Part shown: in pieces, positions 1 to 42,703 of the stretch
Position numbering within the stretch: position 1 is the first letter of the stretch
How the letters are laid out: each line of letters starts with the position of its first letter
IMG/VR virus record: IMGVR_UViG_3300046004_001717
Span: 1-42,703 of that record
Strand: one strand, 5' to 3'
Source: a virus
DNA length: 42,703 bases
Program-made: the position numbers and the translations under genes
The notes under the pieces: model-generated
The model's database searches: none
Seen by the model: the letters and a program-made list of their open reading frames with translations, nothing else
What the model was told of the DNA's origin: nothing

Positions 1-1
1 T

Positions 2-100
2 AACCATCATGATGCTCAGCAAGATGCACTTACGGGTATTCAGATTCTTGGAAGAATGCTCAACGACCTGTTTGAAACATACATACGGAGAGTGATTTAA
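2..100 (+). CDS. C-terminal fragment of a possible DEDDh 3'-5' exonuclease (5' end outside window)
   Basis: The reading frame is open from the window edge and ends at a TAA that overlaps the next ATG. The visible 32 residues contain HDAQQDAL, which fits the ExoIII motif (HxAxxDA) of DEDDh exonucleases such as the DnaQ family, followed by a helix ending in an arginine-rich tail. In that family this motif carries the general base His and a metal-binding Asp. Only this one motif is visible, so the assignment is tentative; any helical protein could match by chance. It is followed without a gap by the next genes, suggesting the same operon. Confidence 0.4.
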   Translation, partial: NHHDAQQDALTGIQILGRMLNDLFETYIRRVI

Positions 101-369
101 TGTTAATAATGATTTACGTGCTTCTAACCATATTTACCTGGCTCTATAGTGGCTACAAGAGTGGGCAAGAGCTTGCAGAGATTAAACACCGGATTGAAAA
201 AGGTGAAATGCAACCCCAGTATATTCAGGTGAACTACGTCAATGTGTTCTTCCAGGGACTCTGTTGGCCTACATACTGGATGGTCTTTATCGGACAGTGG
301 GTATTCGATAAAAACGTAAGGATTAAAGGCCCTAAGATTGTCGAGACCAAATTTGGGAAGGGTAAATAA
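100..369 (+). CDS. Small membrane protein, unknown function
   Basis: An 89-residue protein starting at the ATG that overlaps the preceding stop; GGAGAG sits about 9 bases upstream. Residues 1 to about 18 are strongly hydrophobic (an N-terminal membrane anchor or uncleaved signal, MLIMIYVLLTIFTWLYSGY). A second hydrophobic, aromatic-rich patch lies around residues 47-67 (VNVFFQGLCWPTYWMVFIGQW). The stretch between them is charged (KHRIEKGE), and the C-terminus is basic. I do not recognise the family. The coding frame is supported by tight translational coupling on both sides: its TAA overlaps the ATG of the methyltransferase gene. It could be an inner-membrane accessory protein, but no function can be inferred. 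Confidence 0.75.
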   Translation: MLIMIYVLLTIFTWLYSGYKSGQELAEIKHRIEKGEMQPQYIQVNYVNVFFQGLCWPTYWMVFIGQWVFDKNVRIKGPKIVETKFGKGK

Positions 370-1133
370 TGGGAATAAACATCGGTGAAGGTTTTCAGGT
401 CATATATGCGGATTGTCCATGGGAATATGATAATCCGCAGGACTTTGACCCGGCAAGAGGAGGGACACCTTATAAACAAATGAAAATGGCAGACCTCTGC
501 CAAATGTGCGATCTTGTTAATCAGGTAGCAGCAAAAGATAGTATACTGTTTATGTGGGCTACATTCCCTAAGTTAATCGAAGCTCTCCAGGTAATGGGAG
601 CATGGGACTATAGATACGTTACTGTGGCCTTTGACTGGATTAAGCTGAACCCCAATGGTGAGTTGTATTCACCTATGGAGAACATGGCTACATTCAATAC
701 TCCAGGTAAAAATGATGGTATACGAATAACTCCTAAAGACATCATCCTCAAAGGTGGTGTTCGATCTGGGCAGGGCTATTACACTAATGCAAATGCAGAG
801 ATATGTTTGCTTGGCACCAAAGGTAAAACCGGGGAACTCCGGGCTAACCGATCTGTAAAGCAAGTAGTATTCTGTGACGATGTAGCCAATCGTATTGGAG
901 ATGAGGGTGAATGCATTATGACTCCTATCAAGGAGCACAGTGCTAAACCTGAAGAAGTCCGGGAACGTATAAATGCTCTCACTGGTGGAGTCCCGGCACT
1001 TGAACTGTTTGCTCGACCCCCGGCTAGAGTTCCTGGATGGGTTAAATTGGGTTGGGAAATTGATAATAAAGACATCAGAGAAGTCATGCAAGACTTAATA
1101 GATGGAAACTACAGGAGACCTAAAGATGCCTAA
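369..1133 (+). CDS. MT-A70-family DNA N6-adenine methyltransferase
   Basis: 254 residues. Near the N-terminus VIYADCPWEY (Asp15-Trp18) is the DPPW catalytic motif of MT-A70 methyltransferases with Cys in place of the first Pro. LFMWAT (about residue 58) and the later SAM-fold segments fit the family, as does the C-terminal ALELFARPPARVPGW segment, which matches the usual 'ElFaR...GW' ending. The family transfers a methyl group from SAM to the N6 of adenine in DNA or RNA; phage members usually modify DNA against host restriction. No restriction enzyme gene is adjacent. The ATG overlaps the upstream stop and is preceded by AAGGG. It is one of three DNA methyltransferases in the window. Confidence 0.88.
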   Translation: MGINIGEGFQVIYADCPWEYDNPQDFDPARGGTPYKQMKMADLCQMCDLVNQVAAKDSILFMWATFPKLIEALQVMGAWDYRYVTVAFDWIKLNPNGELYSPMENMATFNTPGKNDGIRITPKDIILKGGVRSGQGYYTNANAEICLLGTKGKTGELRANRSVKQVVFCDDVANRIGDEGECIMTPIKEHSAKPEEVRERINALTGGVPALELFARPPARVPGWVKLGWEIDNKDIREVMQDLIDGNYRRPKDA

Positions 1134-1584
1134 GCATACTTATCCAAACAAAATCTGCTGGGATTGTGTGGCACTCACTGGTAAACAGACCCTTGTTGCC
1201 CAGGATATCGTTCAGGAAGAAGCTGTATGTGATGTCTGTAAGCGTAAGGGAGTTGTAGTTCCTCCTGTATCATTAGGGCACTTCTCCAGAGAACAGATAG
1301 CATTAGCCCGGTCTGAATGCAAGCGTCTAGGTCTCTATAAAGCAGATGGAGTTACCCCTGAAGCAATGTATAAGGCTATCACCATTGTAGAGGGTGTTCT
1401 GGGGACTGAGCATATGTCCCTATGGACTAAAAAGATGGTTGATGGGATAAAAGCTGATCTGGAATCAGGAAAGTCACTGACTAAGTATGATCTGGAGAAG
1501 CTTATGTTCTGGTTCACCAATGATGTGAACATGATGAAAGAAAAAGAAGAAGCTCCAAGTCCAATTATAACAGTAGGTAAATAG
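1126..1584 (+). CDS. Cys-rich hypothetical protein (possible zinc binder)
   Basis: 152 residues from the ATG at 1126, chosen over an upstream in-frame ATG at 1102 because AGGAGA at 1113-1118 is well placed for it. Residues 10-41 contain two CxxC pairs (CWDC and CDVC), suggesting a small zinc ribbon. The rest is helical, with SREQIALARSECKRLGL and a Lys/Glu-rich C-terminal part. The start overlaps the methyltransferase stop by 8 bases. I do not recognise the family. A nucleic-acid or protein-binding adaptor is possible because short zinc ribbons often do this, but that is inference only. Confidence 0.75.
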   Translation: MPKHTYPNKICWDCVALTGKQTLVAQDIVQEEAVCDVCKRKGVVVPPVSLGHFSREQIALARSECKRLGLYKADGVTPEAMYKAITIVEGVLGTEHMSLWTKKMVDGIKADLESGKSLTKYDLEKLMFWFTNDVNMMKEKEEAPSPIITVGK

Positions 1585-1586
1585 TC

Positions 1587-2135
1587 ATGATAGGATACAT
1601 ATACCAACTACAAGATGTGATGGATAATTTTGATGATGGGCAGTTTATGAAGGCAAGAAATCTTGTCCATACTACCATTGACCAGAACTTCAAGATATTT
1701 TTGATCGGCAATGGTGGGTCTGCAGCTATGGCTATGCACATGGCTAATGATCTGAGTAAGCTTGTTGCTGATGGAATCAAACGTCCTGTCAAGGCTATGT
1801 GTCTGACCTCTGAGGTATCGACACTCACTGCAGTAGCCAATGACAAGGACTATTGCTATATATTTCAGCATCAGTTAGAGAACTGGGCAGTTCCCGGAGA
1901 CCTGGTAATAGCATATTCGTGCTCCGGGGTATCCTCTAATATTCTACATGCAGTATCCTGGGCAAAAGAGCATGGGGTTAAGGTTCTCAGTTTTACTGGT
2001 GGAACATCCCTCTATAATGAGTCAGATGCTGGAGTTTTTATAGATTCAGATTCGTGCCAACAGATTGAAGACATGCATCTTATTCTTAGTCACCTGATGT
2101 GCCTAGAACTTGTGGAGAAATTCAATGATTTCTAA
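1587..2135 (+). CDS. gmhA: SIS-domain phosphoheptose isomerase (GmhA-like)
   Basis: 182 residues. FLIGNGGSAAMAMHMANDLSK (about residues 38-58) is the phosphosugar-binding loop of GmhA-type SIS isomerases. CSGVSSNIL (about residues 112-120) fits the second sugar-phosphate loop, and IEDMHLILSHLMC near the C-terminus is the typical closing helix with the conserved Glu and His. The family converts sedoheptulose 7-phosphate to D-glycero-D-manno-heptose 7-phosphate in the cytoplasm. Length is normal for the family. The next two genes encode a nucleotidyltransferase and a heptose-type kinase, which strongly supports a heptose rather than a glucosamine substrate. First gene of the glycan operon. Confidence 0.85.
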   Translation: MIGYIYQLQDVMDNFDDGQFMKARNLVHTTIDQNFKIFLIGNGGSAAMAMHMANDLSKLVADGIKRPVKAMCLTSEVSTLTAVANDKDYCYIFQHQLENWAVPGDLVIAYSCSGVSSNILHAVSWAKEHGVKVLSFTGGTSLYNESDAGVFIDSDSCQQIEDMHLILSHLMCLELVEKFNDF

Positions 2136-2856
2136 GGCATTGATCTTGGCAAGTGGAGCAGGTTCCCGATTAGGTGGATGGAATAAGGGTATGTTGCCAG
2201 TCTACAATAAACTGGCAATCTACTATGCCCTTGACCTTGCTGCTGAAGTTGGCATTAAGTCTGTAGGTATAACCTGCGGATTTTCTACATTCGATGTATT
2301 CTGGATAGAGCTTAATGAGTTCTACAAGGATATGGACATCAACTTAATAATGCAAAAAGATGGTGAAGGGCCAGTTGCAGCTATACAATATGCTGAGAGC
2401 TGGCTGAATAAGGAGGGGTGTCTGGTGCAATATGTTGACAACATAAACCTTGACCCGGCACTTCCTCTTTATATCAAAGATAGACTATCTGACCCCGGTT
2501 GTACTACGTTCCCATACTATAAACAAAACAACACCGACTGTGGTCAGATAGTCTTAGGTAGTCAAGGGGTTGAAAAGATAGTTGAAAAAGCAAACCCCTC
2601 ATTATCCCCATGGTGTCTTGGGGGAGTGCATATATTCGATAATAATATTAGCAAGTATGCTAAGATGGTCAAACCAAGACCTGAACTTAATATGGTTGAC
2701 CTATGCCAAGTCTACAATTCAAAAGGACAATTACATATCGGTGGAACAGTTAAAGAGGTTTACGATATTGGAACGTTTGAGGGGTTGTATGCAGCAAATA
2801 CTGCTGTAAGAGAATTATGGTTATCAGCAAAACACCAATGCGAGTCAGTATTATAG
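2125..2856 (+). CDS. Sugar-1-phosphate nucleotidyltransferase (RmlA/HddC-like)
   Basis: 243 residues from the ATG at 2125, which overlaps the gmhA stop and follows GGAGA. ALILASGAGSRLG (about residues 4-16) is the NTP-binding signature loop of nucleotidyltransferases, and KGMLPVYNKLAIYYALDLA resembles the RmlA motif that carries the catalytic Lys. VQYVDNINLD provides the metal-binding Asp region, and YDIGTFEGLYAA matches the sugar-binding end. The family joins a sugar 1-phosphate to an NTP to make an NDP-sugar. Given its GmhA- and HddA-like neighbours, a heptose 1-phosphate guanylyl- or adenylyltransferase is the best inference; the primary sequence alone looks closer to RmlA, so nucleotide and sugar are uncertain. 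Confidence 0.8.
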   Translation: MISKALILASGAGSRLGGWNKGMLPVYNKLAIYYALDLAAEVGIKSVGITCGFSTFDVFWIELNEFYKDMDINLIMQKDGEGPVAAIQYAESWLNKEGCLVQYVDNINLDPALPLYIKDRLSDPGCTTFPYYKQNNTDCGQIVLGSQGVEKIVEKANPSLSPWCLGGVHIFDNNISKYAKMVKPRPELNMVDLCQVYNSKGQLHIGGTVKEVYDIGTFEGLYAANTAVRELWLSAKHQCESVL

Positions 2857-3752
2857 GTGGTGGAACTGACTATCCAAGTTATTATAAGAAAAATGACTAT
2901 GGATGTGTAATCAGTATTGCCATTGATGTCTATGTTTACGTTATTGTAAAAAATAGACGGGATTCAGATATAGCTATCAATTGGTCTCAGCATGAACGGG
3001 TAACTGAGGTAGATGAGATCAAGCATGAATTAATCCGGGAGGCAATGAGACTTCTTAGAATAAGTGATGGTATTGAGATAACTACAATATCAGACATTGA
3101 TAGTCAAGGTTCCGGGTTAGGCAGCAGCTCTGCAGTTCTTGTTGGAGTTCTTAATGCACTACATGCATATAAGGGTGATGTAGATATTACCCCAGAAAGA
3201 CTTGCAGTAGAAGCTACTTATATCGAACAACAGATATTGCATAAACCAATCGGACTACAGGATGCATGGCCATGTGCTATAGGTGGTATAAATTATTATA
3301 GATTCTACCCGAATGACGATTGTGTTCACTATCCAGTTGATATAGCAATAGATGAGCTGGTTTTATTCAAGTGTGGTCTAGCTCGGCAATCCGATGAAAT
3401 ATGTGCTCAAACAGGTGAAAATGCTGAAGCAAATAATAAGATACTGAATGAGATGAAGTATGCCACAGAAGACCTGGCAAAAGGTATGATAAAACTGAGG
3501 TATGCTTTAGCCCAGGGTTGGGAATTGAAAAAGCAACTCTGTGAGAATATTAGTAATCCAACTGTTGATAAGCATGTCAAAGCACTCCAGACTTCTGGAG
3601 CATGGGCATGTAAACTTTGTGGTTCCGGGGCCAGTGGTTATATACTGGCTTGCACGAATCCAAAGAACCATAACTTTTTGAGGGGTATGACTCCTCTGCA
3701 GTGTCTACCGATAAATGTCTCTAAAGGGAGTGAGATTATATACAATGGATAA
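2817..3752 (+). CDS. hddA: GHMP-family sugar kinase, D-glycero-D-manno-heptose 7-phosphate kinase-like
   Basis: 311 residues. The start TPMRVSIIGGGTDYPSYY has the GGGTD motif typical of HddA-type GHMP kinases. GSGLGSSSAVLVGVLNAL (about residues 98-115) is the GHMP ATP-binding loop. KPIGLQDAWPCAIGGINYY corresponds to the segment carrying the catalytic Asp, and LCGSGASGYILA near the C-terminus is GHMP motif 3. HddA phosphorylates heptose 7-phosphate at C1. The start overlaps the upstream gene by 40 bases; ATG at 2817 is preferred because it includes the whole first beta strand. With GmhA and the nucleotidyltransferase it makes most of an NDP-heptose pathway; only a phosphatase for the C7 phosphate is missing nearby. 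Confidence 0.87.
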   Translation: MVISKTPMRVSIIGGGTDYPSYYKKNDYGCVISIAIDVYVYVIVKNRRDSDIAINWSQHERVTEVDEIKHELIREAMRLLRISDGIEITTISDIDSQGSGLGSSSAVLVGVLNALHAYKGDVDITPERLAVEATYIEQQILHKPIGLQDAWPCAIGGINYYRFYPNDDCVHYPVDIAIDELVLFKCGLARQSDEICAQTGENAEANNKILNEMKYATEDLAKGMIKLRYALAQGWELKKQLCENISNPTVDKHVKALQTSGAWACKLCGSGASGYILACTNPKNHNFLRGMTPLQCLPINVSKGSEIIYNG

Positions 3753-4551
3753 AAAAGTAATTGCAATAACCCTATACCGACGACCTGATTATACACAGGT
3801 TCTATTTGATGCCCTGAAAAAATGCTATGGGATAGAAGACTATATGATCTTTGTATCCTGTGACTATGATGAAAGATTCCATGAGGGATGCACTAAGTCA
3901 CTCAGAATAGCTGAGGCATTCAGGGATACATTCCATTCAAATACTATTATTAGCCAGAATATACCTAAACTGGGGATAGACCTCAACAAGCTTTATATTC
4001 TGCCACTGGCCTATGAACAATCGGACTATGTTATATTCCTGGAGGATGACACTATACCATCCCCGGATGCACTCCGATACTTTGAATGGGGTCAACATTT
4101 CAAAGATAACCCTGACATTATAGCTATTTGTGGCTATGAGCGATATGGTGATATACCATTCCATAACCTGGTTCTTGAGCACCAGGCACATGCAGCATTC
4201 AAGCTTGTGAACAAGTTCTCATCCTGGGGATGGGCATTATGGAAAGATCGATACGAGAGAATCTATGGTATGGATGGAAGTAACTACATACCTTTTGTCG
4301 ATGCACCTAATGGTCGATTTGACTGGCACTTATTCTGGCAGTTCAAGGGTCTACAGGGATGTATATTCCCTCGGTTGCCTAGAATACAATCCATTGGGGG
4401 TGAGATGGGTGAGCATACCCCTAATGCCCAATGGCATAAAGATAATGAATATAATCCACTAGGAGCTTGGTGCCAGGAAATGCCTGACACAGATCAATGG
4501 CAGTTAGTATCTGCAGACTGGGATACTGCTATGAAGGAGTTATCAGAATGA
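3745..4551 (+). CDS. GT-A fold glycosyltransferase
   Basis: 268 residues from ATG 3745, which overlaps the upstream stop and follows GGGAG. The N-terminus KVIAITLYRRPDYTQVLFDAL is the nucleotide-binding first beta strand and helix of a GT-A glycosyltransferase. VIFLEDDTIPSPDALRYF carries an EDD metal-binding (DxD-like) motif resembling GNT-I-type enzymes. A Trp/Phe-rich segment around residues 155-165 (NKFSSWGWALW) looks like an acceptor loop seen in LPS and glycan transferases. It probably transfers a sugar, perhaps the NDP-heptose made by the upstream genes, to a glycan, protein or DNA acceptor in the cytoplasm. No transmembrane segment is visible. Confidence 0.8.
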   Translation: MDKKVIAITLYRRPDYTQVLFDALKKCYGIEDYMIFVSCDYDERFHEGCTKSLRIAEAFRDTFHSNTIISQNIPKLGIDLNKLYILPLAYEQSDYVIFLEDDTIPSPDALRYFEWGQHFKDNPDIIAICGYERYGDIPFHNLVLEHQAHAAFKLVNKFSSWGWALWKDRYERIYGMDGSNYIPFVDAPNGRFDWHLFWQFKGLQGCIFPRLPRIQSIGGEMGEHTPNAQWHKDNEYNPLGAWCQEMPDTDQWQLVSADWDTAMKELSE

Positions 4552-5093
4552 CAGTATCAGATGAAACCACTAAGTTAAGACCCTACATTGCTCAATACTG
4601 TAGTGGTAGGGGTGTTGACCTTGGCTGTGGGTGTGCAAAGATTGTGCCTGAAGCTATCGGGGTTGAGTTTACATTTTATAATGAACCCCAGCAAGCTCTA
4701 CTCTATACGGGTGAGAACTATTTTGGTCATGATCTTAACTGGGGACTTCCCATGTTCCAGGATAATGAGTTGGATTATGTGTATTCCAGTCATGTCCTTG
4801 AAGACTTTGAAGACCCAGAAGTTAAACTAACAGAATGGACTAGGGTTGTTAAGCCCGGTGGTCTGCTCATTCTGGTTCTGCCTCATGGAGATTTCTACCC
4901 TAAAGCCGGGACTCCTGAAGCAAATGGTTCCCATAAAATGGACTGGTGGGAAGACACTCTTACTGATATGGCAGAAAGATTGAAGCTGCCAATCAATGTT
5001 GAAGTGGTAATAAGACCAGAATACTTCCGCAAGCATGGCACAGATACCTGGTCTTTTGTTGTCATATTCAGGAAGGTCAATGATGTTCTCTAA
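4548..5093 (+). CDS. Class I SAM-dependent methyltransferase
   Basis: 181 residues from ATG 4548, which overlaps the previous stop with AAGGAG 8 bases upstream. GVDLGCGCAKIVPEAIGVEF is SAM-binding motif I. YVYSSHVLEDFEDPEVKLTEWTRVVKPGGLLILVLPH covers motifs II and III of the Methyltransf_11 type. Its place inside the sugar operon suggests O- or C-methylation of a sugar or of a lipid- or peptide-linked glycan. The acceptor cannot be read from the sequence. It is the first of four consecutive but dissimilar SAM-fold proteins, which argues for successive distinct modifications rather than a recent duplication. Confidence 0.85.
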   Translation: MTVSDETTKLRPYIAQYCSGRGVDLGCGCAKIVPEAIGVEFTFYNEPQQALLYTGENYFGHDLNWGLPMFQDNELDYVYSSHVLEDFEDPEVKLTEWTRVVKPGGLLILVLPHGDFYPKAGTPEANGSHKMDWWEDTLTDMAERLKLPINVEVVIRPEYFRKHGTDTWSFVVIFRKVNDVL

Positions 5094-5661
5094 TCTCCAT
5101 GACTTTACTAATAGGCCTTTAGAAACCTGTTACAATGCTGATGGCCCTATAGTTCCTGAGCAATATGCTTGGGAACTAGAGCAGCTTATCAATATTTATA
5201 TTGAAAAAAGACCTCTTAGTATTGTGGAGATAGGAGTACGAGAGGGTGGAACTTTATATCATTGGTTAAAAAATATAGACCCAAAAGCCCAGATAGTTGC
5301 TATCGATAATATAATATCAGTAGAACAAAGAACTCTCTGGAATAGTTGGGATGTAAATAATCAGCTCACCATAATAAATAGTAACTCTGCTGATTGTGTA
5401 GATCAGGTCAAACAGATATTCCCAGATGGAGTAGACTGGCTATTTATTGATGGTGACCATAGCTATGAAGGGGCACTCTCTGATGTTATGCTATATGGGC
5501 CTTTAGTTCATGGAGTTATGGCTCTACACGATATACTATATGATAGATCGGGAGTACCGAAACTATGGTATGAGATTCGTAGAGCCAGCTATATAACTCA
5601 AGAGTTCATTGCTAATAGAGAGGATGAACATGGTGCTGGGATAGGAGTGGTTTACTTATGA
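5083..5661 (+). CDS. Class I SAM methyltransferase (Methyltransf_24 / cephalosporin-hydroxylase type)
   Basis: 192 residues if ATG 5083 is used; ATG 5080 is adjacent, and GGAAGG at 5071-5076 suits 5083 better. PLSIVEIGVREGGTLYHWL is motif I with the typical GxxxGGT pattern, AQIVAIDNI is the acidic strand-2 end, and WLFIDGDHSYEGALSDVMLY is the hallmark 'DGDHSYE' of this group. LHDIL follows. The family contains small-molecule and sugar O-methyltransferases found in polysaccharide and natural-product clusters. It overlaps the preceding gene by 11 bases. Function is most likely methylation of a glycan intermediate made in this operon. Confidence 0.82.
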   Translation: MFSNLHDFTNRPLETCYNADGPIVPEQYAWELEQLINIYIEKRPLSIVEIGVREGGTLYHWLKNIDPKAQIVAIDNIISVEQRTLWNSWDVNNQLTIINSNSADCVDQVKQIFPDGVDWLFIDGDHSYEGALSDVMLYGPLVHGVMALHDILYDRSGVPKLWYEIRRASYITQEFIANREDEHGAGIGVVYL

Positions 5662-6188
5662 GTGACAATAAACGATGGAGAGTTTTACAAGAGGCAGTAA
5701 TAGGAGCTAAGTCTATTGTAGAGATAGGTTTGCTCCGGGCTGATACTGAGGGTCATAGGTTGGGTGATGGTCATTCAACCAGATTCTTTTCTGAGTATAT
5801 TCTAGCCAATCCGGGGGTAAAGTATCTTGGCATAGACATAGACCCGGAAGCTGTGAAGCTTTGCAAGGGACTCTTCCCACACATGAAGTTTATGGTAGGG
5901 GATGGCCTTAAAGTTCCACATGCAGATAGTGTTGACTTCCTTTACCTGGATGGAAGTGATTGTCCAAAGGAAGCTCTCTGCCAATTCCTTGGTTTCTTCA
6001 GAGGAGTCATAAAGACTGTAGTTATCGATGACACATTCATGAAGGTCATTGATGATGAACGGTTACCAGGAAGTATTGGCTATAACTACTGGATAGGTAA
6101 GGGAGCAATACTTATGCCCTACCTTGATGCTATCGGATGGAGTGTAGCCTGTGAGGAAGACTACATGGGAGTAGCTTACAATGATTGA
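5658..6188 (+). CDS. SAM-fold protein, probable methyltransferase
   Basis: 176 residues; the ATG overlaps the upstream TGA and AGGAG precedes it. SIVEIGLLRADTEGHRLGDGHSTRFFSEYI corresponds to motif I but with an insertion after the first glycine, and YLGIDIDPEAVKLCKGLFP is motif II. FLYLDGSDCPKEALCQFLGFFRGVIKTVVIDDTF resembles the acidic loop of the previous protein. Divergence from the classical GxGxG loop makes SAM binding likely but not certain. It is co-translated with the genes on each side, so it probably acts in the same glycan pathway. It could be a regulatory or degenerate partner of a neighbouring methyltransferase. Confidence 0.7.
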   Translation: MSDNKRWRVLQEAVIGAKSIVEIGLLRADTEGHRLGDGHSTRFFSEYILANPGVKYLGIDIDPEAVKLCKGLFPHMKFMVGDGLKVPHADSVDFLYLDGSDCPKEALCQFLGFFRGVIKTVVIDDTFMKVIDDERLPGSIGYNYWIGKGAILMPYLDAIGWSVACEEDYMGVAYND

Positions 6189-6762
6189 AGTATTAGACTT
6201 TCAAGAACGTATGAAAGGTATCCGCAGTCAAGGGACTGAGCACCATGCCTGGTTAGTATATGGGCTTATTCGATGGCTTAGACCAGAAGTAGTTCTGGAA
6301 ACAGGGCCTTGGCAGGGTTATATGACAGCTCATATTGCATTAGCCTTGATGCACAATGAAGCTGGTTCAGTAACATCGATAGACAACTTTGCATATACCG
6401 ATGGTAACAGCCTTGGGAATCTGATGAACAACCTTATCAATTCTGGTGTATACGGGTCTCATGTAAAGTTGATTGAGGGAAATAGCCTTGATGTTCCCTG
6501 GCCCGAACATATAGACCTTGCTATTCTCGATGGTGATAGGTCAGCTCCCAATTTCTCAAAAGAAGTTCAGAGAGTTATAGACTCCGGGGCAATATGTTTC
6601 TGTGTGCATGACACACATCATGACCCGGAGGCATACTGGTTTATGAAAGAGTTCCGGGAAACCCATCCAGACTGGTCAGTTATTGACCCTACCATTGAGG
6701 GTGGTTTTGCAGTAGCAATGAAGAATGTTGCCGGGAGACTAACAGGGTGGATGCCCTCATGA
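6181..6762 (+). CDS. Class I SAM methyltransferase
   Basis: 193 residues starting at an ATG that overlaps the upstream stop; GGGAG lies upstream. VVLETGPWQGYMTAHIALAL is motif I (ETGxxxGYxTA), SVTSIDNF is motif II, and IDLAILDGDRSAPNFSKEVQRVI fits the DGDR/DGDH motif. VHDTHHDPEAYWFM carries a His-rich segment where related enzymes bind a divalent metal. Metal-dependent O-methyltransferases of this type act on catechols or sugars. It is the fourth SAM-fold protein in a row and is followed by a glycosyltransferase whose start overlaps its stop. Confidence 0.82.
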   Translation: MIEVLDFQERMKGIRSQGTEHHAWLVYGLIRWLRPEVVLETGPWQGYMTAHIALALMHNEAGSVTSIDNFAYTDGNSLGNLMNNLINSGVYGSHVKLIEGNSLDVPWPEHIDLAILDGDRSAPNFSKEVQRVIDSGAICFCVHDTHHDPEAYWFMKEFRETHPDWSVIDPTIEGGFAVAMKNVAGRLTGWMPS

Positions 6763-7520
6763 TTAGTATAGTCTTTGCTCAATGTAACCACTCAGAACTT
6801 ACTGTTCAAGCCATAGCCAGTGTGAAAGACTATGTTGATGAGATCATCGTTGTAGATGACTGCAGTTTAGAGGAACATAAAGTTCCTATCCGGGCACTTG
6901 AGGGAGTCAGACTTATTGAGTTGACTGAGAAAAGTCTGCCTCCAAAGGGGTTTAATATCGGGTGGTTGGAAGCTAAGGGGGACTACATATTCATTGCCAA
7001 CAATGATATAGTGGTAGCTCCGACCACCATACCCCGGATGATTAAAGGATTCCAGGATTTACCATCTGCAGCATGGATAAGTGGTTCTTATATCTTTGGT
7101 GACTGGCCCAGTTGCAGCAGACATGCTCCGGGGCATATAAAACAGCAGATGGATGAATCCAATGGTCAGAATCAGGCTGAGCTGTTTGCCTGGGCCGAAG
7201 CTCTGGATGGTCACTCAGAGTATCGACTGGCTACAGATTCTACGTTCTTTGTAGTAAGTAGAGAGGCCACTGAAAAAGTAGGAGTCTTTGAACCAATTCT
7301 ATACTCTCTGCTAGAGATGGACTATTCAATGAGACTCCATGATGCTGGGATGAAAATGGCCTGTTGTACCAATGGCATAATCTGGCATAGACATCATGTA
7401 ACTGTTGTTGAACATGTCACCCAGGATGAGGCAGCAGCAAAGTCAACTGAGTGTTACAAGTTTCTTATCGATAAATGGGGTGACAGATTTCCTCAGTTTA
7501 TGGAGAATCTACGAACATGA
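6759..7520 (+). CDS. Family 2 glycosyltransferase
   Basis: 253 residues from ATG 6759 (ATGA overlap with the previous stop; an alternative GTG lies at 6747). SIVFAQCNHSELTVQAIASV and EIIVVDDCS are the first strands of a GT2 domain. GFNIGWLEAKGDYIFIANNDIVVAP supplies the NND variant of the DxD metal-binding motif. LLEMDYSMRLHDAGMKMACCTNGIIWHRHH closely matches the rhamnosyltransferase-type GT2 ending with the conserved 'E.D...R...G' and H(x)H. It adds a sugar in the cytoplasm, and no membrane segment is present. It is the second of three glycosyltransferases in the island. Confidence 0.88.
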   Translation: MISIVFAQCNHSELTVQAIASVKDYVDEIIVVDDCSLEEHKVPIRALEGVRLIELTEKSLPPKGFNIGWLEAKGDYIFIANNDIVVAPTTIPRMIKGFQDLPSAAWISGSYIFGDWPSCSRHAPGHIKQQMDESNGQNQAELFAWAEALDGHSEYRLATDSTFFVVSREATEKVGVFEPILYSLLEMDYSMRLHDAGMKMACCTNGIIWHRHHVTVVEHVTQDEAAAKSTECYKFLIDKWGDRFPQFMENLRT

Positions 7521-8503
7521 TAGAGTTCTCTTCCACCAGTAAAATATTCAAATGGGCTGATCGAGTATTGGACTATGTAGAAAATGGTTCAACTCGACCA
7601 GTTCATCTGGCTCTACATATCACCAATAAGTGTCCTCATAACTGCCCCCAGTGCAATGGGGGTAGGGAAGCTGACCCTACTGCTGAACTTGATATTGATA
7701 CCATTTATCGAGTGTTAAACTGTGCTGAAAGAAATGGTGCTAAGGCAGTCACATTCGGTGGTGGGGGTGACCCTCTTGCTCATTTAGACTTTGTAGATGC
7801 CATTAAACATGCAGCAGAGTGTCGATTATCAATTGGAGTTATAACCAATGGAGTTATACTCCCGGATGAAGCTCTGAAAGTTATGGCTGAAAAGTGTACT
7901 TGGGTCAGAGTAAGTCTTGATGCCGGTACAGAAGAACAGTATAAACAAACACATGGTCAGTCAGCAAACCTGGAAAAGACCTTAGCCAATATAAAGAGAC
8001 TTGCAGACTTTCCAGGTCGTAAAGCGACTATTGGGGTAAGTTACTTAACCAGTGCTAATTGTATAACTGATATACCGATAGCCATTGATAAAGTTGCTAA
8101 GACCGGGGCAGACTATATTATATTCAGACCCTATGATGGGGACACCTTTGATGCCTCTGAGATAATAGGTGAATATAGATCGGGACTTCAGATAGCAAAG
8201 CATTATGAACGGATTCAAAGTCCAATAAGATCATATACTAAGTGCCATGCTATGCACTTTATTATTGAAGTAACCCCAACTGGTTTAGTCTTTCCTTGTT
8301 GTTACTGGAAAAATCAAAACAAACTCGCATATGGCAATGTGAATATTGATTCTCTGGATGAGATACTTCATTCCAGGCAATTCAAGAAGTTTGCTGAACG
8401 GGACATAACAAAAATATGCCCAGAATCTTGCAGAAACCATCCTATGAATGAGACAATAGAGGTCTGCTTCTGCAGACCAGTCACACACAAGGAGTTCTTA
8501 TGA
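7517..8503 (+). CDS. Radical SAM protein with SPASM-like C-terminus
   Basis: 328 residues. CPHNCPQC (Cys39, Cys43, Cys46) is the CxxxCxxC cluster motif that binds the [4Fe-4S] and SAM. GGGGDPLAH is the GGEP-like SAM-binding segment, and VITNGVIL and VRVSLDAGTEEQY are typical later strands. Near the C-terminus CHAMHF, PCCYW, CPESC and CFC form a Cys-rich SPASM or twitch-like region that probably binds a second cluster. The family performs peptide maturation, epimerisation or sugar chemistry by radical abstraction. In this island it could epimerise or dehydrogenate a sugar or modify a peptide acceptor; the substrate is unknown. Oxygen sensitivity of these enzymes fits an anaerobic host. Confidence 0.87.
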   Translation: MIEFSSTSKIFKWADRVLDYVENGSTRPVHLALHITNKCPHNCPQCNGGREADPTAELDIDTIYRVLNCAERNGAKAVTFGGGGDPLAHLDFVDAIKHAAECRLSIGVITNGVILPDEALKVMAEKCTWVRVSLDAGTEEQYKQTHGQSANLEKTLANIKRLADFPGRKATIGVSYLTSANCITDIPIAIDKVAKTGADYIIFRPYDGDTFDASEIIGEYRSGLQIAKHYERIQSPIRSYTKCHAMHFIIEVTPTGLVFPCCYWKNQNKLAYGNVNIDSLDEILHSRQFKKFAERDITKICPESCRNHPMNETIEVCFCRPVTHKEFL

Positions 8504-9879
8504 AAAAAGTGCTATTGATATCCCCGTTTAAGACTGACTCCGGGGAAAAGAACTGGGGCAGTCCTCCCCTTGGGTTATATCGATTAGCCAGTTGGATTAG
8601 TCAGTGGTGTATCTCAAAAGTTGAGGTAACTATTCTGGATTTAGCTATAAATGAGATTCCAGAATCATTTAAGGAATACCACTATGTTGGTTTTAGTCCC
8701 TTAAATGAGACTCTAGCCAAAGATATGGAACTCATGAATAGGGTAGCAAAAGATAACCCGGAAGCAGTTTTAATCTGTGGTGGAGTTGAAGCTACCCTTA
8801 ACTATCAGACTATCCTGGAAAAGACCCCTATTGAATGGATAGTTACCGGGTATGGTGAAGAAGCTCTTACCGATATTATTGATGGAATCAAAACCTCAAT
8901 ACCTGGAACTATCCGAAGGGTATACTCAGAATCTCTTGAGGAATATACTCTTGGGCATTACTTCTCACATCTGGATTTCTCAAAGCTCAACTACGAAACT
9001 TACTGGAAACAGACTGCAGCTCTCTATAAAAATCCCAATTATGAAGATATCAATACTGTCCGTCTGGTTACCAGCAGTCATTGCAATCGGGGTTGTGCAT
9101 TCTGTTCAGTAACACAATGGCAGAAAGCTGCTGTTGGCAGACTTAGTAAGCCAGCAATGTTGGATGCTGATGAGCTAAAACTGGTAGTAAGCAAAGTTAT
9201 TAAACAAGTCCCAGATGTCCGAACAGTATTTTTCTGTGAGGATGACTTCTGCCAGGATAGAAAACGAGTAGAAGAGTTTTGTGAGTGGTCAAAAGATACC
9301 TCTATTAAGTATCTGGTACAGACTCATCTATCTCATGTAGACTATGATATGATTCAGACTTTGAAAAAAGGTCGAGTTAGACACCTGACCCTTGGTATTG
9401 AAAATGCTAGTATGAATGTTCTGAAGTCTTTCCATAAGATTCAGAATCTGGAGCTGGTGCCTGATGTCATTAAGTGGTGTATAGATGCTGGTATTAATCC
9501 ATATCTACTCATCATTCTATTTGCTCCTGCATCTACTATTGAAGACCTAAAAACCAATGTTAAAGTTCTCCGGGAATGGTCAAACATGGGAGCAAGTATA
9601 AGTATTGAACCAGTGACTATGGCATATCGAGGTTCCCCATTCTGGGAATCCCTGCATGACTTTGAGTATGATGTAATAAAGGTCTCACCGGGGATAAATC
9701 TAAAACGGGCATTACGCATTCTCCCGGATGACCCGGATGCCAGAAAAGTTCAGCTTGAGTTCTGTGAAAGATGGCCTGAGTATCTGAAGTCTAAAGAGCT
9801 ATCTCACGCATTCAAGGGCAAGACTTCTAAGCACATGACTGACTTGCTGGAGGAAATCTTAAATGAATATAACTATTGA
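8500..9879 (+). CDS. B12-binding-domain radical SAM enzyme (probable C-methyltransferase type)
   Basis: 459 residues; AAGGAG precedes the ATG. Residues 1 to about 130 form a Rossmann-like cobalamin-binding domain: VLLISPFK, then PPLGLYRLASWI, then CGGVEATLNYQTIL with the typical 'GG.eat' and VTGYGEEAL. The DxHxxG lower-ligand motif is not evident, as in the base-off subgroup. The radical SAM core has CNRGCAFC (Cys195, Cys199, Cys202). HLTLGIENASMNVLKSFHK and NPYLLIILFAP follow as in methyltransferase or cyclase members. Known members methylate unactivated carbons or rearrange rings using cobalamin. It probably modifies a sugar or lipid in the glycan pathway. One of two B12-dependent enzymes predicted here. 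Confidence 0.87.
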   Translation: MKKVLLISPFKTDSGEKNWGSPPLGLYRLASWISQWCISKVEVTILDLAINEIPESFKEYHYVGFSPLNETLAKDMELMNRVAKDNPEAVLICGGVEATLNYQTILEKTPIEWIVTGYGEEALTDIIDGIKTSIPGTIRRVYSESLEEYTLGHYFSHLDFSKLNYETYWKQTAALYKNPNYEDINTVRLVTSSHCNRGCAFCSVTQWQKAAVGRLSKPAMLDADELKLVVSKVIKQVPDVRTVFFCEDDFCQDRKRVEEFCEWSKDTSIKYLVQTHLSHVDYDMIQTLKKGRVRHLTLGIENASMNVLKSFHKIQNLELVPDVIKWCIDAGINPYLLIILFAPASTIEDLKTNVKVLREWSNMGASISIEPVTMAYRGSPFWESLHDFEYDVIKVSPGINLKRALRILPDDPDARKVQLEFCERWPEYLKSKELSHAFKGKTSKHMTDLLEEILNEYNY

Positions 9880-10852
9880 TTGCAATACTGGTGGGCCTCT
9901 GTATGAATGGGCAGACCATAGTGTAGATGATGGTATCGGAGGGTCTGAGGAAGCTGCTATCTACCTTTCCAGGGAACTGGTAAAGCTTGGGCATAAGGTT
10001 ATTATGCATAATAACTGTGGTCAGTATGCAGGGATGCATAATGGTGTAGAGTATCAGCACTTTACAGAGCCAGTGCCAACAACCGATGTCTATATTGCTT
10101 GGAGAAATTGGCATCTATGCAAAGGTAGGCAAGATAGGTTTAAGTGGGTATGGTGCCATGATCTGCCACAGGGAGTTCATTGTCCTACTAGACAAGAGAT
10201 TGCTGATGGTGCCCTAAACTCTATAGACAAGTTTGTAGTGTTGAATAGCTATCATCAGAGAGTATATATGGATGCTGGAATCCCGGAGGACTATACTTTT
10301 GTATCTCCGAATGGAATACAGATAGAACAGTTTGACCAGGATATAGAACGTGACCCGGCACAGGTCATATACTTTAGTCATCCAGGTAGAGGCCTTGACC
10401 GTTTAAGAGAAGTCTGGCCCCAGATTCACCAAGCTGTGCCAGAGGCCTCTCTAGCGTCATTCTGGTGGGAACCAGAGCACTTCCGATCATATAACTCAGG
10501 GCAGAACATACTTCCTATGAGGAAGTTAGGTCATATGGAGCTTGCTGCTGAATGTCTCAAGAGTGGAGTCTTCGGATACCCCAGTGTGTTTGCACCTGAG
10601 ATATGTCCTATCACCACAATGAAAGCTCAGCTTGGTGGAGCTATCCCGGTCGTAGTTATTCAGGGTGGTATGGTCGATACCATTAAGTATGGAGTCCAAT
10701 GTTCCCAGGGTATGTTTGCCCAGGAACTCATCAGTGCTCTCAGGATGAGCATAGCAGGGGACTTAGATGCAGAGAGGTCTGAGATGATGGCTTGGGCCAG
10801 AGACACCTATTCCTGGAAGTCTGTTGCAGAGCAATGGAGTAGTGTCTGGTGA
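9863..10852 (+). CDS. GT-B (family 4-like) glycosyltransferase
   Basis: 329 residues. GGSEEAAIYLSRELVKLGHKVIMHNN near the N-terminus is the typical GT4 opening helix. FVVLNSYHQRVYMDAGIPEDYTFVSPNGIQIEQF is the inter-domain signature ('S..h......gip...i.vipNGvd...F'). IYFSHPGRGLDRLREVWPQI starts the donor domain, and FAPEICPITTMKAQLGGAIPVV carries the donor-binding Glu (E.cpi..lEAma.G.PVV). GGAGG-type Shine-Dalgarno GGAGG precedes the ATG, and the start overlaps the radical SAM gene by 17 bases. It transfers a nucleotide-activated sugar and is third in the island's set of transferases. Confidence 0.87.
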   Translation: MNITIDCNTGGPLYEWADHSVDDGIGGSEEAAIYLSRELVKLGHKVIMHNNCGQYAGMHNGVEYQHFTEPVPTTDVYIAWRNWHLCKGRQDRFKWVWCHDLPQGVHCPTRQEIADGALNSIDKFVVLNSYHQRVYMDAGIPEDYTFVSPNGIQIEQFDQDIERDPAQVIYFSHPGRGLDRLREVWPQIHQAVPEASLASFWWEPEHFRSYNSGQNILPMRKLGHMELAAECLKSGVFGYPSVFAPEICPITTMKAQLGGAIPVVVIQGGMVDTIKYGVQCSQGMFAQELISALRMSIAGDLDAERSEMMAWARDTYSWKSVAEQWSSVW

Positions 10853-11088
10853 ATAAGGACTTAACTAAACGATACTTGATATATCTCTTACGTTGGCAAC
10901 TGTCAACACCGATCTTAGCTCCTTGTGTAAATTACTTTGCCCCCAGTCTTGGAACTATGGGGGCAACAGCCCTTGCTAACCTTATAGGGGGTCTTTTATT
11001 CTTCTGGTGGGATAGACACTTTGTATTCAAACGTAAAAAAACTGGTAATTGTACCAGTTGTGGCGAACCCATCCATGAGATACAATGA
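10849..11088 (+). CDS. Small membrane protein with C-terminal CxxC (phage membrane protein, possible GtrA/holin-like role)
   Basis: 79 residues with a GTG start overlapping the upstream TGA; GGAG lies about 9 bases upstream. Two hydrophobic segments are visible, STPILAPCVNYFA and ALANLIGGLLFFWWDRHFVF, with a Trp/Phe-rich membrane edge. The C-terminus has basic KRKK then CTSCG, a possible zinc knuckle. I recall similar short phage membrane proteins with RWQLSTPILAP and a 'NLIGG..FFW.D..F' ending, but no firm function. The last 17 codons overlap an operator-promoter (11040-11086), so the sequence of the CxxC tail is constrained by two jobs. It could flip or anchor the glycan carrier or be a holin; undecided. 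Confidence 0.75.
   Translation: MNKDLTKRYLIYLLRWQLSTPILAPCVNYFAPSLGTMGATALANLIGGLLFFWWDRHFVFKRKKTGNCTSCGEPIHEIQ
11040..11086 (+). promoter_or_regulatory. Operator-promoter A of the conserved palindrome class
   Basis: AACTGGTAATTGTACCAGTT (11040-11059) is a perfect inverted repeat with 8-base arms and an ATTG spacer. TTGTGG (11058-11063), 17 bases, then TACAAT (11081-11086) form a sigma70-like promoter, with the -10 exactly 39 bases after the start of CTGGTA as at three other sites. The predicted transcript would start near 11093, just upstream of the structured RNA. The element lies inside the 3' end of the small membrane protein gene. Confidence 0.7.
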
Positions 11089-11204
11089 ATGTAGTTGATG
11101 CAGATTATCGCACTTACCGAGCGGAGTATATGACATTTCAAACTTCGATATCCTTTACGGTAAAGGTAGCTATTCTCGGGTTTATAGTTACCCGTAACAT
11201 TTGA
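11085..11204 (+). CDS. Possible 39-residue microprotein with hydrophobic C-terminus
   Basis: ATG at 11085 overlaps the previous stop in the ATGA manner used throughout this operon. It reads 39 codons to TGA. The second half (SFTVKVAILGFIV) is hydrophobic enough for one membrane segment. Against it: only a weak GAGAT upstream, no family recognised, and the frame runs through two hairpins of a probable RNA leader. If operator-promoter A fires, its transcript would start downstream of this ATG, so the ORF could be made only from the upstream operon message. Confidence 0.3.
   Translation: MNVVDADYRTYRAEYMTFQTSISFTVKVAILGFIVTRNI
11152..11194 (+). ncRNA. Two hairpins in the leader upstream of the riboswitch-like RNA
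   Basis: CCTTTA/TAAAGG (11152-11157 with 11161-11166) leaves a CGG loop. CGGGT/ACCCG (11177-11181 with 11190-11194) leaves an 8-base loop. Both lie between promoter A and the larger fold that follows. Neither has a U-run, so they are not terminators. They may belong to the same structured leader. Confidence 0.4.
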
Positions 11205-11220
11205 TGTGTTGCGTCTGCTC

Positions 11221-11352
11221 AGCTAGGGGTGGTCTAAGTCAGGGGAATCTAGCCGGGGTGCAAATCCTCGTTAAAATGTGTATCCGATAACTGCTGCTAG
11301 AGCTGTAGGTGTCTGCTCTTTTTGATAGAAGGGGCACTGACTTAGATACCCG
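11221..11352 (+). ncRNA. Structured leader RNA resembling a cobalamin riboswitch
   Basis: An outer helix pairs CTAAGTCAG (11234-11242) with CTGACTTAG (11337-11345), extended by GGGT/ACCC (11227-11230 with 11348-11351). Inside, TCTAGC (11248-11253) pairs with GCTAGA (11296-11301), enclosing a hairpin CGGGG/CCTCG (11254-11258, 11266-11270) with the 7-base T-loop TGCAAAT. A 9-bp hairpin (11314-11336) closes the 3' side. AGGGGAAT followed by GGTGCAAATCC matches the conserved 5' core of cobalamin riboswitches (AGGGAA..GGTGnAAnTCC), where the P5 hairpin also has a T-loop. A CACTG at 11335-11339 sits where the family has CnACTG, but the match is imperfect and no standard B12 box is visible downstream. 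The Shine-Dalgarno of the next gene lies about 20 bases further on. Confidence 0.5.
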
Positions 11353-11380
11353 ATTCAAACTTTGAAAGAGAGGTAATATA

Positions 11381-11542
11381 ATGGAAAGTTATACTGTATA
11401 TGAAGTGATACGAGATGATGAAGTAGTAATTACTACTACTGATAAACAGCAAGCACAGAACTTTGCTAAGTCAATTGCTGGTGTAGTCAAAGAAGTTCAG
11501 ACTACTGATGCTGCTATGTTCGCGGAGGAAGTTGTCCAATGA
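11381..11542 (+). CDS. 53-residue acidic hypothetical protein downstream of the structured RNA
   Basis: ATG at 11381 follows GAGAGG (11368-11373) with good spacing. The 53 codons end in a TGA that overlaps the dUTPase ATG. The protein starts MESYTVYEVIRDDEVV, has a Thr-rich turn, then a helix-forming KQQAQNFAKSIAG segment and an acidic C-terminus. It looks like a small beta-beta-alpha fold of the kind that reads 'xxYxVYEVxxxGxxVxxxxxxxxAxxFA', common in short phage accessory proteins, but no function is recognised. It is the first gene behind the riboswitch-like leader and thus the direct candidate for its control. Confidence 0.7.
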   Translation: MESYTVYEVIRDDEVVITTTDKQQAQNFAKSIAGVVKEVQTTDAAMFAEEVVQ

Positions 11543-11961
11543 TTAAAGTAACTCTGGAACCAGGGGCAAGACTCCCGGAATATGCACATGACACAGACTC
11601 CGGGGCCGATCTATTCTCTAATGTATGTACAGTTATCAATCCTGGGGAAACCCGTATGGTAGATACTGGCATTAAGATTGAGCTTCCAGTTGGTTTTGAA
11701 GCTCAAGTCCGATCTAAGTCAGGCCTAGCCTGTAAGCATGGAATACATGTTCTCAATTCTCCTGGCACAATTGACCAGGGATACAGAGGGCCTGTAAAAG
11801 TTATTCTCCATAATGCAGGAAAAGAGCCATTTGTAGTTGACTTCGATATGAAAATTGCTCAGATAGTCATTGCTCCATATGTCCAAAAGACATTTGTAGC
11901 AGTTGATGATCTTTCAGATTCAGTCCGAGGTGAGAATGGCTTTGGGAGTACAGGTAAATGA
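11539..11961 (+). CDS. dut: dUTP diphosphatase (trimeric dUTPase)
   Basis: 140 residues with all five family motifs in order: DSGADLF (motif 1), RSKSGLACKHGIHV (motif 2, with the phosphate-binding RSxSGL region), GTIDQGYRGPVKV (motif 3, with the catalytic Asp and Tyr), KIAQIVIAP (motif 4), and RGENGFGSTG (motif 5, the C-terminal arm with the conserved Phe). It hydrolyses dUTP to dUMP and pyrophosphate, keeping uracil out of phage DNA and feeding the thymidylate synthase ThyX encoded about 5 kb downstream. GGAGGA precedes the ATG. Length is typical. Confidence 0.96.
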   Translation: MIKVTLEPGARLPEYAHDTDSGADLFSNVCTVINPGETRMVDTGIKIELPVGFEAQVRSKSGLACKHGIHVLNSPGTIDQGYRGPVKVILHNAGKEPFVVDFDMKIAQIVIAPYVQKTFVAVDDLSDSVRGENGFGSTGK

Positions 11962-12662
11962 TGAGAGAATGTGGAACTGGCTTTATGAGCTTAGTCTCAG
12001 AAAAAGTAATCGACCTGTTTGCTATCAAAAAGTCTGACATCAATGCCTGGGATATTGCATGGTCTTTGAGCCATAGCAATCGATATAATGGTCAGACTCC
12101 GGTTCCATGGGACGTACTCAGCCATACAGGTATGGTATATGCTCTCTATATGGCAGATCACCGGAATGACTTTAACCCCAAGGTTGCTTTGTCCATACTG
12201 CTTCATGATGCTGCTGAAGCCTACATTGGTGATATAGTTCAACCAATTAAGGGACTTCCTCAGATGGCATGGTTTATTGAGCTGGATGATACTATCACTG
12301 AAACTATCTTTGATGCATTTGGCCTTGATTGGATGAACACCGACTGGGATGCTATTAAGCATTATGATTATCTGGCAGTGAAACATGAGATTCACTGGTT
12401 AAAACCTACAAGTAACCAAGACCCCTTATGGTCTTATATTGATGTCCCGGTAGATAAATATTTACCACTTGGTAAAGCTAAACCCTGGGAATTAGTTGAG
12501 CTTCTAAAAGACCCCAAGTTTGGGGTTGATAATCCTGACCTGTTTACGGTACCAGAGATTCTGATTCCGTATCTCAATGAAGCTGGTAAAGCAAAGGTAG
12601 AAGAACCTGTTATACTACCATCTACTCCTAGTGCTTCAGATTTAGATAGGATGAGAGTATAA
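11958..12662 (+). CDS. HD-domain phosphohydrolase (YfbR-like 5'-deoxynucleotidase type)
   Basis: 234 residues. LSHTGMV (first His, about residue 55), LLHDAAEAYIGDI (HD signature, about residues 77-89) and a later Asp-containing YLAVKHEIHWL helix match the metal-binding pattern of phage HD nucleotidases. W/NRYNGQTPVPWDVLSHT is typical of this phage group. It probably dephosphorylates deoxynucleoside monophosphates or otherwise adjusts nucleotide pools next to dUTPase. The start ATG overlaps the dut stop; a second in-frame ATG at 11985 could also be used. The C-terminal 40 residues are acidic and Pro-rich and look unstructured. Confidence 0.82.
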   Translation: MMRECGTGFMSLVSEKVIDLFAIKKSDINAWDIAWSLSHSNRYNGQTPVPWDVLSHTGMVYALYMADHRNDFNPKVALSILLHDAAEAYIGDIVQPIKGLPQMAWFIELDDTITETIFDAFGLDWMNTDWDAIKHYDYLAVKHEIHWLKPTSNQDPLWSYIDVPVDKYLPLGKAKPWELVELLKDPKFGVDNPDLFTVPEILIPYLNEAGKAKVEEPVILPSTPSASDLDRMRV

Positions 12663-12952
12663 TGAATGCTAAAGTAATAATCCAGACTAACTCTATCAGT
12701 GGTCAGAAAAATGTATGTTTTACCACTGATATGACAGCTCCCCTTGAAAACTTTCTGGTGTCATGGCCAGAATACACTGTCCTGTCGGGGACAGTGTTAA
12801 TTTTAGATATGAACAATGATAAGTTGAGTGAAGCACTTCTTGATGTAGAACTCCACTCAACTGACACTGGCACAGAATCTATTGAACTGATGCCAGAGGA
12901 ACAGGAAAAACTACGTGCAATGTTGGAAGGAGTTATAAATGGCAATTCATAG
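12662..12952 (+). CDS. Hypothetical protein, 96 residues
   Basis: ATG overlaps the preceding TAA (TAATG) with AGGATGAGAG upstream. The sequence begins with a beta-strand pattern (AKVIIQTNSISGQKNVCF), and a central hydrophobic strand VLSGTVLILDM is followed by an acidic C-terminal helix (EEQEKLRAMLEGVI). I recognise no family. It is translationally coupled to the HD hydrolase and to the next gene, so it belongs to the same transcription unit. No membrane segment or metal motif is seen. Confidence 0.7.
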   Translation: MNAKVIIQTNSISGQKNVCFTTDMTAPLENFLVSWPEYTVLSGTVLILDMNNDKLSEALLDVELHSTDTGTESIELMPEEQEKLRAMLEGVINGNS

Positions 12953-13292
12953 TAGAGTAGCTTCTAAGCTGCAAGACTATATGGTTAACAGAAATATAGA
13001 ATCCCTGAAAGAGCTGGTAACATTACTTCAGGAAGAGATTCAAGACCCCTCAATGCAAGAGGCCATTCTTTCTATCCGTATGACCCGTAGTGACGTTGAA
13101 CAGGCTGTTCTGGAGAATGACTTCCTGAAGCTTCCTGTAGTTGCTGTAGACTCAGATGTACCGGTACACGAGGACAAGATGATTCGGGTAACCTGTAAAG
13201 ATCAGCCCGAGGATAGTTGTCTTATCTTTCGTGTTGGGAGCTTGGATGGTAACTTCATTAAGTTATTTCCCATTGGTGGGTTTGACGAATGA
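12939..13292 (+). CDS. Hypothetical protein, 117 residues
   Basis: Starts at an ATG behind AAGGAG and overlaps the upstream gene by 14 bases. The N-terminal 60 residues are predicted helical (SRVASKLQDYMVNRNIESLKELVTLLQEEI), and the rest has alternating beta strands (KLPVVAVDSD, DSCLIFRVGSLDGNFIKLFP). No recognised motif. The ATGA overlap with the downstream methyltransferase suggests coupling, so it might be an accessory to it, but nothing in the sequence shows this. Confidence 0.7.
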   Translation: MAIHSRVASKLQDYMVNRNIESLKELVTLLQEEIQDPSMQEAILSIRMTRSDVEQAVLENDFLKLPVVAVDSDVPVHEDKMIRVTCKDQPEDSCLIFRVGSLDGNFIKLFPIGGFDE

Positions 13293-14404
13293 GTATAAAA
13301 CTAGGCTTTGGTGATTGTCGAGCAAAGATGGCTAAGCTGGCTGATAACTCCATCGATTCTATGGTCACAGACCCTCCTGCAGGGATTGGATTCATGGGAA
13401 AGAAGTGGGATACATTCACCAAAGCCGAGTTCAAAACATTCATGATGGAATGTATGTCAGAAGCATACCGAGTTATGAAACCCGGAGCACATGGATTGGT
13501 ATGGGCAATACCCCGAACATCCCATTGGACAGCAGATGCATTAGAGGATGTAGGGTTCGAGATCAGAGATAAAATATTCCATGGTTTTAGTTCCGGGTTT
13601 CCAAAAAGTCTATCGATATCGAAAGCTATTGATAAAGAACTTGGTTGTGAAAGACCAGTAATTGGAAGTCAAAGACTTACTGGTAATGCAGGAACCCCTG
13701 TAGCCCTGAAAGGTGGAACCTTTTCCTCCGGGGTCAAGATCAATACCACTGGTGTAGTTATCGATATTACCGGGCCAGGATGTGAAGAATCCGAGGAATG
13801 GGATGACTGGCATACAAACTTGAAACCATCTGTTGAAGAATGGATTATGGTTCGTAAACCTTTATCCGAGGGTAGCATAGCCAGAAATGTATTGAAGTGG
13901 GGTGTTGGAGCAATCAATGTTGGAGGTTGTAGAGTTGGTGGAAGACATCCTGCCCAGTTCACTATGACATGTGAGTGTGAGGGTGAAGAACATAACTCAG
14001 ACTGTCCTGTGACACTCCTGGATGCCCAGAGTGGCACTATTAAAGGTTCCAAGGGTTCTGGGTTAACTCCAACAAAAGCCCGGAGCTGGAAGAATGCTTC
14101 TATAGCTGGCATTAATCGGGTAGGCTATGATGATACCGGGGGTGCCAGTAGGTTCTTCTATATATCGAAACCTTCAAAGAAAGAAAAGGGTGATGGTAAC
14201 GATCATCCAACAGTCAAGAGTATAGACTTAATGAAGTATCTTGTTACATTGGTAACTCCTCCGGGAGGAACAGTTCTTGACCCCTTTGCTGGAAGTGGCA
14301 CAACTGGAGTAGCATGTATTGAATTAGGATGCAGCTTTCGAGGGTATGAAGCCGATGAACATAACTATCTGTTAGCCAAAGAAAGATTGGAGGAGGCATT
14401 ATGA
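13289..14404 (+). CDS. DNA methyltransferase (N6_N4_Mtase family)
   Basis: 371 residues. TDPPAG (about residues 27-32) is catalytic motif IV of beta-class amino-methyltransferases with Ala where DPPY is usual. FMGKKWDTF follows, as in many phage members. Near the C-terminus HPTVKSIDLMKYLVTLVTPPGGTVLDPFAGSGTTGVACIELG is the SAM-binding motif I region (DPFAGSGTTG). The permuted order, motif IV before motif I, is normal for this class. A central insertion with CECEGEEHNSDCP may bind a metal. It methylates adenine N6 or cytosine N4 in a specific DNA site; the site cannot be deduced. The Tyr-to-Ala change in motif IV occurs in some phage homologues, but activity deserves a test. Confidence 0.9.
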   Translation: MSIKLGFGDCRAKMAKLADNSIDSMVTDPPAGIGFMGKKWDTFTKAEFKTFMMECMSEAYRVMKPGAHGLVWAIPRTSHWTADALEDVGFEIRDKIFHGFSSGFPKSLSISKAIDKELGCERPVIGSQRLTGNAGTPVALKGGTFSSGVKINTTGVVIDITGPGCEESEEWDDWHTNLKPSVEEWIMVRKPLSEGSIARNVLKWGVGAINVGGCRVGGRHPAQFTMTCECEGEEHNSDCPVTLLDAQSGTIKGSKGSGLTPTKARSWKNASIAGINRVGYDDTGGASRFFYISKPSKKEKGDGNDHPTVKSIDLMKYLVTLVTPPGGTVLDPFAGSGTTGVACIELGCSFRGYEADEHNYLLAKERLEEAL

Positions 14405-14658
14405 TTATAAAAACTCCTGGTAAAAAAGGGACTATTATTGAAAAACCTGTAGAGGTTGGTGGTGGAGTTTCTATTCGGATTCAGGGAACCCTATACCTAC
14501 TCACTTGTAAGGTTTTACAGATCAATGAGGATGAAAAAACTGTAGAGGTCAAAGGGGTAGACTTTCAGGGATGGATTTCTCAGGATGCTATAAAGGATTG
14601 CATGAATCCTGGCACTTATGCCTTGGATAATGCTATCAATGTTATTGGAAATCAGTGA
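14401..14658 (+). CDS. Hypothetical beta-rich protein, 85 residues
   Basis: ATG overlaps the methyltransferase stop and follows GGAGGAGG. The sequence has strands separated by glycine and charged turns (KPVEVGGGVSIRIQGTLYLLTCKVLQI, then KTVEVKGVDFQGWIS) and could form a small beta barrel. I do not recognise the family. Coupling on both sides supports that it is expressed. Confidence 0.65.
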   Translation: MIIKTPGKKGTIIEKPVEVGGGVSIRIQGTLYLLTCKVLQINEDEKTVEVKGVDFQGWISQDAIKDCMNPGTYALDNAINVIGNQ

Positions 14659-14843
14659 TAAGACCTAGCAGGACTCTTACCCCGGAACAAATTAAAGAAA
14701 AGATGTGTGGTAATAAAGAAAAGCATCAAAGCAGAAAAAATGCAAAGCAAGTTAAGAAAGAACGAGAACGTGTCTATAGAACCAAAATGAATGTCTATAA
14801 GTGTGACTTCTGCGGATTCTATCACATCGGGCATAAGGAGTAA
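14655..14843 (+). CDS. Small basic zinc-finger-like protein
   Basis: 62 residues starting at GTG, overlapping the upstream TGA (GTGA). The first 45 residues are strongly basic (KEKHQSRKNAKQVKKERERVYRTK). The C-terminus YKCDFCGFYHIGH has CxxC followed by His-x2-His, a compact zinc-binding knuckle of a type often seen at the end of short phage proteins. Nucleic-acid binding is likely from charge and the zinc motif. No specific partner can be named. The gene ends 3 bases before the endolysin ATG. Confidence 0.68.
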   Translation: MIRPSRTLTPEQIKEKMCGNKEKHQSRKNAKQVKKERERVYRTKMNVYKCDFCGFYHIGHKE

Positions 14844-14846
14844 TAT

Positions 14847-15398
14847 ATGCTTACTGTACCTAAAGGCTATTCACAGATCAAAGCTACCTTTGGTAACCCG
14901 GAGAAGCATGGAGAATTGAATGCTGCTTGGGTTAAGGCATCACTTACCCAGGTAGACCTACCATTCACGATGAGGAATGCCTACAAGCCTACTCAGAGTA
15001 TCACCCATGCTACTGTTCATAAACTCATAGCACATGAGTTTATCTCTGCTCTTACTGATATCTGGAACTATGCCAGAGTTGAAGTTAAGAAAATACATGG
15101 CACTGATGAGTCAACAGAGTTTTATGACAATCGATGTCATGATTATCTGGCAGACTTAGGTCTTGACCTCTTTGGTGGAACATTCGTTTATCGAAAGAAA
15201 CGGGGTTCCCTGGAGTTGTCTATGCATTCATTCGGAATAGCTTTTGACCTGAACCCTGGTGAGAACCAGATGGGCACTGATGGTAACATGCCACAGTGGG
15301 CTATCAATATATTTAAGAAGTGGGGATTCTCTTGGGGAGGACTCTGGAAGGGCCATGGCAAAGACCCTATGCACTTCCAGTATGCAACAGGAGCATAA
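14847..15398 (+). CDS. M15-family peptidase endolysin (D-Ala-D-Ala carboxypeptidase / L-alanyl-D-glutamate type)
   Basis: 183 residues. LSMHSFGIAFDLNP contains H-x6-D, the first zinc ligands of M15 peptidases, and DPMHFQY at the C-terminus supplies the last His ligand, preceded by the family's WGG.W....DPMHF pattern. RNAYKPTQSITHATVHKLIAHEF is an N-terminal helical part. The enzyme cleaves peptidoglycan peptide stems and is the likely lysin. There is no signal peptide, so a holin would release it. Immediately downstream are promoter B and a 48-residue membrane protein. The stop TAA touches the first base of the operator palindrome. Confidence 0.9.
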   Translation: MLTVPKGYSQIKATFGNPEKHGELNAAWVKASLTQVDLPFTMRNAYKPTQSITHATVHKLIAHEFISALTDIWNYARVEVKKIHGTDESTEFYDNRCHDYLADLGLDLFGGTFVYRKKRGSLELSMHSFGIAFDLNPGENQMGTDGNMPQWAINIFKKWGFSWGGLWKGHGKDPMHFQYATGA

Positions 15399-15444
15399 AC
15401 TGGTAATTGTACCTGTATCTATCTCCCGGACTATACGATATACT
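15398..15444 (+). promoter_or_regulatory. Operator-promoter B of the conserved palindrome class
   Basis: AACTGGTAATTGTACCTGTA (15398-15417) differs from the perfect palindrome mainly in the right arm. TATACT at 15439-15444 lies 39 bases after CTGGTA. The -35 position (TATCTA) is poor, suggesting dependence on an activator bound to the palindrome. Downstream are AAGGGAGAT and the ATG of a small membrane protein. Confidence 0.7.
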
Positions 15445-15464
15445 GAAATGAAAGGGAGATAGAT

Positions 15465-15611
15465 ATGGCAAAGTTTGTTGTTGAAGGCACCCCAGTAGGT
15501 GATGGTGATACAAGTGGTTGCTGTGCCTATGGTTGTGTGGTTGGGGTAATCGTATTTGTGTTTGGTTGTTTTTTCATAGATAAGATTATAGTTTGGTTAT
15601 GGAATCTATAA
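15465..15611 (+). CDS. 48-residue single-span membrane protein (possible lysis or holin-like factor)
   Basis: ATG at 15465 follows AAAGGGAGAT. The first 18 residues are polar (EGTPVGDGDTSG), then CCAYGC begins a strongly hydrophobic stretch of about 20 residues (VVGVIVFVFGCFFI), followed by DK and another short hydrophobic, Trp-containing end (IIVWLWNL). One membrane span with the N-terminus possibly outside is likely. The position directly after the endolysin and with its own promoter suggests a lysis role (holin, antiholin or spanin-like), but there is no lipobox with a signal peptide. Length is too short for most annotated holins. Confidence 0.65.
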   Translation: MAKFVVEGTPVGDGDTSGCCAYGCVVGVIVFVFGCFFIDKIIVWLWNL

Positions 15612-15622
15612 GGAGGCAAGTT

Positions 15623-16285
15623 ATGAGTGAAGAGAATGTAGTGAGAATTGATGAGGATGAAGACCCATTTGGTCTGGAAGCTGCTCCCGAGGGAGTTGTA
15701 GTAGCAGACTCAGTGGAAGAGGAACTGGTTATCGTTGATGAGGAGTCTATGGCCCTGGTTAACACTATAACTGGAGAAGTTATGGGATACCAGGAAATTC
15801 CACCTGAGAATCTACCGGACATGGATATTGCTCGGTGGATTGGTGAACGGAGAACCTATCACAAAGGTAGAGCAGAAGCTCTGAAAGCAGAGAAACAGCT
15901 CTGGCAGGATGTTATTAACAAGAGATTCGATGCCAGAATTAAACGGCATGAGGGTGCTCTACTCTGGTTTGAGAACACCTATCACAACATGCTCCTGGGT
16001 CTGGCTAAGCAGCTCATTGGGGATGGTAAAAAGAGATCAGCAGCAATTGGACTTCTGCTTCTCAAGTTCCAAAAGACCAGAGCCAAAACTGAAGTTCTCG
16101 ATGAAGAAAAGGCTATAGCTTATCTGAAATTGGCAGGTCTCGATGAAGCAGTCAAGGTCAAGGAATCTGTCCTGGTGTCTATGATACCGGATGATCTCAA
16201 GGCCAAACTGGTCAAAGAAAAGAACCAGGAAAAAGTCGGAATAGCATTCAGACCCGGTGGGGATGACGAACTAAAGTTGGACTAA
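15623..16285 (+). CDS. Gp157/Gam-like protein (host-nuclease inhibitor family)
   Basis: 220 residues from ATG 15623, behind a perfect AAGGAGG. The first 60 residues are acidic and low in complexity. The core has a long helical pair: KGRAEALKAEKQLWQDVINKRFDARIKRHEGALLWFENTYHNMLLGLAKQLI, then KKRSAAIGLLLLKFQKTRAKTEVLDEEKAIAYLK and ESVLVSMIPDDLKAKL. This order (coiled coil, WFE helix, then a small beta unit with KTR...EVLDEE and P..LK) is characteristic of siphovirus Gp157 and Gam-related proteins. Gam proteins bind DNA ends or host RecBCD to block degradation. Here it sits away from the recombination genes, next to the tRNA. The acidic N-terminus is an addition to the family core. Confidence 0.72.
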   Translation: MSEENVVRIDEDEDPFGLEAAPEGVVVADSVEEELVIVDEESMALVNTITGEVMGYQEIPPENLPDMDIARWIGERRTYHKGRAEALKAEKQLWQDVINKRFDARIKRHEGALLWFENTYHNMLLGLAKQLIGDGKKRSAAIGLLLLKFQKTRAKTEVLDEEKAIAYLKLAGLDEAVKVKESVLVSMIPDDLKAKLVKEKNQEKVGIAFRPGGDDELKLD

Positions 16286-16286
16286 A

Positions 16287-16376
16287 ATGAAGTGTCCTTA
16301 TTGTGGTAAACCAGCTATTGTAGGTTCCTGCGGTAGCTGGTGGTGTAACTACTGTAAACGTGGTAGACGTTTATAA
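16287..16376 (+). CDS. 29-residue zinc-ribbon microprotein
   Basis: ATG follows the upstream stop by one base. The frame encodes CPYC near the N-terminus and CNYC near the C-terminus, spaced by a Gly/Ser/Trp turn, and ends in a basic tail KRGRRL. Two CxxC knuckles in 29 residues make a minimal zinc ribbon. There is no good Shine-Dalgarno, so translation probably depends on coupling. It ends 4 bases before the tRNA. The pattern of four Cys in correct spacing is unlikely in random sequence. Confidence 0.55.
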   Translation: MKCPYCGKPAIVGSCGSWWCNYCKRGRRL

Positions 16377-16380
16377 TCGT

Positions 16381-16455
16381 TCAGGGATAGCTTAACTGGC
16401 AGAGCACAGGCCTTTGGAACCTGATGTCGGGGTTCGATACCCTGTCCCTGAACCA
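16381..16455 (+). tRNA. tRNA-Gln (anticodon TTG), CCA encoded
   Basis: Complete cloverleaf of 75 bases. The acceptor TCAGGGA/TCCCTGA has 7 pairs, followed by discriminator A and an encoded CCA. The D stem is GCTT/GAGC. The anticodon stem CAGGC/ACCTG has a C-A mismatch at the last pair, and the loop CTTTGGA gives anticodon TTG with G37, as in many bacterial tRNA-Gln. The T arm is CGGGG TTCGATA CCCTG. It would read CAA codons. Confidence 0.92.
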
Positions 16456-16473
16456 CTTTTAATGGAGGCAAGT

Positions 16474-16812
16474 ATGGGAGTCATATTCTGTGATATCGAT
16501 GGCACTATCTTTCATAAACCTGGAGAGGAAGAGATCACTGCTATAGCATCTACAAAGTTGCTCCCAGGGTCTCTTGAGCAACTACAGAAGTGGAATAAAG
16601 AAGGTCATCTGATTATCTTAACCACAGCCAGAAGCTCAAGTTTAAGGGATGACACTCTGAAACAACTATTACACTTCGGAGTACCCTTTAATAGGGTGAT
16701 AATGGACTTACCTGTAGGTGTCCGTATCTTAGTCAACGACAACAAACCAGGTAGCAAATGCAATCGTGCTATAGCTATCAGTCTAAACAGAAACGAAGGG
16801 ATACATATTTAA
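16474..16812 (+). CDS. HAD-superfamily phosphatase, small
   Basis: 112 residues from ATG 16474, behind GGAGG. FCDIDGTIF (motif I, nucleophile Asp and acid Asp), IILTTARSSS (motif II, with Thr) and ILVNDNKPGSKC (motif IV, acidic pair region) are visible. PGSLEQLQKW fits the usual helix. The short form without a clear cap resembles HAD proteins found in sugar-nucleotide and capsule clusters. It could remove the 7-phosphate of heptose 1,7-bisphosphate, the step missing from the heptose island, or act on nucleotides, since thyX follows with an overlapping start. Both are inference. Confidence 0.8.
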   Translation: MGVIFCDIDGTIFHKPGEEEITAIASTKLLPGSLEQLQKWNKEGHLIILTTARSSSLRDDTLKQLLHFGVPFNRVIMDLPVGVRILVNDNKPGSKCNRAIAISLNRNEGIHI

Positions 16813-17426
16813 TGGAGATTATTCAACCCAGTTATCGAATAGTGAGACCGGATACCATAGAAATGGGTATTCAGGAACTCAAGTACATCGAACGTGAAGC
16901 ACGTAGATGCTACAAGTCCGAGGACAAGATCACTGATGACAGTTACATTCAGAGAGTAACCAGTCTGGTGAAGCTGAAGCATAATGCCATGCTGGGCTTT
17001 GGTGAGATGCACGTAGAGTTTGTGTGTGACCGGGGTGTTACTCATGAGATGGTCAGGCACCGTCTTTGTGAGTTTGCTCAGGAAAGCACCCGGTATTGTA
17101 ACTATGGGGACTCCGGGATAAAGGTTATCTGCCCGGATGAGATCAAGGCCAACTTCCATGCTTTCGAGAGATTCAAAGAGGGTAGAATGGCTGAGGAGGA
17201 AGAGTATAACTTCTACATTTCCCTGGGATTCAAACCTCAGATAGCCAGATGCTGTCTGCCAACATGCACCAAAACAGAGATCGGTTGGAAAGCTGACTTC
17301 CAGGAGTGGAGACATATATTCTCCCAGAGAGCAGCAGCTACAGCTCATCCTCAAATGCAGGAGCTTATGGTTCCTTTACTTGCGGAGGTTAAGACAATCA
17401 TTCCTATTGTCTTTGACGATTTATAA
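16812..17426 (+). CDS. thyX: Flavin-dependent thymidylate synthase ThyX
   Basis: 204 residues from ATG 16812, which overlaps the upstream stop. RHRLCEFAQESTRY (Arg82 to Tyr95) is the diagnostic ThyX motif RHRx7S. GFGEMHVEFVCDRGVTHEMVRHR supplies the preceding flavin and dUMP-binding strand and helix. PTCTKTEIGWKADFQEWRHIFSQRAAATAHPQMQELMVPLL matches the C-terminal half ('l.....t....n...l.hfl.lR....aq.eir'). It methylates dUMP to dTMP with methylene-tetrahydrofolate and NADPH using FAD. It acts with the dUTPase and the dNMP kinase of this phage in dTTP supply. Confidence 0.95.
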   Translation: MEIIQPSYRIVRPDTIEMGIQELKYIEREARRCYKSEDKITDDSYIQRVTSLVKLKHNAMLGFGEMHVEFVCDRGVTHEMVRHRLCEFAQESTRYCNYGDSGIKVICPDEIKANFHAFERFKEGRMAEEEEYNFYISLGFKPQIARCCLPTCTKTEIGWKADFQEWRHIFSQRAAATAHPQMQELMVPLLAEVKTIIPIVFDDL

Positions 17427-17626
17427 TGGCAGTTGCAAGTGTAGTAATTAGAAACAAAGCGAATAAGATGTGCTCTGAACAGGGGCACATCATGAGACCA
17501 TTTACGATTGCATATGGTGATACAAAGACCTCACACTGTAAAGTATGTGATCTTTCTGAGCATTTCAATCCATCAAGTGGTCAGATATGGGGAGATGCCG
17601 GGTCTACTCCCTGCAAGAAAGGTTAA
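17426..17626 (+). CDS. Small Cys/His-containing hypothetical protein
   Basis: 66 residues; the ATG overlaps the thyX stop (TAATG). It contains MCSEQGH, then SHCKVC and a late CKKG. The C-x4-H and CxxC spacing suggests a zinc-binding site. No family is recognised. Its end is followed after a few bases by the next ATG. Confidence 0.62.
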   Translation: MAVASVVIRNKANKMCSEQGHIMRPFTIAYGDTKTSHCKVCDLSEHFNPSSGQIWGDAGSTPCKKG

Positions 17627-17630
17627 GATA

Positions 17631-18092
17631 ATGCCAAAGTTTGTAGATGCTTTTAGACAATGGTCATATAAAGAGTTCAAAGCCAAGTATCCTCTATTGC
17701 AAGAAAGTGTCTACAACACTTTGGCTGAACTCAGTCCTACAGTATTAGCTTTTGAAGTGGCTAACCATAAAGATACTCCACTAAACTGGAATATGTTAGA
17801 TCAGTCTACTTATGATCTGGTTCTTAGCATAATGACCAGCATCCTTAGTCATTCAGAGCTGACTCTTAGTATGCATGGTGACTCTGGGGTTGAACTGACT
17901 GAGCATGACATTGGATTAAGTTACCTTAGATTTAGAGAACTCCTGTATACTAAGGGACTGATAGACCAGAACATCATAAAAGAGACTCCTAAGTCCGATG
18001 GGTCTGTTGACTATATGATTGAGAAGCCTATCAAAGAAAATATAGTCATTCATTCTAAACGAAAACATTGGGCCAGAATTAAAAACAGGTAA
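17631..18092 (+). CDS. Hypothetical protein, 153 residues
   Basis: Start at ATG 17631, with AAAGG upstream; an earlier in-frame ATG at 17508 would overlap the preceding gene heavily and lacks a ribosome site. The protein is mostly helical (FRQWSYKEFKAKYPLLQESVYNTLAEL, then TYDLVLSIMTSILSHSELTLSM), and LSYLRFRELLYTKGLID suggests an amphipathic helix. The C-terminus is basic (HSKRKHWARIKNR). No motif is recognised. Its last codons run into operator-promoter C, which serves the helicase downstream. Confidence 0.68.
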   Translation: MPKFVDAFRQWSYKEFKAKYPLLQESVYNTLAELSPTVLAFEVANHKDTPLNWNMLDQSTYDLVLSIMTSILSHSELTLSMHGDSGVELTEHDIGLSYLRFRELLYTKGLIDQNIIKETPKSDGSVDYMIEKPIKENIVIHSKRKHWARIKNR

Positions 18093-18130
18093 TTTTACGA
18101 GCAGACAGTTATATGTTCATCGGGTATACT
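18084..18130 (+). promoter_or_regulatory. Operator-promoter C of the conserved palindrome class (degenerate)
   Basis: AACAGGTAATTTTACGAG near 18084-18101 matches the consensus at most positions but has a damaged right arm. CAGACA (18102-18107), 17 bases, then TATACT (18125-18130) form the promoter, and the -10 is again 39 bases after the half-site. Flanking GACAGT (18104-18109) and ACTGTC (18128-18133) form a further inverted repeat. AAAGGAGAT and the helicase ATG follow. Confidence 0.65.
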
Positions 18131-18161
18131 GTCATTAGCATATCGTTAAAGGAGATACCCT

Positions 18162-20183
18162 ATGAACCCATCAATACAAGACTTTTTTGACAAGATAATT
18201 CCAAGTGTCAAAGAAGGATTCTCCCCTAGAAAGGGACAACCAGAGCTATCTGAAACCATATTCAATGCCTATCTGGAGAGCAAACCAGTTATCGTTGAAG
18301 CTCCTACTGGTTTCGGAAAGTCCTTTGCCGTCATTGTTCCAGCTATCAAAAAGATACTGGAGCATGGGGGTCGGGTTGTTATATCAACAGAAACCATAAC
18401 TCTTCAAGACCAGTATGTTGATAAAGACCTCAAACTGCTGCTTGATGCATGTAAAAAAGAGGGTTTCTCATTCACATATTCAGTTGCCAAAGGTCGGGGT
18501 AACTATGTTTGTCGAGATAAGGTCAATGAAGACGATATTGATGATACAACTGAAATAGTTAGATGGGCTAGGAAACAGAAAGTGAATGAACTGATCGATG
18601 GTCAGTTTGCATCGGATACTGGAGACATTGCTAGTGTAGACTTTGAGTTTGAGTCAAAGGAGTGGAGAACAGTTTCCTGTGATGAGGATTGTGGAAAAGG
18701 GTCTTGCCCTTACTATGGTAAAGGTAAAAAAGGCCCAAGTGAATGTTTTGCCTATAGAGCTGCCACTAGATTCATGAACTCTCAGATCATTGTGACAAAC
18801 CATACGTTCCTGCTGCTTGATGCTTATATGGGTGCTGGGTTGCTTCTAGGGCCTTATGATATGCTAATCGTGGACGAAGCACACTCTCTACCAGAAAAGG
18901 CTCAGGATGCTTGGGGTACATCGATAAAGCCTACTACTATATCCAGGGGTATCCGATTGGTTAATAAGATTCTGAATAAGGCCAATCTGACAGGTCTAGG
19001 TAAGGTAGAACCTTATCTGGAAATGGAAAAAGCTTTATTCAAACCATTTGATTCTATTCTTGGGGTCAATATCAATCTAAAGCAAATTCCTAAAAGTATA
19101 GTAGAGGAATCAAAGCAGGTTTCTCAGCTTCTTATAGCTCAGTTAAAAAAAGACTTTGTGTTTATCAATGACCAAGTAAATGCTCCTGCTGGAGACCCTA
19201 AGACAGTTGCCCTGGAGACCTGTAAAGAGAAGCTGGCTAAGCTTATGCATGATCTCAAAGTAGTTTATGGGGATGCTGTTGAGGAAGAGTATGAAGAGAA
19301 CTGGCTTGCTTTCCTGGAAACTGGTTATAACTACAAACGTGAACCTCATGGTATACTGAACCTGAAGCCTATCGATGTTGGGCCATTAATGAGTGGTCTG
19401 ATTCTGGATAAGGTTCCAGCTACAATAATGATGTCAGCTACCATGAAAATCAATGGCAGCTTTAGCTTTATGAAACGGGAGTTAGGTCTTCCATCTAATG
19501 CCGTAGAGTTTGTTGGGGAAAGTCCTTTTGACTTCTCTACCCAGGTTGTAGGGTACTTCCCAACTCATCTACCAAGCCCTGACAAAGATGAATACCTGGA
19601 AGCTGTTATCGATGAAGCTGTCAGTATTATCGAATATATGAATGGTAGAACTATGATGCTCTTTACCAATATGGGGCATATGAGACAGGTTTGTGATGCT
19701 GTCCGGGAAAGAGTTTCCTATACCTGTTATGTTCAGGGGCAAGCTCAGAAGAATACTCTGATAAACTTGTTCTCTAATGATACACACTCCTGTCTATTTG
19801 CAACCAGGAGCTTCTTCACAGGGGTTGATATCCCTGGAGAGACCCTGAGTTGTGTTATACTGGTCAAGGCCCCGTTCAGGGTGCCCACAGAGCCAATGTT
19901 CAAAGCTAAGTGTGATCTTTTAGATAGTAATGGCATAAACTCATTCAGTAGTTATTCAATGCCTCTTATGCTATTCGATGTGAGACAGGCATTTGGTAGG
20001 TTAATCCGATCTATAACAGATAATGGTCTGTTCGTTCTTTTGGATAGCCGAGCATTAAAGAAGTCCTATGGAGGAAACATTCTTAGAAGTCTACCCAGAC
20101 TTGATAAGATATCCGGTATTGGAGAAGCACCTATAAAGTCAAAGCCATTACTTGACTTAGCTGCCTTAGAGCTAGACGACTAA
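18162..20183 (+). CDS. DinG/XPD-type superfamily 2 DNA helicase with Fe-S cluster
   Basis: 673 residues. RKGQPELSETIF is the Q-motif region, and EAPTGFGKS (about residues 46-54) is Walker A. GNYVC plus C-x4-C-x12-C (in the stretch near residues 175-205) gives the four Cys for the [4Fe-4S] cluster of DinG and XPD enzymes. LIVDEAHS is Walker B, and MMSATM is motif III. TMMLFTNMGHM and FATRSFFTGVDIPGETLSCVILVKAPF are motifs IV and V, and QAFGRLIRS is motif VI. DinG unwinds DNA 5'-3' and resolves R-loops and forks. The length fits the family. Transcribed from its own operator-linked promoter, so it is separately timed. Confidence 0.93.
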   Translation: MNPSIQDFFDKIIPSVKEGFSPRKGQPELSETIFNAYLESKPVIVEAPTGFGKSFAVIVPAIKKILEHGGRVVISTETITLQDQYVDKDLKLLLDACKKEGFSFTYSVAKGRGNYVCRDKVNEDDIDDTTEIVRWARKQKVNELIDGQFASDTGDIASVDFEFESKEWRTVSCDEDCGKGSCPYYGKGKKGPSECFAYRAATRFMNSQIIVTNHTFLLLDAYMGAGLLLGPYDMLIVDEAHSLPEKAQDAWGTSIKPTTISRGIRLVNKILNKANLTGLGKVEPYLEMEKALFKPFDSILGVNINLKQIPKSIVEESKQVSQLLIAQLKKDFVFINDQVNAPAGDPKTVALETCKEKLAKLMHDLKVVYGDAVEEEYEENWLAFLETGYNYKREPHGILNLKPIDVGPLMSGLILDKVPATIMMSATMKINGSFSFMKRELGLPSNAVEFVGESPFDFSTQVVGYFPTHLPSPDKDEYLEAVIDEAVSIIEYMNGRTMMLFTNMGHMRQVCDAVRERVSYTCYVQGQAQKNTLINLFSNDTHSCLFATRSFFTGVDIPGETLSCVILVKAPFRVPTEPMFKAKCDLLDSNGINSFSSYSMPLMLFDVRQAFGRLIRSITDNGLFVLLDSRALKKSYGGNILRSLPRLDKISGIGEAPIKSKPLLDLAALELDD

Positions 20184-20201
20184 ACAACATTGGGGTATAA
20201 T
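20173..20201 (+). promoter_or_regulatory. Sigma70-like promoter directly abutting the next gene
   Basis: TAGACG (20173-20178), 17 bases, then a perfect TATAAT (20196-20201). The ATG at 20208 begins 6 bases after the -10, exactly where transcription should start, so the transcript may have no leader. The -35 half overlaps the end of the helicase gene. No operator palindrome is present. Confidence 0.5.
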
Positions 20202-20207
20202 ACGAGT

Positions 20208-20771
20208 ATGATAAACTCTGCATTTCTAAATCGAGTAAGTGGCAATATATCACAGAATGTTTGTGAGATATTGGCCCAACTAACTGAGAATGTTCCTGAC
20301 AATGGGGTTATACTTGACCTTAATTGTGGAACAGGACGTTCAACTCTTAGTATGTCTATGGCCCTGAGTGAACGGGGTAATCAGGATGTATCTATATTGG
20401 CTGTAGATAGCCATGTGACTAATCCCCTTGCCCCTTTACAGGATGGCACTATTCTAAAGTTTCTGGATAATCTGGTAGTCTACAATTCGATGAGAAGAGT
20501 AGTTCCGATGATTATGCCAGCACCTAAAGTACTCGAGGTACTGAACAGGAAATGTGCTAACCTTGTAATAGTTCAGAGCCATGGGTCTGACATGACAACT
20601 CTGAATCAATATATAGATGTGGCTAAGTTTGCTCTCCGGGCAAAGGGAACAATAGCAGTATGTCTCCCAACTCCAGTTGATAGTTTGAATTTTCCTGAGA
20701 ATACCTTTAGAGTTACTTATCGATCTAAAGAGATTTTGATCTATGAATCCTTCAGGAAGGGAGAACCATAA
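20208..20771 (+). CDS. SAM-dependent methyltransferase-like Rossmann protein
   Basis: 187 residues from ATG 20208, preferred over an upstream TTG that would put the promoter inside the gene. GVILDLNCGTGRSTLSMSMAL is SAM-binding motif I (DLNCGTG), and SILAVDSH is motif II. A 'LVIVQSHGSDM' strand replaces the usual motif IV, and LRAKGTIAVCLP matches the later strand of Methyltransf_11-type folds. The N-terminal NRVSGNISQNVCEILAQL helix is typical for the fold. No catalytic motif for DNA is visible. Substrate unknown. The next gene starts within its stop codon. Confidence 0.72.
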   Translation: MINSAFLNRVSGNISQNVCEILAQLTENVPDNGVILDLNCGTGRSTLSMSMALSERGNQDVSILAVDSHVTNPLAPLQDGTILKFLDNLVVYNSMRRVVPMIMPAPKVLEVLNRKCANLVIVQSHGSDMTTLNQYIDVAKFALRAKGTIAVCLPTPVDSLNFPENTFRVTYRSKEILIYESFRKGEP

Positions 20772-21100
20772 TGGATGAACTTCTAAAAAGTTGGGTTAAA
20801 CCAGAGTATTTACCGATGCTGGCTATCATAGCTGCAACAGTAAAGTATGTGATAACTCCGATGATAAAGTCCTTTTTGTCTACTCATGCAAAAGGCTACA
20901 CATCTGTAGTAATCACAATGGTTGCATCTGTAGTGCTGGCTTTGGTGTTTAAGGTTATTAACCCGGTGGGAACCTGGGATGCTCAGGGAATCACAATGAC
21001 GGTTATAGTGGGTATCATAGCTGGATTTACAGCTATTGGCACTAACGTTACAGCACAAGCCATTAAAGGCAATGATGTGAGTATAAAACTTGGTAAGTAA
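20771..21100 (+). CDS. Membrane protein, holin candidate
   Basis: 109 residues; ATG overlaps the upstream stop and GAAGGGAG precedes it. Three hydrophobic segments are visible: about residues 15-33 (LPMLAIIAATVKYVITPMI), 44-62 (SVVITMVASVVLALVFKVI) and 72-92 (ITMTVIVGIIAGFTAIGTNV). The short charged N-terminus and the Lys-containing C-tail match class I holins and related phage membrane proteins. A holin would release the M15 endolysin encoded at 14.8 kb. The distance from the endolysin makes this a candidate only. Confidence 0.68.
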   Translation: MDELLKSWVKPEYLPMLAIIAATVKYVITPMIKSFLSTHAKGYTSVVITMVASVVLALVFKVINPVGTWDAQGITMTVIVGIIAGFTAIGTNVTAQAIKGNDVSIKLGK

Positions 21101-21101
21101 C

Positions 21102-21434
21102 GTGGAACAACAACTGCTACCTATTTGGGTCTCTCCAAAGTGTGTTACATACACAGAGGCCCAACAATTTTGTGCCAAGCAATATGCTATCAGAGGCCCA
21201 AAGCTTATTGCTGAAATCAAGGAGCACCTGGAACATCTGTCTACAGACCTCCGGGTGCTTCAAACTATCAATAATAAAGTCATTGAACTTGCTTGCTTCA
21301 ATACTGAATGGAGTGACTTTTCCCAGGATGTATTTGAAGCTATACTTTTTATGAAAACAAAAGAGGGCTTGACCACAACGTTGAAATTGAGTTTCAACAA
21401 AACACTTAGGAGGCTTAATATAGATGGAAAATGA
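21102..21434 (+). CDS. Hypothetical protein, about 110 residues
   Basis: GTG 21102 is chosen because the upstream TTG at 21090 would overlap the holin-like gene; neither has a strong ribosome site. The middle is helical (GPKLIAEIKEHLEHLSTDLRVLQTINNKVIELACF), with a possible short coiled coil. The C-terminus is basic (KLSFNKTLRRLNIDGK). No family is recognised. It is coupled to the next gene by an 11-base overlap. Confidence 0.6.
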   Translation: MEQQLLPIWVSPKCVTYTEAQQFCAKQYAIRGPKLIAEIKEHLEHLSTDLRVLQTINNKVIELACFNTEWSDFSQDVFEAILFMKTKEGLTTTLKLSFNKTLRRLNIDGK

Positions 21435-21756
21435 GGGTTTATCAATAGAGTTTACTGTGCCAACTGATCTCGGAATATGCTACTTAGAAGCAGCTCTGAA
21501 AATTGGTATGCAGTCACTTATTACTAGCAAAGGATTCATGCAAGTAGCTGATAATAGATTAACAGTTGACCATATGAATGATGCTGAAGAATCCCTTGGC
21601 GTACTCTTGAAAGTTGTAGAGCAAGCCAAGGTTCAAATTCTCACTCAATCTAGTCCCCAGCGATCTAACACTATACCAGAGGGATTTCCGATAGGCTTTG
21701 GTGATGAAGGTTCTATCCCCGATGATGGTGATGAAAATACTTCTCCACTACTCTGA
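21424..21756 (+). CDS. Hypothetical protein overlapping a convergent gene
   Basis: 110 residues; AGGAGG lies a suitable distance upstream of the ATG. Residues 1-75 look folded (strand then helices, including LGICYLEAALKIGMQSLI and AEESLGVLLKVVEQAKVQIL). The last 37 residues are Pro-, Gly- and Asp-rich and look disordered (PIGFGDEGSIPDDGDENTS). That disordered tail is antisense to the 3' end of the minus-strand gene for 112 bases. Function unknown. Confidence 0.65.
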   Translation: MENEGLSIEFTVPTDLGICYLEAALKIGMQSLITSKGFMQVADNRLTVDHMNDAEESLGVLLKVVEQAKVQILTQSSPQRSNTIPEGFPIGFGDEGSIPDDGDENTSPLL

Positions 21757-22361
21757 GGTATATCACATATATCAAGACATGCCATCATTGCTTCAAGCTC
21801 GCTTGGTGGTATGTCTTTTATCAGTCTTTCAACTTCTTCAGACAAACTCTCACCAACATCATCATCTTTGATCTTTTCAGATTTATCCAGGGCAAGACCC
21901 AATAATGCAGCTCTTTTCTCCATGGCAGACATCTTTAGAGTTAAGCTCCGGGAGTCACTTTGACCATTGGCAACCTCATTATCGATCTGCTGGATGGTCT
22001 TGTCCAATTCTGCTATATATCGACCTCTCTGCAGCTCACGTTCCTCTACAGTCAGAGGTTTACCCAGCTTTCTCCAATCAGCCTGAAGCTCTTCCAGCAT
22101 ATCAAGAACTTGTCCTGAAGTAGCATTAAGCAGCTCCCCTATCTCAGTAGGTGTTAATCGATATACCAGATGTAGACTTTCGACCTTGGTCTTAAAAGGC
22201 AAAGCCGGGCGAAGTCCATAGGTCTCATAGAGTGTTTCATCCATGGAAGGTATAGTAGTCTTAGGCTGAACTGTAATCCTCTTACGAGGTCTCAGTAAGT
22301 CTTCCGGTATCTCGAAATCGTCATCATCAGCCAATGATGTTGGTTGTTTTCTATTCGCCAT
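21645..22361 (-). CDS. Helix-turn-helix, coiled-coil protein (terminase-small-like or primosome accessory)
   Basis: 238 residues. After an acidic start (DDDDFEIPEDL), VYRLTPTEIGELLNATSGQVLDMLEELQADW (about residues 67-97) is a helix-turn-helix with a long recognition helix. It is followed by a coiled-coil-like ELQRGRYIAELDKTIQQIDNEV and EKRAALLGLALD segment. Such a layout is common in small terminase subunits, but the large terminase lies 13 kb away on the other strand. It is co-transcribed with the primase-helicase (11-base overlap, AGAGG ribosome site), so helicase loading or regulation is an alternative. The disordered, Ser/Pro-rich C-terminus is encoded in the convergent overlap. Confidence 0.6.
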   Translation of the reverse strand: MANRKQPTSLADDDDFEIPEDLLRPRKRITVQPKTTIPSMDETLYETYGLRPALPFKTKVESLHLVYRLTPTEIGELLNATSGQVLDMLEELQADWRKLGKPLTVEERELQRGRYIAELDKTIQQIDNEVANGQSDSRSLTLKMSAMEKRAALLGLALDKSEKIKDDDVGESLSEEVERLIKDIPPSELEAMMACLDICDIPQSSGEVFSSPSSGIEPSSPKPIGNPSGIVLDRWGLD

Positions 22362-25170
22362 ATTGTGCCTCTATATCCTCCCATTGATGGGTATTCACTT
22401 TGAACTTTGTAGCAACTATGTTCAGATCAATCTTTACACACATCTGCCTGAATATAGGATGATCTTTAGGAAAATCTACAATAGGAGTAGCTTCCTTTGA
22501 TGTTAGACAGTCCTGAAGCAGACTGTAGAATGCTTTATCATTAGTCAGGGATGCAGATGATGTTCCAGTCATAAATGGTTTTATTTCAGACCTCCACCTG
22601 TTTATGTCGAAGTAAGCATACCTCTTGTCCCGAGGGTCAATCACATAAACACTACCGATAAGTGGAGTTCTACGTCTGAGATTCATCGATATAACATTGT
22701 CAGTGGCCCGGAATAATTCAGTCATTGCTGAGCTACCATGACTGACCTTTTTAGCATCTGGGTCAGCTTCCATAATCAATGGTAAAAATTGGTTGGTTCG
22801 GATAGGGAAGTCAAGGTCATAGTAATTATAGATACGTTTGAGCAGGTAAAGGCCTGTTAGTGGCCCTGAGAAGCCATCTCTCTTACGTTCTACAGTAGCA
22901 GACTTGGCACACTCTTTACGAAGCTTTAAGGTACATTGGTCTATGATATCCAGAGTCTCTTCCAGATTCTCAACAACCCAGTTCAGAATAATTGTGCTCA
23001 TATACCCAGCATGTTTAGCATTATGTAACCAAGCCTGTTTTCTATCGTGCTCAAGTCTTTCTTCATCAGATATAGTCTGCATGTAGTTAACCCATTTATG
23101 GTCTACATAGACAGAAAATGTTCTATGGACTGTTGATTCCTCGGTATACAGGTGCTCTGCTGTGACACATATTGGAGCTTGAAGTCTATCAACACGTAAT
23201 CCACCATCAGCTTTACCAGCACCTACCATGTTACCATCCCAGGAGTTGGAAATAACACCTATAAGGTCTTGAGCTTTTTGTGTATTATTGTTTCCAGAGG
23301 ATTCCTTAAAGTTATCTATTACCATTGGGCACAAGTTATTCGATAGCATATGATTTCTGATATAGTAAGGACTTGACCCCTCATAAGCACTTGGAGGTTT
23401 ACATCCAAAATGTGTTGATAGAAGTTTAGTTGAAAGCTGACTTTTACCAGAACCTGCTAATCCATAAATGACCATTGCAGGATAACCATTGATCTTTTTT
23501 CTAAAGAATGCTGATATAGGAACTGCAGCAAACCATCCTAGAGCAGACCATATATATCTGTCTTCGTGGTAACCATCATAGTTTTTGGCAAAGTTTTTCA
23601 GGTATCTTACTATATCTGAGTTGCTTAACTCTTTTTGGTAAGCTCCCGGTATAGCAGTATCAGTATTACCCTTAGTCCATAAATACTTATCATGGTCTTG
23701 GTCTTGAATAAGTAGATCACCACCATGTTCATCTACATCCAACCATCCATAATAGGGGGTTTCATAGAATGTTTCATCGGGACAGTTATCTGCTAACCAA
23801 GCAACATAGTGACTCCATATTTTGGTATTGTACACAGCTAAACCTGTCGGTAGATGGGGAATCTTGGAGAATGTAGCCCAGGTGTTATGAGCTGCTGTGC
23901 TGATCTCTACAGTCTGTGCTGGTTGTCCCTTTGTAACTATCTGGGCCAACCACATTACATCACCAGAGGGAATCTTAACAAGTTTGCCCTTAATATGTAA
24001 GATGAAATTAGAGAATGCAACTGGGCCATCAGAGCCATTAAAGTATGTTTCAGTAGTCCTCTCGACGAATGCCCCGTTCTCATCAACACCTTTAGTAGGG
24101 TCATAGTTTTCTGGTACAAATTGAATCTTTAACTTTTTACAGTATTCCTTTTTAAGAGTTACCCAGAACTTTATGACCTCTTCAACAGGGTCAGCTATCT
24201 CGGCAAAGCCACTTCGGAGACTGGCAAGCTTCTTTATGTCTTCCTCTTGGTAGGTTGATAGAACATCTGCCTCTCTGTATTCATCATCTCCAAGTTTAAT
24301 ATGTAGTTCATTGAATAGAGCTAAACAAGCTTCTTTATTCATGCCCATCTTACGAACTGTACCGGCAAGCAGCAACATAATCTGATGTCTACTACCGACA
24401 TTCCAGAACTCTGATGCACGAATAATGTAATCCAGGGCAAATAATACAATACGTGGAACAGTATCAGGATTTACACCTTTGAACTTAGCTTTAAGGTCTT
24501 TCATCGATATTGTATTATCTGTATAGTGGCCTATAACTTGAAAGGGAACTGGGTATTCAGGTTTCAGGTTTAAGCTACCTGGGAGTCTCATAACACGTCC
24601 TGGAGAGATTACCCTGGTATCACCACCAAAATAGAGACATACCTTACATAGTATCTCTAATAGGTCTTTTTCAAAGTTCTCTTTACTACCATTTAACTCA
24701 TAAGGAACTTTGAGTTTATAGTATCCCTGAAGAGCATTCTCACTTGACTCAACCCAGCAGGATACCTCATCATCGTTTCTATGGTCAGATAGGTATGCTT
24801 TGACTGGTACACCAAAATACTTACAGGCATCTAAGTCAAACCATATTGCAGGAACTTCCAGGGTGTTTCTAGTGTCATGTGTCTTGTTTTTTTCTTTGCC
24901 AAGAGCCGTACAAAACCATATGTTATAGAGGGTTGAATACTGTCTCCACCAGTCAGAGTCTATCTTTTCAGGTGCGGAGTATCCATCATTCAAGCCAGTG
25001 GGTTTGGATTTTTTTACAGCAGGTTCTTCCTCTTCTTCACCCTCTTTAGGTTTTGCCTCTCCGGGCTTTAACTTAAAAAGTTGAATGAATCCTTTTGGAT
25101 TATCACCAAACATGTATTGAAGAAATTCTACTGCCTTGTCTACATCTGTTGTTATCGTTGATTTTGCCAT
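22351..25170 (-). CDS. Primase-helicase (AEP-type primase fused to SF3-like helicase)
   Basis: 939 residues from the ATG at 25170, with GAGG upstream on the minus strand; a longer start at 25206 would leave no room for the promoter. IWFDLD (about residues 109-114) is the metal-binding hhDxD motif of archaeo-eukaryotic primases, and GDTRVISPGRVMRLPGSLNLK (about residues 190-212) matches the later primase motifs (R-P-SLN-K). A linker helical region follows. VIYGLAGSGKS (about residues 565-575) is Walker A and CPMVIDNF is Walker B; CVTAEHL resembles sensor motif C. It would lay primers and unwind DNA at the phage fork. An acidic run (GEEEEEPAVKK) lies near the N-terminus. Confidence 0.87.
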   Translation of the reverse strand: MAKSTITTDVDKAVEFLQYMFGDNPKGFIQLFKLKPGEAKPKEGEEEEEPAVKKSKPTGLNDGYSAPEKIDSDWWRQYSTLYNIWFCTALGKEKNKTHDTRNTLEVPAIWFDLDACKYFGVPVKAYLSDHRNDDEVSCWVESSENALQGYYKLKVPYELNGSKENFEKDLLEILCKVCLYFGGDTRVISPGRVMRLPGSLNLKPEYPVPFQVIGHYTDNTISMKDLKAKFKGVNPDTVPRIVLFALDYIIRASEFWNVGSRHQIMLLLAGTVRKMGMNKEACLALFNELHIKLGDDEYREADVLSTYQEEDIKKLASLRSGFAEIADPVEEVIKFWVTLKKEYCKKLKIQFVPENYDPTKGVDENGAFVERTTETYFNGSDGPVAFSNFILHIKGKLVKIPSGDVMWLAQIVTKGQPAQTVEISTAAHNTWATFSKIPHLPTGLAVYNTKIWSHYVAWLADNCPDETFYETPYYGWLDVDEHGGDLLIQDQDHDKYLWTKGNTDTAIPGAYQKELSNSDIVRYLKNFAKNYDGYHEDRYIWSALGWFAAVPISAFFRKKINGYPAMVIYGLAGSGKSQLSTKLLSTHFGCKPPSAYEGSSPYYIRNHMLSNNLCPMVIDNFKESSGNNNTQKAQDLIGVISNSWDGNMVGAGKADGGLRVDRLQAPICVTAEHLYTEESTVHRTFSVYVDHKWVNYMQTISDEERLEHDRKQAWLHNAKHAGYMSTIILNWVVENLEETLDIIDQCTLKLRKECAKSATVERKRDGFSGPLTGLYLLKRIYNYYDLDFPIRTNQFLPLIMEADPDAKKVSHGSSAMTELFRATDNVISMNLRRRTPLIGSVYVIDPRDKRYAYFDINRWRSEIKPFMTGTSSASLTNDKAFYSLLQDCLTSKEATPIVDFPKDHPIFRQMCVKIDLNIVATKFKVNTHQWEDIEAQYGE

Positions 25171-25194
25171 TATTAGTAAACCTCGGTATTTATC

Positions 25195-25223
25195 ATTATA
25201 GCCCACAAGTCTTAGGAATGGAA
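25195..25223 (-). promoter_or_regulatory. Minus-strand promoter of the primase operon
   Basis: On the minus strand TATAAT occupies 25200-25195. The -35 at 25223-25218 (TTCCAT) is weak, with 17-base spacing. It faces away from operator D (25237-25256), which lies just upstream of it. The primase ATG is about 25 bases downstream. Confidence 0.5.
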
Positions 25224-25236
25224 GCTTATTTCAAAA

Positions 25237-25284
25237 ACCTGGTATTTGTACCAGTTTCCAGCAAAGACATCTATCCTGTATACT
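25237..25284 (+). promoter_or_regulatory. Operator-promoter D between divergent helicase genes
   Basis: ACCTGGTATTTGTACCAGTT (25237-25256) keeps the CTGGTA...TACCAG arms. TATACT is at 25279-25284, 40 bases after CTGGTA. The helicase ATG at 25291 is 6 bases beyond the -10. The same palindrome also lies upstream of the minus-strand primase promoter, so one bound protein could affect both. Confidence 0.7.
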
Positions 25285-25290
25285 ATTGAT

Positions 25291-26766
25291 ATGAGATGTT
25301 TACCATGGTGGAAAAAACAGAAAGCTGCTTATACCCAAGCCATAGAACTGAGTGATGAAGGTGTTCCACTCCTTATGGAGATGGGAACAGGTAAGACCCG
25401 AGTTGCCGTTAAGTGGTTAGAGTATCTAATACGGGAACGTGGTGTCTTACTGATATACGTTGCAGCTCCTCTTGCAGTTCTACACGTTTGGATTGAGAAC
25501 TGGCATGAATGGGCCACAGCTCCGGTTGCATTCATTGACTTACATGATACAGGTTCTGCTGGAATAAAGGAAGCTGTTAGACTTTCTAACCAAGGTTGGC
25601 CCGTTATCTGCTTAGTCAATTATGAATCCTCCTGGTTTATTGGTAAGAAACGAGAAAAGACTGTCATTGATGGTCAAGCTCATACCATTGTTAGAGTTAT
25701 CGATACCTGCATGAAAGACACCCGATGGGATGTTGGCATTCTCGATGAAAGCACCTGTATCAAAACCCCAGGAGCAAAAGTCACCAGTTTTTTCTGTAGA
25801 ACAATGAAATCCAGAACAAAGTTCCGGGCTATACTGACTGGGACAGCATACATAAAAAGACCTATAGATGTTTATGCCCAGATTAAGTTCTGCTGCAAGA
25901 GGAACGTCTTTGAAGGTGACTTCGCAGCATTTAAGCTGAAGTATACTATACCACATCCAACAATAAAACAGGCTATTTTGGGTTATCAAAATTTAGGTGA
26001 TTTTGTAGAACGTCTTTCAAGCTGTGCTATTCTACTTAAAAAGACTGATGTTGTCGATCTACCACCATTTGTGCATGAGACTAGAAGACTACCGTTATGT
26101 GACAAGAGCCAAAAAGTATATAACGATATCACTGAAGAGAACTATGCATATCTGGAAGAGTTAGAAAATGAGGGTGTAGAGATTACAGCCAGTCATGTAT
26201 TTAGTGTGCTTAGAAAGCAAATGCAGATCACTGGTGGGTTCGTATATCCTGACCCTGACCCGGATACTCCAAAGATAAAACCAGCACCAATTAGACTGGG
26301 CACAGAAAAAGTTTCTATGTTGCTTGACATCATGGAAAATAGAGACTATCCTACTTTAGTCGTTGTTCAAATGAACGAAGAAGAAAAGATTGTAGCAGAG
26401 GCAATTAAGAAAAAGTTTGGATTTACTCCTAAAATTCTCAATGGGTCAGTATCCGGGGCATCAGCTCGGCATGAACTCATAGAGTCAGCTAAAGATGATC
26501 TTGTCTTCATTGTTAAAGAATCAGTCGGTAGTAAAGGTGTTGATATGCGCTTTGCCGACATGACAATATTCTACTCTCACAGTTTCGATACAGAAGACTA
26601 TGAACAGATGATGTCTCGAAACCATAGAGGAGGACAAGTCAAAAGTATCACCTATGTCCATTTACTCATACAGAATACTGTAGATATGCGAGTAATGGCT
26701 TCACTTAAAGCAGACTTTGCTCTAGCCCGACAGATTGAAACTGACTGGAGGGCTTGTATACGATGA
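25291..26766 (+). CDS. SNF2/DEAD-like superfamily 2 helicase
   Basis: 491 residues from ATG 25291; an upstream ATG at 25246 lies within the operator and is rejected. MEMGTGKT (about residues 30-37) is Walker A of SNF2-type ATPases. ILDEST is motif II (DEST in place of DEAH), and AILTGTA is motif III. A zinc- or insertion-like CCKRNVF follows. VVVQMNEEEKIVAEAI is the motif IV region, SVGSKGVDMRFADMTIFYSHSF is motif V, and QMMSRNHRGGQ is motif VI with the arginine finger. Phage members act in replication, recombination or branch migration. No ribosome site precedes the ATG. Confidence 0.9.
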   Translation: MRCLPWWKKQKAAYTQAIELSDEGVPLLMEMGTGKTRVAVKWLEYLIRERGVLLIYVAAPLAVLHVWIENWHEWATAPVAFIDLHDTGSAGIKEAVRLSNQGWPVICLVNYESSWFIGKKREKTVIDGQAHTIVRVIDTCMKDTRWDVGILDESTCIKTPGAKVTSFFCRTMKSRTKFRAILTGTAYIKRPIDVYAQIKFCCKRNVFEGDFAAFKLKYTIPHPTIKQAILGYQNLGDFVERLSSCAILLKKTDVVDLPPFVHETRRLPLCDKSQKVYNDITEENYAYLEELENEGVEITASHVFSVLRKQMQITGGFVYPDPDPDTPKIKPAPIRLGTEKVSMLLDIMENRDYPTLVVVQMNEEEKIVAEAIKKKFGFTPKILNGSVSGASARHELIESAKDDLVFIVKESVGSKGVDMRFADMTIFYSHSFDTEDYEQMMSRNHRGGQVKSITYVHLLIQNTVDMRVMASLKADFALARQIETDWRACIR

Positions 26767-27050
26767 TAAGTAAAGAGCATAAACAACTCTTGAGTTCTAC
26801 ACATCCAATTGCTGCTAATGTAGTTATCATTGATAAGGATGATGAGAATGAAAAGTATACGTGCAAAGCAGACTACTATGGAACCGGGCACCTTATAGTA
26901 ACCTATAAAGGTAAACAACTCGGTATTGACCCAGATAACTTTCATTCCAAAGACCCTAAAAGACTATATATAGTTAGATCAGGGGAATGGAGCAGATTCA
27001 GAGTGAGATCAATAATTCTGGATTCAAAGACCATTAGAAAAAACTGGTAA
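26763..27050 (+). CDS. Hypothetical protein, 95 residues
   Basis: ATG 26763 overlaps the helicase stop (ATGA) and GGAGGG precedes it. Strand-rich sequence (ANVVIIDKDDENEKYTCKADYYGTGHLIVTYKGKQLGI) followed by a basic end (SRFRVRSIILDSKTIRKNW). The stop codon TAA is part of the operator E palindrome. No family is recognised; a small nucleic-acid binding beta fold is possible. Confidence 0.62.
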   Translation: MISKEHKQLLSSTHPIAANVVIIDKDDENEKYTCKADYYGTGHLIVTYKGKQLGIDPDNFHSKDPKRLYIVRSGEWSRFRVRSIILDSKTIRKNW

Positions 27051-27088
27051 TTGTACCAGTTGAAACTACCTTCCACAAGAGGTATACT
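27042..27088 (+). promoter_or_regulatory. Operator-promoter E of the conserved palindrome class
   Basis: The perfect palindrome AACTGGTAATTGTACCAGTT spans 27042-27061, TTGAAA is at 27060-27065, and TATACT is at 27083-27088 with 17-base spacing. The distance from CTGGTA to the -10 is 39. This is the strongest promoter of the set by match to consensus. It precedes the SSB-like gene. Confidence 0.75.
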
Positions 27089-27093
27089 GAGTA

Positions 27094-27109
27094 TGTTGAT
27101 GAATCAACA
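27094..27109 (+). promoter_or_regulatory. Second palindrome just downstream of promoter E
   Basis: TGTTGAT GA ATCAACA is a 7-base inverted repeat around the expected transcription start (+1 to about +16). It is too tight a loop for a full RNA hairpin, so a DNA operator is likelier. Not found at the other four promoters. Confidence 0.45.
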
Positions 27110-27136
27110 AGACACAAACATAATGGAGGCAATCAA

Positions 27137-28180
27137 TTGAGCGAAGCAACAGAACCAAAAGTACGTATCCCATCGGCAAAGAAAATGGAGCAAGTGTTTT
27201 CCATCATATCTGAGGATGAGGATTTCCGCTTTGGAAAGATCAAAGTCGAAAGAGAGAAGCAGAGATATACTCTTCCTGCTCCTACATCAGATGACCCGGA
27301 AAACACTGAGTCTGTAAAGACTTTCTACGGGGTCGTAGTCTACTTCCGCAAAGCTTTCTTCAAGAATGCTGAGAAGAATGAGACAGTGGAAAAAAGAGAA
27401 CTGGCTATCCTTCGTGATGGTAAGTTCATGCCCGAACTGCTCTACATATCGAAAGCAGGACTCTGGAACTGGAAAGGTTTCCTTGCAGCAGTTGAAAAAC
27501 AGAAGCTGGATTCCTACAGCCATGTAATGGTTCGTTTTACTGCAGAACCCGGTCAGTCCTCTGATGGACAGTACAAGTTCTCCAAGGTCAAGATGGAAAT
27601 AGTCTCTGAGCTTGAAGCTGAAGAGATCGAATATCTCCAGGAACTTCAACAGATAGTTCGTGCTAGAGTTCGGAAATACTCCAGCTCTGAAGACCTTGAT
27701 TCTGCGGAAGACAAGTATCTTGACGAAGAAGACAAGAAGCCAGCAGGTAATGCTGCTCCTGCAGAGGATGACGATGATGCTATTGCTGCTAAAGCTGCAA
27801 AGCGCACCAGAGCCATTGCTGAAGAGGATGACGATGAGCCAGTAGCTAAGGCTAAAACCAAGGCTAAACCAGCTCCTGTCGATGATGACGATGATGAGAC
27901 CCCGGCACCCAAGACCAGAGCTAAGGCAAAGCCAGCTCCTGTTGAGGATGACGATGAGCCAGCTCCTAAAGCCAGAGCAAAGGCAAAGCCAGCTCCTGTT
28001 GAGGATGATGACGATGTGCCTGTTGCTAAGGCAAAGGCCAAGCCAGCTCCTGTTGAGGATGATGAGGACGATGAAGACCTCAAGCCAAAGGCTAAGGCTA
28101 AAGCTAAGCCAGAGCCTGAGCCAGTGGCTAAAACCAAGGGTAAATACCCCAACATCGATGATGACGATGATGAAGACTAG
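27137..28180 (+). CDS. SSB-like protein with repetitive Lys-Ala/Asp-Glu tail
   Basis: 347 residues with a TTG start; GGAGG is about 8 bases upstream and no closer ATG exists in frame. Residues 1 to about 185 form a folded domain with beta-rich segments (FYGVVVYFRKAFF, SHVMVRFTAEPG) ending in a helix. From residue about 190 the protein is a polyampholyte with four repeats around KAKPAPV followed by runs of Asp/Glu, and the last residues are almost all acidic (NIDDDDDED). Single-stranded DNA-binding proteins characteristically end in such an acidic tail that contacts partners. Its position between helicases and DNA polymerase supports an SSB role. The Lys/Ala/Pro repeats also recall histone H1-like tails. 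The OB fold itself cannot be confirmed by eye. Confidence 0.6.
   Translation: MSEATEPKVRIPSAKKMEQVFSIISEDEDFRFGKIKVEREKQRYTLPAPTSDDPENTESVKTFYGVVVYFRKAFFKNAEKNETVEKRELAILRDGKFMPELLYISKAGLWNWKGFLAAVEKQKLDSYSHVMVRFTAEPGQSSDGQYKFSKVKMEIVSELEAEEIEYLQELQQIVRARVRKYSSSEDLDSAEDKYLDEEDKKPAGNAAPAEDDDDAIAAKAAKRTRAIAEEDDDEPVAKAKTKAKPAPVDDDDDETPAPKTRAKAKPAPVEDDDEPAPKARAKAKPAPVEDDDDVPVAKAKAKPAPVEDDEDDEDLKPKAKAKAKPEPEPVAKTKGKYPNIDDDDDED
27860..28080 (+). repeat. Imperfect coding tandem repeat in the SSB-like gene
   Basis: Copies of CCAGCTCCTGT begin at 27869, 27932, 27989 and 28043, spaced 63, 57 and 54 bases and all in frame. Each is followed by GATGATGAC-type acidic codons. The unit is prone to slippage, so repeat number may vary between strains. 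Confidence 0.85.
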
Positions 28181-28209
28181 GCCCTAAAGCCTATCTGCTG
28201 AAATCTACT

Positions 28210-28239
28210 GGGCCACAACATGTAAAAGTGCTGTGGCCC
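28210..28239 (+). other. Stem-loop between the SSB-like and polymerase genes
   Basis: GGGCCACA (28210-28217) pairs with TGTGGCCC (28232-28239), leaving a 14-base loop. No U-run follows, so it is not a classical terminator; it could stabilise the upstream message or act as a weak attenuator. A smaller TAGGC/GCCTA hairpin lies at about 28179-28194. Confidence 0.5.
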
Positions 28240-28260
28240 TCATCGTAAGGGAGTTTACCT

Positions 28261-30966
28261 ATGAGAAATCCTGAATGTAACCTATGTCAATTTGGTATAG
28301 GTAACCCAATTAAAGCACCAAAAACAGTCTGCCTAATGGATGACCTGGATAACATTGAACACCACGATGTAATGATTGTGGCTGAGCAACCCAGTATACA
28401 GGATGATCTATGGGGAGCACCCTTTTCAGGTAAGCTTCTTGCAGCAATCAAAGAAAAACTTGTCAGTATGGGTCTTGATGTTTATTGTACCTATGCAATC
28501 AAGTGTGTCCGACCCTCTAAAGATGTTAAACCAAAAGCCACTGATGCTAAGCTTTGTGGGTTTGGTAAATCTCTTGCCAAAGGTGAACCTCTATCTGGTG
28601 GGTATCTCCAGGAAGAGATTAAAGCAGTAAATCCGAATCATATTATATGTCTCGGGGCAAACACCTATGTTGCTGTTACAGGTAAATCGGGAGCATTTGC
28701 AGAGCTAAAGTCTAATCGAGTATTCGATCAGGGCAAAGGTGCCTACATATATGCTACCGATCACCACCTTGCAGCACAGTTCAATGTGCAAGTCCGAGAG
28801 CAATTATACGCTGATCTCACTCGATTCAAAGAGTGGATGGACAATGATACTGATGTTGATACTGATGTAAATGCAGAAGCTATTAAGTTTGACCCTCCTG
28901 TTAAAGTTGCATCTACACTAAAGAGTCTCCGAATGATGCAGAAAAAGATCAGAGCTGCTGGAGGCATAATAGCTGTTGATACTGAAACCCAGGGTCTGAA
29001 TCCATATGCTCCTGATAAAAACATTCGATGTATTCAGTTCTGCTGGGATACTGACTTTGGTGGTGTATTTGTTCCTCTTGATGTTGAAGAGGACTGCTAC
29101 TACTCCAGACAGCATCTACAGCATAACTTCTGGAGTGACGGGGAAACCCTTGAAGAAGCTATTGAGATTATCCGGGAAATCCTACTGGAGTCCTGGTGTA
29201 TCTGGCATAATGGAAAGTTTGACCGGGTATGGCTATGGCAGTGGGGTAAACGTAGATTTGGAAAAGCAATCAAGGCCCCAAATATTCTTATGGATACTAT
29301 GCATGTTGCCCATGCTCTGGATGAAAATAGAGAGCTAAAGCTGAAAAGGCTTATTACCACAGAGCTTGGATTCCCAACTTATGATATCAATGATAAGTTG
29401 ACCAAAGACCTGGATATCTTAATTCCATATGCTACCAGGGACACAGTAGCCACTCTATTACTCTATCGTAAGTATATAAAGTCTTTGAAAAAAGCTCCAG
29501 GGTTAAAGAGACTTTATACTCATATTACCAGACCAGCAGATGCTTTATTTACAAAGATGGAGTTAAGGGGATGGCCTGTTAATGGTGATCGGGCCAGAGC
29601 TTGTAAACTAGACATTGAAGCTCTTATTGAAGAGAATGAACATAAGATGTATGCTTACCTGGAGAGCTACAAAACAGAATGTTTAGGTACCTCTATGGAG
29701 GAAGCTGGTCTACTTATCAAAGGTGAATACGATGACCGTCTATTTGCTTCTCCCACAAAGTTGGGTAAACTGCTATTCGATGTAATGGGTTTGACCCAGA
29801 GCAATGATAAAAAGATTGCCTTTACTCCCAGTGGTCAACCAGCAACTAATGAGGATGCATTGATTCACCTTAAAGGTCATAAGTTTGTTGACTTACTTCT
29901 GGAGTGGAGAGGCCTTGCAAAAGCCCTATCTACATATGTGGAACCAATGATTGTAGCTGCTGATACCAGAGGTAGAATCACTACCAGTTACAAGCTGACT
30001 GGCACAGTTACCGGAAGAACAGCATCTGGTAAAGAAGGTCAACAGAATAAACGTCAAGGGACTTCCTCTGCAGTTGGAATGAATCTACAGAATCTACTCT
30101 ATACCTTTGGTATTCGGAACTGTATCAAAGCCAGAGATGGTTGGAGTATTCTGGAATGTGACTTGAGTCAGATTGAACTTCGTATAGCTGGGTGGTTATC
30201 AGAAGACCCTCTATTCATCAAGGCTTATAATCTTGGATGGGATATTCACTCTATGAGAGCTATGAGAGTTACCGGATTATCTCAGGAAGAATGGGATGCT
30301 CTCGATGATAAGAAACGTAAAGAGCTTAGGCAAAAGGCCAAAGCTGTAAACTTTGGATTCCTATATGGTATGTCAGCTATGACTTTCAAACAGTATGCTC
30401 TGGTTGACTATGGAGTTGAGTTCACAATGCGTGAATGTGTTGATATTCGTAATCAGTTCTTCAATGACCATGTGGGATTGCCAGGTTGGTATAAAAAACA
30501 AGAAGAAGAATGTAAGGAAAAGAGGTATGTGGAGTCTCCATCCGGTAGACGTAGACACTTACCCAATATAACTCTCAACCCCGATAACAGCAGGGAGCAT
30601 AAGGGCAAATACAATGAAGCCATACGAATGGCAATCAATACTCCAGTTCAGGGCTTTGGTTCTGACTGGAAGCTAATGTCCATGCTGGAAACTGATCTTA
30701 TGGTTTCTGAGCAGTATCATGGTCAAGCGTATCTGTTTGGGGAAGTCCATGACTCTATTCTTCTGGAAGTCAGAAATGACGTTTTGGAGGATGTAGCTAA
30801 AAAGGTTCTCCGAATAATGTCTCATCCCAGTATCTTAGATGATATGGGTATCGATGTTACAATCCCTGTCCTGGCAGAGGCAAAGTCAGGGCCTTCCTTG
30901 GGAGAGTGCAAAGACTTAAAGGTTGACTGGAAAAGCACTCCCTTAGATTGGAGAGATGATGGGTGA
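28261..30966 (+). CDS. Family A DNA polymerase with N-terminal UDG-like domain and 3'-5' exonuclease
   Basis: 901 residues; TAAGGGAG precedes the ATG. Residues 1 to about 195 resemble family 4 uracil-DNA glycosylase: CNLCQF, MIVAEQPSIQDDLWGAPFSGKLL (where active enzymes have GExPG), YCTYAIKCVRP, and IICLGANTYVAVTG. The 3'-5' exonuclease has AVDTETQGLNP (ExoI), WHNGKFDRVW (ExoII) and YATRDTVATLLLY (ExoIII). The polymerase has ILECDLSQIELR (motif A), RQKAKAVNFGFLYG (motif B) and FGEVHDSILLEV (motif C). Key glycosylase residues appear changed, so this domain may be structural. The replicative polymerase of the phage. Confidence 0.94.
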   Translation: MRNPECNLCQFGIGNPIKAPKTVCLMDDLDNIEHHDVMIVAEQPSIQDDLWGAPFSGKLLAAIKEKLVSMGLDVYCTYAIKCVRPSKDVKPKATDAKLCGFGKSLAKGEPLSGGYLQEEIKAVNPNHIICLGANTYVAVTGKSGAFAELKSNRVFDQGKGAYIYATDHHLAAQFNVQVREQLYADLTRFKEWMDNDTDVDTDVNAEAIKFDPPVKVASTLKSLRMMQKKIRAAGGIIAVDTETQGLNPYAPDKNIRCIQFCWDTDFGGVFVPLDVEEDCYYSRQHLQHNFWSDGETLEEAIEIIREILLESWCIWHNGKFDRVWLWQWGKRRFGKAIKAPNILMDTMHVAHALDENRELKLKRLITTELGFPTYDINDKLTKDLDILIPYATRDTVATLLLYRKYIKSLKKAPGLKRLYTHITRPADALFTKMELRGWPVNGDRARACKLDIEALIEENEHKMYAYLESYKTECLGTSMEEAGLLIKGEYDDRLFASPTKLGKLLFDVMGLTQSNDKKIAFTPSGQPATNEDALIHLKGHKFVDLLLEWRGLAKALSTYVEPMIVAADTRGRITTSYKLTGTVTGRTASGKEGQQNKRQGTSSAVGMNLQNLLYTFGIRNCIKARDGWSILECDLSQIELRIAGWLSEDPLFIKAYNLGWDIHSMRAMRVTGLSQEEWDALDDKKRKELRQKAKAVNFGFLYGMSAMTFKQYALVDYGVEFTMRECVDIRNQFFNDHVGLPGWYKKQEEECKEKRYVESPSGRRRHLPNITLNPDNSREHKGKYNEAIRMAINTPVQGFGSDWKLMSMLETDLMVSEQYHGQAYLFGEVHDSILLEVRNDVLEDVAKKVLRIMSHPSILDDMGIDVTIPVLAEAKSGPSLGECKDLKVDWKSTPLDWRDDG

Positions 30967-31288
30967 GGGATATATTCAAAAAACTATCATTACATACCTG
31001 AAAGGCCTTCCAAAGTGTACGATGATTAACATTGTTGGTCATCCTAACCAGGAAAAAGGTATAGCTGACATTCTGGTCTGTTACCGGAGTAAATACATTG
31101 CTCTGGAAGTAAAACAGCATTATGGTGAACTACGTATGTTACAACGACTCTTCCTAAGACGTGTACGTCGAGCGGAAGGAATTGGAGAAATAGTATATGA
31201 CATCGAAATCGTCAAACGAATCATCGGGTGCATTGACGCAGGAAGAACTTGGCAACCTGTCTCAGACCTCGGCCTTAAAGCTGCCTAG
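30956..31288 (+). CDS. VRR-NUC domain nuclease
   Basis: 110 residues (ATG 30956; ATG 30959 is equally possible), overlapping the polymerase stop. GHPNQEKGIADILVCYRSKYIALEVKQHYGELRMLQRLFLRRVRRAEG matches the VRR-NUC fold with the catalytic D of GIADIL, the ExK of ALEVK, and the Q of the following helix. Such phage proteins are Holliday-junction-type or structure-specific nucleases acting with the replication machinery. The C-terminal segment after residue 80 is also coding in another frame for the next gene. Confidence 0.85.
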   Translation: MMGEGYIQKTIITYLKGLPKCTMINIVGHPNQEKGIADILVCYRSKYIALEVKQHYGELRMLQRLFLRRVRRAEGIGEIVYDIEIVKRIIGCIDAGRTWQPVSDLGLKAA

Positions 31289-32117
31289 CAACCAGTTTTC
31301 AATGACTGTAGATGGTAAGGAGTTTCACCTTGGATATTCTCGTATATCTAAGTTTCTGGATTGTCCTTACCAGTATAAACGGAGTTATGAGGATGGTATC
31401 CGTAAACCCAGTGGCACTCCCATGCGGAGAGGAACAGCCTATCATAACACTCTGGAAGGTCTACTAAACTATAAAATTAACACAGAGGGTGAGCTTTACC
31501 CACTGGCAAAAGCTGAGAAGTTTGCATTGAAAAATGCCAAAAAGGAAGACCTCACTGAAGCTGAATCTATAAAAGTGGTTGAAGCTGTTCGGTTCTATTA
31601 TAAGGAACTTTACCCTTTTCATAACCCGGTCTCTGTTGAAGAGCCATTTGACTTCATAAAAGGTGGTATTCGATTTACAGGCAGAATCGACCTTTTAGAC
31701 CAGTCTACTCCGGGACTTGTGGAAGTTATTGACCATAAGTTCTCGTATGATACATGGGCTGATGCCAGAGCACAATATGGTATACAGCCCATGGTTTATC
31801 AATGGGCATGGGAAGAAGAGCTTAAACATAAATACCCAGACCTAAAGTATGGTGGTTTCGCGTATAATATTATAAGGCTGTTCCCTACACCTGTTATTCA
31901 GACCATACGAATAAAAACAGTCCCCAAGGATAAGTCAGAGTGGTGGGCTAAACAGATACAACAGATAGCTGAGTGTATGGTGCATGGTTTCTACTATGCA
32001 AATGCCGGGGCCAATACCTGTAAATGGTGTGACCATAAGACTGACTGTAAGCCCTGTGTCTACTCCATAAAAGTGACCAAGACCGGGGATATAGATTCTA
32101 CAGAAACCGAGGATTAA
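31197..32117 (+). CDS. PD-(D/E)XK nuclease, Cas4/RecB-like with C-terminal Cys cluster
   Basis: 306 residues. GYSRISKFLDCPYQYKRSY (about residues 45-63) has the first Cys and the QYKRSY helix of RecB/Cas4 nucleases, RRGTAYHNTLEGLL is motif I, and FTGRIDLLD plus VEVIDHKFS are the D and ExK motif with the metal site. YGIQPMVYQWAW is the Q/Y helix. CKWCDHKTDCKPC at the C-terminus completes the four-Cys [4Fe-4S] pattern. ATG 31197 has GGAG upstream and gives a 92-base overlap with the VRR-NUC gene; a later ATG at 31302 lacks a ribosome site. It processes DNA ends in recombination or replication. Confidence 0.88.
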   Translation: MTSKSSNESSGALTQEELGNLSQTSALKLPSNQFSMTVDGKEFHLGYSRISKFLDCPYQYKRSYEDGIRKPSGTPMRRGTAYHNTLEGLLNYKINTEGELYPLAKAEKFALKNAKKEDLTEAESIKVVEAVRFYYKELYPFHNPVSVEEPFDFIKGGIRFTGRIDLLDQSTPGLVEVIDHKFSYDTWADARAQYGIQPMVYQWAWEEELKHKYPDLKYGGFAYNIIRLFPTPVIQTIRIKTVPKDKSEWWAKQIQQIAECMVHGFYYANAGANTCKWCDHKTDCKPCVYSIKVTKTGDIDSTETED

Positions 32118-32119
32118 AG

Positions 32120-34081
32120 TTGGATAAGTTTAGATTGACAACAGAGTTCCTATCACAATATAAAGACCGTAAACCTCCATTTGGGTTCAATGGCCTTGGG
32201 GCATTGGTTTATGAAAGAACCTACTCCAGAGTCAAAGACGATGGTGTTAATGAGCAATGGTGGGAAACTATTGCCAGAGTTGTAGAAGGTTGCTACAACA
32301 TGCAGAAAAGGCATATAGAGCATAATGGGCTTGGTTGGAATCCTCAGAAAGCTCAGAAGTCAGCTCAGGAAATGTATGATCGTATGTGGTCTATGAAGTT
32401 TCTCCCTCCAGGAAGAGGTCTCTGGGCTATGGGTTCTACCATAACAGAGGAAAGAGAATGCTTTGCTGCTCTGAATAACTGCGGATTTGTATCTACCAGG
32501 GACATTGCTCAGGACTTTGCAAAGCCATTTACATTCCTGATGGATGCTTCCATGCTGGGATGTGGTGTTGGTTTCGATACATTAGGTGCTGGTATAATCA
32601 GTCTCCGGGAACCTAAGCCAGTTCATGAAGAGTTTATTATACCTGACTCCCGAGAAGGATGGGTTGACTCAGTAGGAAAGCTTCTAAAGTCGTATGCTAA
32701 GGGTGGGCCTACTATGACTTTTGATTACTCTCTTATTCGTGCAAGAGGTCTGCCCATTAAGGGATTTGGAGGCACAGCATCTGGCCCTGAACCTTTGGAA
32801 GCTTTACATGAGGGTCTTAGGCTTATTCTAAATAGAGCTATCCATACCTCTGTATCAAAACGTACAATAACCGATATAATGAATATGATCGGGTGTTGTG
32901 TGGTTGCTGGTAATGTTCGTAGAACTGCGGAACTTGCCATGGATACTGGTATCGATCTGGAATTTCTGGAGCTAAAAAACTATGAGGTCAACCCAGATCG
33001 TATGGCTTATGGATGGTCATCGAATAACTCCATCAATATAAAGATTGGTTCCGATTATGCTATTCCAGCAAGTTTCACCCAAAGTAACGGTGAACCTGGA
33101 TATATATGGATGGAGAATGCCAAGACCTATTCTCGAATGAACAATGGGGCAGACTATAAAGATGCAAAGGCTGATGGGCCAAATCCTTGTGGTGAACAGA
33201 CCCTGGAATCCTATGAACTCTGCTGTCTTGTAGAGACATTCCCTCATCGTTGTGAGAGTCTATCAGACTATCAGAGAACTCTCAAGTTTGCATACCTCTA
33301 TGCAAAGACAGTTACCCTGGGTAAAACTCACTGGGCAGAGACAAACAGAATCCTCCTGCGGAATAGACGTATTGGATGCAGTATGTCGGGTATAGCTCAG
33401 TTTGTTACTGTAAAAGGTATCAATACTCTCCGAGAATGGTGTGAAGAGGGCTATAAAACTCTGCAGTATTATGACAAGGTATATGCTGATTGGTTATGCA
33501 TTCCGAAGTCAATTAAACTTACTTCAGTGAAACCCTCGGGCACAGTTTCCTTGCTTGCAGGAGCTACACCGGGCATCCACTATCCTGAGAGTAGATGGTA
33601 TCTAAGACGGGTTAGACTTGCTCTTGGTTCACCCCTGGTAAAGCCACTACAAGAGGCAGGGTATATAATTGAACCTTGTGTGGGTCAAGAAGACTCTACC
33701 GTGGTTGTTGCCATTCCTGTAAAGATTCATGAACCTATGAGAACCTTGAGACAGGTTACCATGTGGGAACAGCTTGAAATGGCAGCATTTATGCAGAGAT
33801 ACTGGGCTGATAATCAGGTATCTGTTACTATAACTTTTGACCCAGAGACTGAAGGGTCACACATTGCAAATGCCTTGAACTTCTACCAGTATCGACTAAA
33901 GGGAGTTAGCTTCTTACCCCGATTGGCAAAGGGAGCATTTGCTCAGATGCCATATGAAGAGATTACTGAAGAGGTCTACAATGAACTGGCCTATAAACTC
34001 AGTGACCTAGACTTCGATACAGTCAAAGGTAATAAAGCAGAGGTCGAAAGATTCTGTGATGGAGAGGCATGTGTGCTCTAA
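32120..34081 (+). CDS. nrdJ: Class II (adenosylcobalamin-dependent) ribonucleotide reductase, monomeric
   Basis: 653 residues with a TTG start behind GAGG. All five functional cysteines of the monomeric reductase are present with family spacing: Cys121 in NNCGFVST, Cys357 in NPCGEQ and Cys368 eleven residues later (as C408/C419 of the Lactobacillus enzyme), and Cys646/Cys651 in the C-terminal CDGEACVL. FMDASMLGCGVGFDT and KPSGTVSLLAGATPGIH are family signatures. It reduces ribonucleoside triphosphates with adenosylcobalamin instead of oxygen, so the phage needs host B12. Slightly shorter than the 739-residue Lactobacillus protein. The dNMP kinase follows. Confidence 0.95.
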   Translation: MDKFRLTTEFLSQYKDRKPPFGFNGLGALVYERTYSRVKDDGVNEQWWETIARVVEGCYNMQKRHIEHNGLGWNPQKAQKSAQEMYDRMWSMKFLPPGRGLWAMGSTITEERECFAALNNCGFVSTRDIAQDFAKPFTFLMDASMLGCGVGFDTLGAGIISLREPKPVHEEFIIPDSREGWVDSVGKLLKSYAKGGPTMTFDYSLIRARGLPIKGFGGTASGPEPLEALHEGLRLILNRAIHTSVSKRTITDIMNMIGCCVVAGNVRRTAELAMDTGIDLEFLELKNYEVNPDRMAYGWSSNNSINIKIGSDYAIPASFTQSNGEPGYIWMENAKTYSRMNNGADYKDAKADGPNPCGEQTLESYELCCLVETFPHRCESLSDYQRTLKFAYLYAKTVTLGKTHWAETNRILLRNRRIGCSMSGIAQFVTVKGINTLREWCEEGYKTLQYYDKVYADWLCIPKSIKLTSVKPSGTVSLLAGATPGIHYPESRWYLRRVRLALGSPLVKPLQEAGYIIEPCVGQEDSTVVVAIPVKIHEPMRTLRQVTMWEQLEMAAFMQRYWADNQVSVTITFDPETEGSHIANALNFYQYRLKGVSFLPRLAKGAFAQMPYEEITEEVYNELAYKLSDLDFDTVKGNKAEVERFCDGEACVL

Positions 34082-34650
34082 TGGCTATACTAATCGGAGT
34101 CTGTGGAAGTATGCAGCATGGAAAAGATACTGTTGCTGAGCTACTTATGCAAGTAGCAGTAGAGCATAAGCTGTGGCCCGTTCGGAGGGCCATGGCAGAC
34201 CCTCTAAAAGAGGAAGTTGCTCATTATCTGTCACCTATAATGGGGATTGGTGAGTTTGAACTTAGCCAGATGATGAATACCCCTGGTAAAAAAGAACGAT
34301 TCAGACTTATAATGCAATGGTGGGGTACTGAGTTCCGAAGAGTTGATGACCCCTACTACTGGGTTAAAAAAATGGTAGAGTGGATTAATGCTTATACCAC
34401 TGCAGGTGATAATAAAGTTATTATGATACCAGATGCTCGTTTTACAAATGAGTTAAAACTTGTGCAACTCCAGGGTGGGTATCTGATAAAAGTGGTTCGA
34501 CCTGGGTTTGATTCTAATAGTAATCATGCCTCTGAGCAAGAATGGCAGAGTTTCCAGGATTGGAATAGTGTTATAATCAATGATGGCACTCTCGATCAGT
34601 TGAGAGCTAAAGTGATTGCCACATATCATGAGCTTGGGATAGGTAAATGA
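34081..34650 (+). CDS. Deoxynucleoside monophosphate kinase (phage dNMP kinase)
   Basis: 189 residues from ATG 34081, which overlaps the nrdJ stop; ATG 34069, four codons earlier, is equally close to the GGAGAGG sequence. LIGVCGSMQHGKDTVAELL is a P-loop (GxxxxGKDT). ADPLKEEVAHYL is the conserved second helix, QWWGTEFRRVDDPYYWVKKM is the typical 'q.lGte..R.....W' segment, and IMIPDARFTNEL is the DvRfxNE motif. This set defines T4 gene 1-like and related phage dNMP kinases. It converts dNMPs to dNDPs, joining dUTPase, ThyX and NrdJ in one precursor pathway. Confidence 0.9.
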   Translation: MAILIGVCGSMQHGKDTVAELLMQVAVEHKLWPVRRAMADPLKEEVAHYLSPIMGIGEFELSQMMNTPGKKERFRLIMQWWGTEFRRVDDPYYWVKKMVEWINAYTTAGDNKVIMIPDARFTNELKLVQLQGGYLIKVVRPGFDSNSNHASEQEWQSFQDWNSVIINDGTLDQLRAKVIATYHELGIGK

Positions 34651-35063
34651 AAGTAATTCTGCCATACAATGCAATGGTCATAGCTAATGGGGACTTCTTT
34701 GTAGAAGGTCTTAAAGCTGGAGATACTGTTCGTGGATATCACTATAATGAAAAAAAGATAGTTAATATGGTTCTAACCTCAGCTACTAGATTAGCAGATA
34801 CAGAGTCTATTCATGTAAAGTGTACTGGGGGTAAAACTTATACATTCAGCAGAGAAACCAAGGTTTTATCCATGGGTGGTTCATCAAAGTGTTATGCAGT
34901 TCCATTTTTAATGGGAGTATGCACAAAGAACCCAAGAATCCAAAATACATTCCCCATAGTCACAGCAGATCGAGATATTCTAGTTCCTACCTATGAGCTG
35001 GAATGGGAAAATGATAATTATTATTTAGAGGCAGAGGGTATATTAGTTGGCAGCTCAAGGTAA
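34647..35063 (+). CDS. Hint/intein-like domain protein upstream of terminase
   Basis: 138 residues; the ATG overlaps the upstream stop. The arrangement recalls a Hint fold: AMVIANGDFFVEGLKAGDTV resembles intein block A ('...V.t.dG...i.dlk.GD.V') without a Cys nucleophile, GGKTYTFSRETKVLS resembles block B but has Thr where the block B His is expected, and TYELEWENDNYYLEAEGILVGSS resembles block F/G ('v.nl.vedn.nyyaeGilvHNs') with GlySer in place of His-Asn. This would be a free-standing Hint domain with all catalytic residues lost. The overlapping terminase starts within its last codons. The similarity is visual only. Confidence 0.5.
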   Translation: MKVILPYNAMVIANGDFFVEGLKAGDTVRGYHYNEKKIVNMVLTSATRLADTESIHVKCTGGKTYTFSRETKVLSMGGSSKCYAVPFLMGVCTKNPRIQNTFPIVTADRDILVPTYELEWENDNYYLEAEGILVGSSR

Positions 35064-36657
35064 AGATGTAATTGCAAAACTTGTTAAAATGTTTCTACAT
35101 GACCCAACTGGAGCAAAAACTCTGGCTGATAAACTTGGGATATGGGAACAGCTAAGTTCTACAGTACTTAAACCAGTTCATATGAGACTATGCAGAATGG
35201 ATGTGAACTGGTTTATTGAGTATGTATCTCAAGACCCAGAAACGTTACTTTACCTTAAACAGCAACCATTCCATAAAGAATGGCAACAAATGATATCAGA
35301 CTTCGATAGAGTTCTGATAGCTGCCCCCAGAGGTCATGGAAAGTCTGTTCAGCTTGTTGGTAGATTAGTCTGGGAACTTGGAAATAACCATAACCTCAGA
35401 ATAAAGATCATTGGTTCCTCCGATGACAAGTCTAAAGAAATTCTGGGTCTTGCCCGAGAACTTATATCAAAGTCTGAAAGAGTCAAAGCAGTATTTCCTG
35501 ATCTGGTTGTTGACTATGATCGTGGAGATACCCAGACTAAGTTCTTTGTTGTTCGTGACATACCACAAAGAGACCCTTCAGTTGAAGCTTCTGGTGTTCT
35601 ATCAACTGGAGCTGGAGGTCGTGCTGACTTACTGGTTTGTGATGACGTAGTTGATCTCAAGAACTCAGTTATTAACCCAGCTCAGAGAGAACAAGTTATT
35701 AAGGCTATAAAAGAAACCTGGTTCTCATTGGTCTCTTCCACAGGAACAATTGTATGGATATGCACTCCTTATCATATTGCAGACTGTACACATGACCTGA
35801 AGAATACCGGGGCTTTCCATATATGGTGGACTCCTGCTATTCGATATCAAATTGAGTATGATGAATCAGGTAACACTGTAATTGACCCTATTACTGGGAA
35901 TGCTAAAGTTGAAAAAACAATCCTTTGGCCCGATAAATGGAGTGAAGAGAAACTTGAGTCCCGGAGACAGGAGCTTGGTGAACGTGCATTTACCAGACAG
36001 TATCTACTGGATGCTATGTCCGATGAAGAAAGAACATTCCCTGAGTATGCTCTGGCAAGAAGTTTCGATGTAATGTTAGCTGATATTGGTGATGGTGTCC
36101 GGGATAATTGGCCTACCTATGGAGGAGTTGACCTTGCTTCTGCCCTTGGTAAGAAAAATGCATACTCGGTTGTATGGACTATAGCTAAATGTCCTGAAAA
36201 TGGTAAACTATATCTGAAAGAACTCTGGAGACAGAGAATACAGTTCAATGGAATCATGGAAGAAGTAAAGAACCAATGTAAAAGACATCGATGGAGACTT
36301 GCTTATGTTGAGAACAATGCATTCCAGCAAGCAGTTATTGATGCCCTTGAAGCTGAGGATAAATCTTTACCAATTGCAGGTTTCACAACTGGTGCATATA
36401 ATAAAAAGCATGAGGAAGTTGGGTTACCGGGTCTTAATATTGCCTTTGAAAAAGGGTTATTTGCTATCCCGGCAGCTAAGTTTCCTTTGGCAGCAGACAA
36501 TACAAGTCTACTGGCAATATTTATGGGAGAGCTTAGAGCACATCCGGGTGGAGAGTTCTCAGATACGATCATGGCTCTATGGTTTGCTTATAGAGCAGCT
36601 ATCGAATGTGGTAGTGACTTTGAAGACGCTTATGCAGAAGCTGTTGCAGCAGCATAA
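35047..36657 (+). CDS. terL: Terminase large subunit (DNA packaging ATPase-nuclease)
   Basis: 536 residues starting at TTG 35047, with GAGGG about 8 bases upstream; the next Met would cut into the fold. IAAPRGHGKS (residues 91-100) is Walker A of the packaging ATPase, and DLLVCDDVVD (about residues 194-203) is Walker B with the catalytic acid. WICTPYH is the coupling motif C. The RNase H-like nuclease follows with YGGVDLAS (first metal Asp), YVENNAFQQAVI, and HPGGEFSDTIMALW with the last Asp. It pumps DNA into the prohead through the portal, which is encoded next. A small terminase gene is not adjacent. Confidence 0.95.
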   Translation: MAAQGKDVIAKLVKMFLHDPTGAKTLADKLGIWEQLSSTVLKPVHMRLCRMDVNWFIEYVSQDPETLLYLKQQPFHKEWQQMISDFDRVLIAAPRGHGKSVQLVGRLVWELGNNHNLRIKIIGSSDDKSKEILGLARELISKSERVKAVFPDLVVDYDRGDTQTKFFVVRDIPQRDPSVEASGVLSTGAGGRADLLVCDDVVDLKNSVINPAQREQVIKAIKETWFSLVSSTGTIVWICTPYHIADCTHDLKNTGAFHIWWTPAIRYQIEYDESGNTVIDPITGNAKVEKTILWPDKWSEEKLESRRQELGERAFTRQYLLDAMSDEERTFPEYALARSFDVMLADIGDGVRDNWPTYGGVDLASALGKKNAYSVVWTIAKCPENGKLYLKELWRQRIQFNGIMEEVKNQCKRHRWRLAYVENNAFQQAVIDALEAEDKSLPIAGFTTGAYNKKHEEVGLPGLNIAFEKGLFAIPAAKFPLAADNTSLLAIFMGELRAHPGGEFSDTIMALWFAYRAAIECGSDFEDAYAEAVAAA

Positions 36658-36674
36658 TTAAGGACAGGACTACA

Positions 36675-38426
36675 ATGGGGATATTTAACTTCACCGACAA
36701 TGGAAAAGGACGAACTCCAGCTCCCTCCTGGGCAAAAAAGATTGGTAAATCTATAGCCAATCTTTTTGACTTAGAGGTAGGCACTCAGCCTGTTGCCTGG
36801 ATTGGTAACAAAGAAACAGTCACAGATAGCAATGCAAGTACTGGAAGCTCTGTGCTCATGCCTGATCTGTGGAGAATATTCAATGATCGTAGAAGTGTAT
36901 ACCTCGATATTGAACGTATGATTGCAGAGGATGAGCTTGTTTCTACAGCTATCGATATTGTTTCTGATAGATGTATAGGTAATGCAGATGCCCGGCAGTC
37001 ATTCAAAAAACGAGGTAAACGAACAGCTTTTGCTGTGTCCTCGGATAGAGAAGACGTAAAGAAAATTCTGGATGCCCTGAATCTCAGAATTGATATCGAG
37101 GATACCATATGGCAGATAATTCATGAGTTTTTCCCTCATGGAAATTGCTTTAGAGAAGTCATTATTGATAAACAATTGATGATGATTAAGGGATTCAAGC
37201 AAACTGTTTCATATCAGATATGGCCTAAGACTAATGACCATGGAGATAAACTTCCTGGATGGTTGGTTGTAACTGATAAAGATGTAACCAACCAAGGTGG
37301 TAAAGAGCTTGAAGAATGGCAGATAGTTCCATTTATCTATGGTGCCAAAAAAGGATTTTTATCAGTTGCACCATTAGCATCTGCCAGAAGAAACTGGCAA
37401 AGGCTATCTAAAATGGAAGACGGAATGGCTGTTGCCCGTCTTGTTCGAGCTTACGATAAGATAGTGCATAAAATCCCGATTAAGACAGAATGGACTCGGG
37501 ATGAGATTATGTCAACCATTAAACGCTATAAGGATGCTATAACCAAACGTAAACTCCAGGCATCAGATGGCTCTTTAATGAATACTGATAACCCTCTGGA
37601 TGTTCAGACAGACTTCTACCTCCCAGACGATGGTTCTGGAAAAGGTGGAGTTAATATGCTTACAGCAAACAATACCCAGTTAGGTAACCTGAATGACGTT
37701 ATCTACCACAGGGAAAAGTTAGTTTGTCGGCTGAAAGTTCCTATTAGTTATCTGCAGTTAATGACAGCTCAGAAAACCCATGTAAGTGGAACTGGGATGT
37801 CCGATGCAGATATTGCATTCGCATATACCCTTCAGCGTGTTCAGGACATCCTTGTTAGTGGTCTTGAACGTTTGTATGACCTGGAACTCATGCTTAATGG
37901 CATAGGCCCTGAAGAAGGTCTCTATACCATTGAGTTAGCTCCTATATCTACTCAGGATAGAGTTGAGGATGCTAATATTGAACTGACTTATGCTCAGGCA
38001 GCAGTCTACTTCGTTGAAGCCTTTGGAGCACTTCCTGCAGACCTCCTGGCAGACAAATTCATGCAGCTTAACCATGAACAGCAGGATATGATGAATGCAT
38101 TCCTCAGTGCTGATGCTAAAAAGATAATGGATGCAAAAGTTAAGACTATTGAGAATGAAGCTATTGTCCCTAAAGCTCCTTCTCCAGGAAGTGGCAATCA
38201 GAATAAATCCAGAGCTGCCAGAAGCTCTGAACAAGTGGGTAAAAAGCAGAGTGTTAGCTTAGATTCTCTGGTAGATATCATGTATGCAGTATACAATGAT
38301 ATCTCTAATGACCTCCGTGAAGAAGGTCAGGACATACCTCCATTTAATGCTGCAGACCGTCTGGAAATTAGACAGAGCATTATCGATCAAATGACTGAAA
38401 GTGGAGAACTTAATGTTATTGCGTGA
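36675..38426 (+). CDS. Portal protein
   Basis: 583 residues; AAGGACAGGA lies upstream. RSVYLDIERMIAEDELVSTAIDIVSDRCI is the conserved N-terminal helix region of T4 gp20-type portals. ITKRKLQASDGSLMN and a loop with DFYLPDDGSGKGGVNMLTANNTQLGNLNDVIYHREKLVCRLKVPISYLQL carries the characteristic 'dfw.P...g.g..v..l..g..lg...dv.y....l...L.vP..r' segment. Twelve copies form the DNA channel at the capsid vertex and dock the terminase. The C-terminal 80 residues are charged and probably disordered. The start of the next gene lies inside its 3' end. Confidence 0.92.
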   Translation: MGIFNFTDNGKGRTPAPSWAKKIGKSIANLFDLEVGTQPVAWIGNKETVTDSNASTGSSVLMPDLWRIFNDRRSVYLDIERMIAEDELVSTAIDIVSDRCIGNADARQSFKKRGKRTAFAVSSDREDVKKILDALNLRIDIEDTIWQIIHEFFPHGNCFREVIIDKQLMMIKGFKQTVSYQIWPKTNDHGDKLPGWLVVTDKDVTNQGGKELEEWQIVPFIYGAKKGFLSVAPLASARRNWQRLSKMEDGMAVARLVRAYDKIVHKIPIKTEWTRDEIMSTIKRYKDAITKRKLQASDGSLMNTDNPLDVQTDFYLPDDGSGKGGVNMLTANNTQLGNLNDVIYHREKLVCRLKVPISYLQLMTAQKTHVSGTGMSDADIAFAYTLQRVQDILVSGLERLYDLELMLNGIGPEEGLYTIELAPISTQDRVEDANIELTYAQAAVYFVEAFGALPADLLADKFMQLNHEQQDMMNAFLSADAKKIMDAKVKTIENEAIVPKAPSPGSGNQNKSRAARSSEQVGKKQSVSLDSLVDIMYAVYNDISNDLREEGQDIPPFNAADRLEIRQSIIDQMTESGELNVIA

Positions 38427-38673
38427 AACTATAGCAGAACATAATGAGGATGCTATTCTGTTTGATGAATTTGAATCGGCTATTGTTGGGCTTGTTGAAA
38501 CTTTTGGCAAGCCCACTGTAGTCTGCTATGACAAAGAAAAGTGTATAAAGTTAATCCAAAAGTCTACCGGAGGCAAACGGGAAGAGGCAGAGGAATACTT
38601 CGAGTTTAACGTTATTGGTAGTTATCTGGGAGATAGTACACCTGTGTTCTTGACCTTAAACAAACATTTATGA
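38413..38673 (+). CDS. Conserved-looking small hypothetical protein
   Basis: 86 residues from ATG 38413, with GGAG 6 bases upstream, overlapping the portal stop. The pattern DAILFDEFESAIVGLVETFGKPTVVCYDKEKCIKLI then EEAEEYFEFNVIGSYLGDSTPVFL resembles short phage proteins I have seen with the 'EA.e.feyNv.gay.Ge.TPvF' ending and no assigned function. No membrane segment. Its position between portal and a methyltransferase gives no clear clue. Confidence 0.72.
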   Translation: MLLRETIAEHNEDAILFDEFESAIVGLVETFGKPTVVCYDKEKCIKLIQKSTGGKREEAEEYFEFNVIGSYLGDSTPVFLTLNKHL

Positions 38674-39452
38674 TTAAGCTAGTATCAATGGATTGTATCG
38701 ATGGGCTTTACAGCCTAAAACCTAACAGTTATGATGTAATTGTTACCTCACCCCCATACAATCTGGGCATAGATTATAGTTGTAGCTATGATGATTCTAT
38801 GCCCAGAGCTGATTATCTCAAGTGGATACATGAAGTTTGCACTGCTATGTATTCTGCCTTATCAGATTCCGGGTCATTATTCCTGAATGTTGGCTCTAAG
38901 CCTACTGACCCATGCATACCATTCGATGTATTAGGAATGATGCTAACCCAATTCAAATTACAGAATACCTTTCATTGGATAAAAAGTATCTCAGTAGATG
39001 ACAAAAGTTATGGACATTACAAACCGATAAATAGTCCCCGGTTTGTAAATGATTGCCATGAGTATATCTTTCATCTGACAAAGAATGGAGATGTCCCTCT
39101 CGATAGATTGGCAATCGGAGTTCCCTATGCTGATAAGTCAAATGAGAAAAGATGGGATACCGGGTCAATGGTCAGGTGCCGGGGCAATAACTGGTACATA
39201 CCATACCAGACAATTCAGAATCGAGATAATGATAGACCCCATCCTGCTACATTCCCAGTGGAAGTCCCGGAGATGTGTTTCCTGATACATGGGCTTGACC
39301 GGATTAAAAGAGCTTGTGACCCATTCGTTGGAATTGGTTCCAGTGCCATTGCAGCAAAAAAACTTGGGATACCAAAGTTTATTGGTATAGACTTAAATCC
39401 ACAATATATAGAAAAAGCACAAGAACTTGTTGACGGATATAAACCTGAATGA
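38670..39452 (+). CDS. Site-specific DNA methyltransferase (N6_N4_Mtase family, TSPPY type)
   Basis: 260 residues; ATG overlaps the upstream stop. VIVTSPPYNLGIDYS contains TSPPY, motif IV typical of N4-cytosine and some N6-adenine enzymes. CDPFVGIGSSAIAAKKLGIPKFIGIDLNPQYIEKAQ contains motif I (DPFxGxGSS) near the C-terminus, in the usual beta-class order. RPHPATFPVEVPEMCFLI is the intermediate motif. It modifies phage or host DNA at a short site that cannot be read here. Its location in the head-gene cluster, at the end of the transcription unit before the terminator, is unusual but known for phage orphan methyltransferases. Confidence 0.92.
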   Translation: MIKLVSMDCIDGLYSLKPNSYDVIVTSPPYNLGIDYSCSYDDSMPRADYLKWIHEVCTAMYSALSDSGSLFLNVGSKPTDPCIPFDVLGMMLTQFKLQNTFHWIKSISVDDKSYGHYKPINSPRFVNDCHEYIFHLTKNGDVPLDRLAIGVPYADKSNEKRWDTGSMVRCRGNNWYIPYQTIQNRDNDRPHPATFPVEVPEMCFLIHGLDRIKRACDPFVGIGSSAIAAKKLGIPKFIGIDLNPQYIEKAQELVDGYKPE

Positions 39453-39457
39453 TATAC
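39429..39457 (+). promoter_or_regulatory. Sigma70 promoter upstream of the terminator
   Basis: TTGACG (39429-39434), 17 bases, then TATACT (39452-39457): a near-consensus promoter located in the last codons of the methyltransferase gene. Transcription would start near 39464, only about 70 bases before the terminator, with no ORF of note between. Confidence 0.55.
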
Positions 39458-39497
39458 TAGGGTTGTCGTTGAGTATACGTATTGATCTCCATTATGG

Positions 39498-39535
39498 AAA
39501 GAGGGGTTAGCCTAAAAAGCTGACCTCTTTTTTTT
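39498..39535 (+). terminator. Rho-independent terminator
   Basis: GGTTAGC/GCTGACC stem extended by AAAGAGG with TCTTT through wobble pairs, loop CTAAAAA, followed by eight T (39528-39535). It closes the terminase-portal-methyltransferase unit ahead of the capsid gene. Confidence 0.85.
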
Positions 39536-39563
39536 ACATAGTAAATAGTTCAAAATAATTTTT

Positions 39564-39591
39564 TTGACAGGACACCATTACCGTATACACA
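39564..39591 (+). promoter_or_regulatory. Promoter of the protease-capsid gene
   Basis: A perfect TTGACA (39564-39569) follows a T/A-rich stretch that could serve as an UP element. The -10 is TACACA at 39586 with 16-base spacing, or TATACA at 39584 with only 14; both are weak. GAAGGAG and ATG 39637 follow. The strong -35 with a poor -10 suggests help from a phage factor or late timing. Confidence 0.55.
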
Positions 39592-39636
39592 TTTGGTAAG
39601 CTGAATATAGTAAAAACATGCGAAGGAGTGAGACTG

Positions 39637-42549
39637 ATGTCTAAAGTACAAGCAAAAGTTAAGTTACAGTCTCTCGACCCGACCACATTACGTGCATTTG
39701 TAAAGCAAAGCGTAGCAGATAAAGCTCTGGTTCTCCAAGACCACTACCATGTAGCTGGTTCAATGGAAGAGCATCTTTCGATGGTTCGTAATGCTTTCAA
39801 TGAGTGGAAACGTGAAGAAGAAAACTCTAAGTATTACTGGAGTGGTATTCTTGGCGTATTTGCTGATTCCATCGTATTCTGTTGTGACTCCTACCCTAAT
39901 GGGGAATTTGAGTATTGCTCAATGACCTATACAGTCGGAGCAGATGGGATAATGTTTTCTGGAGAATGCACTCCGATGTCAGTCACGGTCGTAGCAACTG
40001 CTCTTGGCATGGATGCAGAGGAAGAAGAAGGAGACCAGTCTGCTAAGGTAGCTGAAACTCCAACTATTCAAACAAAGGAGGAAGACATCGTGGAAGTAAA
40101 AGATGAAGTAACTGCTCAAGATGGTAGCACCAGCGCAACAGTTATTACCACTGATACACCTGTTGGCAAAAGTAGTGATAACCCGAAAGTTGGGACTCCC
40201 AAGACTGATGCCGAATCTCCTGGTGCATCCGTTCCTGAGATACCTACTGAAGCAGAATCAAGTGCCCCTAAAGCTGAGAAGTCAAGTGACATCCCAGTTG
40301 GTGAAGCCCAAAGAGTTGGAGCTTTAGGAGTTGTTGCCACTGAGATGGCAAAAGCTGCTGCTGGCACAAAGCAAGCTGATTTTTATGGCAAGGATGAGTT
40401 TATCGTCCAATCCGGGAATCATGACCTTGCAGAACAATCCATGAGTTATATCACTGTTCAGTCTATCGATGAGAAGACTGATGGAAGCAAACTCATGAAA
40501 ATCCAGGGTATTGCTACCAGGGGTGATATTGTCAACAGTAAGGGTGAAGTTTATCCGACAACTGTCTGGCAAGCAAACATGCCAAAAATGAACGAACAGG
40601 CATCTGCTGGTAAGTTCCTTGGCAAGCTTGAGCACCCGGCTGAAGAGCAGGGTCTGGTTGATGCAGCTATCAAGTTTGAGAAGTTCTGGATGCAGAACTC
40701 AGACGTATGGTTTGATGCTACAATTATCCCAACTGAACCTGATGGCAAAAATCTCCAAGCTCTTATTGAGTCTGGGGTTCAGGTTGATCTCTCTTCCAGG
40801 GGTTATGGGCAGTTTGCTCAGAGTGACTGGAGAGGCCAGAAACGTAAAGTCATGCAAGACGGCTTTGTCTGTACAGCTTTCGATGCTGTGTGGCAAGGGG
40901 CAAGCACCGGAAGTGGTGTTAAAACCGTAACATATCAAAGCGATAATGTCGCTAAGGGAGAGGACAATCCAGTGGAAAATAAAACTCAATCTGCAGAAGA
41001 TCGAGCAGCAGCAGTTAGAGCCACAGTTGCTCTCGCTGATACCAAAAAGGGCTTGCTTGAGCAGTCTGGTCTCAGTGAAGTCGGCTTAAAGGCTTATCAG
41101 GCAGCTATCGATAAGGCTGATTCTATTCAGTCACTGATGGATGCATCTGATGTAATCCTGCCTAGTCTTCAGTCGGTATTCCCGGCTGTAGCCACAGAAG
41201 TTGTTGAGCAGTCTTCAACTTATTCACCTACTTTCTACACCAAACAGTCTGCTGAGGAAAGAGCACCCCAGACCGTTGGTGAGATGATCGAAAGACTTGT
41301 AGCTGATCTGCCTGACAAGTATGAAGGCCAGAGTGCTCCTATTGGGAATACTCCTTCTCACTTGACCAGTCCAAGAGCTGCTTGTCGAATGATCTTGCAG
41401 AATACTGCTAGACTCAGCGAAGGTCAGTTCAATGGCCCTGCAGCAGCACGTAGTCTTCTGGCCCTGGAACAGGGAAAGACTGAGCTTGCTCAGGACATCC
41501 TGCTTCAGAGTGTAAATCAGTCTCTGCCAACTGGGGCAACTACGGTTGCTGGTGATGGTGCTCCTCTGAGCAACTATCTCATATTCCCACTTATCCGCAG
41601 AGTCTTCCCTCAGTATATCCTGAGTGAGATTGCAGCTATTCAGCCGATGGATAGACCAAACGGTAAGATTTTCTGGCTTGACCAGTATCGAACCGAAGAC
41701 CCAAGCGCAGGTCTTGAGTCTCGTATTGACCTGAACACTTCGAGTTCTCCGTTCAATACTTCCTATGCTGACAATGCCACTGAAGGTCTTGCTGCAAGGA
41801 TTATCAGAATGAAGCTCTCCAGTGAGCTGGTTGAAGCCAAGACCAAGAAACTCGGAGCTGCATGGTCTATCGAAGAGATGCAGGACTTGAGAGCATACCA
41901 TGGTCTGGATGCTGCTCAGGAACTCCTGGGTGGTGTGGCTAGAGAGCTTGCTCTTGAAGTCAATGCTGAAGTTCTGAACGACATGATTCTCCAGGCAACT
42001 GCTGGTGCTCTGACTTTCGGAACTACAATCCCTGCAAGTGGATTCGTTAATCAGCCCGAGTGGGATGCCTATATCTGGAACTATATCCAGAAAATGGACA
42101 ACATCATATTCGGACAGAGAAACGGAGCTATGACCCACCTGATCTGTGGTATGGATGCTGCTCTTGCTCTGGCTAAGTCCATGAGAGGCACATTCTCCAT
42201 CGGTGGTGGTGCCAATGGTGACGGTTCAATGGAAGGCCCATATCCTGGAGTTACCTTCTTCCCGATTATGACTGCTCCTAACGGAAGCAGATACAGAATC
42301 ATGAAGACCAACTTCTGGGCATCTGGAACTACAAATGGTTCCAAGGTTATGTGCTTCAGACGTGGAACTGAGTGGAATGACACTCCGTACATCTATGCAC
42401 CATATGCCGACTTCACCACTCCTATGTTGACCGACCCGTCAACATTCGATCAGAAGCAGGGTATTATGACCCGGTTTGCAAAGAAATGCGTTACTCCTAA
42501 CGCAATCGGAACAATCACCGTGTCCTCTGCTGTTGGACAGCTTGTATAA
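39637..42549 (+). CDS. Prohead protease-major capsid protein polyprotein (T4 gp21-gp23-like fusion)
   Basis: 970 residues from ATG 39637, behind GAAGGAG. Residues 1-151 form an N-terminal domain of unknown role ending in an acidic linker. About residues 152-255 are Ser/Thr/Pro/Glu-rich, and about 255-440 form a prohead protease of the S80 type: GIATRGDIVNSKGEVYP, GKLEHP (catalytic His) and VQVDLSSRGYG (catalytic Ser), with a 'W....DAtIi.T..GKnLqaLIesGV' segment between. From about residue 446 the major capsid protein follows: SNYLIFPLIRRVFPQYILSEIAAIQPMDRPNGKIFWLD is the T4 gp23 hallmark. The protease would cleave scaffold and itself during head maturation. Two internal GTG starts with strong ribosome sites suggest nested products. 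Confidence 0.9.
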   Translation: MSKVQAKVKLQSLDPTTLRAFVKQSVADKALVLQDHYHVAGSMEEHLSMVRNAFNEWKREEENSKYYWSGILGVFADSIVFCCDSYPNGEFEYCSMTYTVGADGIMFSGECTPMSVTVVATALGMDAEEEEGDQSAKVAETPTIQTKEEDIVEVKDEVTAQDGSTSATVITTDTPVGKSSDNPKVGTPKTDAESPGASVPEIPTEAESSAPKAEKSSDIPVGEAQRVGALGVVATEMAKAAAGTKQADFYGKDEFIVQSGNHDLAEQSMSYITVQSIDEKTDGSKLMKIQGIATRGDIVNSKGEVYPTTVWQANMPKMNEQASAGKFLGKLEHPAEEQGLVDAAIKFEKFWMQNSDVWFDATIIPTEPDGKNLQALIESGVQVDLSSRGYGQFAQSDWRGQKRKVMQDGFVCTAFDAVWQGASTGSGVKTVTYQSDNVAKGEDNPVENKTQSAEDRAAAVRATVALADTKKGLLEQSGLSEVGLKAYQAAIDKADSIQSLMDASDVILPSLQSVFPAVATEVVEQSSTYSPTFYTKQSAEERAPQTVGEMIERLVADLPDKYEGQSAPIGNTPSHLTSPRAACRMILQNTARLSEGQFNGPAAARSLLALEQGKTELAQDILLQSVNQSLPTGATTVAGDGAPLSNYLIFPLIRRVFPQYILSEIAAIQPMDRPNGKIFWLDQYRTEDPSAGLESRIDLNTSSSPFNTSYADNATEGLAARIIRMKLSSELVEAKTKKLGAAWSIEEMQDLRAYHGLDAAQELLGGVARELALEVNAEVLNDMILQATAGALTFGTTIPASGFVNQPEWDAYIWNYIQKMDNIIFGQRNGAMTHLICGMDAALALAKSMRGTFSIGGGANGDGSMEGPYPGVTFFPIMTAPNGSRYRIMKTNFWASGTTNGSKVMCFRRGTEWNDTPYIYAPYADFTTPMLTDPSTFDQKQGIMTRFAKKCVTPNAIGTITVSSAVGQLV
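40074..40092 (+). promoter_or_regulatory. Internal ribosome site and in-frame GTG before the protease region
   Basis: AAAGGAGGA at 40074-40082 is a near-perfect Shine-Dalgarno, 8 bases before GTG at 40090. The GTG is in frame (codon 152) at the junction of the N-terminal domain and the linker to the protease. Products starting here would have 819 residues. Confidence 0.55.
40954..40974 (+). promoter_or_regulatory. Internal ribosome site and in-frame GTG before the capsid domain
   Basis: AAGGGAGAGG at 40954-40963 lies 8 bases before GTG at 40972, codon 446, in frame. A product from here would be 525 residues, close to T4 gp23 (521). It sits exactly between the protease and the capsid regions. 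Confidence 0.6.
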
Positions 42550-42570
42550 GCCCTAACGGGTTTTACACTA

Positions 42571-42605
42571 AAGGCCCTCTGATGTAATAGTCAGGGGGCC
42601 TTTTT
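42571..42605 (+). terminator. Rho-independent terminator after the capsid gene
   Basis: AAGGCCCTCTGA (42571-42582) pairs with TCAGGGGGCCTT (42591-42602), with one wobble pair and an 8-base loop, then T to 42605. A weaker GC hairpin (CCCTAACGGG followed by TTTT) lies just before it, close to the stop codon. Confidence 0.92.
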
Positions 42606-42610
42606 CATGC

Positions 42611-42616
42611 TATACT
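42611..42616 (+). promoter_or_regulatory. -10 box of a promoter for the last gene
   Basis: TATACT directly follows the terminator and lies 9 bases before the ATG at 42626. The -35 region falls within the terminator stem and does not match consensus. There is no Shine-Dalgarno, so a leaderless or very short-leader transcript is predicted. Confidence 0.4.
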
Positions 42617-42625
42617 GTTTCTATT

Positions 42626-42703
42626 ATGAATACATATATATACAACCCAAGTAAATGTCCACAATTCTTTGGAGCAGATGTTGTGCTCCAACCTAACAAC
42701 TAT
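42626..42703 (+). CDS. 5' fragment of a gene continuing beyond the window
   Basis: 26 codons from ATG to the edge (MNTYIYNPSKCPQFFGADVV...). The start codon is a guess: no ribosome site precedes it, but a -10 box is well placed. It begins directly after the capsid terminator, so a virion structural or head-completion protein is possible. Too short to identify. Confidence 0.5.
   Translation, partial: MNTYIYNPSKCPQFFGADVVLQPNNY

Follow-up and report, generated by a model that had tools for sequence, protein, structure and literature searches.

A predicted two-domain structured RNA leader ahead of the dUTPase unit of a phage

Analysis of the viral record IMGVR_UViG_3300046004_001717 (the window, meaning the whole stretch of 42,703 nt) suggested the presence of a phage-encoded, structured 5' leader of two domains that would act in cis on the dUTPase unit, a reading to which we give roughly even chances. 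A phage promoter composed of a palindrome and a -10 box would place the transcription start near 11093, with the ~260 nt at the 5' end of the transcript folding into two multi-helix domains that abut each other (11093-11224 and 11227-11351). The leader would end 16 nt ahead of the Shine-Dalgarno (SD) sequence of the unit formed by a 53-residue ORF and dUTPase. Its most likely effect would be to protect the 5' end of the mRNA and to control either access for translation initiation or its rate. Both domains fold far better than shuffled sequences, the promoter elements recur, and an SD and a start codon follow directly after the leader. Against the structured leader counts that no helix clearly sequesters the SD. 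A ligand is possible; nothing points to one.

The putative promoter consists of the following elements:

11040-11059, + strand: palindrome AACTGGTA-ATTG-TACCAGTT, proposed activator/operator site of the phage promoter
11081-11086, + strand: -10-like box TACAAT, predicted +1 near 11093
11040-11059, 15398-15417, 25237-25256 and 27042-27061, + strand: copies of the palindrome found by pattern match

The palindrome AACTGGTA-N4-TACCAGTT occurs four times in the window, always on the + strand, compared with 0.22 copies expected. All four copies are followed 21-22 nt downstream by a -10-like box, which is TATACT at three sites and TACAAT at the copy ahead of the leader; the other three apparently lie nearer to a downstream start codon than this one. 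Judged by sequence, the four sites probably represent one class of phage promoter that carries a site for a dimeric activator or repressor. The +1 position had already been fixed at ~7 nt past the -10 box when the sequence from there on was folded, and it coincides with the start of domain 1's outer helix.

Domain 1 is predicted to fold as follows:

11093-11224, + strand: leader domain 1, closing helix 11093-11098/11219-11224 plus 11100-11104/11214-11218
11114-11163, 11165-11192 and 11193-11213, + strand: hairpins of domain 1 in the predicted fold

Its minimum free energy (MFE) is -41.7 (z -3.66), and 1 of 400 shuffles was as stable; no Rfam family matched. It directly abuts domain 2, and the leader of ~260 nt in total exceeds the segment described in an earlier, sequence-only note. 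For the whole leader (11093-11352) z was -4.2, with 0 of 400 shuffles as stable. A tandem duplication of the two domains, seen by eye in TACCCGTAAC/TATCCGATAAC and in GTCTGCTC, which occurs twice, was rejected: alignment gave p ~0.25 or worse, and the covariance model of neither domain matches the other.

Domain 2 corresponds to the RNA of the earlier note and contains the following elements:

11227-11351, + strand: leader domain 2, closing helix 11227-11242/11337-11351 with one bulged G
11254-11270, + strand: possible T-loop hairpin CGGGG-TGCAAAT-CCTCG with a 5-bp stem and the 7-base loop TGCAAAT, previously taken for a cobalamin-like element
11286-11313, + strand: hairpin with loop TAGA, pair probabilities ~0.98-1 except for one marginal pair
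11314-11336, + strand: hairpin of 9-10 bp adjoining the closing helix, most pairs 0.92-1, end pairs 0.54-0.78

The closing helix had been described as 9 bp long. An exact helix is indeed present, but its core measures 10 bp (11233-11242/11337-11346) and grows outward by five pairs around the bulged G to ~15 pairs, with pair probabilities of mostly 0.94-1, which makes it near certain in the predicted ensemble. Stems of at least 10 bp with arms at least 60 nt apart were obtained in 3 of 300 dinucleotide shuffles. The MFE of 11226-11352 is -49.7 kcal/mol; shuffled versions average -35.3, and 0 of 400 attain its stability (z -4.14). Domain 2 ranks first in stability among 490 window tiles of 130 nt, although a strong MFE is by itself weak evidence and other tiles, many of them coding, also have z < -4 in a noisy estimate from 15 shuffles. 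Checking against the window letters placed both motifs quoted in the earlier note, AGGGGAAT at 11241-11248 and GGTGCAAATCC at 11257-11267. Because of these motif and stem checks, the z value and the top-ranking tile, 11226-11352 is very probably a structured RNA.

The interior of domain 2 differs from the fold proposed earlier. The inner helix TCTAGC/GCTAGA (11248-11253/11296-11301) was not borne out; its ensemble probability is 5e-5, forcing it costs ~8 kcal/mol, and about two 6-bp matches are expected by chance in 130 nt. The hairpin at 11286-11313 occupies 11296-11297 and 11302-11303, overlapping the strand that had been paired with 11248-11253. For the 7-base T-loop hairpin, the stem and loop sequence exists, but the hairpin has an ensemble probability of only ~0.05 and lies 3 kcal/mol above the minimum in nearest-neighbour models, which omit T-loop tertiary contacts; a competing hairpin (11256-11262/11279-11285) reaches 0.73-0.82. 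Since those contacts are left out of the models, the T-loop hairpin may still form. The 9-bp hairpin said to abut the closing stem is retained. Hairpins 11256-11262/11279-11285 and 11286-11313 are the preferred inner elements of the predicted fold.

Structure in this region might also reflect DNA, coding or chance context, namely a small gene, a mobile-element inverted repeat or a replication/recombination site; we regard this as improbable. A 39-codon ORF (MNVVDADYR...; 11085-11204, + strand) spans most of domain 1 and overlaps the upstream stop as ATGA. It could be a real gene, perhaps for a small hydrophobic protein, which counts against the structured leader, although 39 open codons arise by chance with a likelihood of ~15%; the start codon would precede the predicted +1. 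Inverted repeats also flank domain 2, but the element has one copy in the window, no flanking target repeat is visible by eye, and both domains are significant on the RNA strand. AAC/GTT triplets are essential in integron attC sites; they are absent here, and an attC-like inverted repeat was rejected.

The earlier note had assigned domain 2 a cobalamin-type core. GGGGAA, GGTGCAAATCC and TCCGATAACTG do occur in cobalamin order, and the phage encodes, as had been stated, two B12-dependent enzymes, NrdJ and a B12-binding radical SAM protein. In a diverged cobalamin riboswitch variant, the closing helix would correspond to P3, the TGCAAAT hairpin to P4 and UCCGAUAACUG to a degenerate L5. As in cobalamin riboswitches (RF00174, AdoCbl families), GGGAA stands upstream of a GGUGNAAAUCC T-loop hairpin sequence in a leader ahead of an SD. 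However, cobalamin models gave no match at gathering thresholds, and a search of 11090-11450 (361 nt) with all Rfam families, including all cobalamin models, returned at E<=10 only a chance sX12 match; the lack of a model match had been named beforehand as one half of a refuting test, and this half came out against the cobalamin reading. RF00174 alone found nothing in the entire record, whereas a positive control on another viral contig, a truncated cobalamin riboswitch, cut off by the edge of the locus (L069:8236-8357), was recovered with 66.5 bits. The conserved L5 cytidines (CCCGC-ACUGU) make the L5-L13 kissing loop in cobalamin riboswitches (PMC11260477), but the sole CCC within 11224-11354 sits at 11349. 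CCCGCNACTGT, a motif of chance-level frequency, has no match within 11227-11351 at <=3 mismatches, and the B12 box AGYCAGGNNACCTGCC has none at <=3 mismatches near 11221-11380, in agreement with the earlier remark that an ordinary B12 box is lacking. In the sequence of the solved structure 4GXY (PMC4436661), GGGAA almost adjoins the P4 stem; here it lies 6 nt from the T-loop stem, a wider spacing, and that hairpin makes up ~5% of the ensemble. Moreover, the downstream unit is dUTPase and not nrdJ, and a search of 50 NrdJ-phage records, including one of the same phage, gave no cobalamin riboswitch match. As the cobalamin tests failed, the B12 link through the two enzymes is circumstantial. With no model match, neither L5 CCCGC nor B12 box, another spacing and another predicted fold, the cobalamin-type core was not upheld, and we consider a diverged variant very improbable.

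The GGGAA/T-loop signature was also traced elsewhere. GGGAA-N3-16-GGTGCAAATCC is expected ~2e-4 times in the window, a figure computed after the fact. This pattern and a variant gave 139 matches in the fetched viral loci. Of these, 108 fall within open frames of at least 80 codons, another 5 overlap with tRNA/tmRNA calls, and the remaining 26 belong to neither group; Rfam confirmed one of the matches (L069) as a cobalamin riboswitch, four loci being tested. In bacterial genomes, none of the tested matches to a tighter pattern was called as cobalamin (13 of the 15 loci tested). GGGAA with GGTGCAAATCC alone is thus not evidence of a cobalamin riboswitch, because it recurs in coding sequence and in tRNA-like T-arms. 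The T-loop hairpin sequence type is identical to that of phage tRNA/tmRNA T-arms with UGCAAAU loops and recurs in phage contigs, but no tRNA or tmRNA is called at this leader: ARAGORN and Rfam RF00005 found only a tRNA-Gln at 16381-16455, and a permuted tmRNA was rejected on the lack of an ARAGORN call. On several phage contigs (L012, L036, L060, L094, L116, L119, L041, L042/L093/L100 and L011/L071/L098), GGGAA precedes a hairpin of 5-6 bp whose T-loop reads UGCAAAU; these cases lie mostly outside long ORFs and have no tRNA call, and some are located beside tRNA genes. On a further viral contig (L052:9549-9961), an ARAGORN call for a permuted tmRNA overlaps a UGCAAAU pattern match.

Relatives of the leader were sought by pattern scans of IMG/VR (among the matches listed) and of GTDB genomes, by scans anchored on the 53-aa ORF, phosphatase, dUTPase, Pol A and NrdJ proteins (for Pol A and NrdJ covering the matches listed), by blastn in phages and plasmids, and by running covariance models built from single sequences (R1-R3) against loci and complete phage records. 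Such models are insensitive, and their negatives are therefore soft. Among the matches listed, only the same phage carries the leader RNA, on contig 3300046003_004072, whose compared stretch is 100% identical; in a third copy, contig 3300046006_001667, the promoter palindrome matches but nothing of the leader beyond it does. As no relatives beyond identical copies were found, the fold receives no support from covariation. The closest other relatives on viral contigs, among the matches listed, share ~33% (Pol A), ~64% (NrdJ) and ~55% (dUTPase) identity, and no synteny with them was observed in the stretches compared. Going by these sequences, the phage is a member of a sparsely sampled lineage.

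The unit downstream of the leader begins with the following features:

11368-11373, + strand: Shine-Dalgarno GAGAGG, 16 nt past domain 2 and 7 nt ahead of the ATG
11381-11542, + strand: 53-residue ORF, first gene of the unit, no Pfam or PHROG match
11539-11961, + strand: dUTPase (Pfam PF00692, E 4e-23; phrog_135)

A deoxynucleoside monophosphate phosphatase-like gene follows dUTPase. The placement of the RNA between a phage promoter and this unit, as noted earlier, agrees with the plausible promoter upstream and the apparently non-coding structured RNA in the leader. The main pairing partner of the SD bases GAGG is 11360-11363, within a local hairpin of low stability, and they pair with neither domain; because this pairing is weak and local, no switch is evident. 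Compact multi-helix domains in a leader that closely precedes an SD and a nucleotide-metabolism unit would also suit a riboswitch or protein-binding leader of an undescribed class, sensing the nucleotide pool or a dUTPase/phosphatase product, perhaps by pairing of the domain 1 loop CGGGU (11177-11181) with the complementary ACCCG (11348-11352). This is a tentative proposal, as no homologues were found, no expression platform is evident with such an SD, and the domains have no known conserved core; that the two abutting domains form an undescribed, ligand- or protein-sensing class of phage regulatory RNA controlling the nucleotide-metabolism unit, with one phage species so far, is likewise doubtful. 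Equally tentative is a passive role of the structure, in stabilising the 5' end or in processing, without regulatory switching. The stable helix at the predicted +1, the long closing helix and the missing expression platform would fit it, but two elaborate domains exceed the needs of a 5' hairpin.

The two-domain leader stands at present as an orphan structured leader, real enough for probing and too isolated for classification. If sensing were true, it would control a phage dNTP-pool operon, which would be of interest because riboswitches are reportedly rare in phages (PMC9004378). A precedent for a phage-encoded riboswitch is the glutamine riboswitch known from marine phages such as Melnitz, there in linkage with a tmRNA gene (PMC9004378); the present leader differs in having no Rfam match and in its link to dUTPase.

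Several other gene arrangements were observed in the phage. A sugar/surface-type cluster (369-10852, + strand) contains a SIS isomerase, a nucleotidyl transferase, a GHMP kinase, methyltransferases and glycosyltransferases, and also holds a SPASM radical SAM and the B12-binding radical SAM protein. A single ORF (39628-42549, + strand) combines a T4-type prohead protease (PF03420) with the major capsid protein Gp23 (PF07068), which are separate features in the best-matching annotated phages. The family A DNA polymerase (28261-30966, + strand) carries an N-terminal domain of the uracil-DNA-glycosylase superfamily. Within ORF 27137-28180, CCAGCTCCTGT occurs four times, ~54-63 bp apart (27869-28053, + strand), which suggests a repeat protein.
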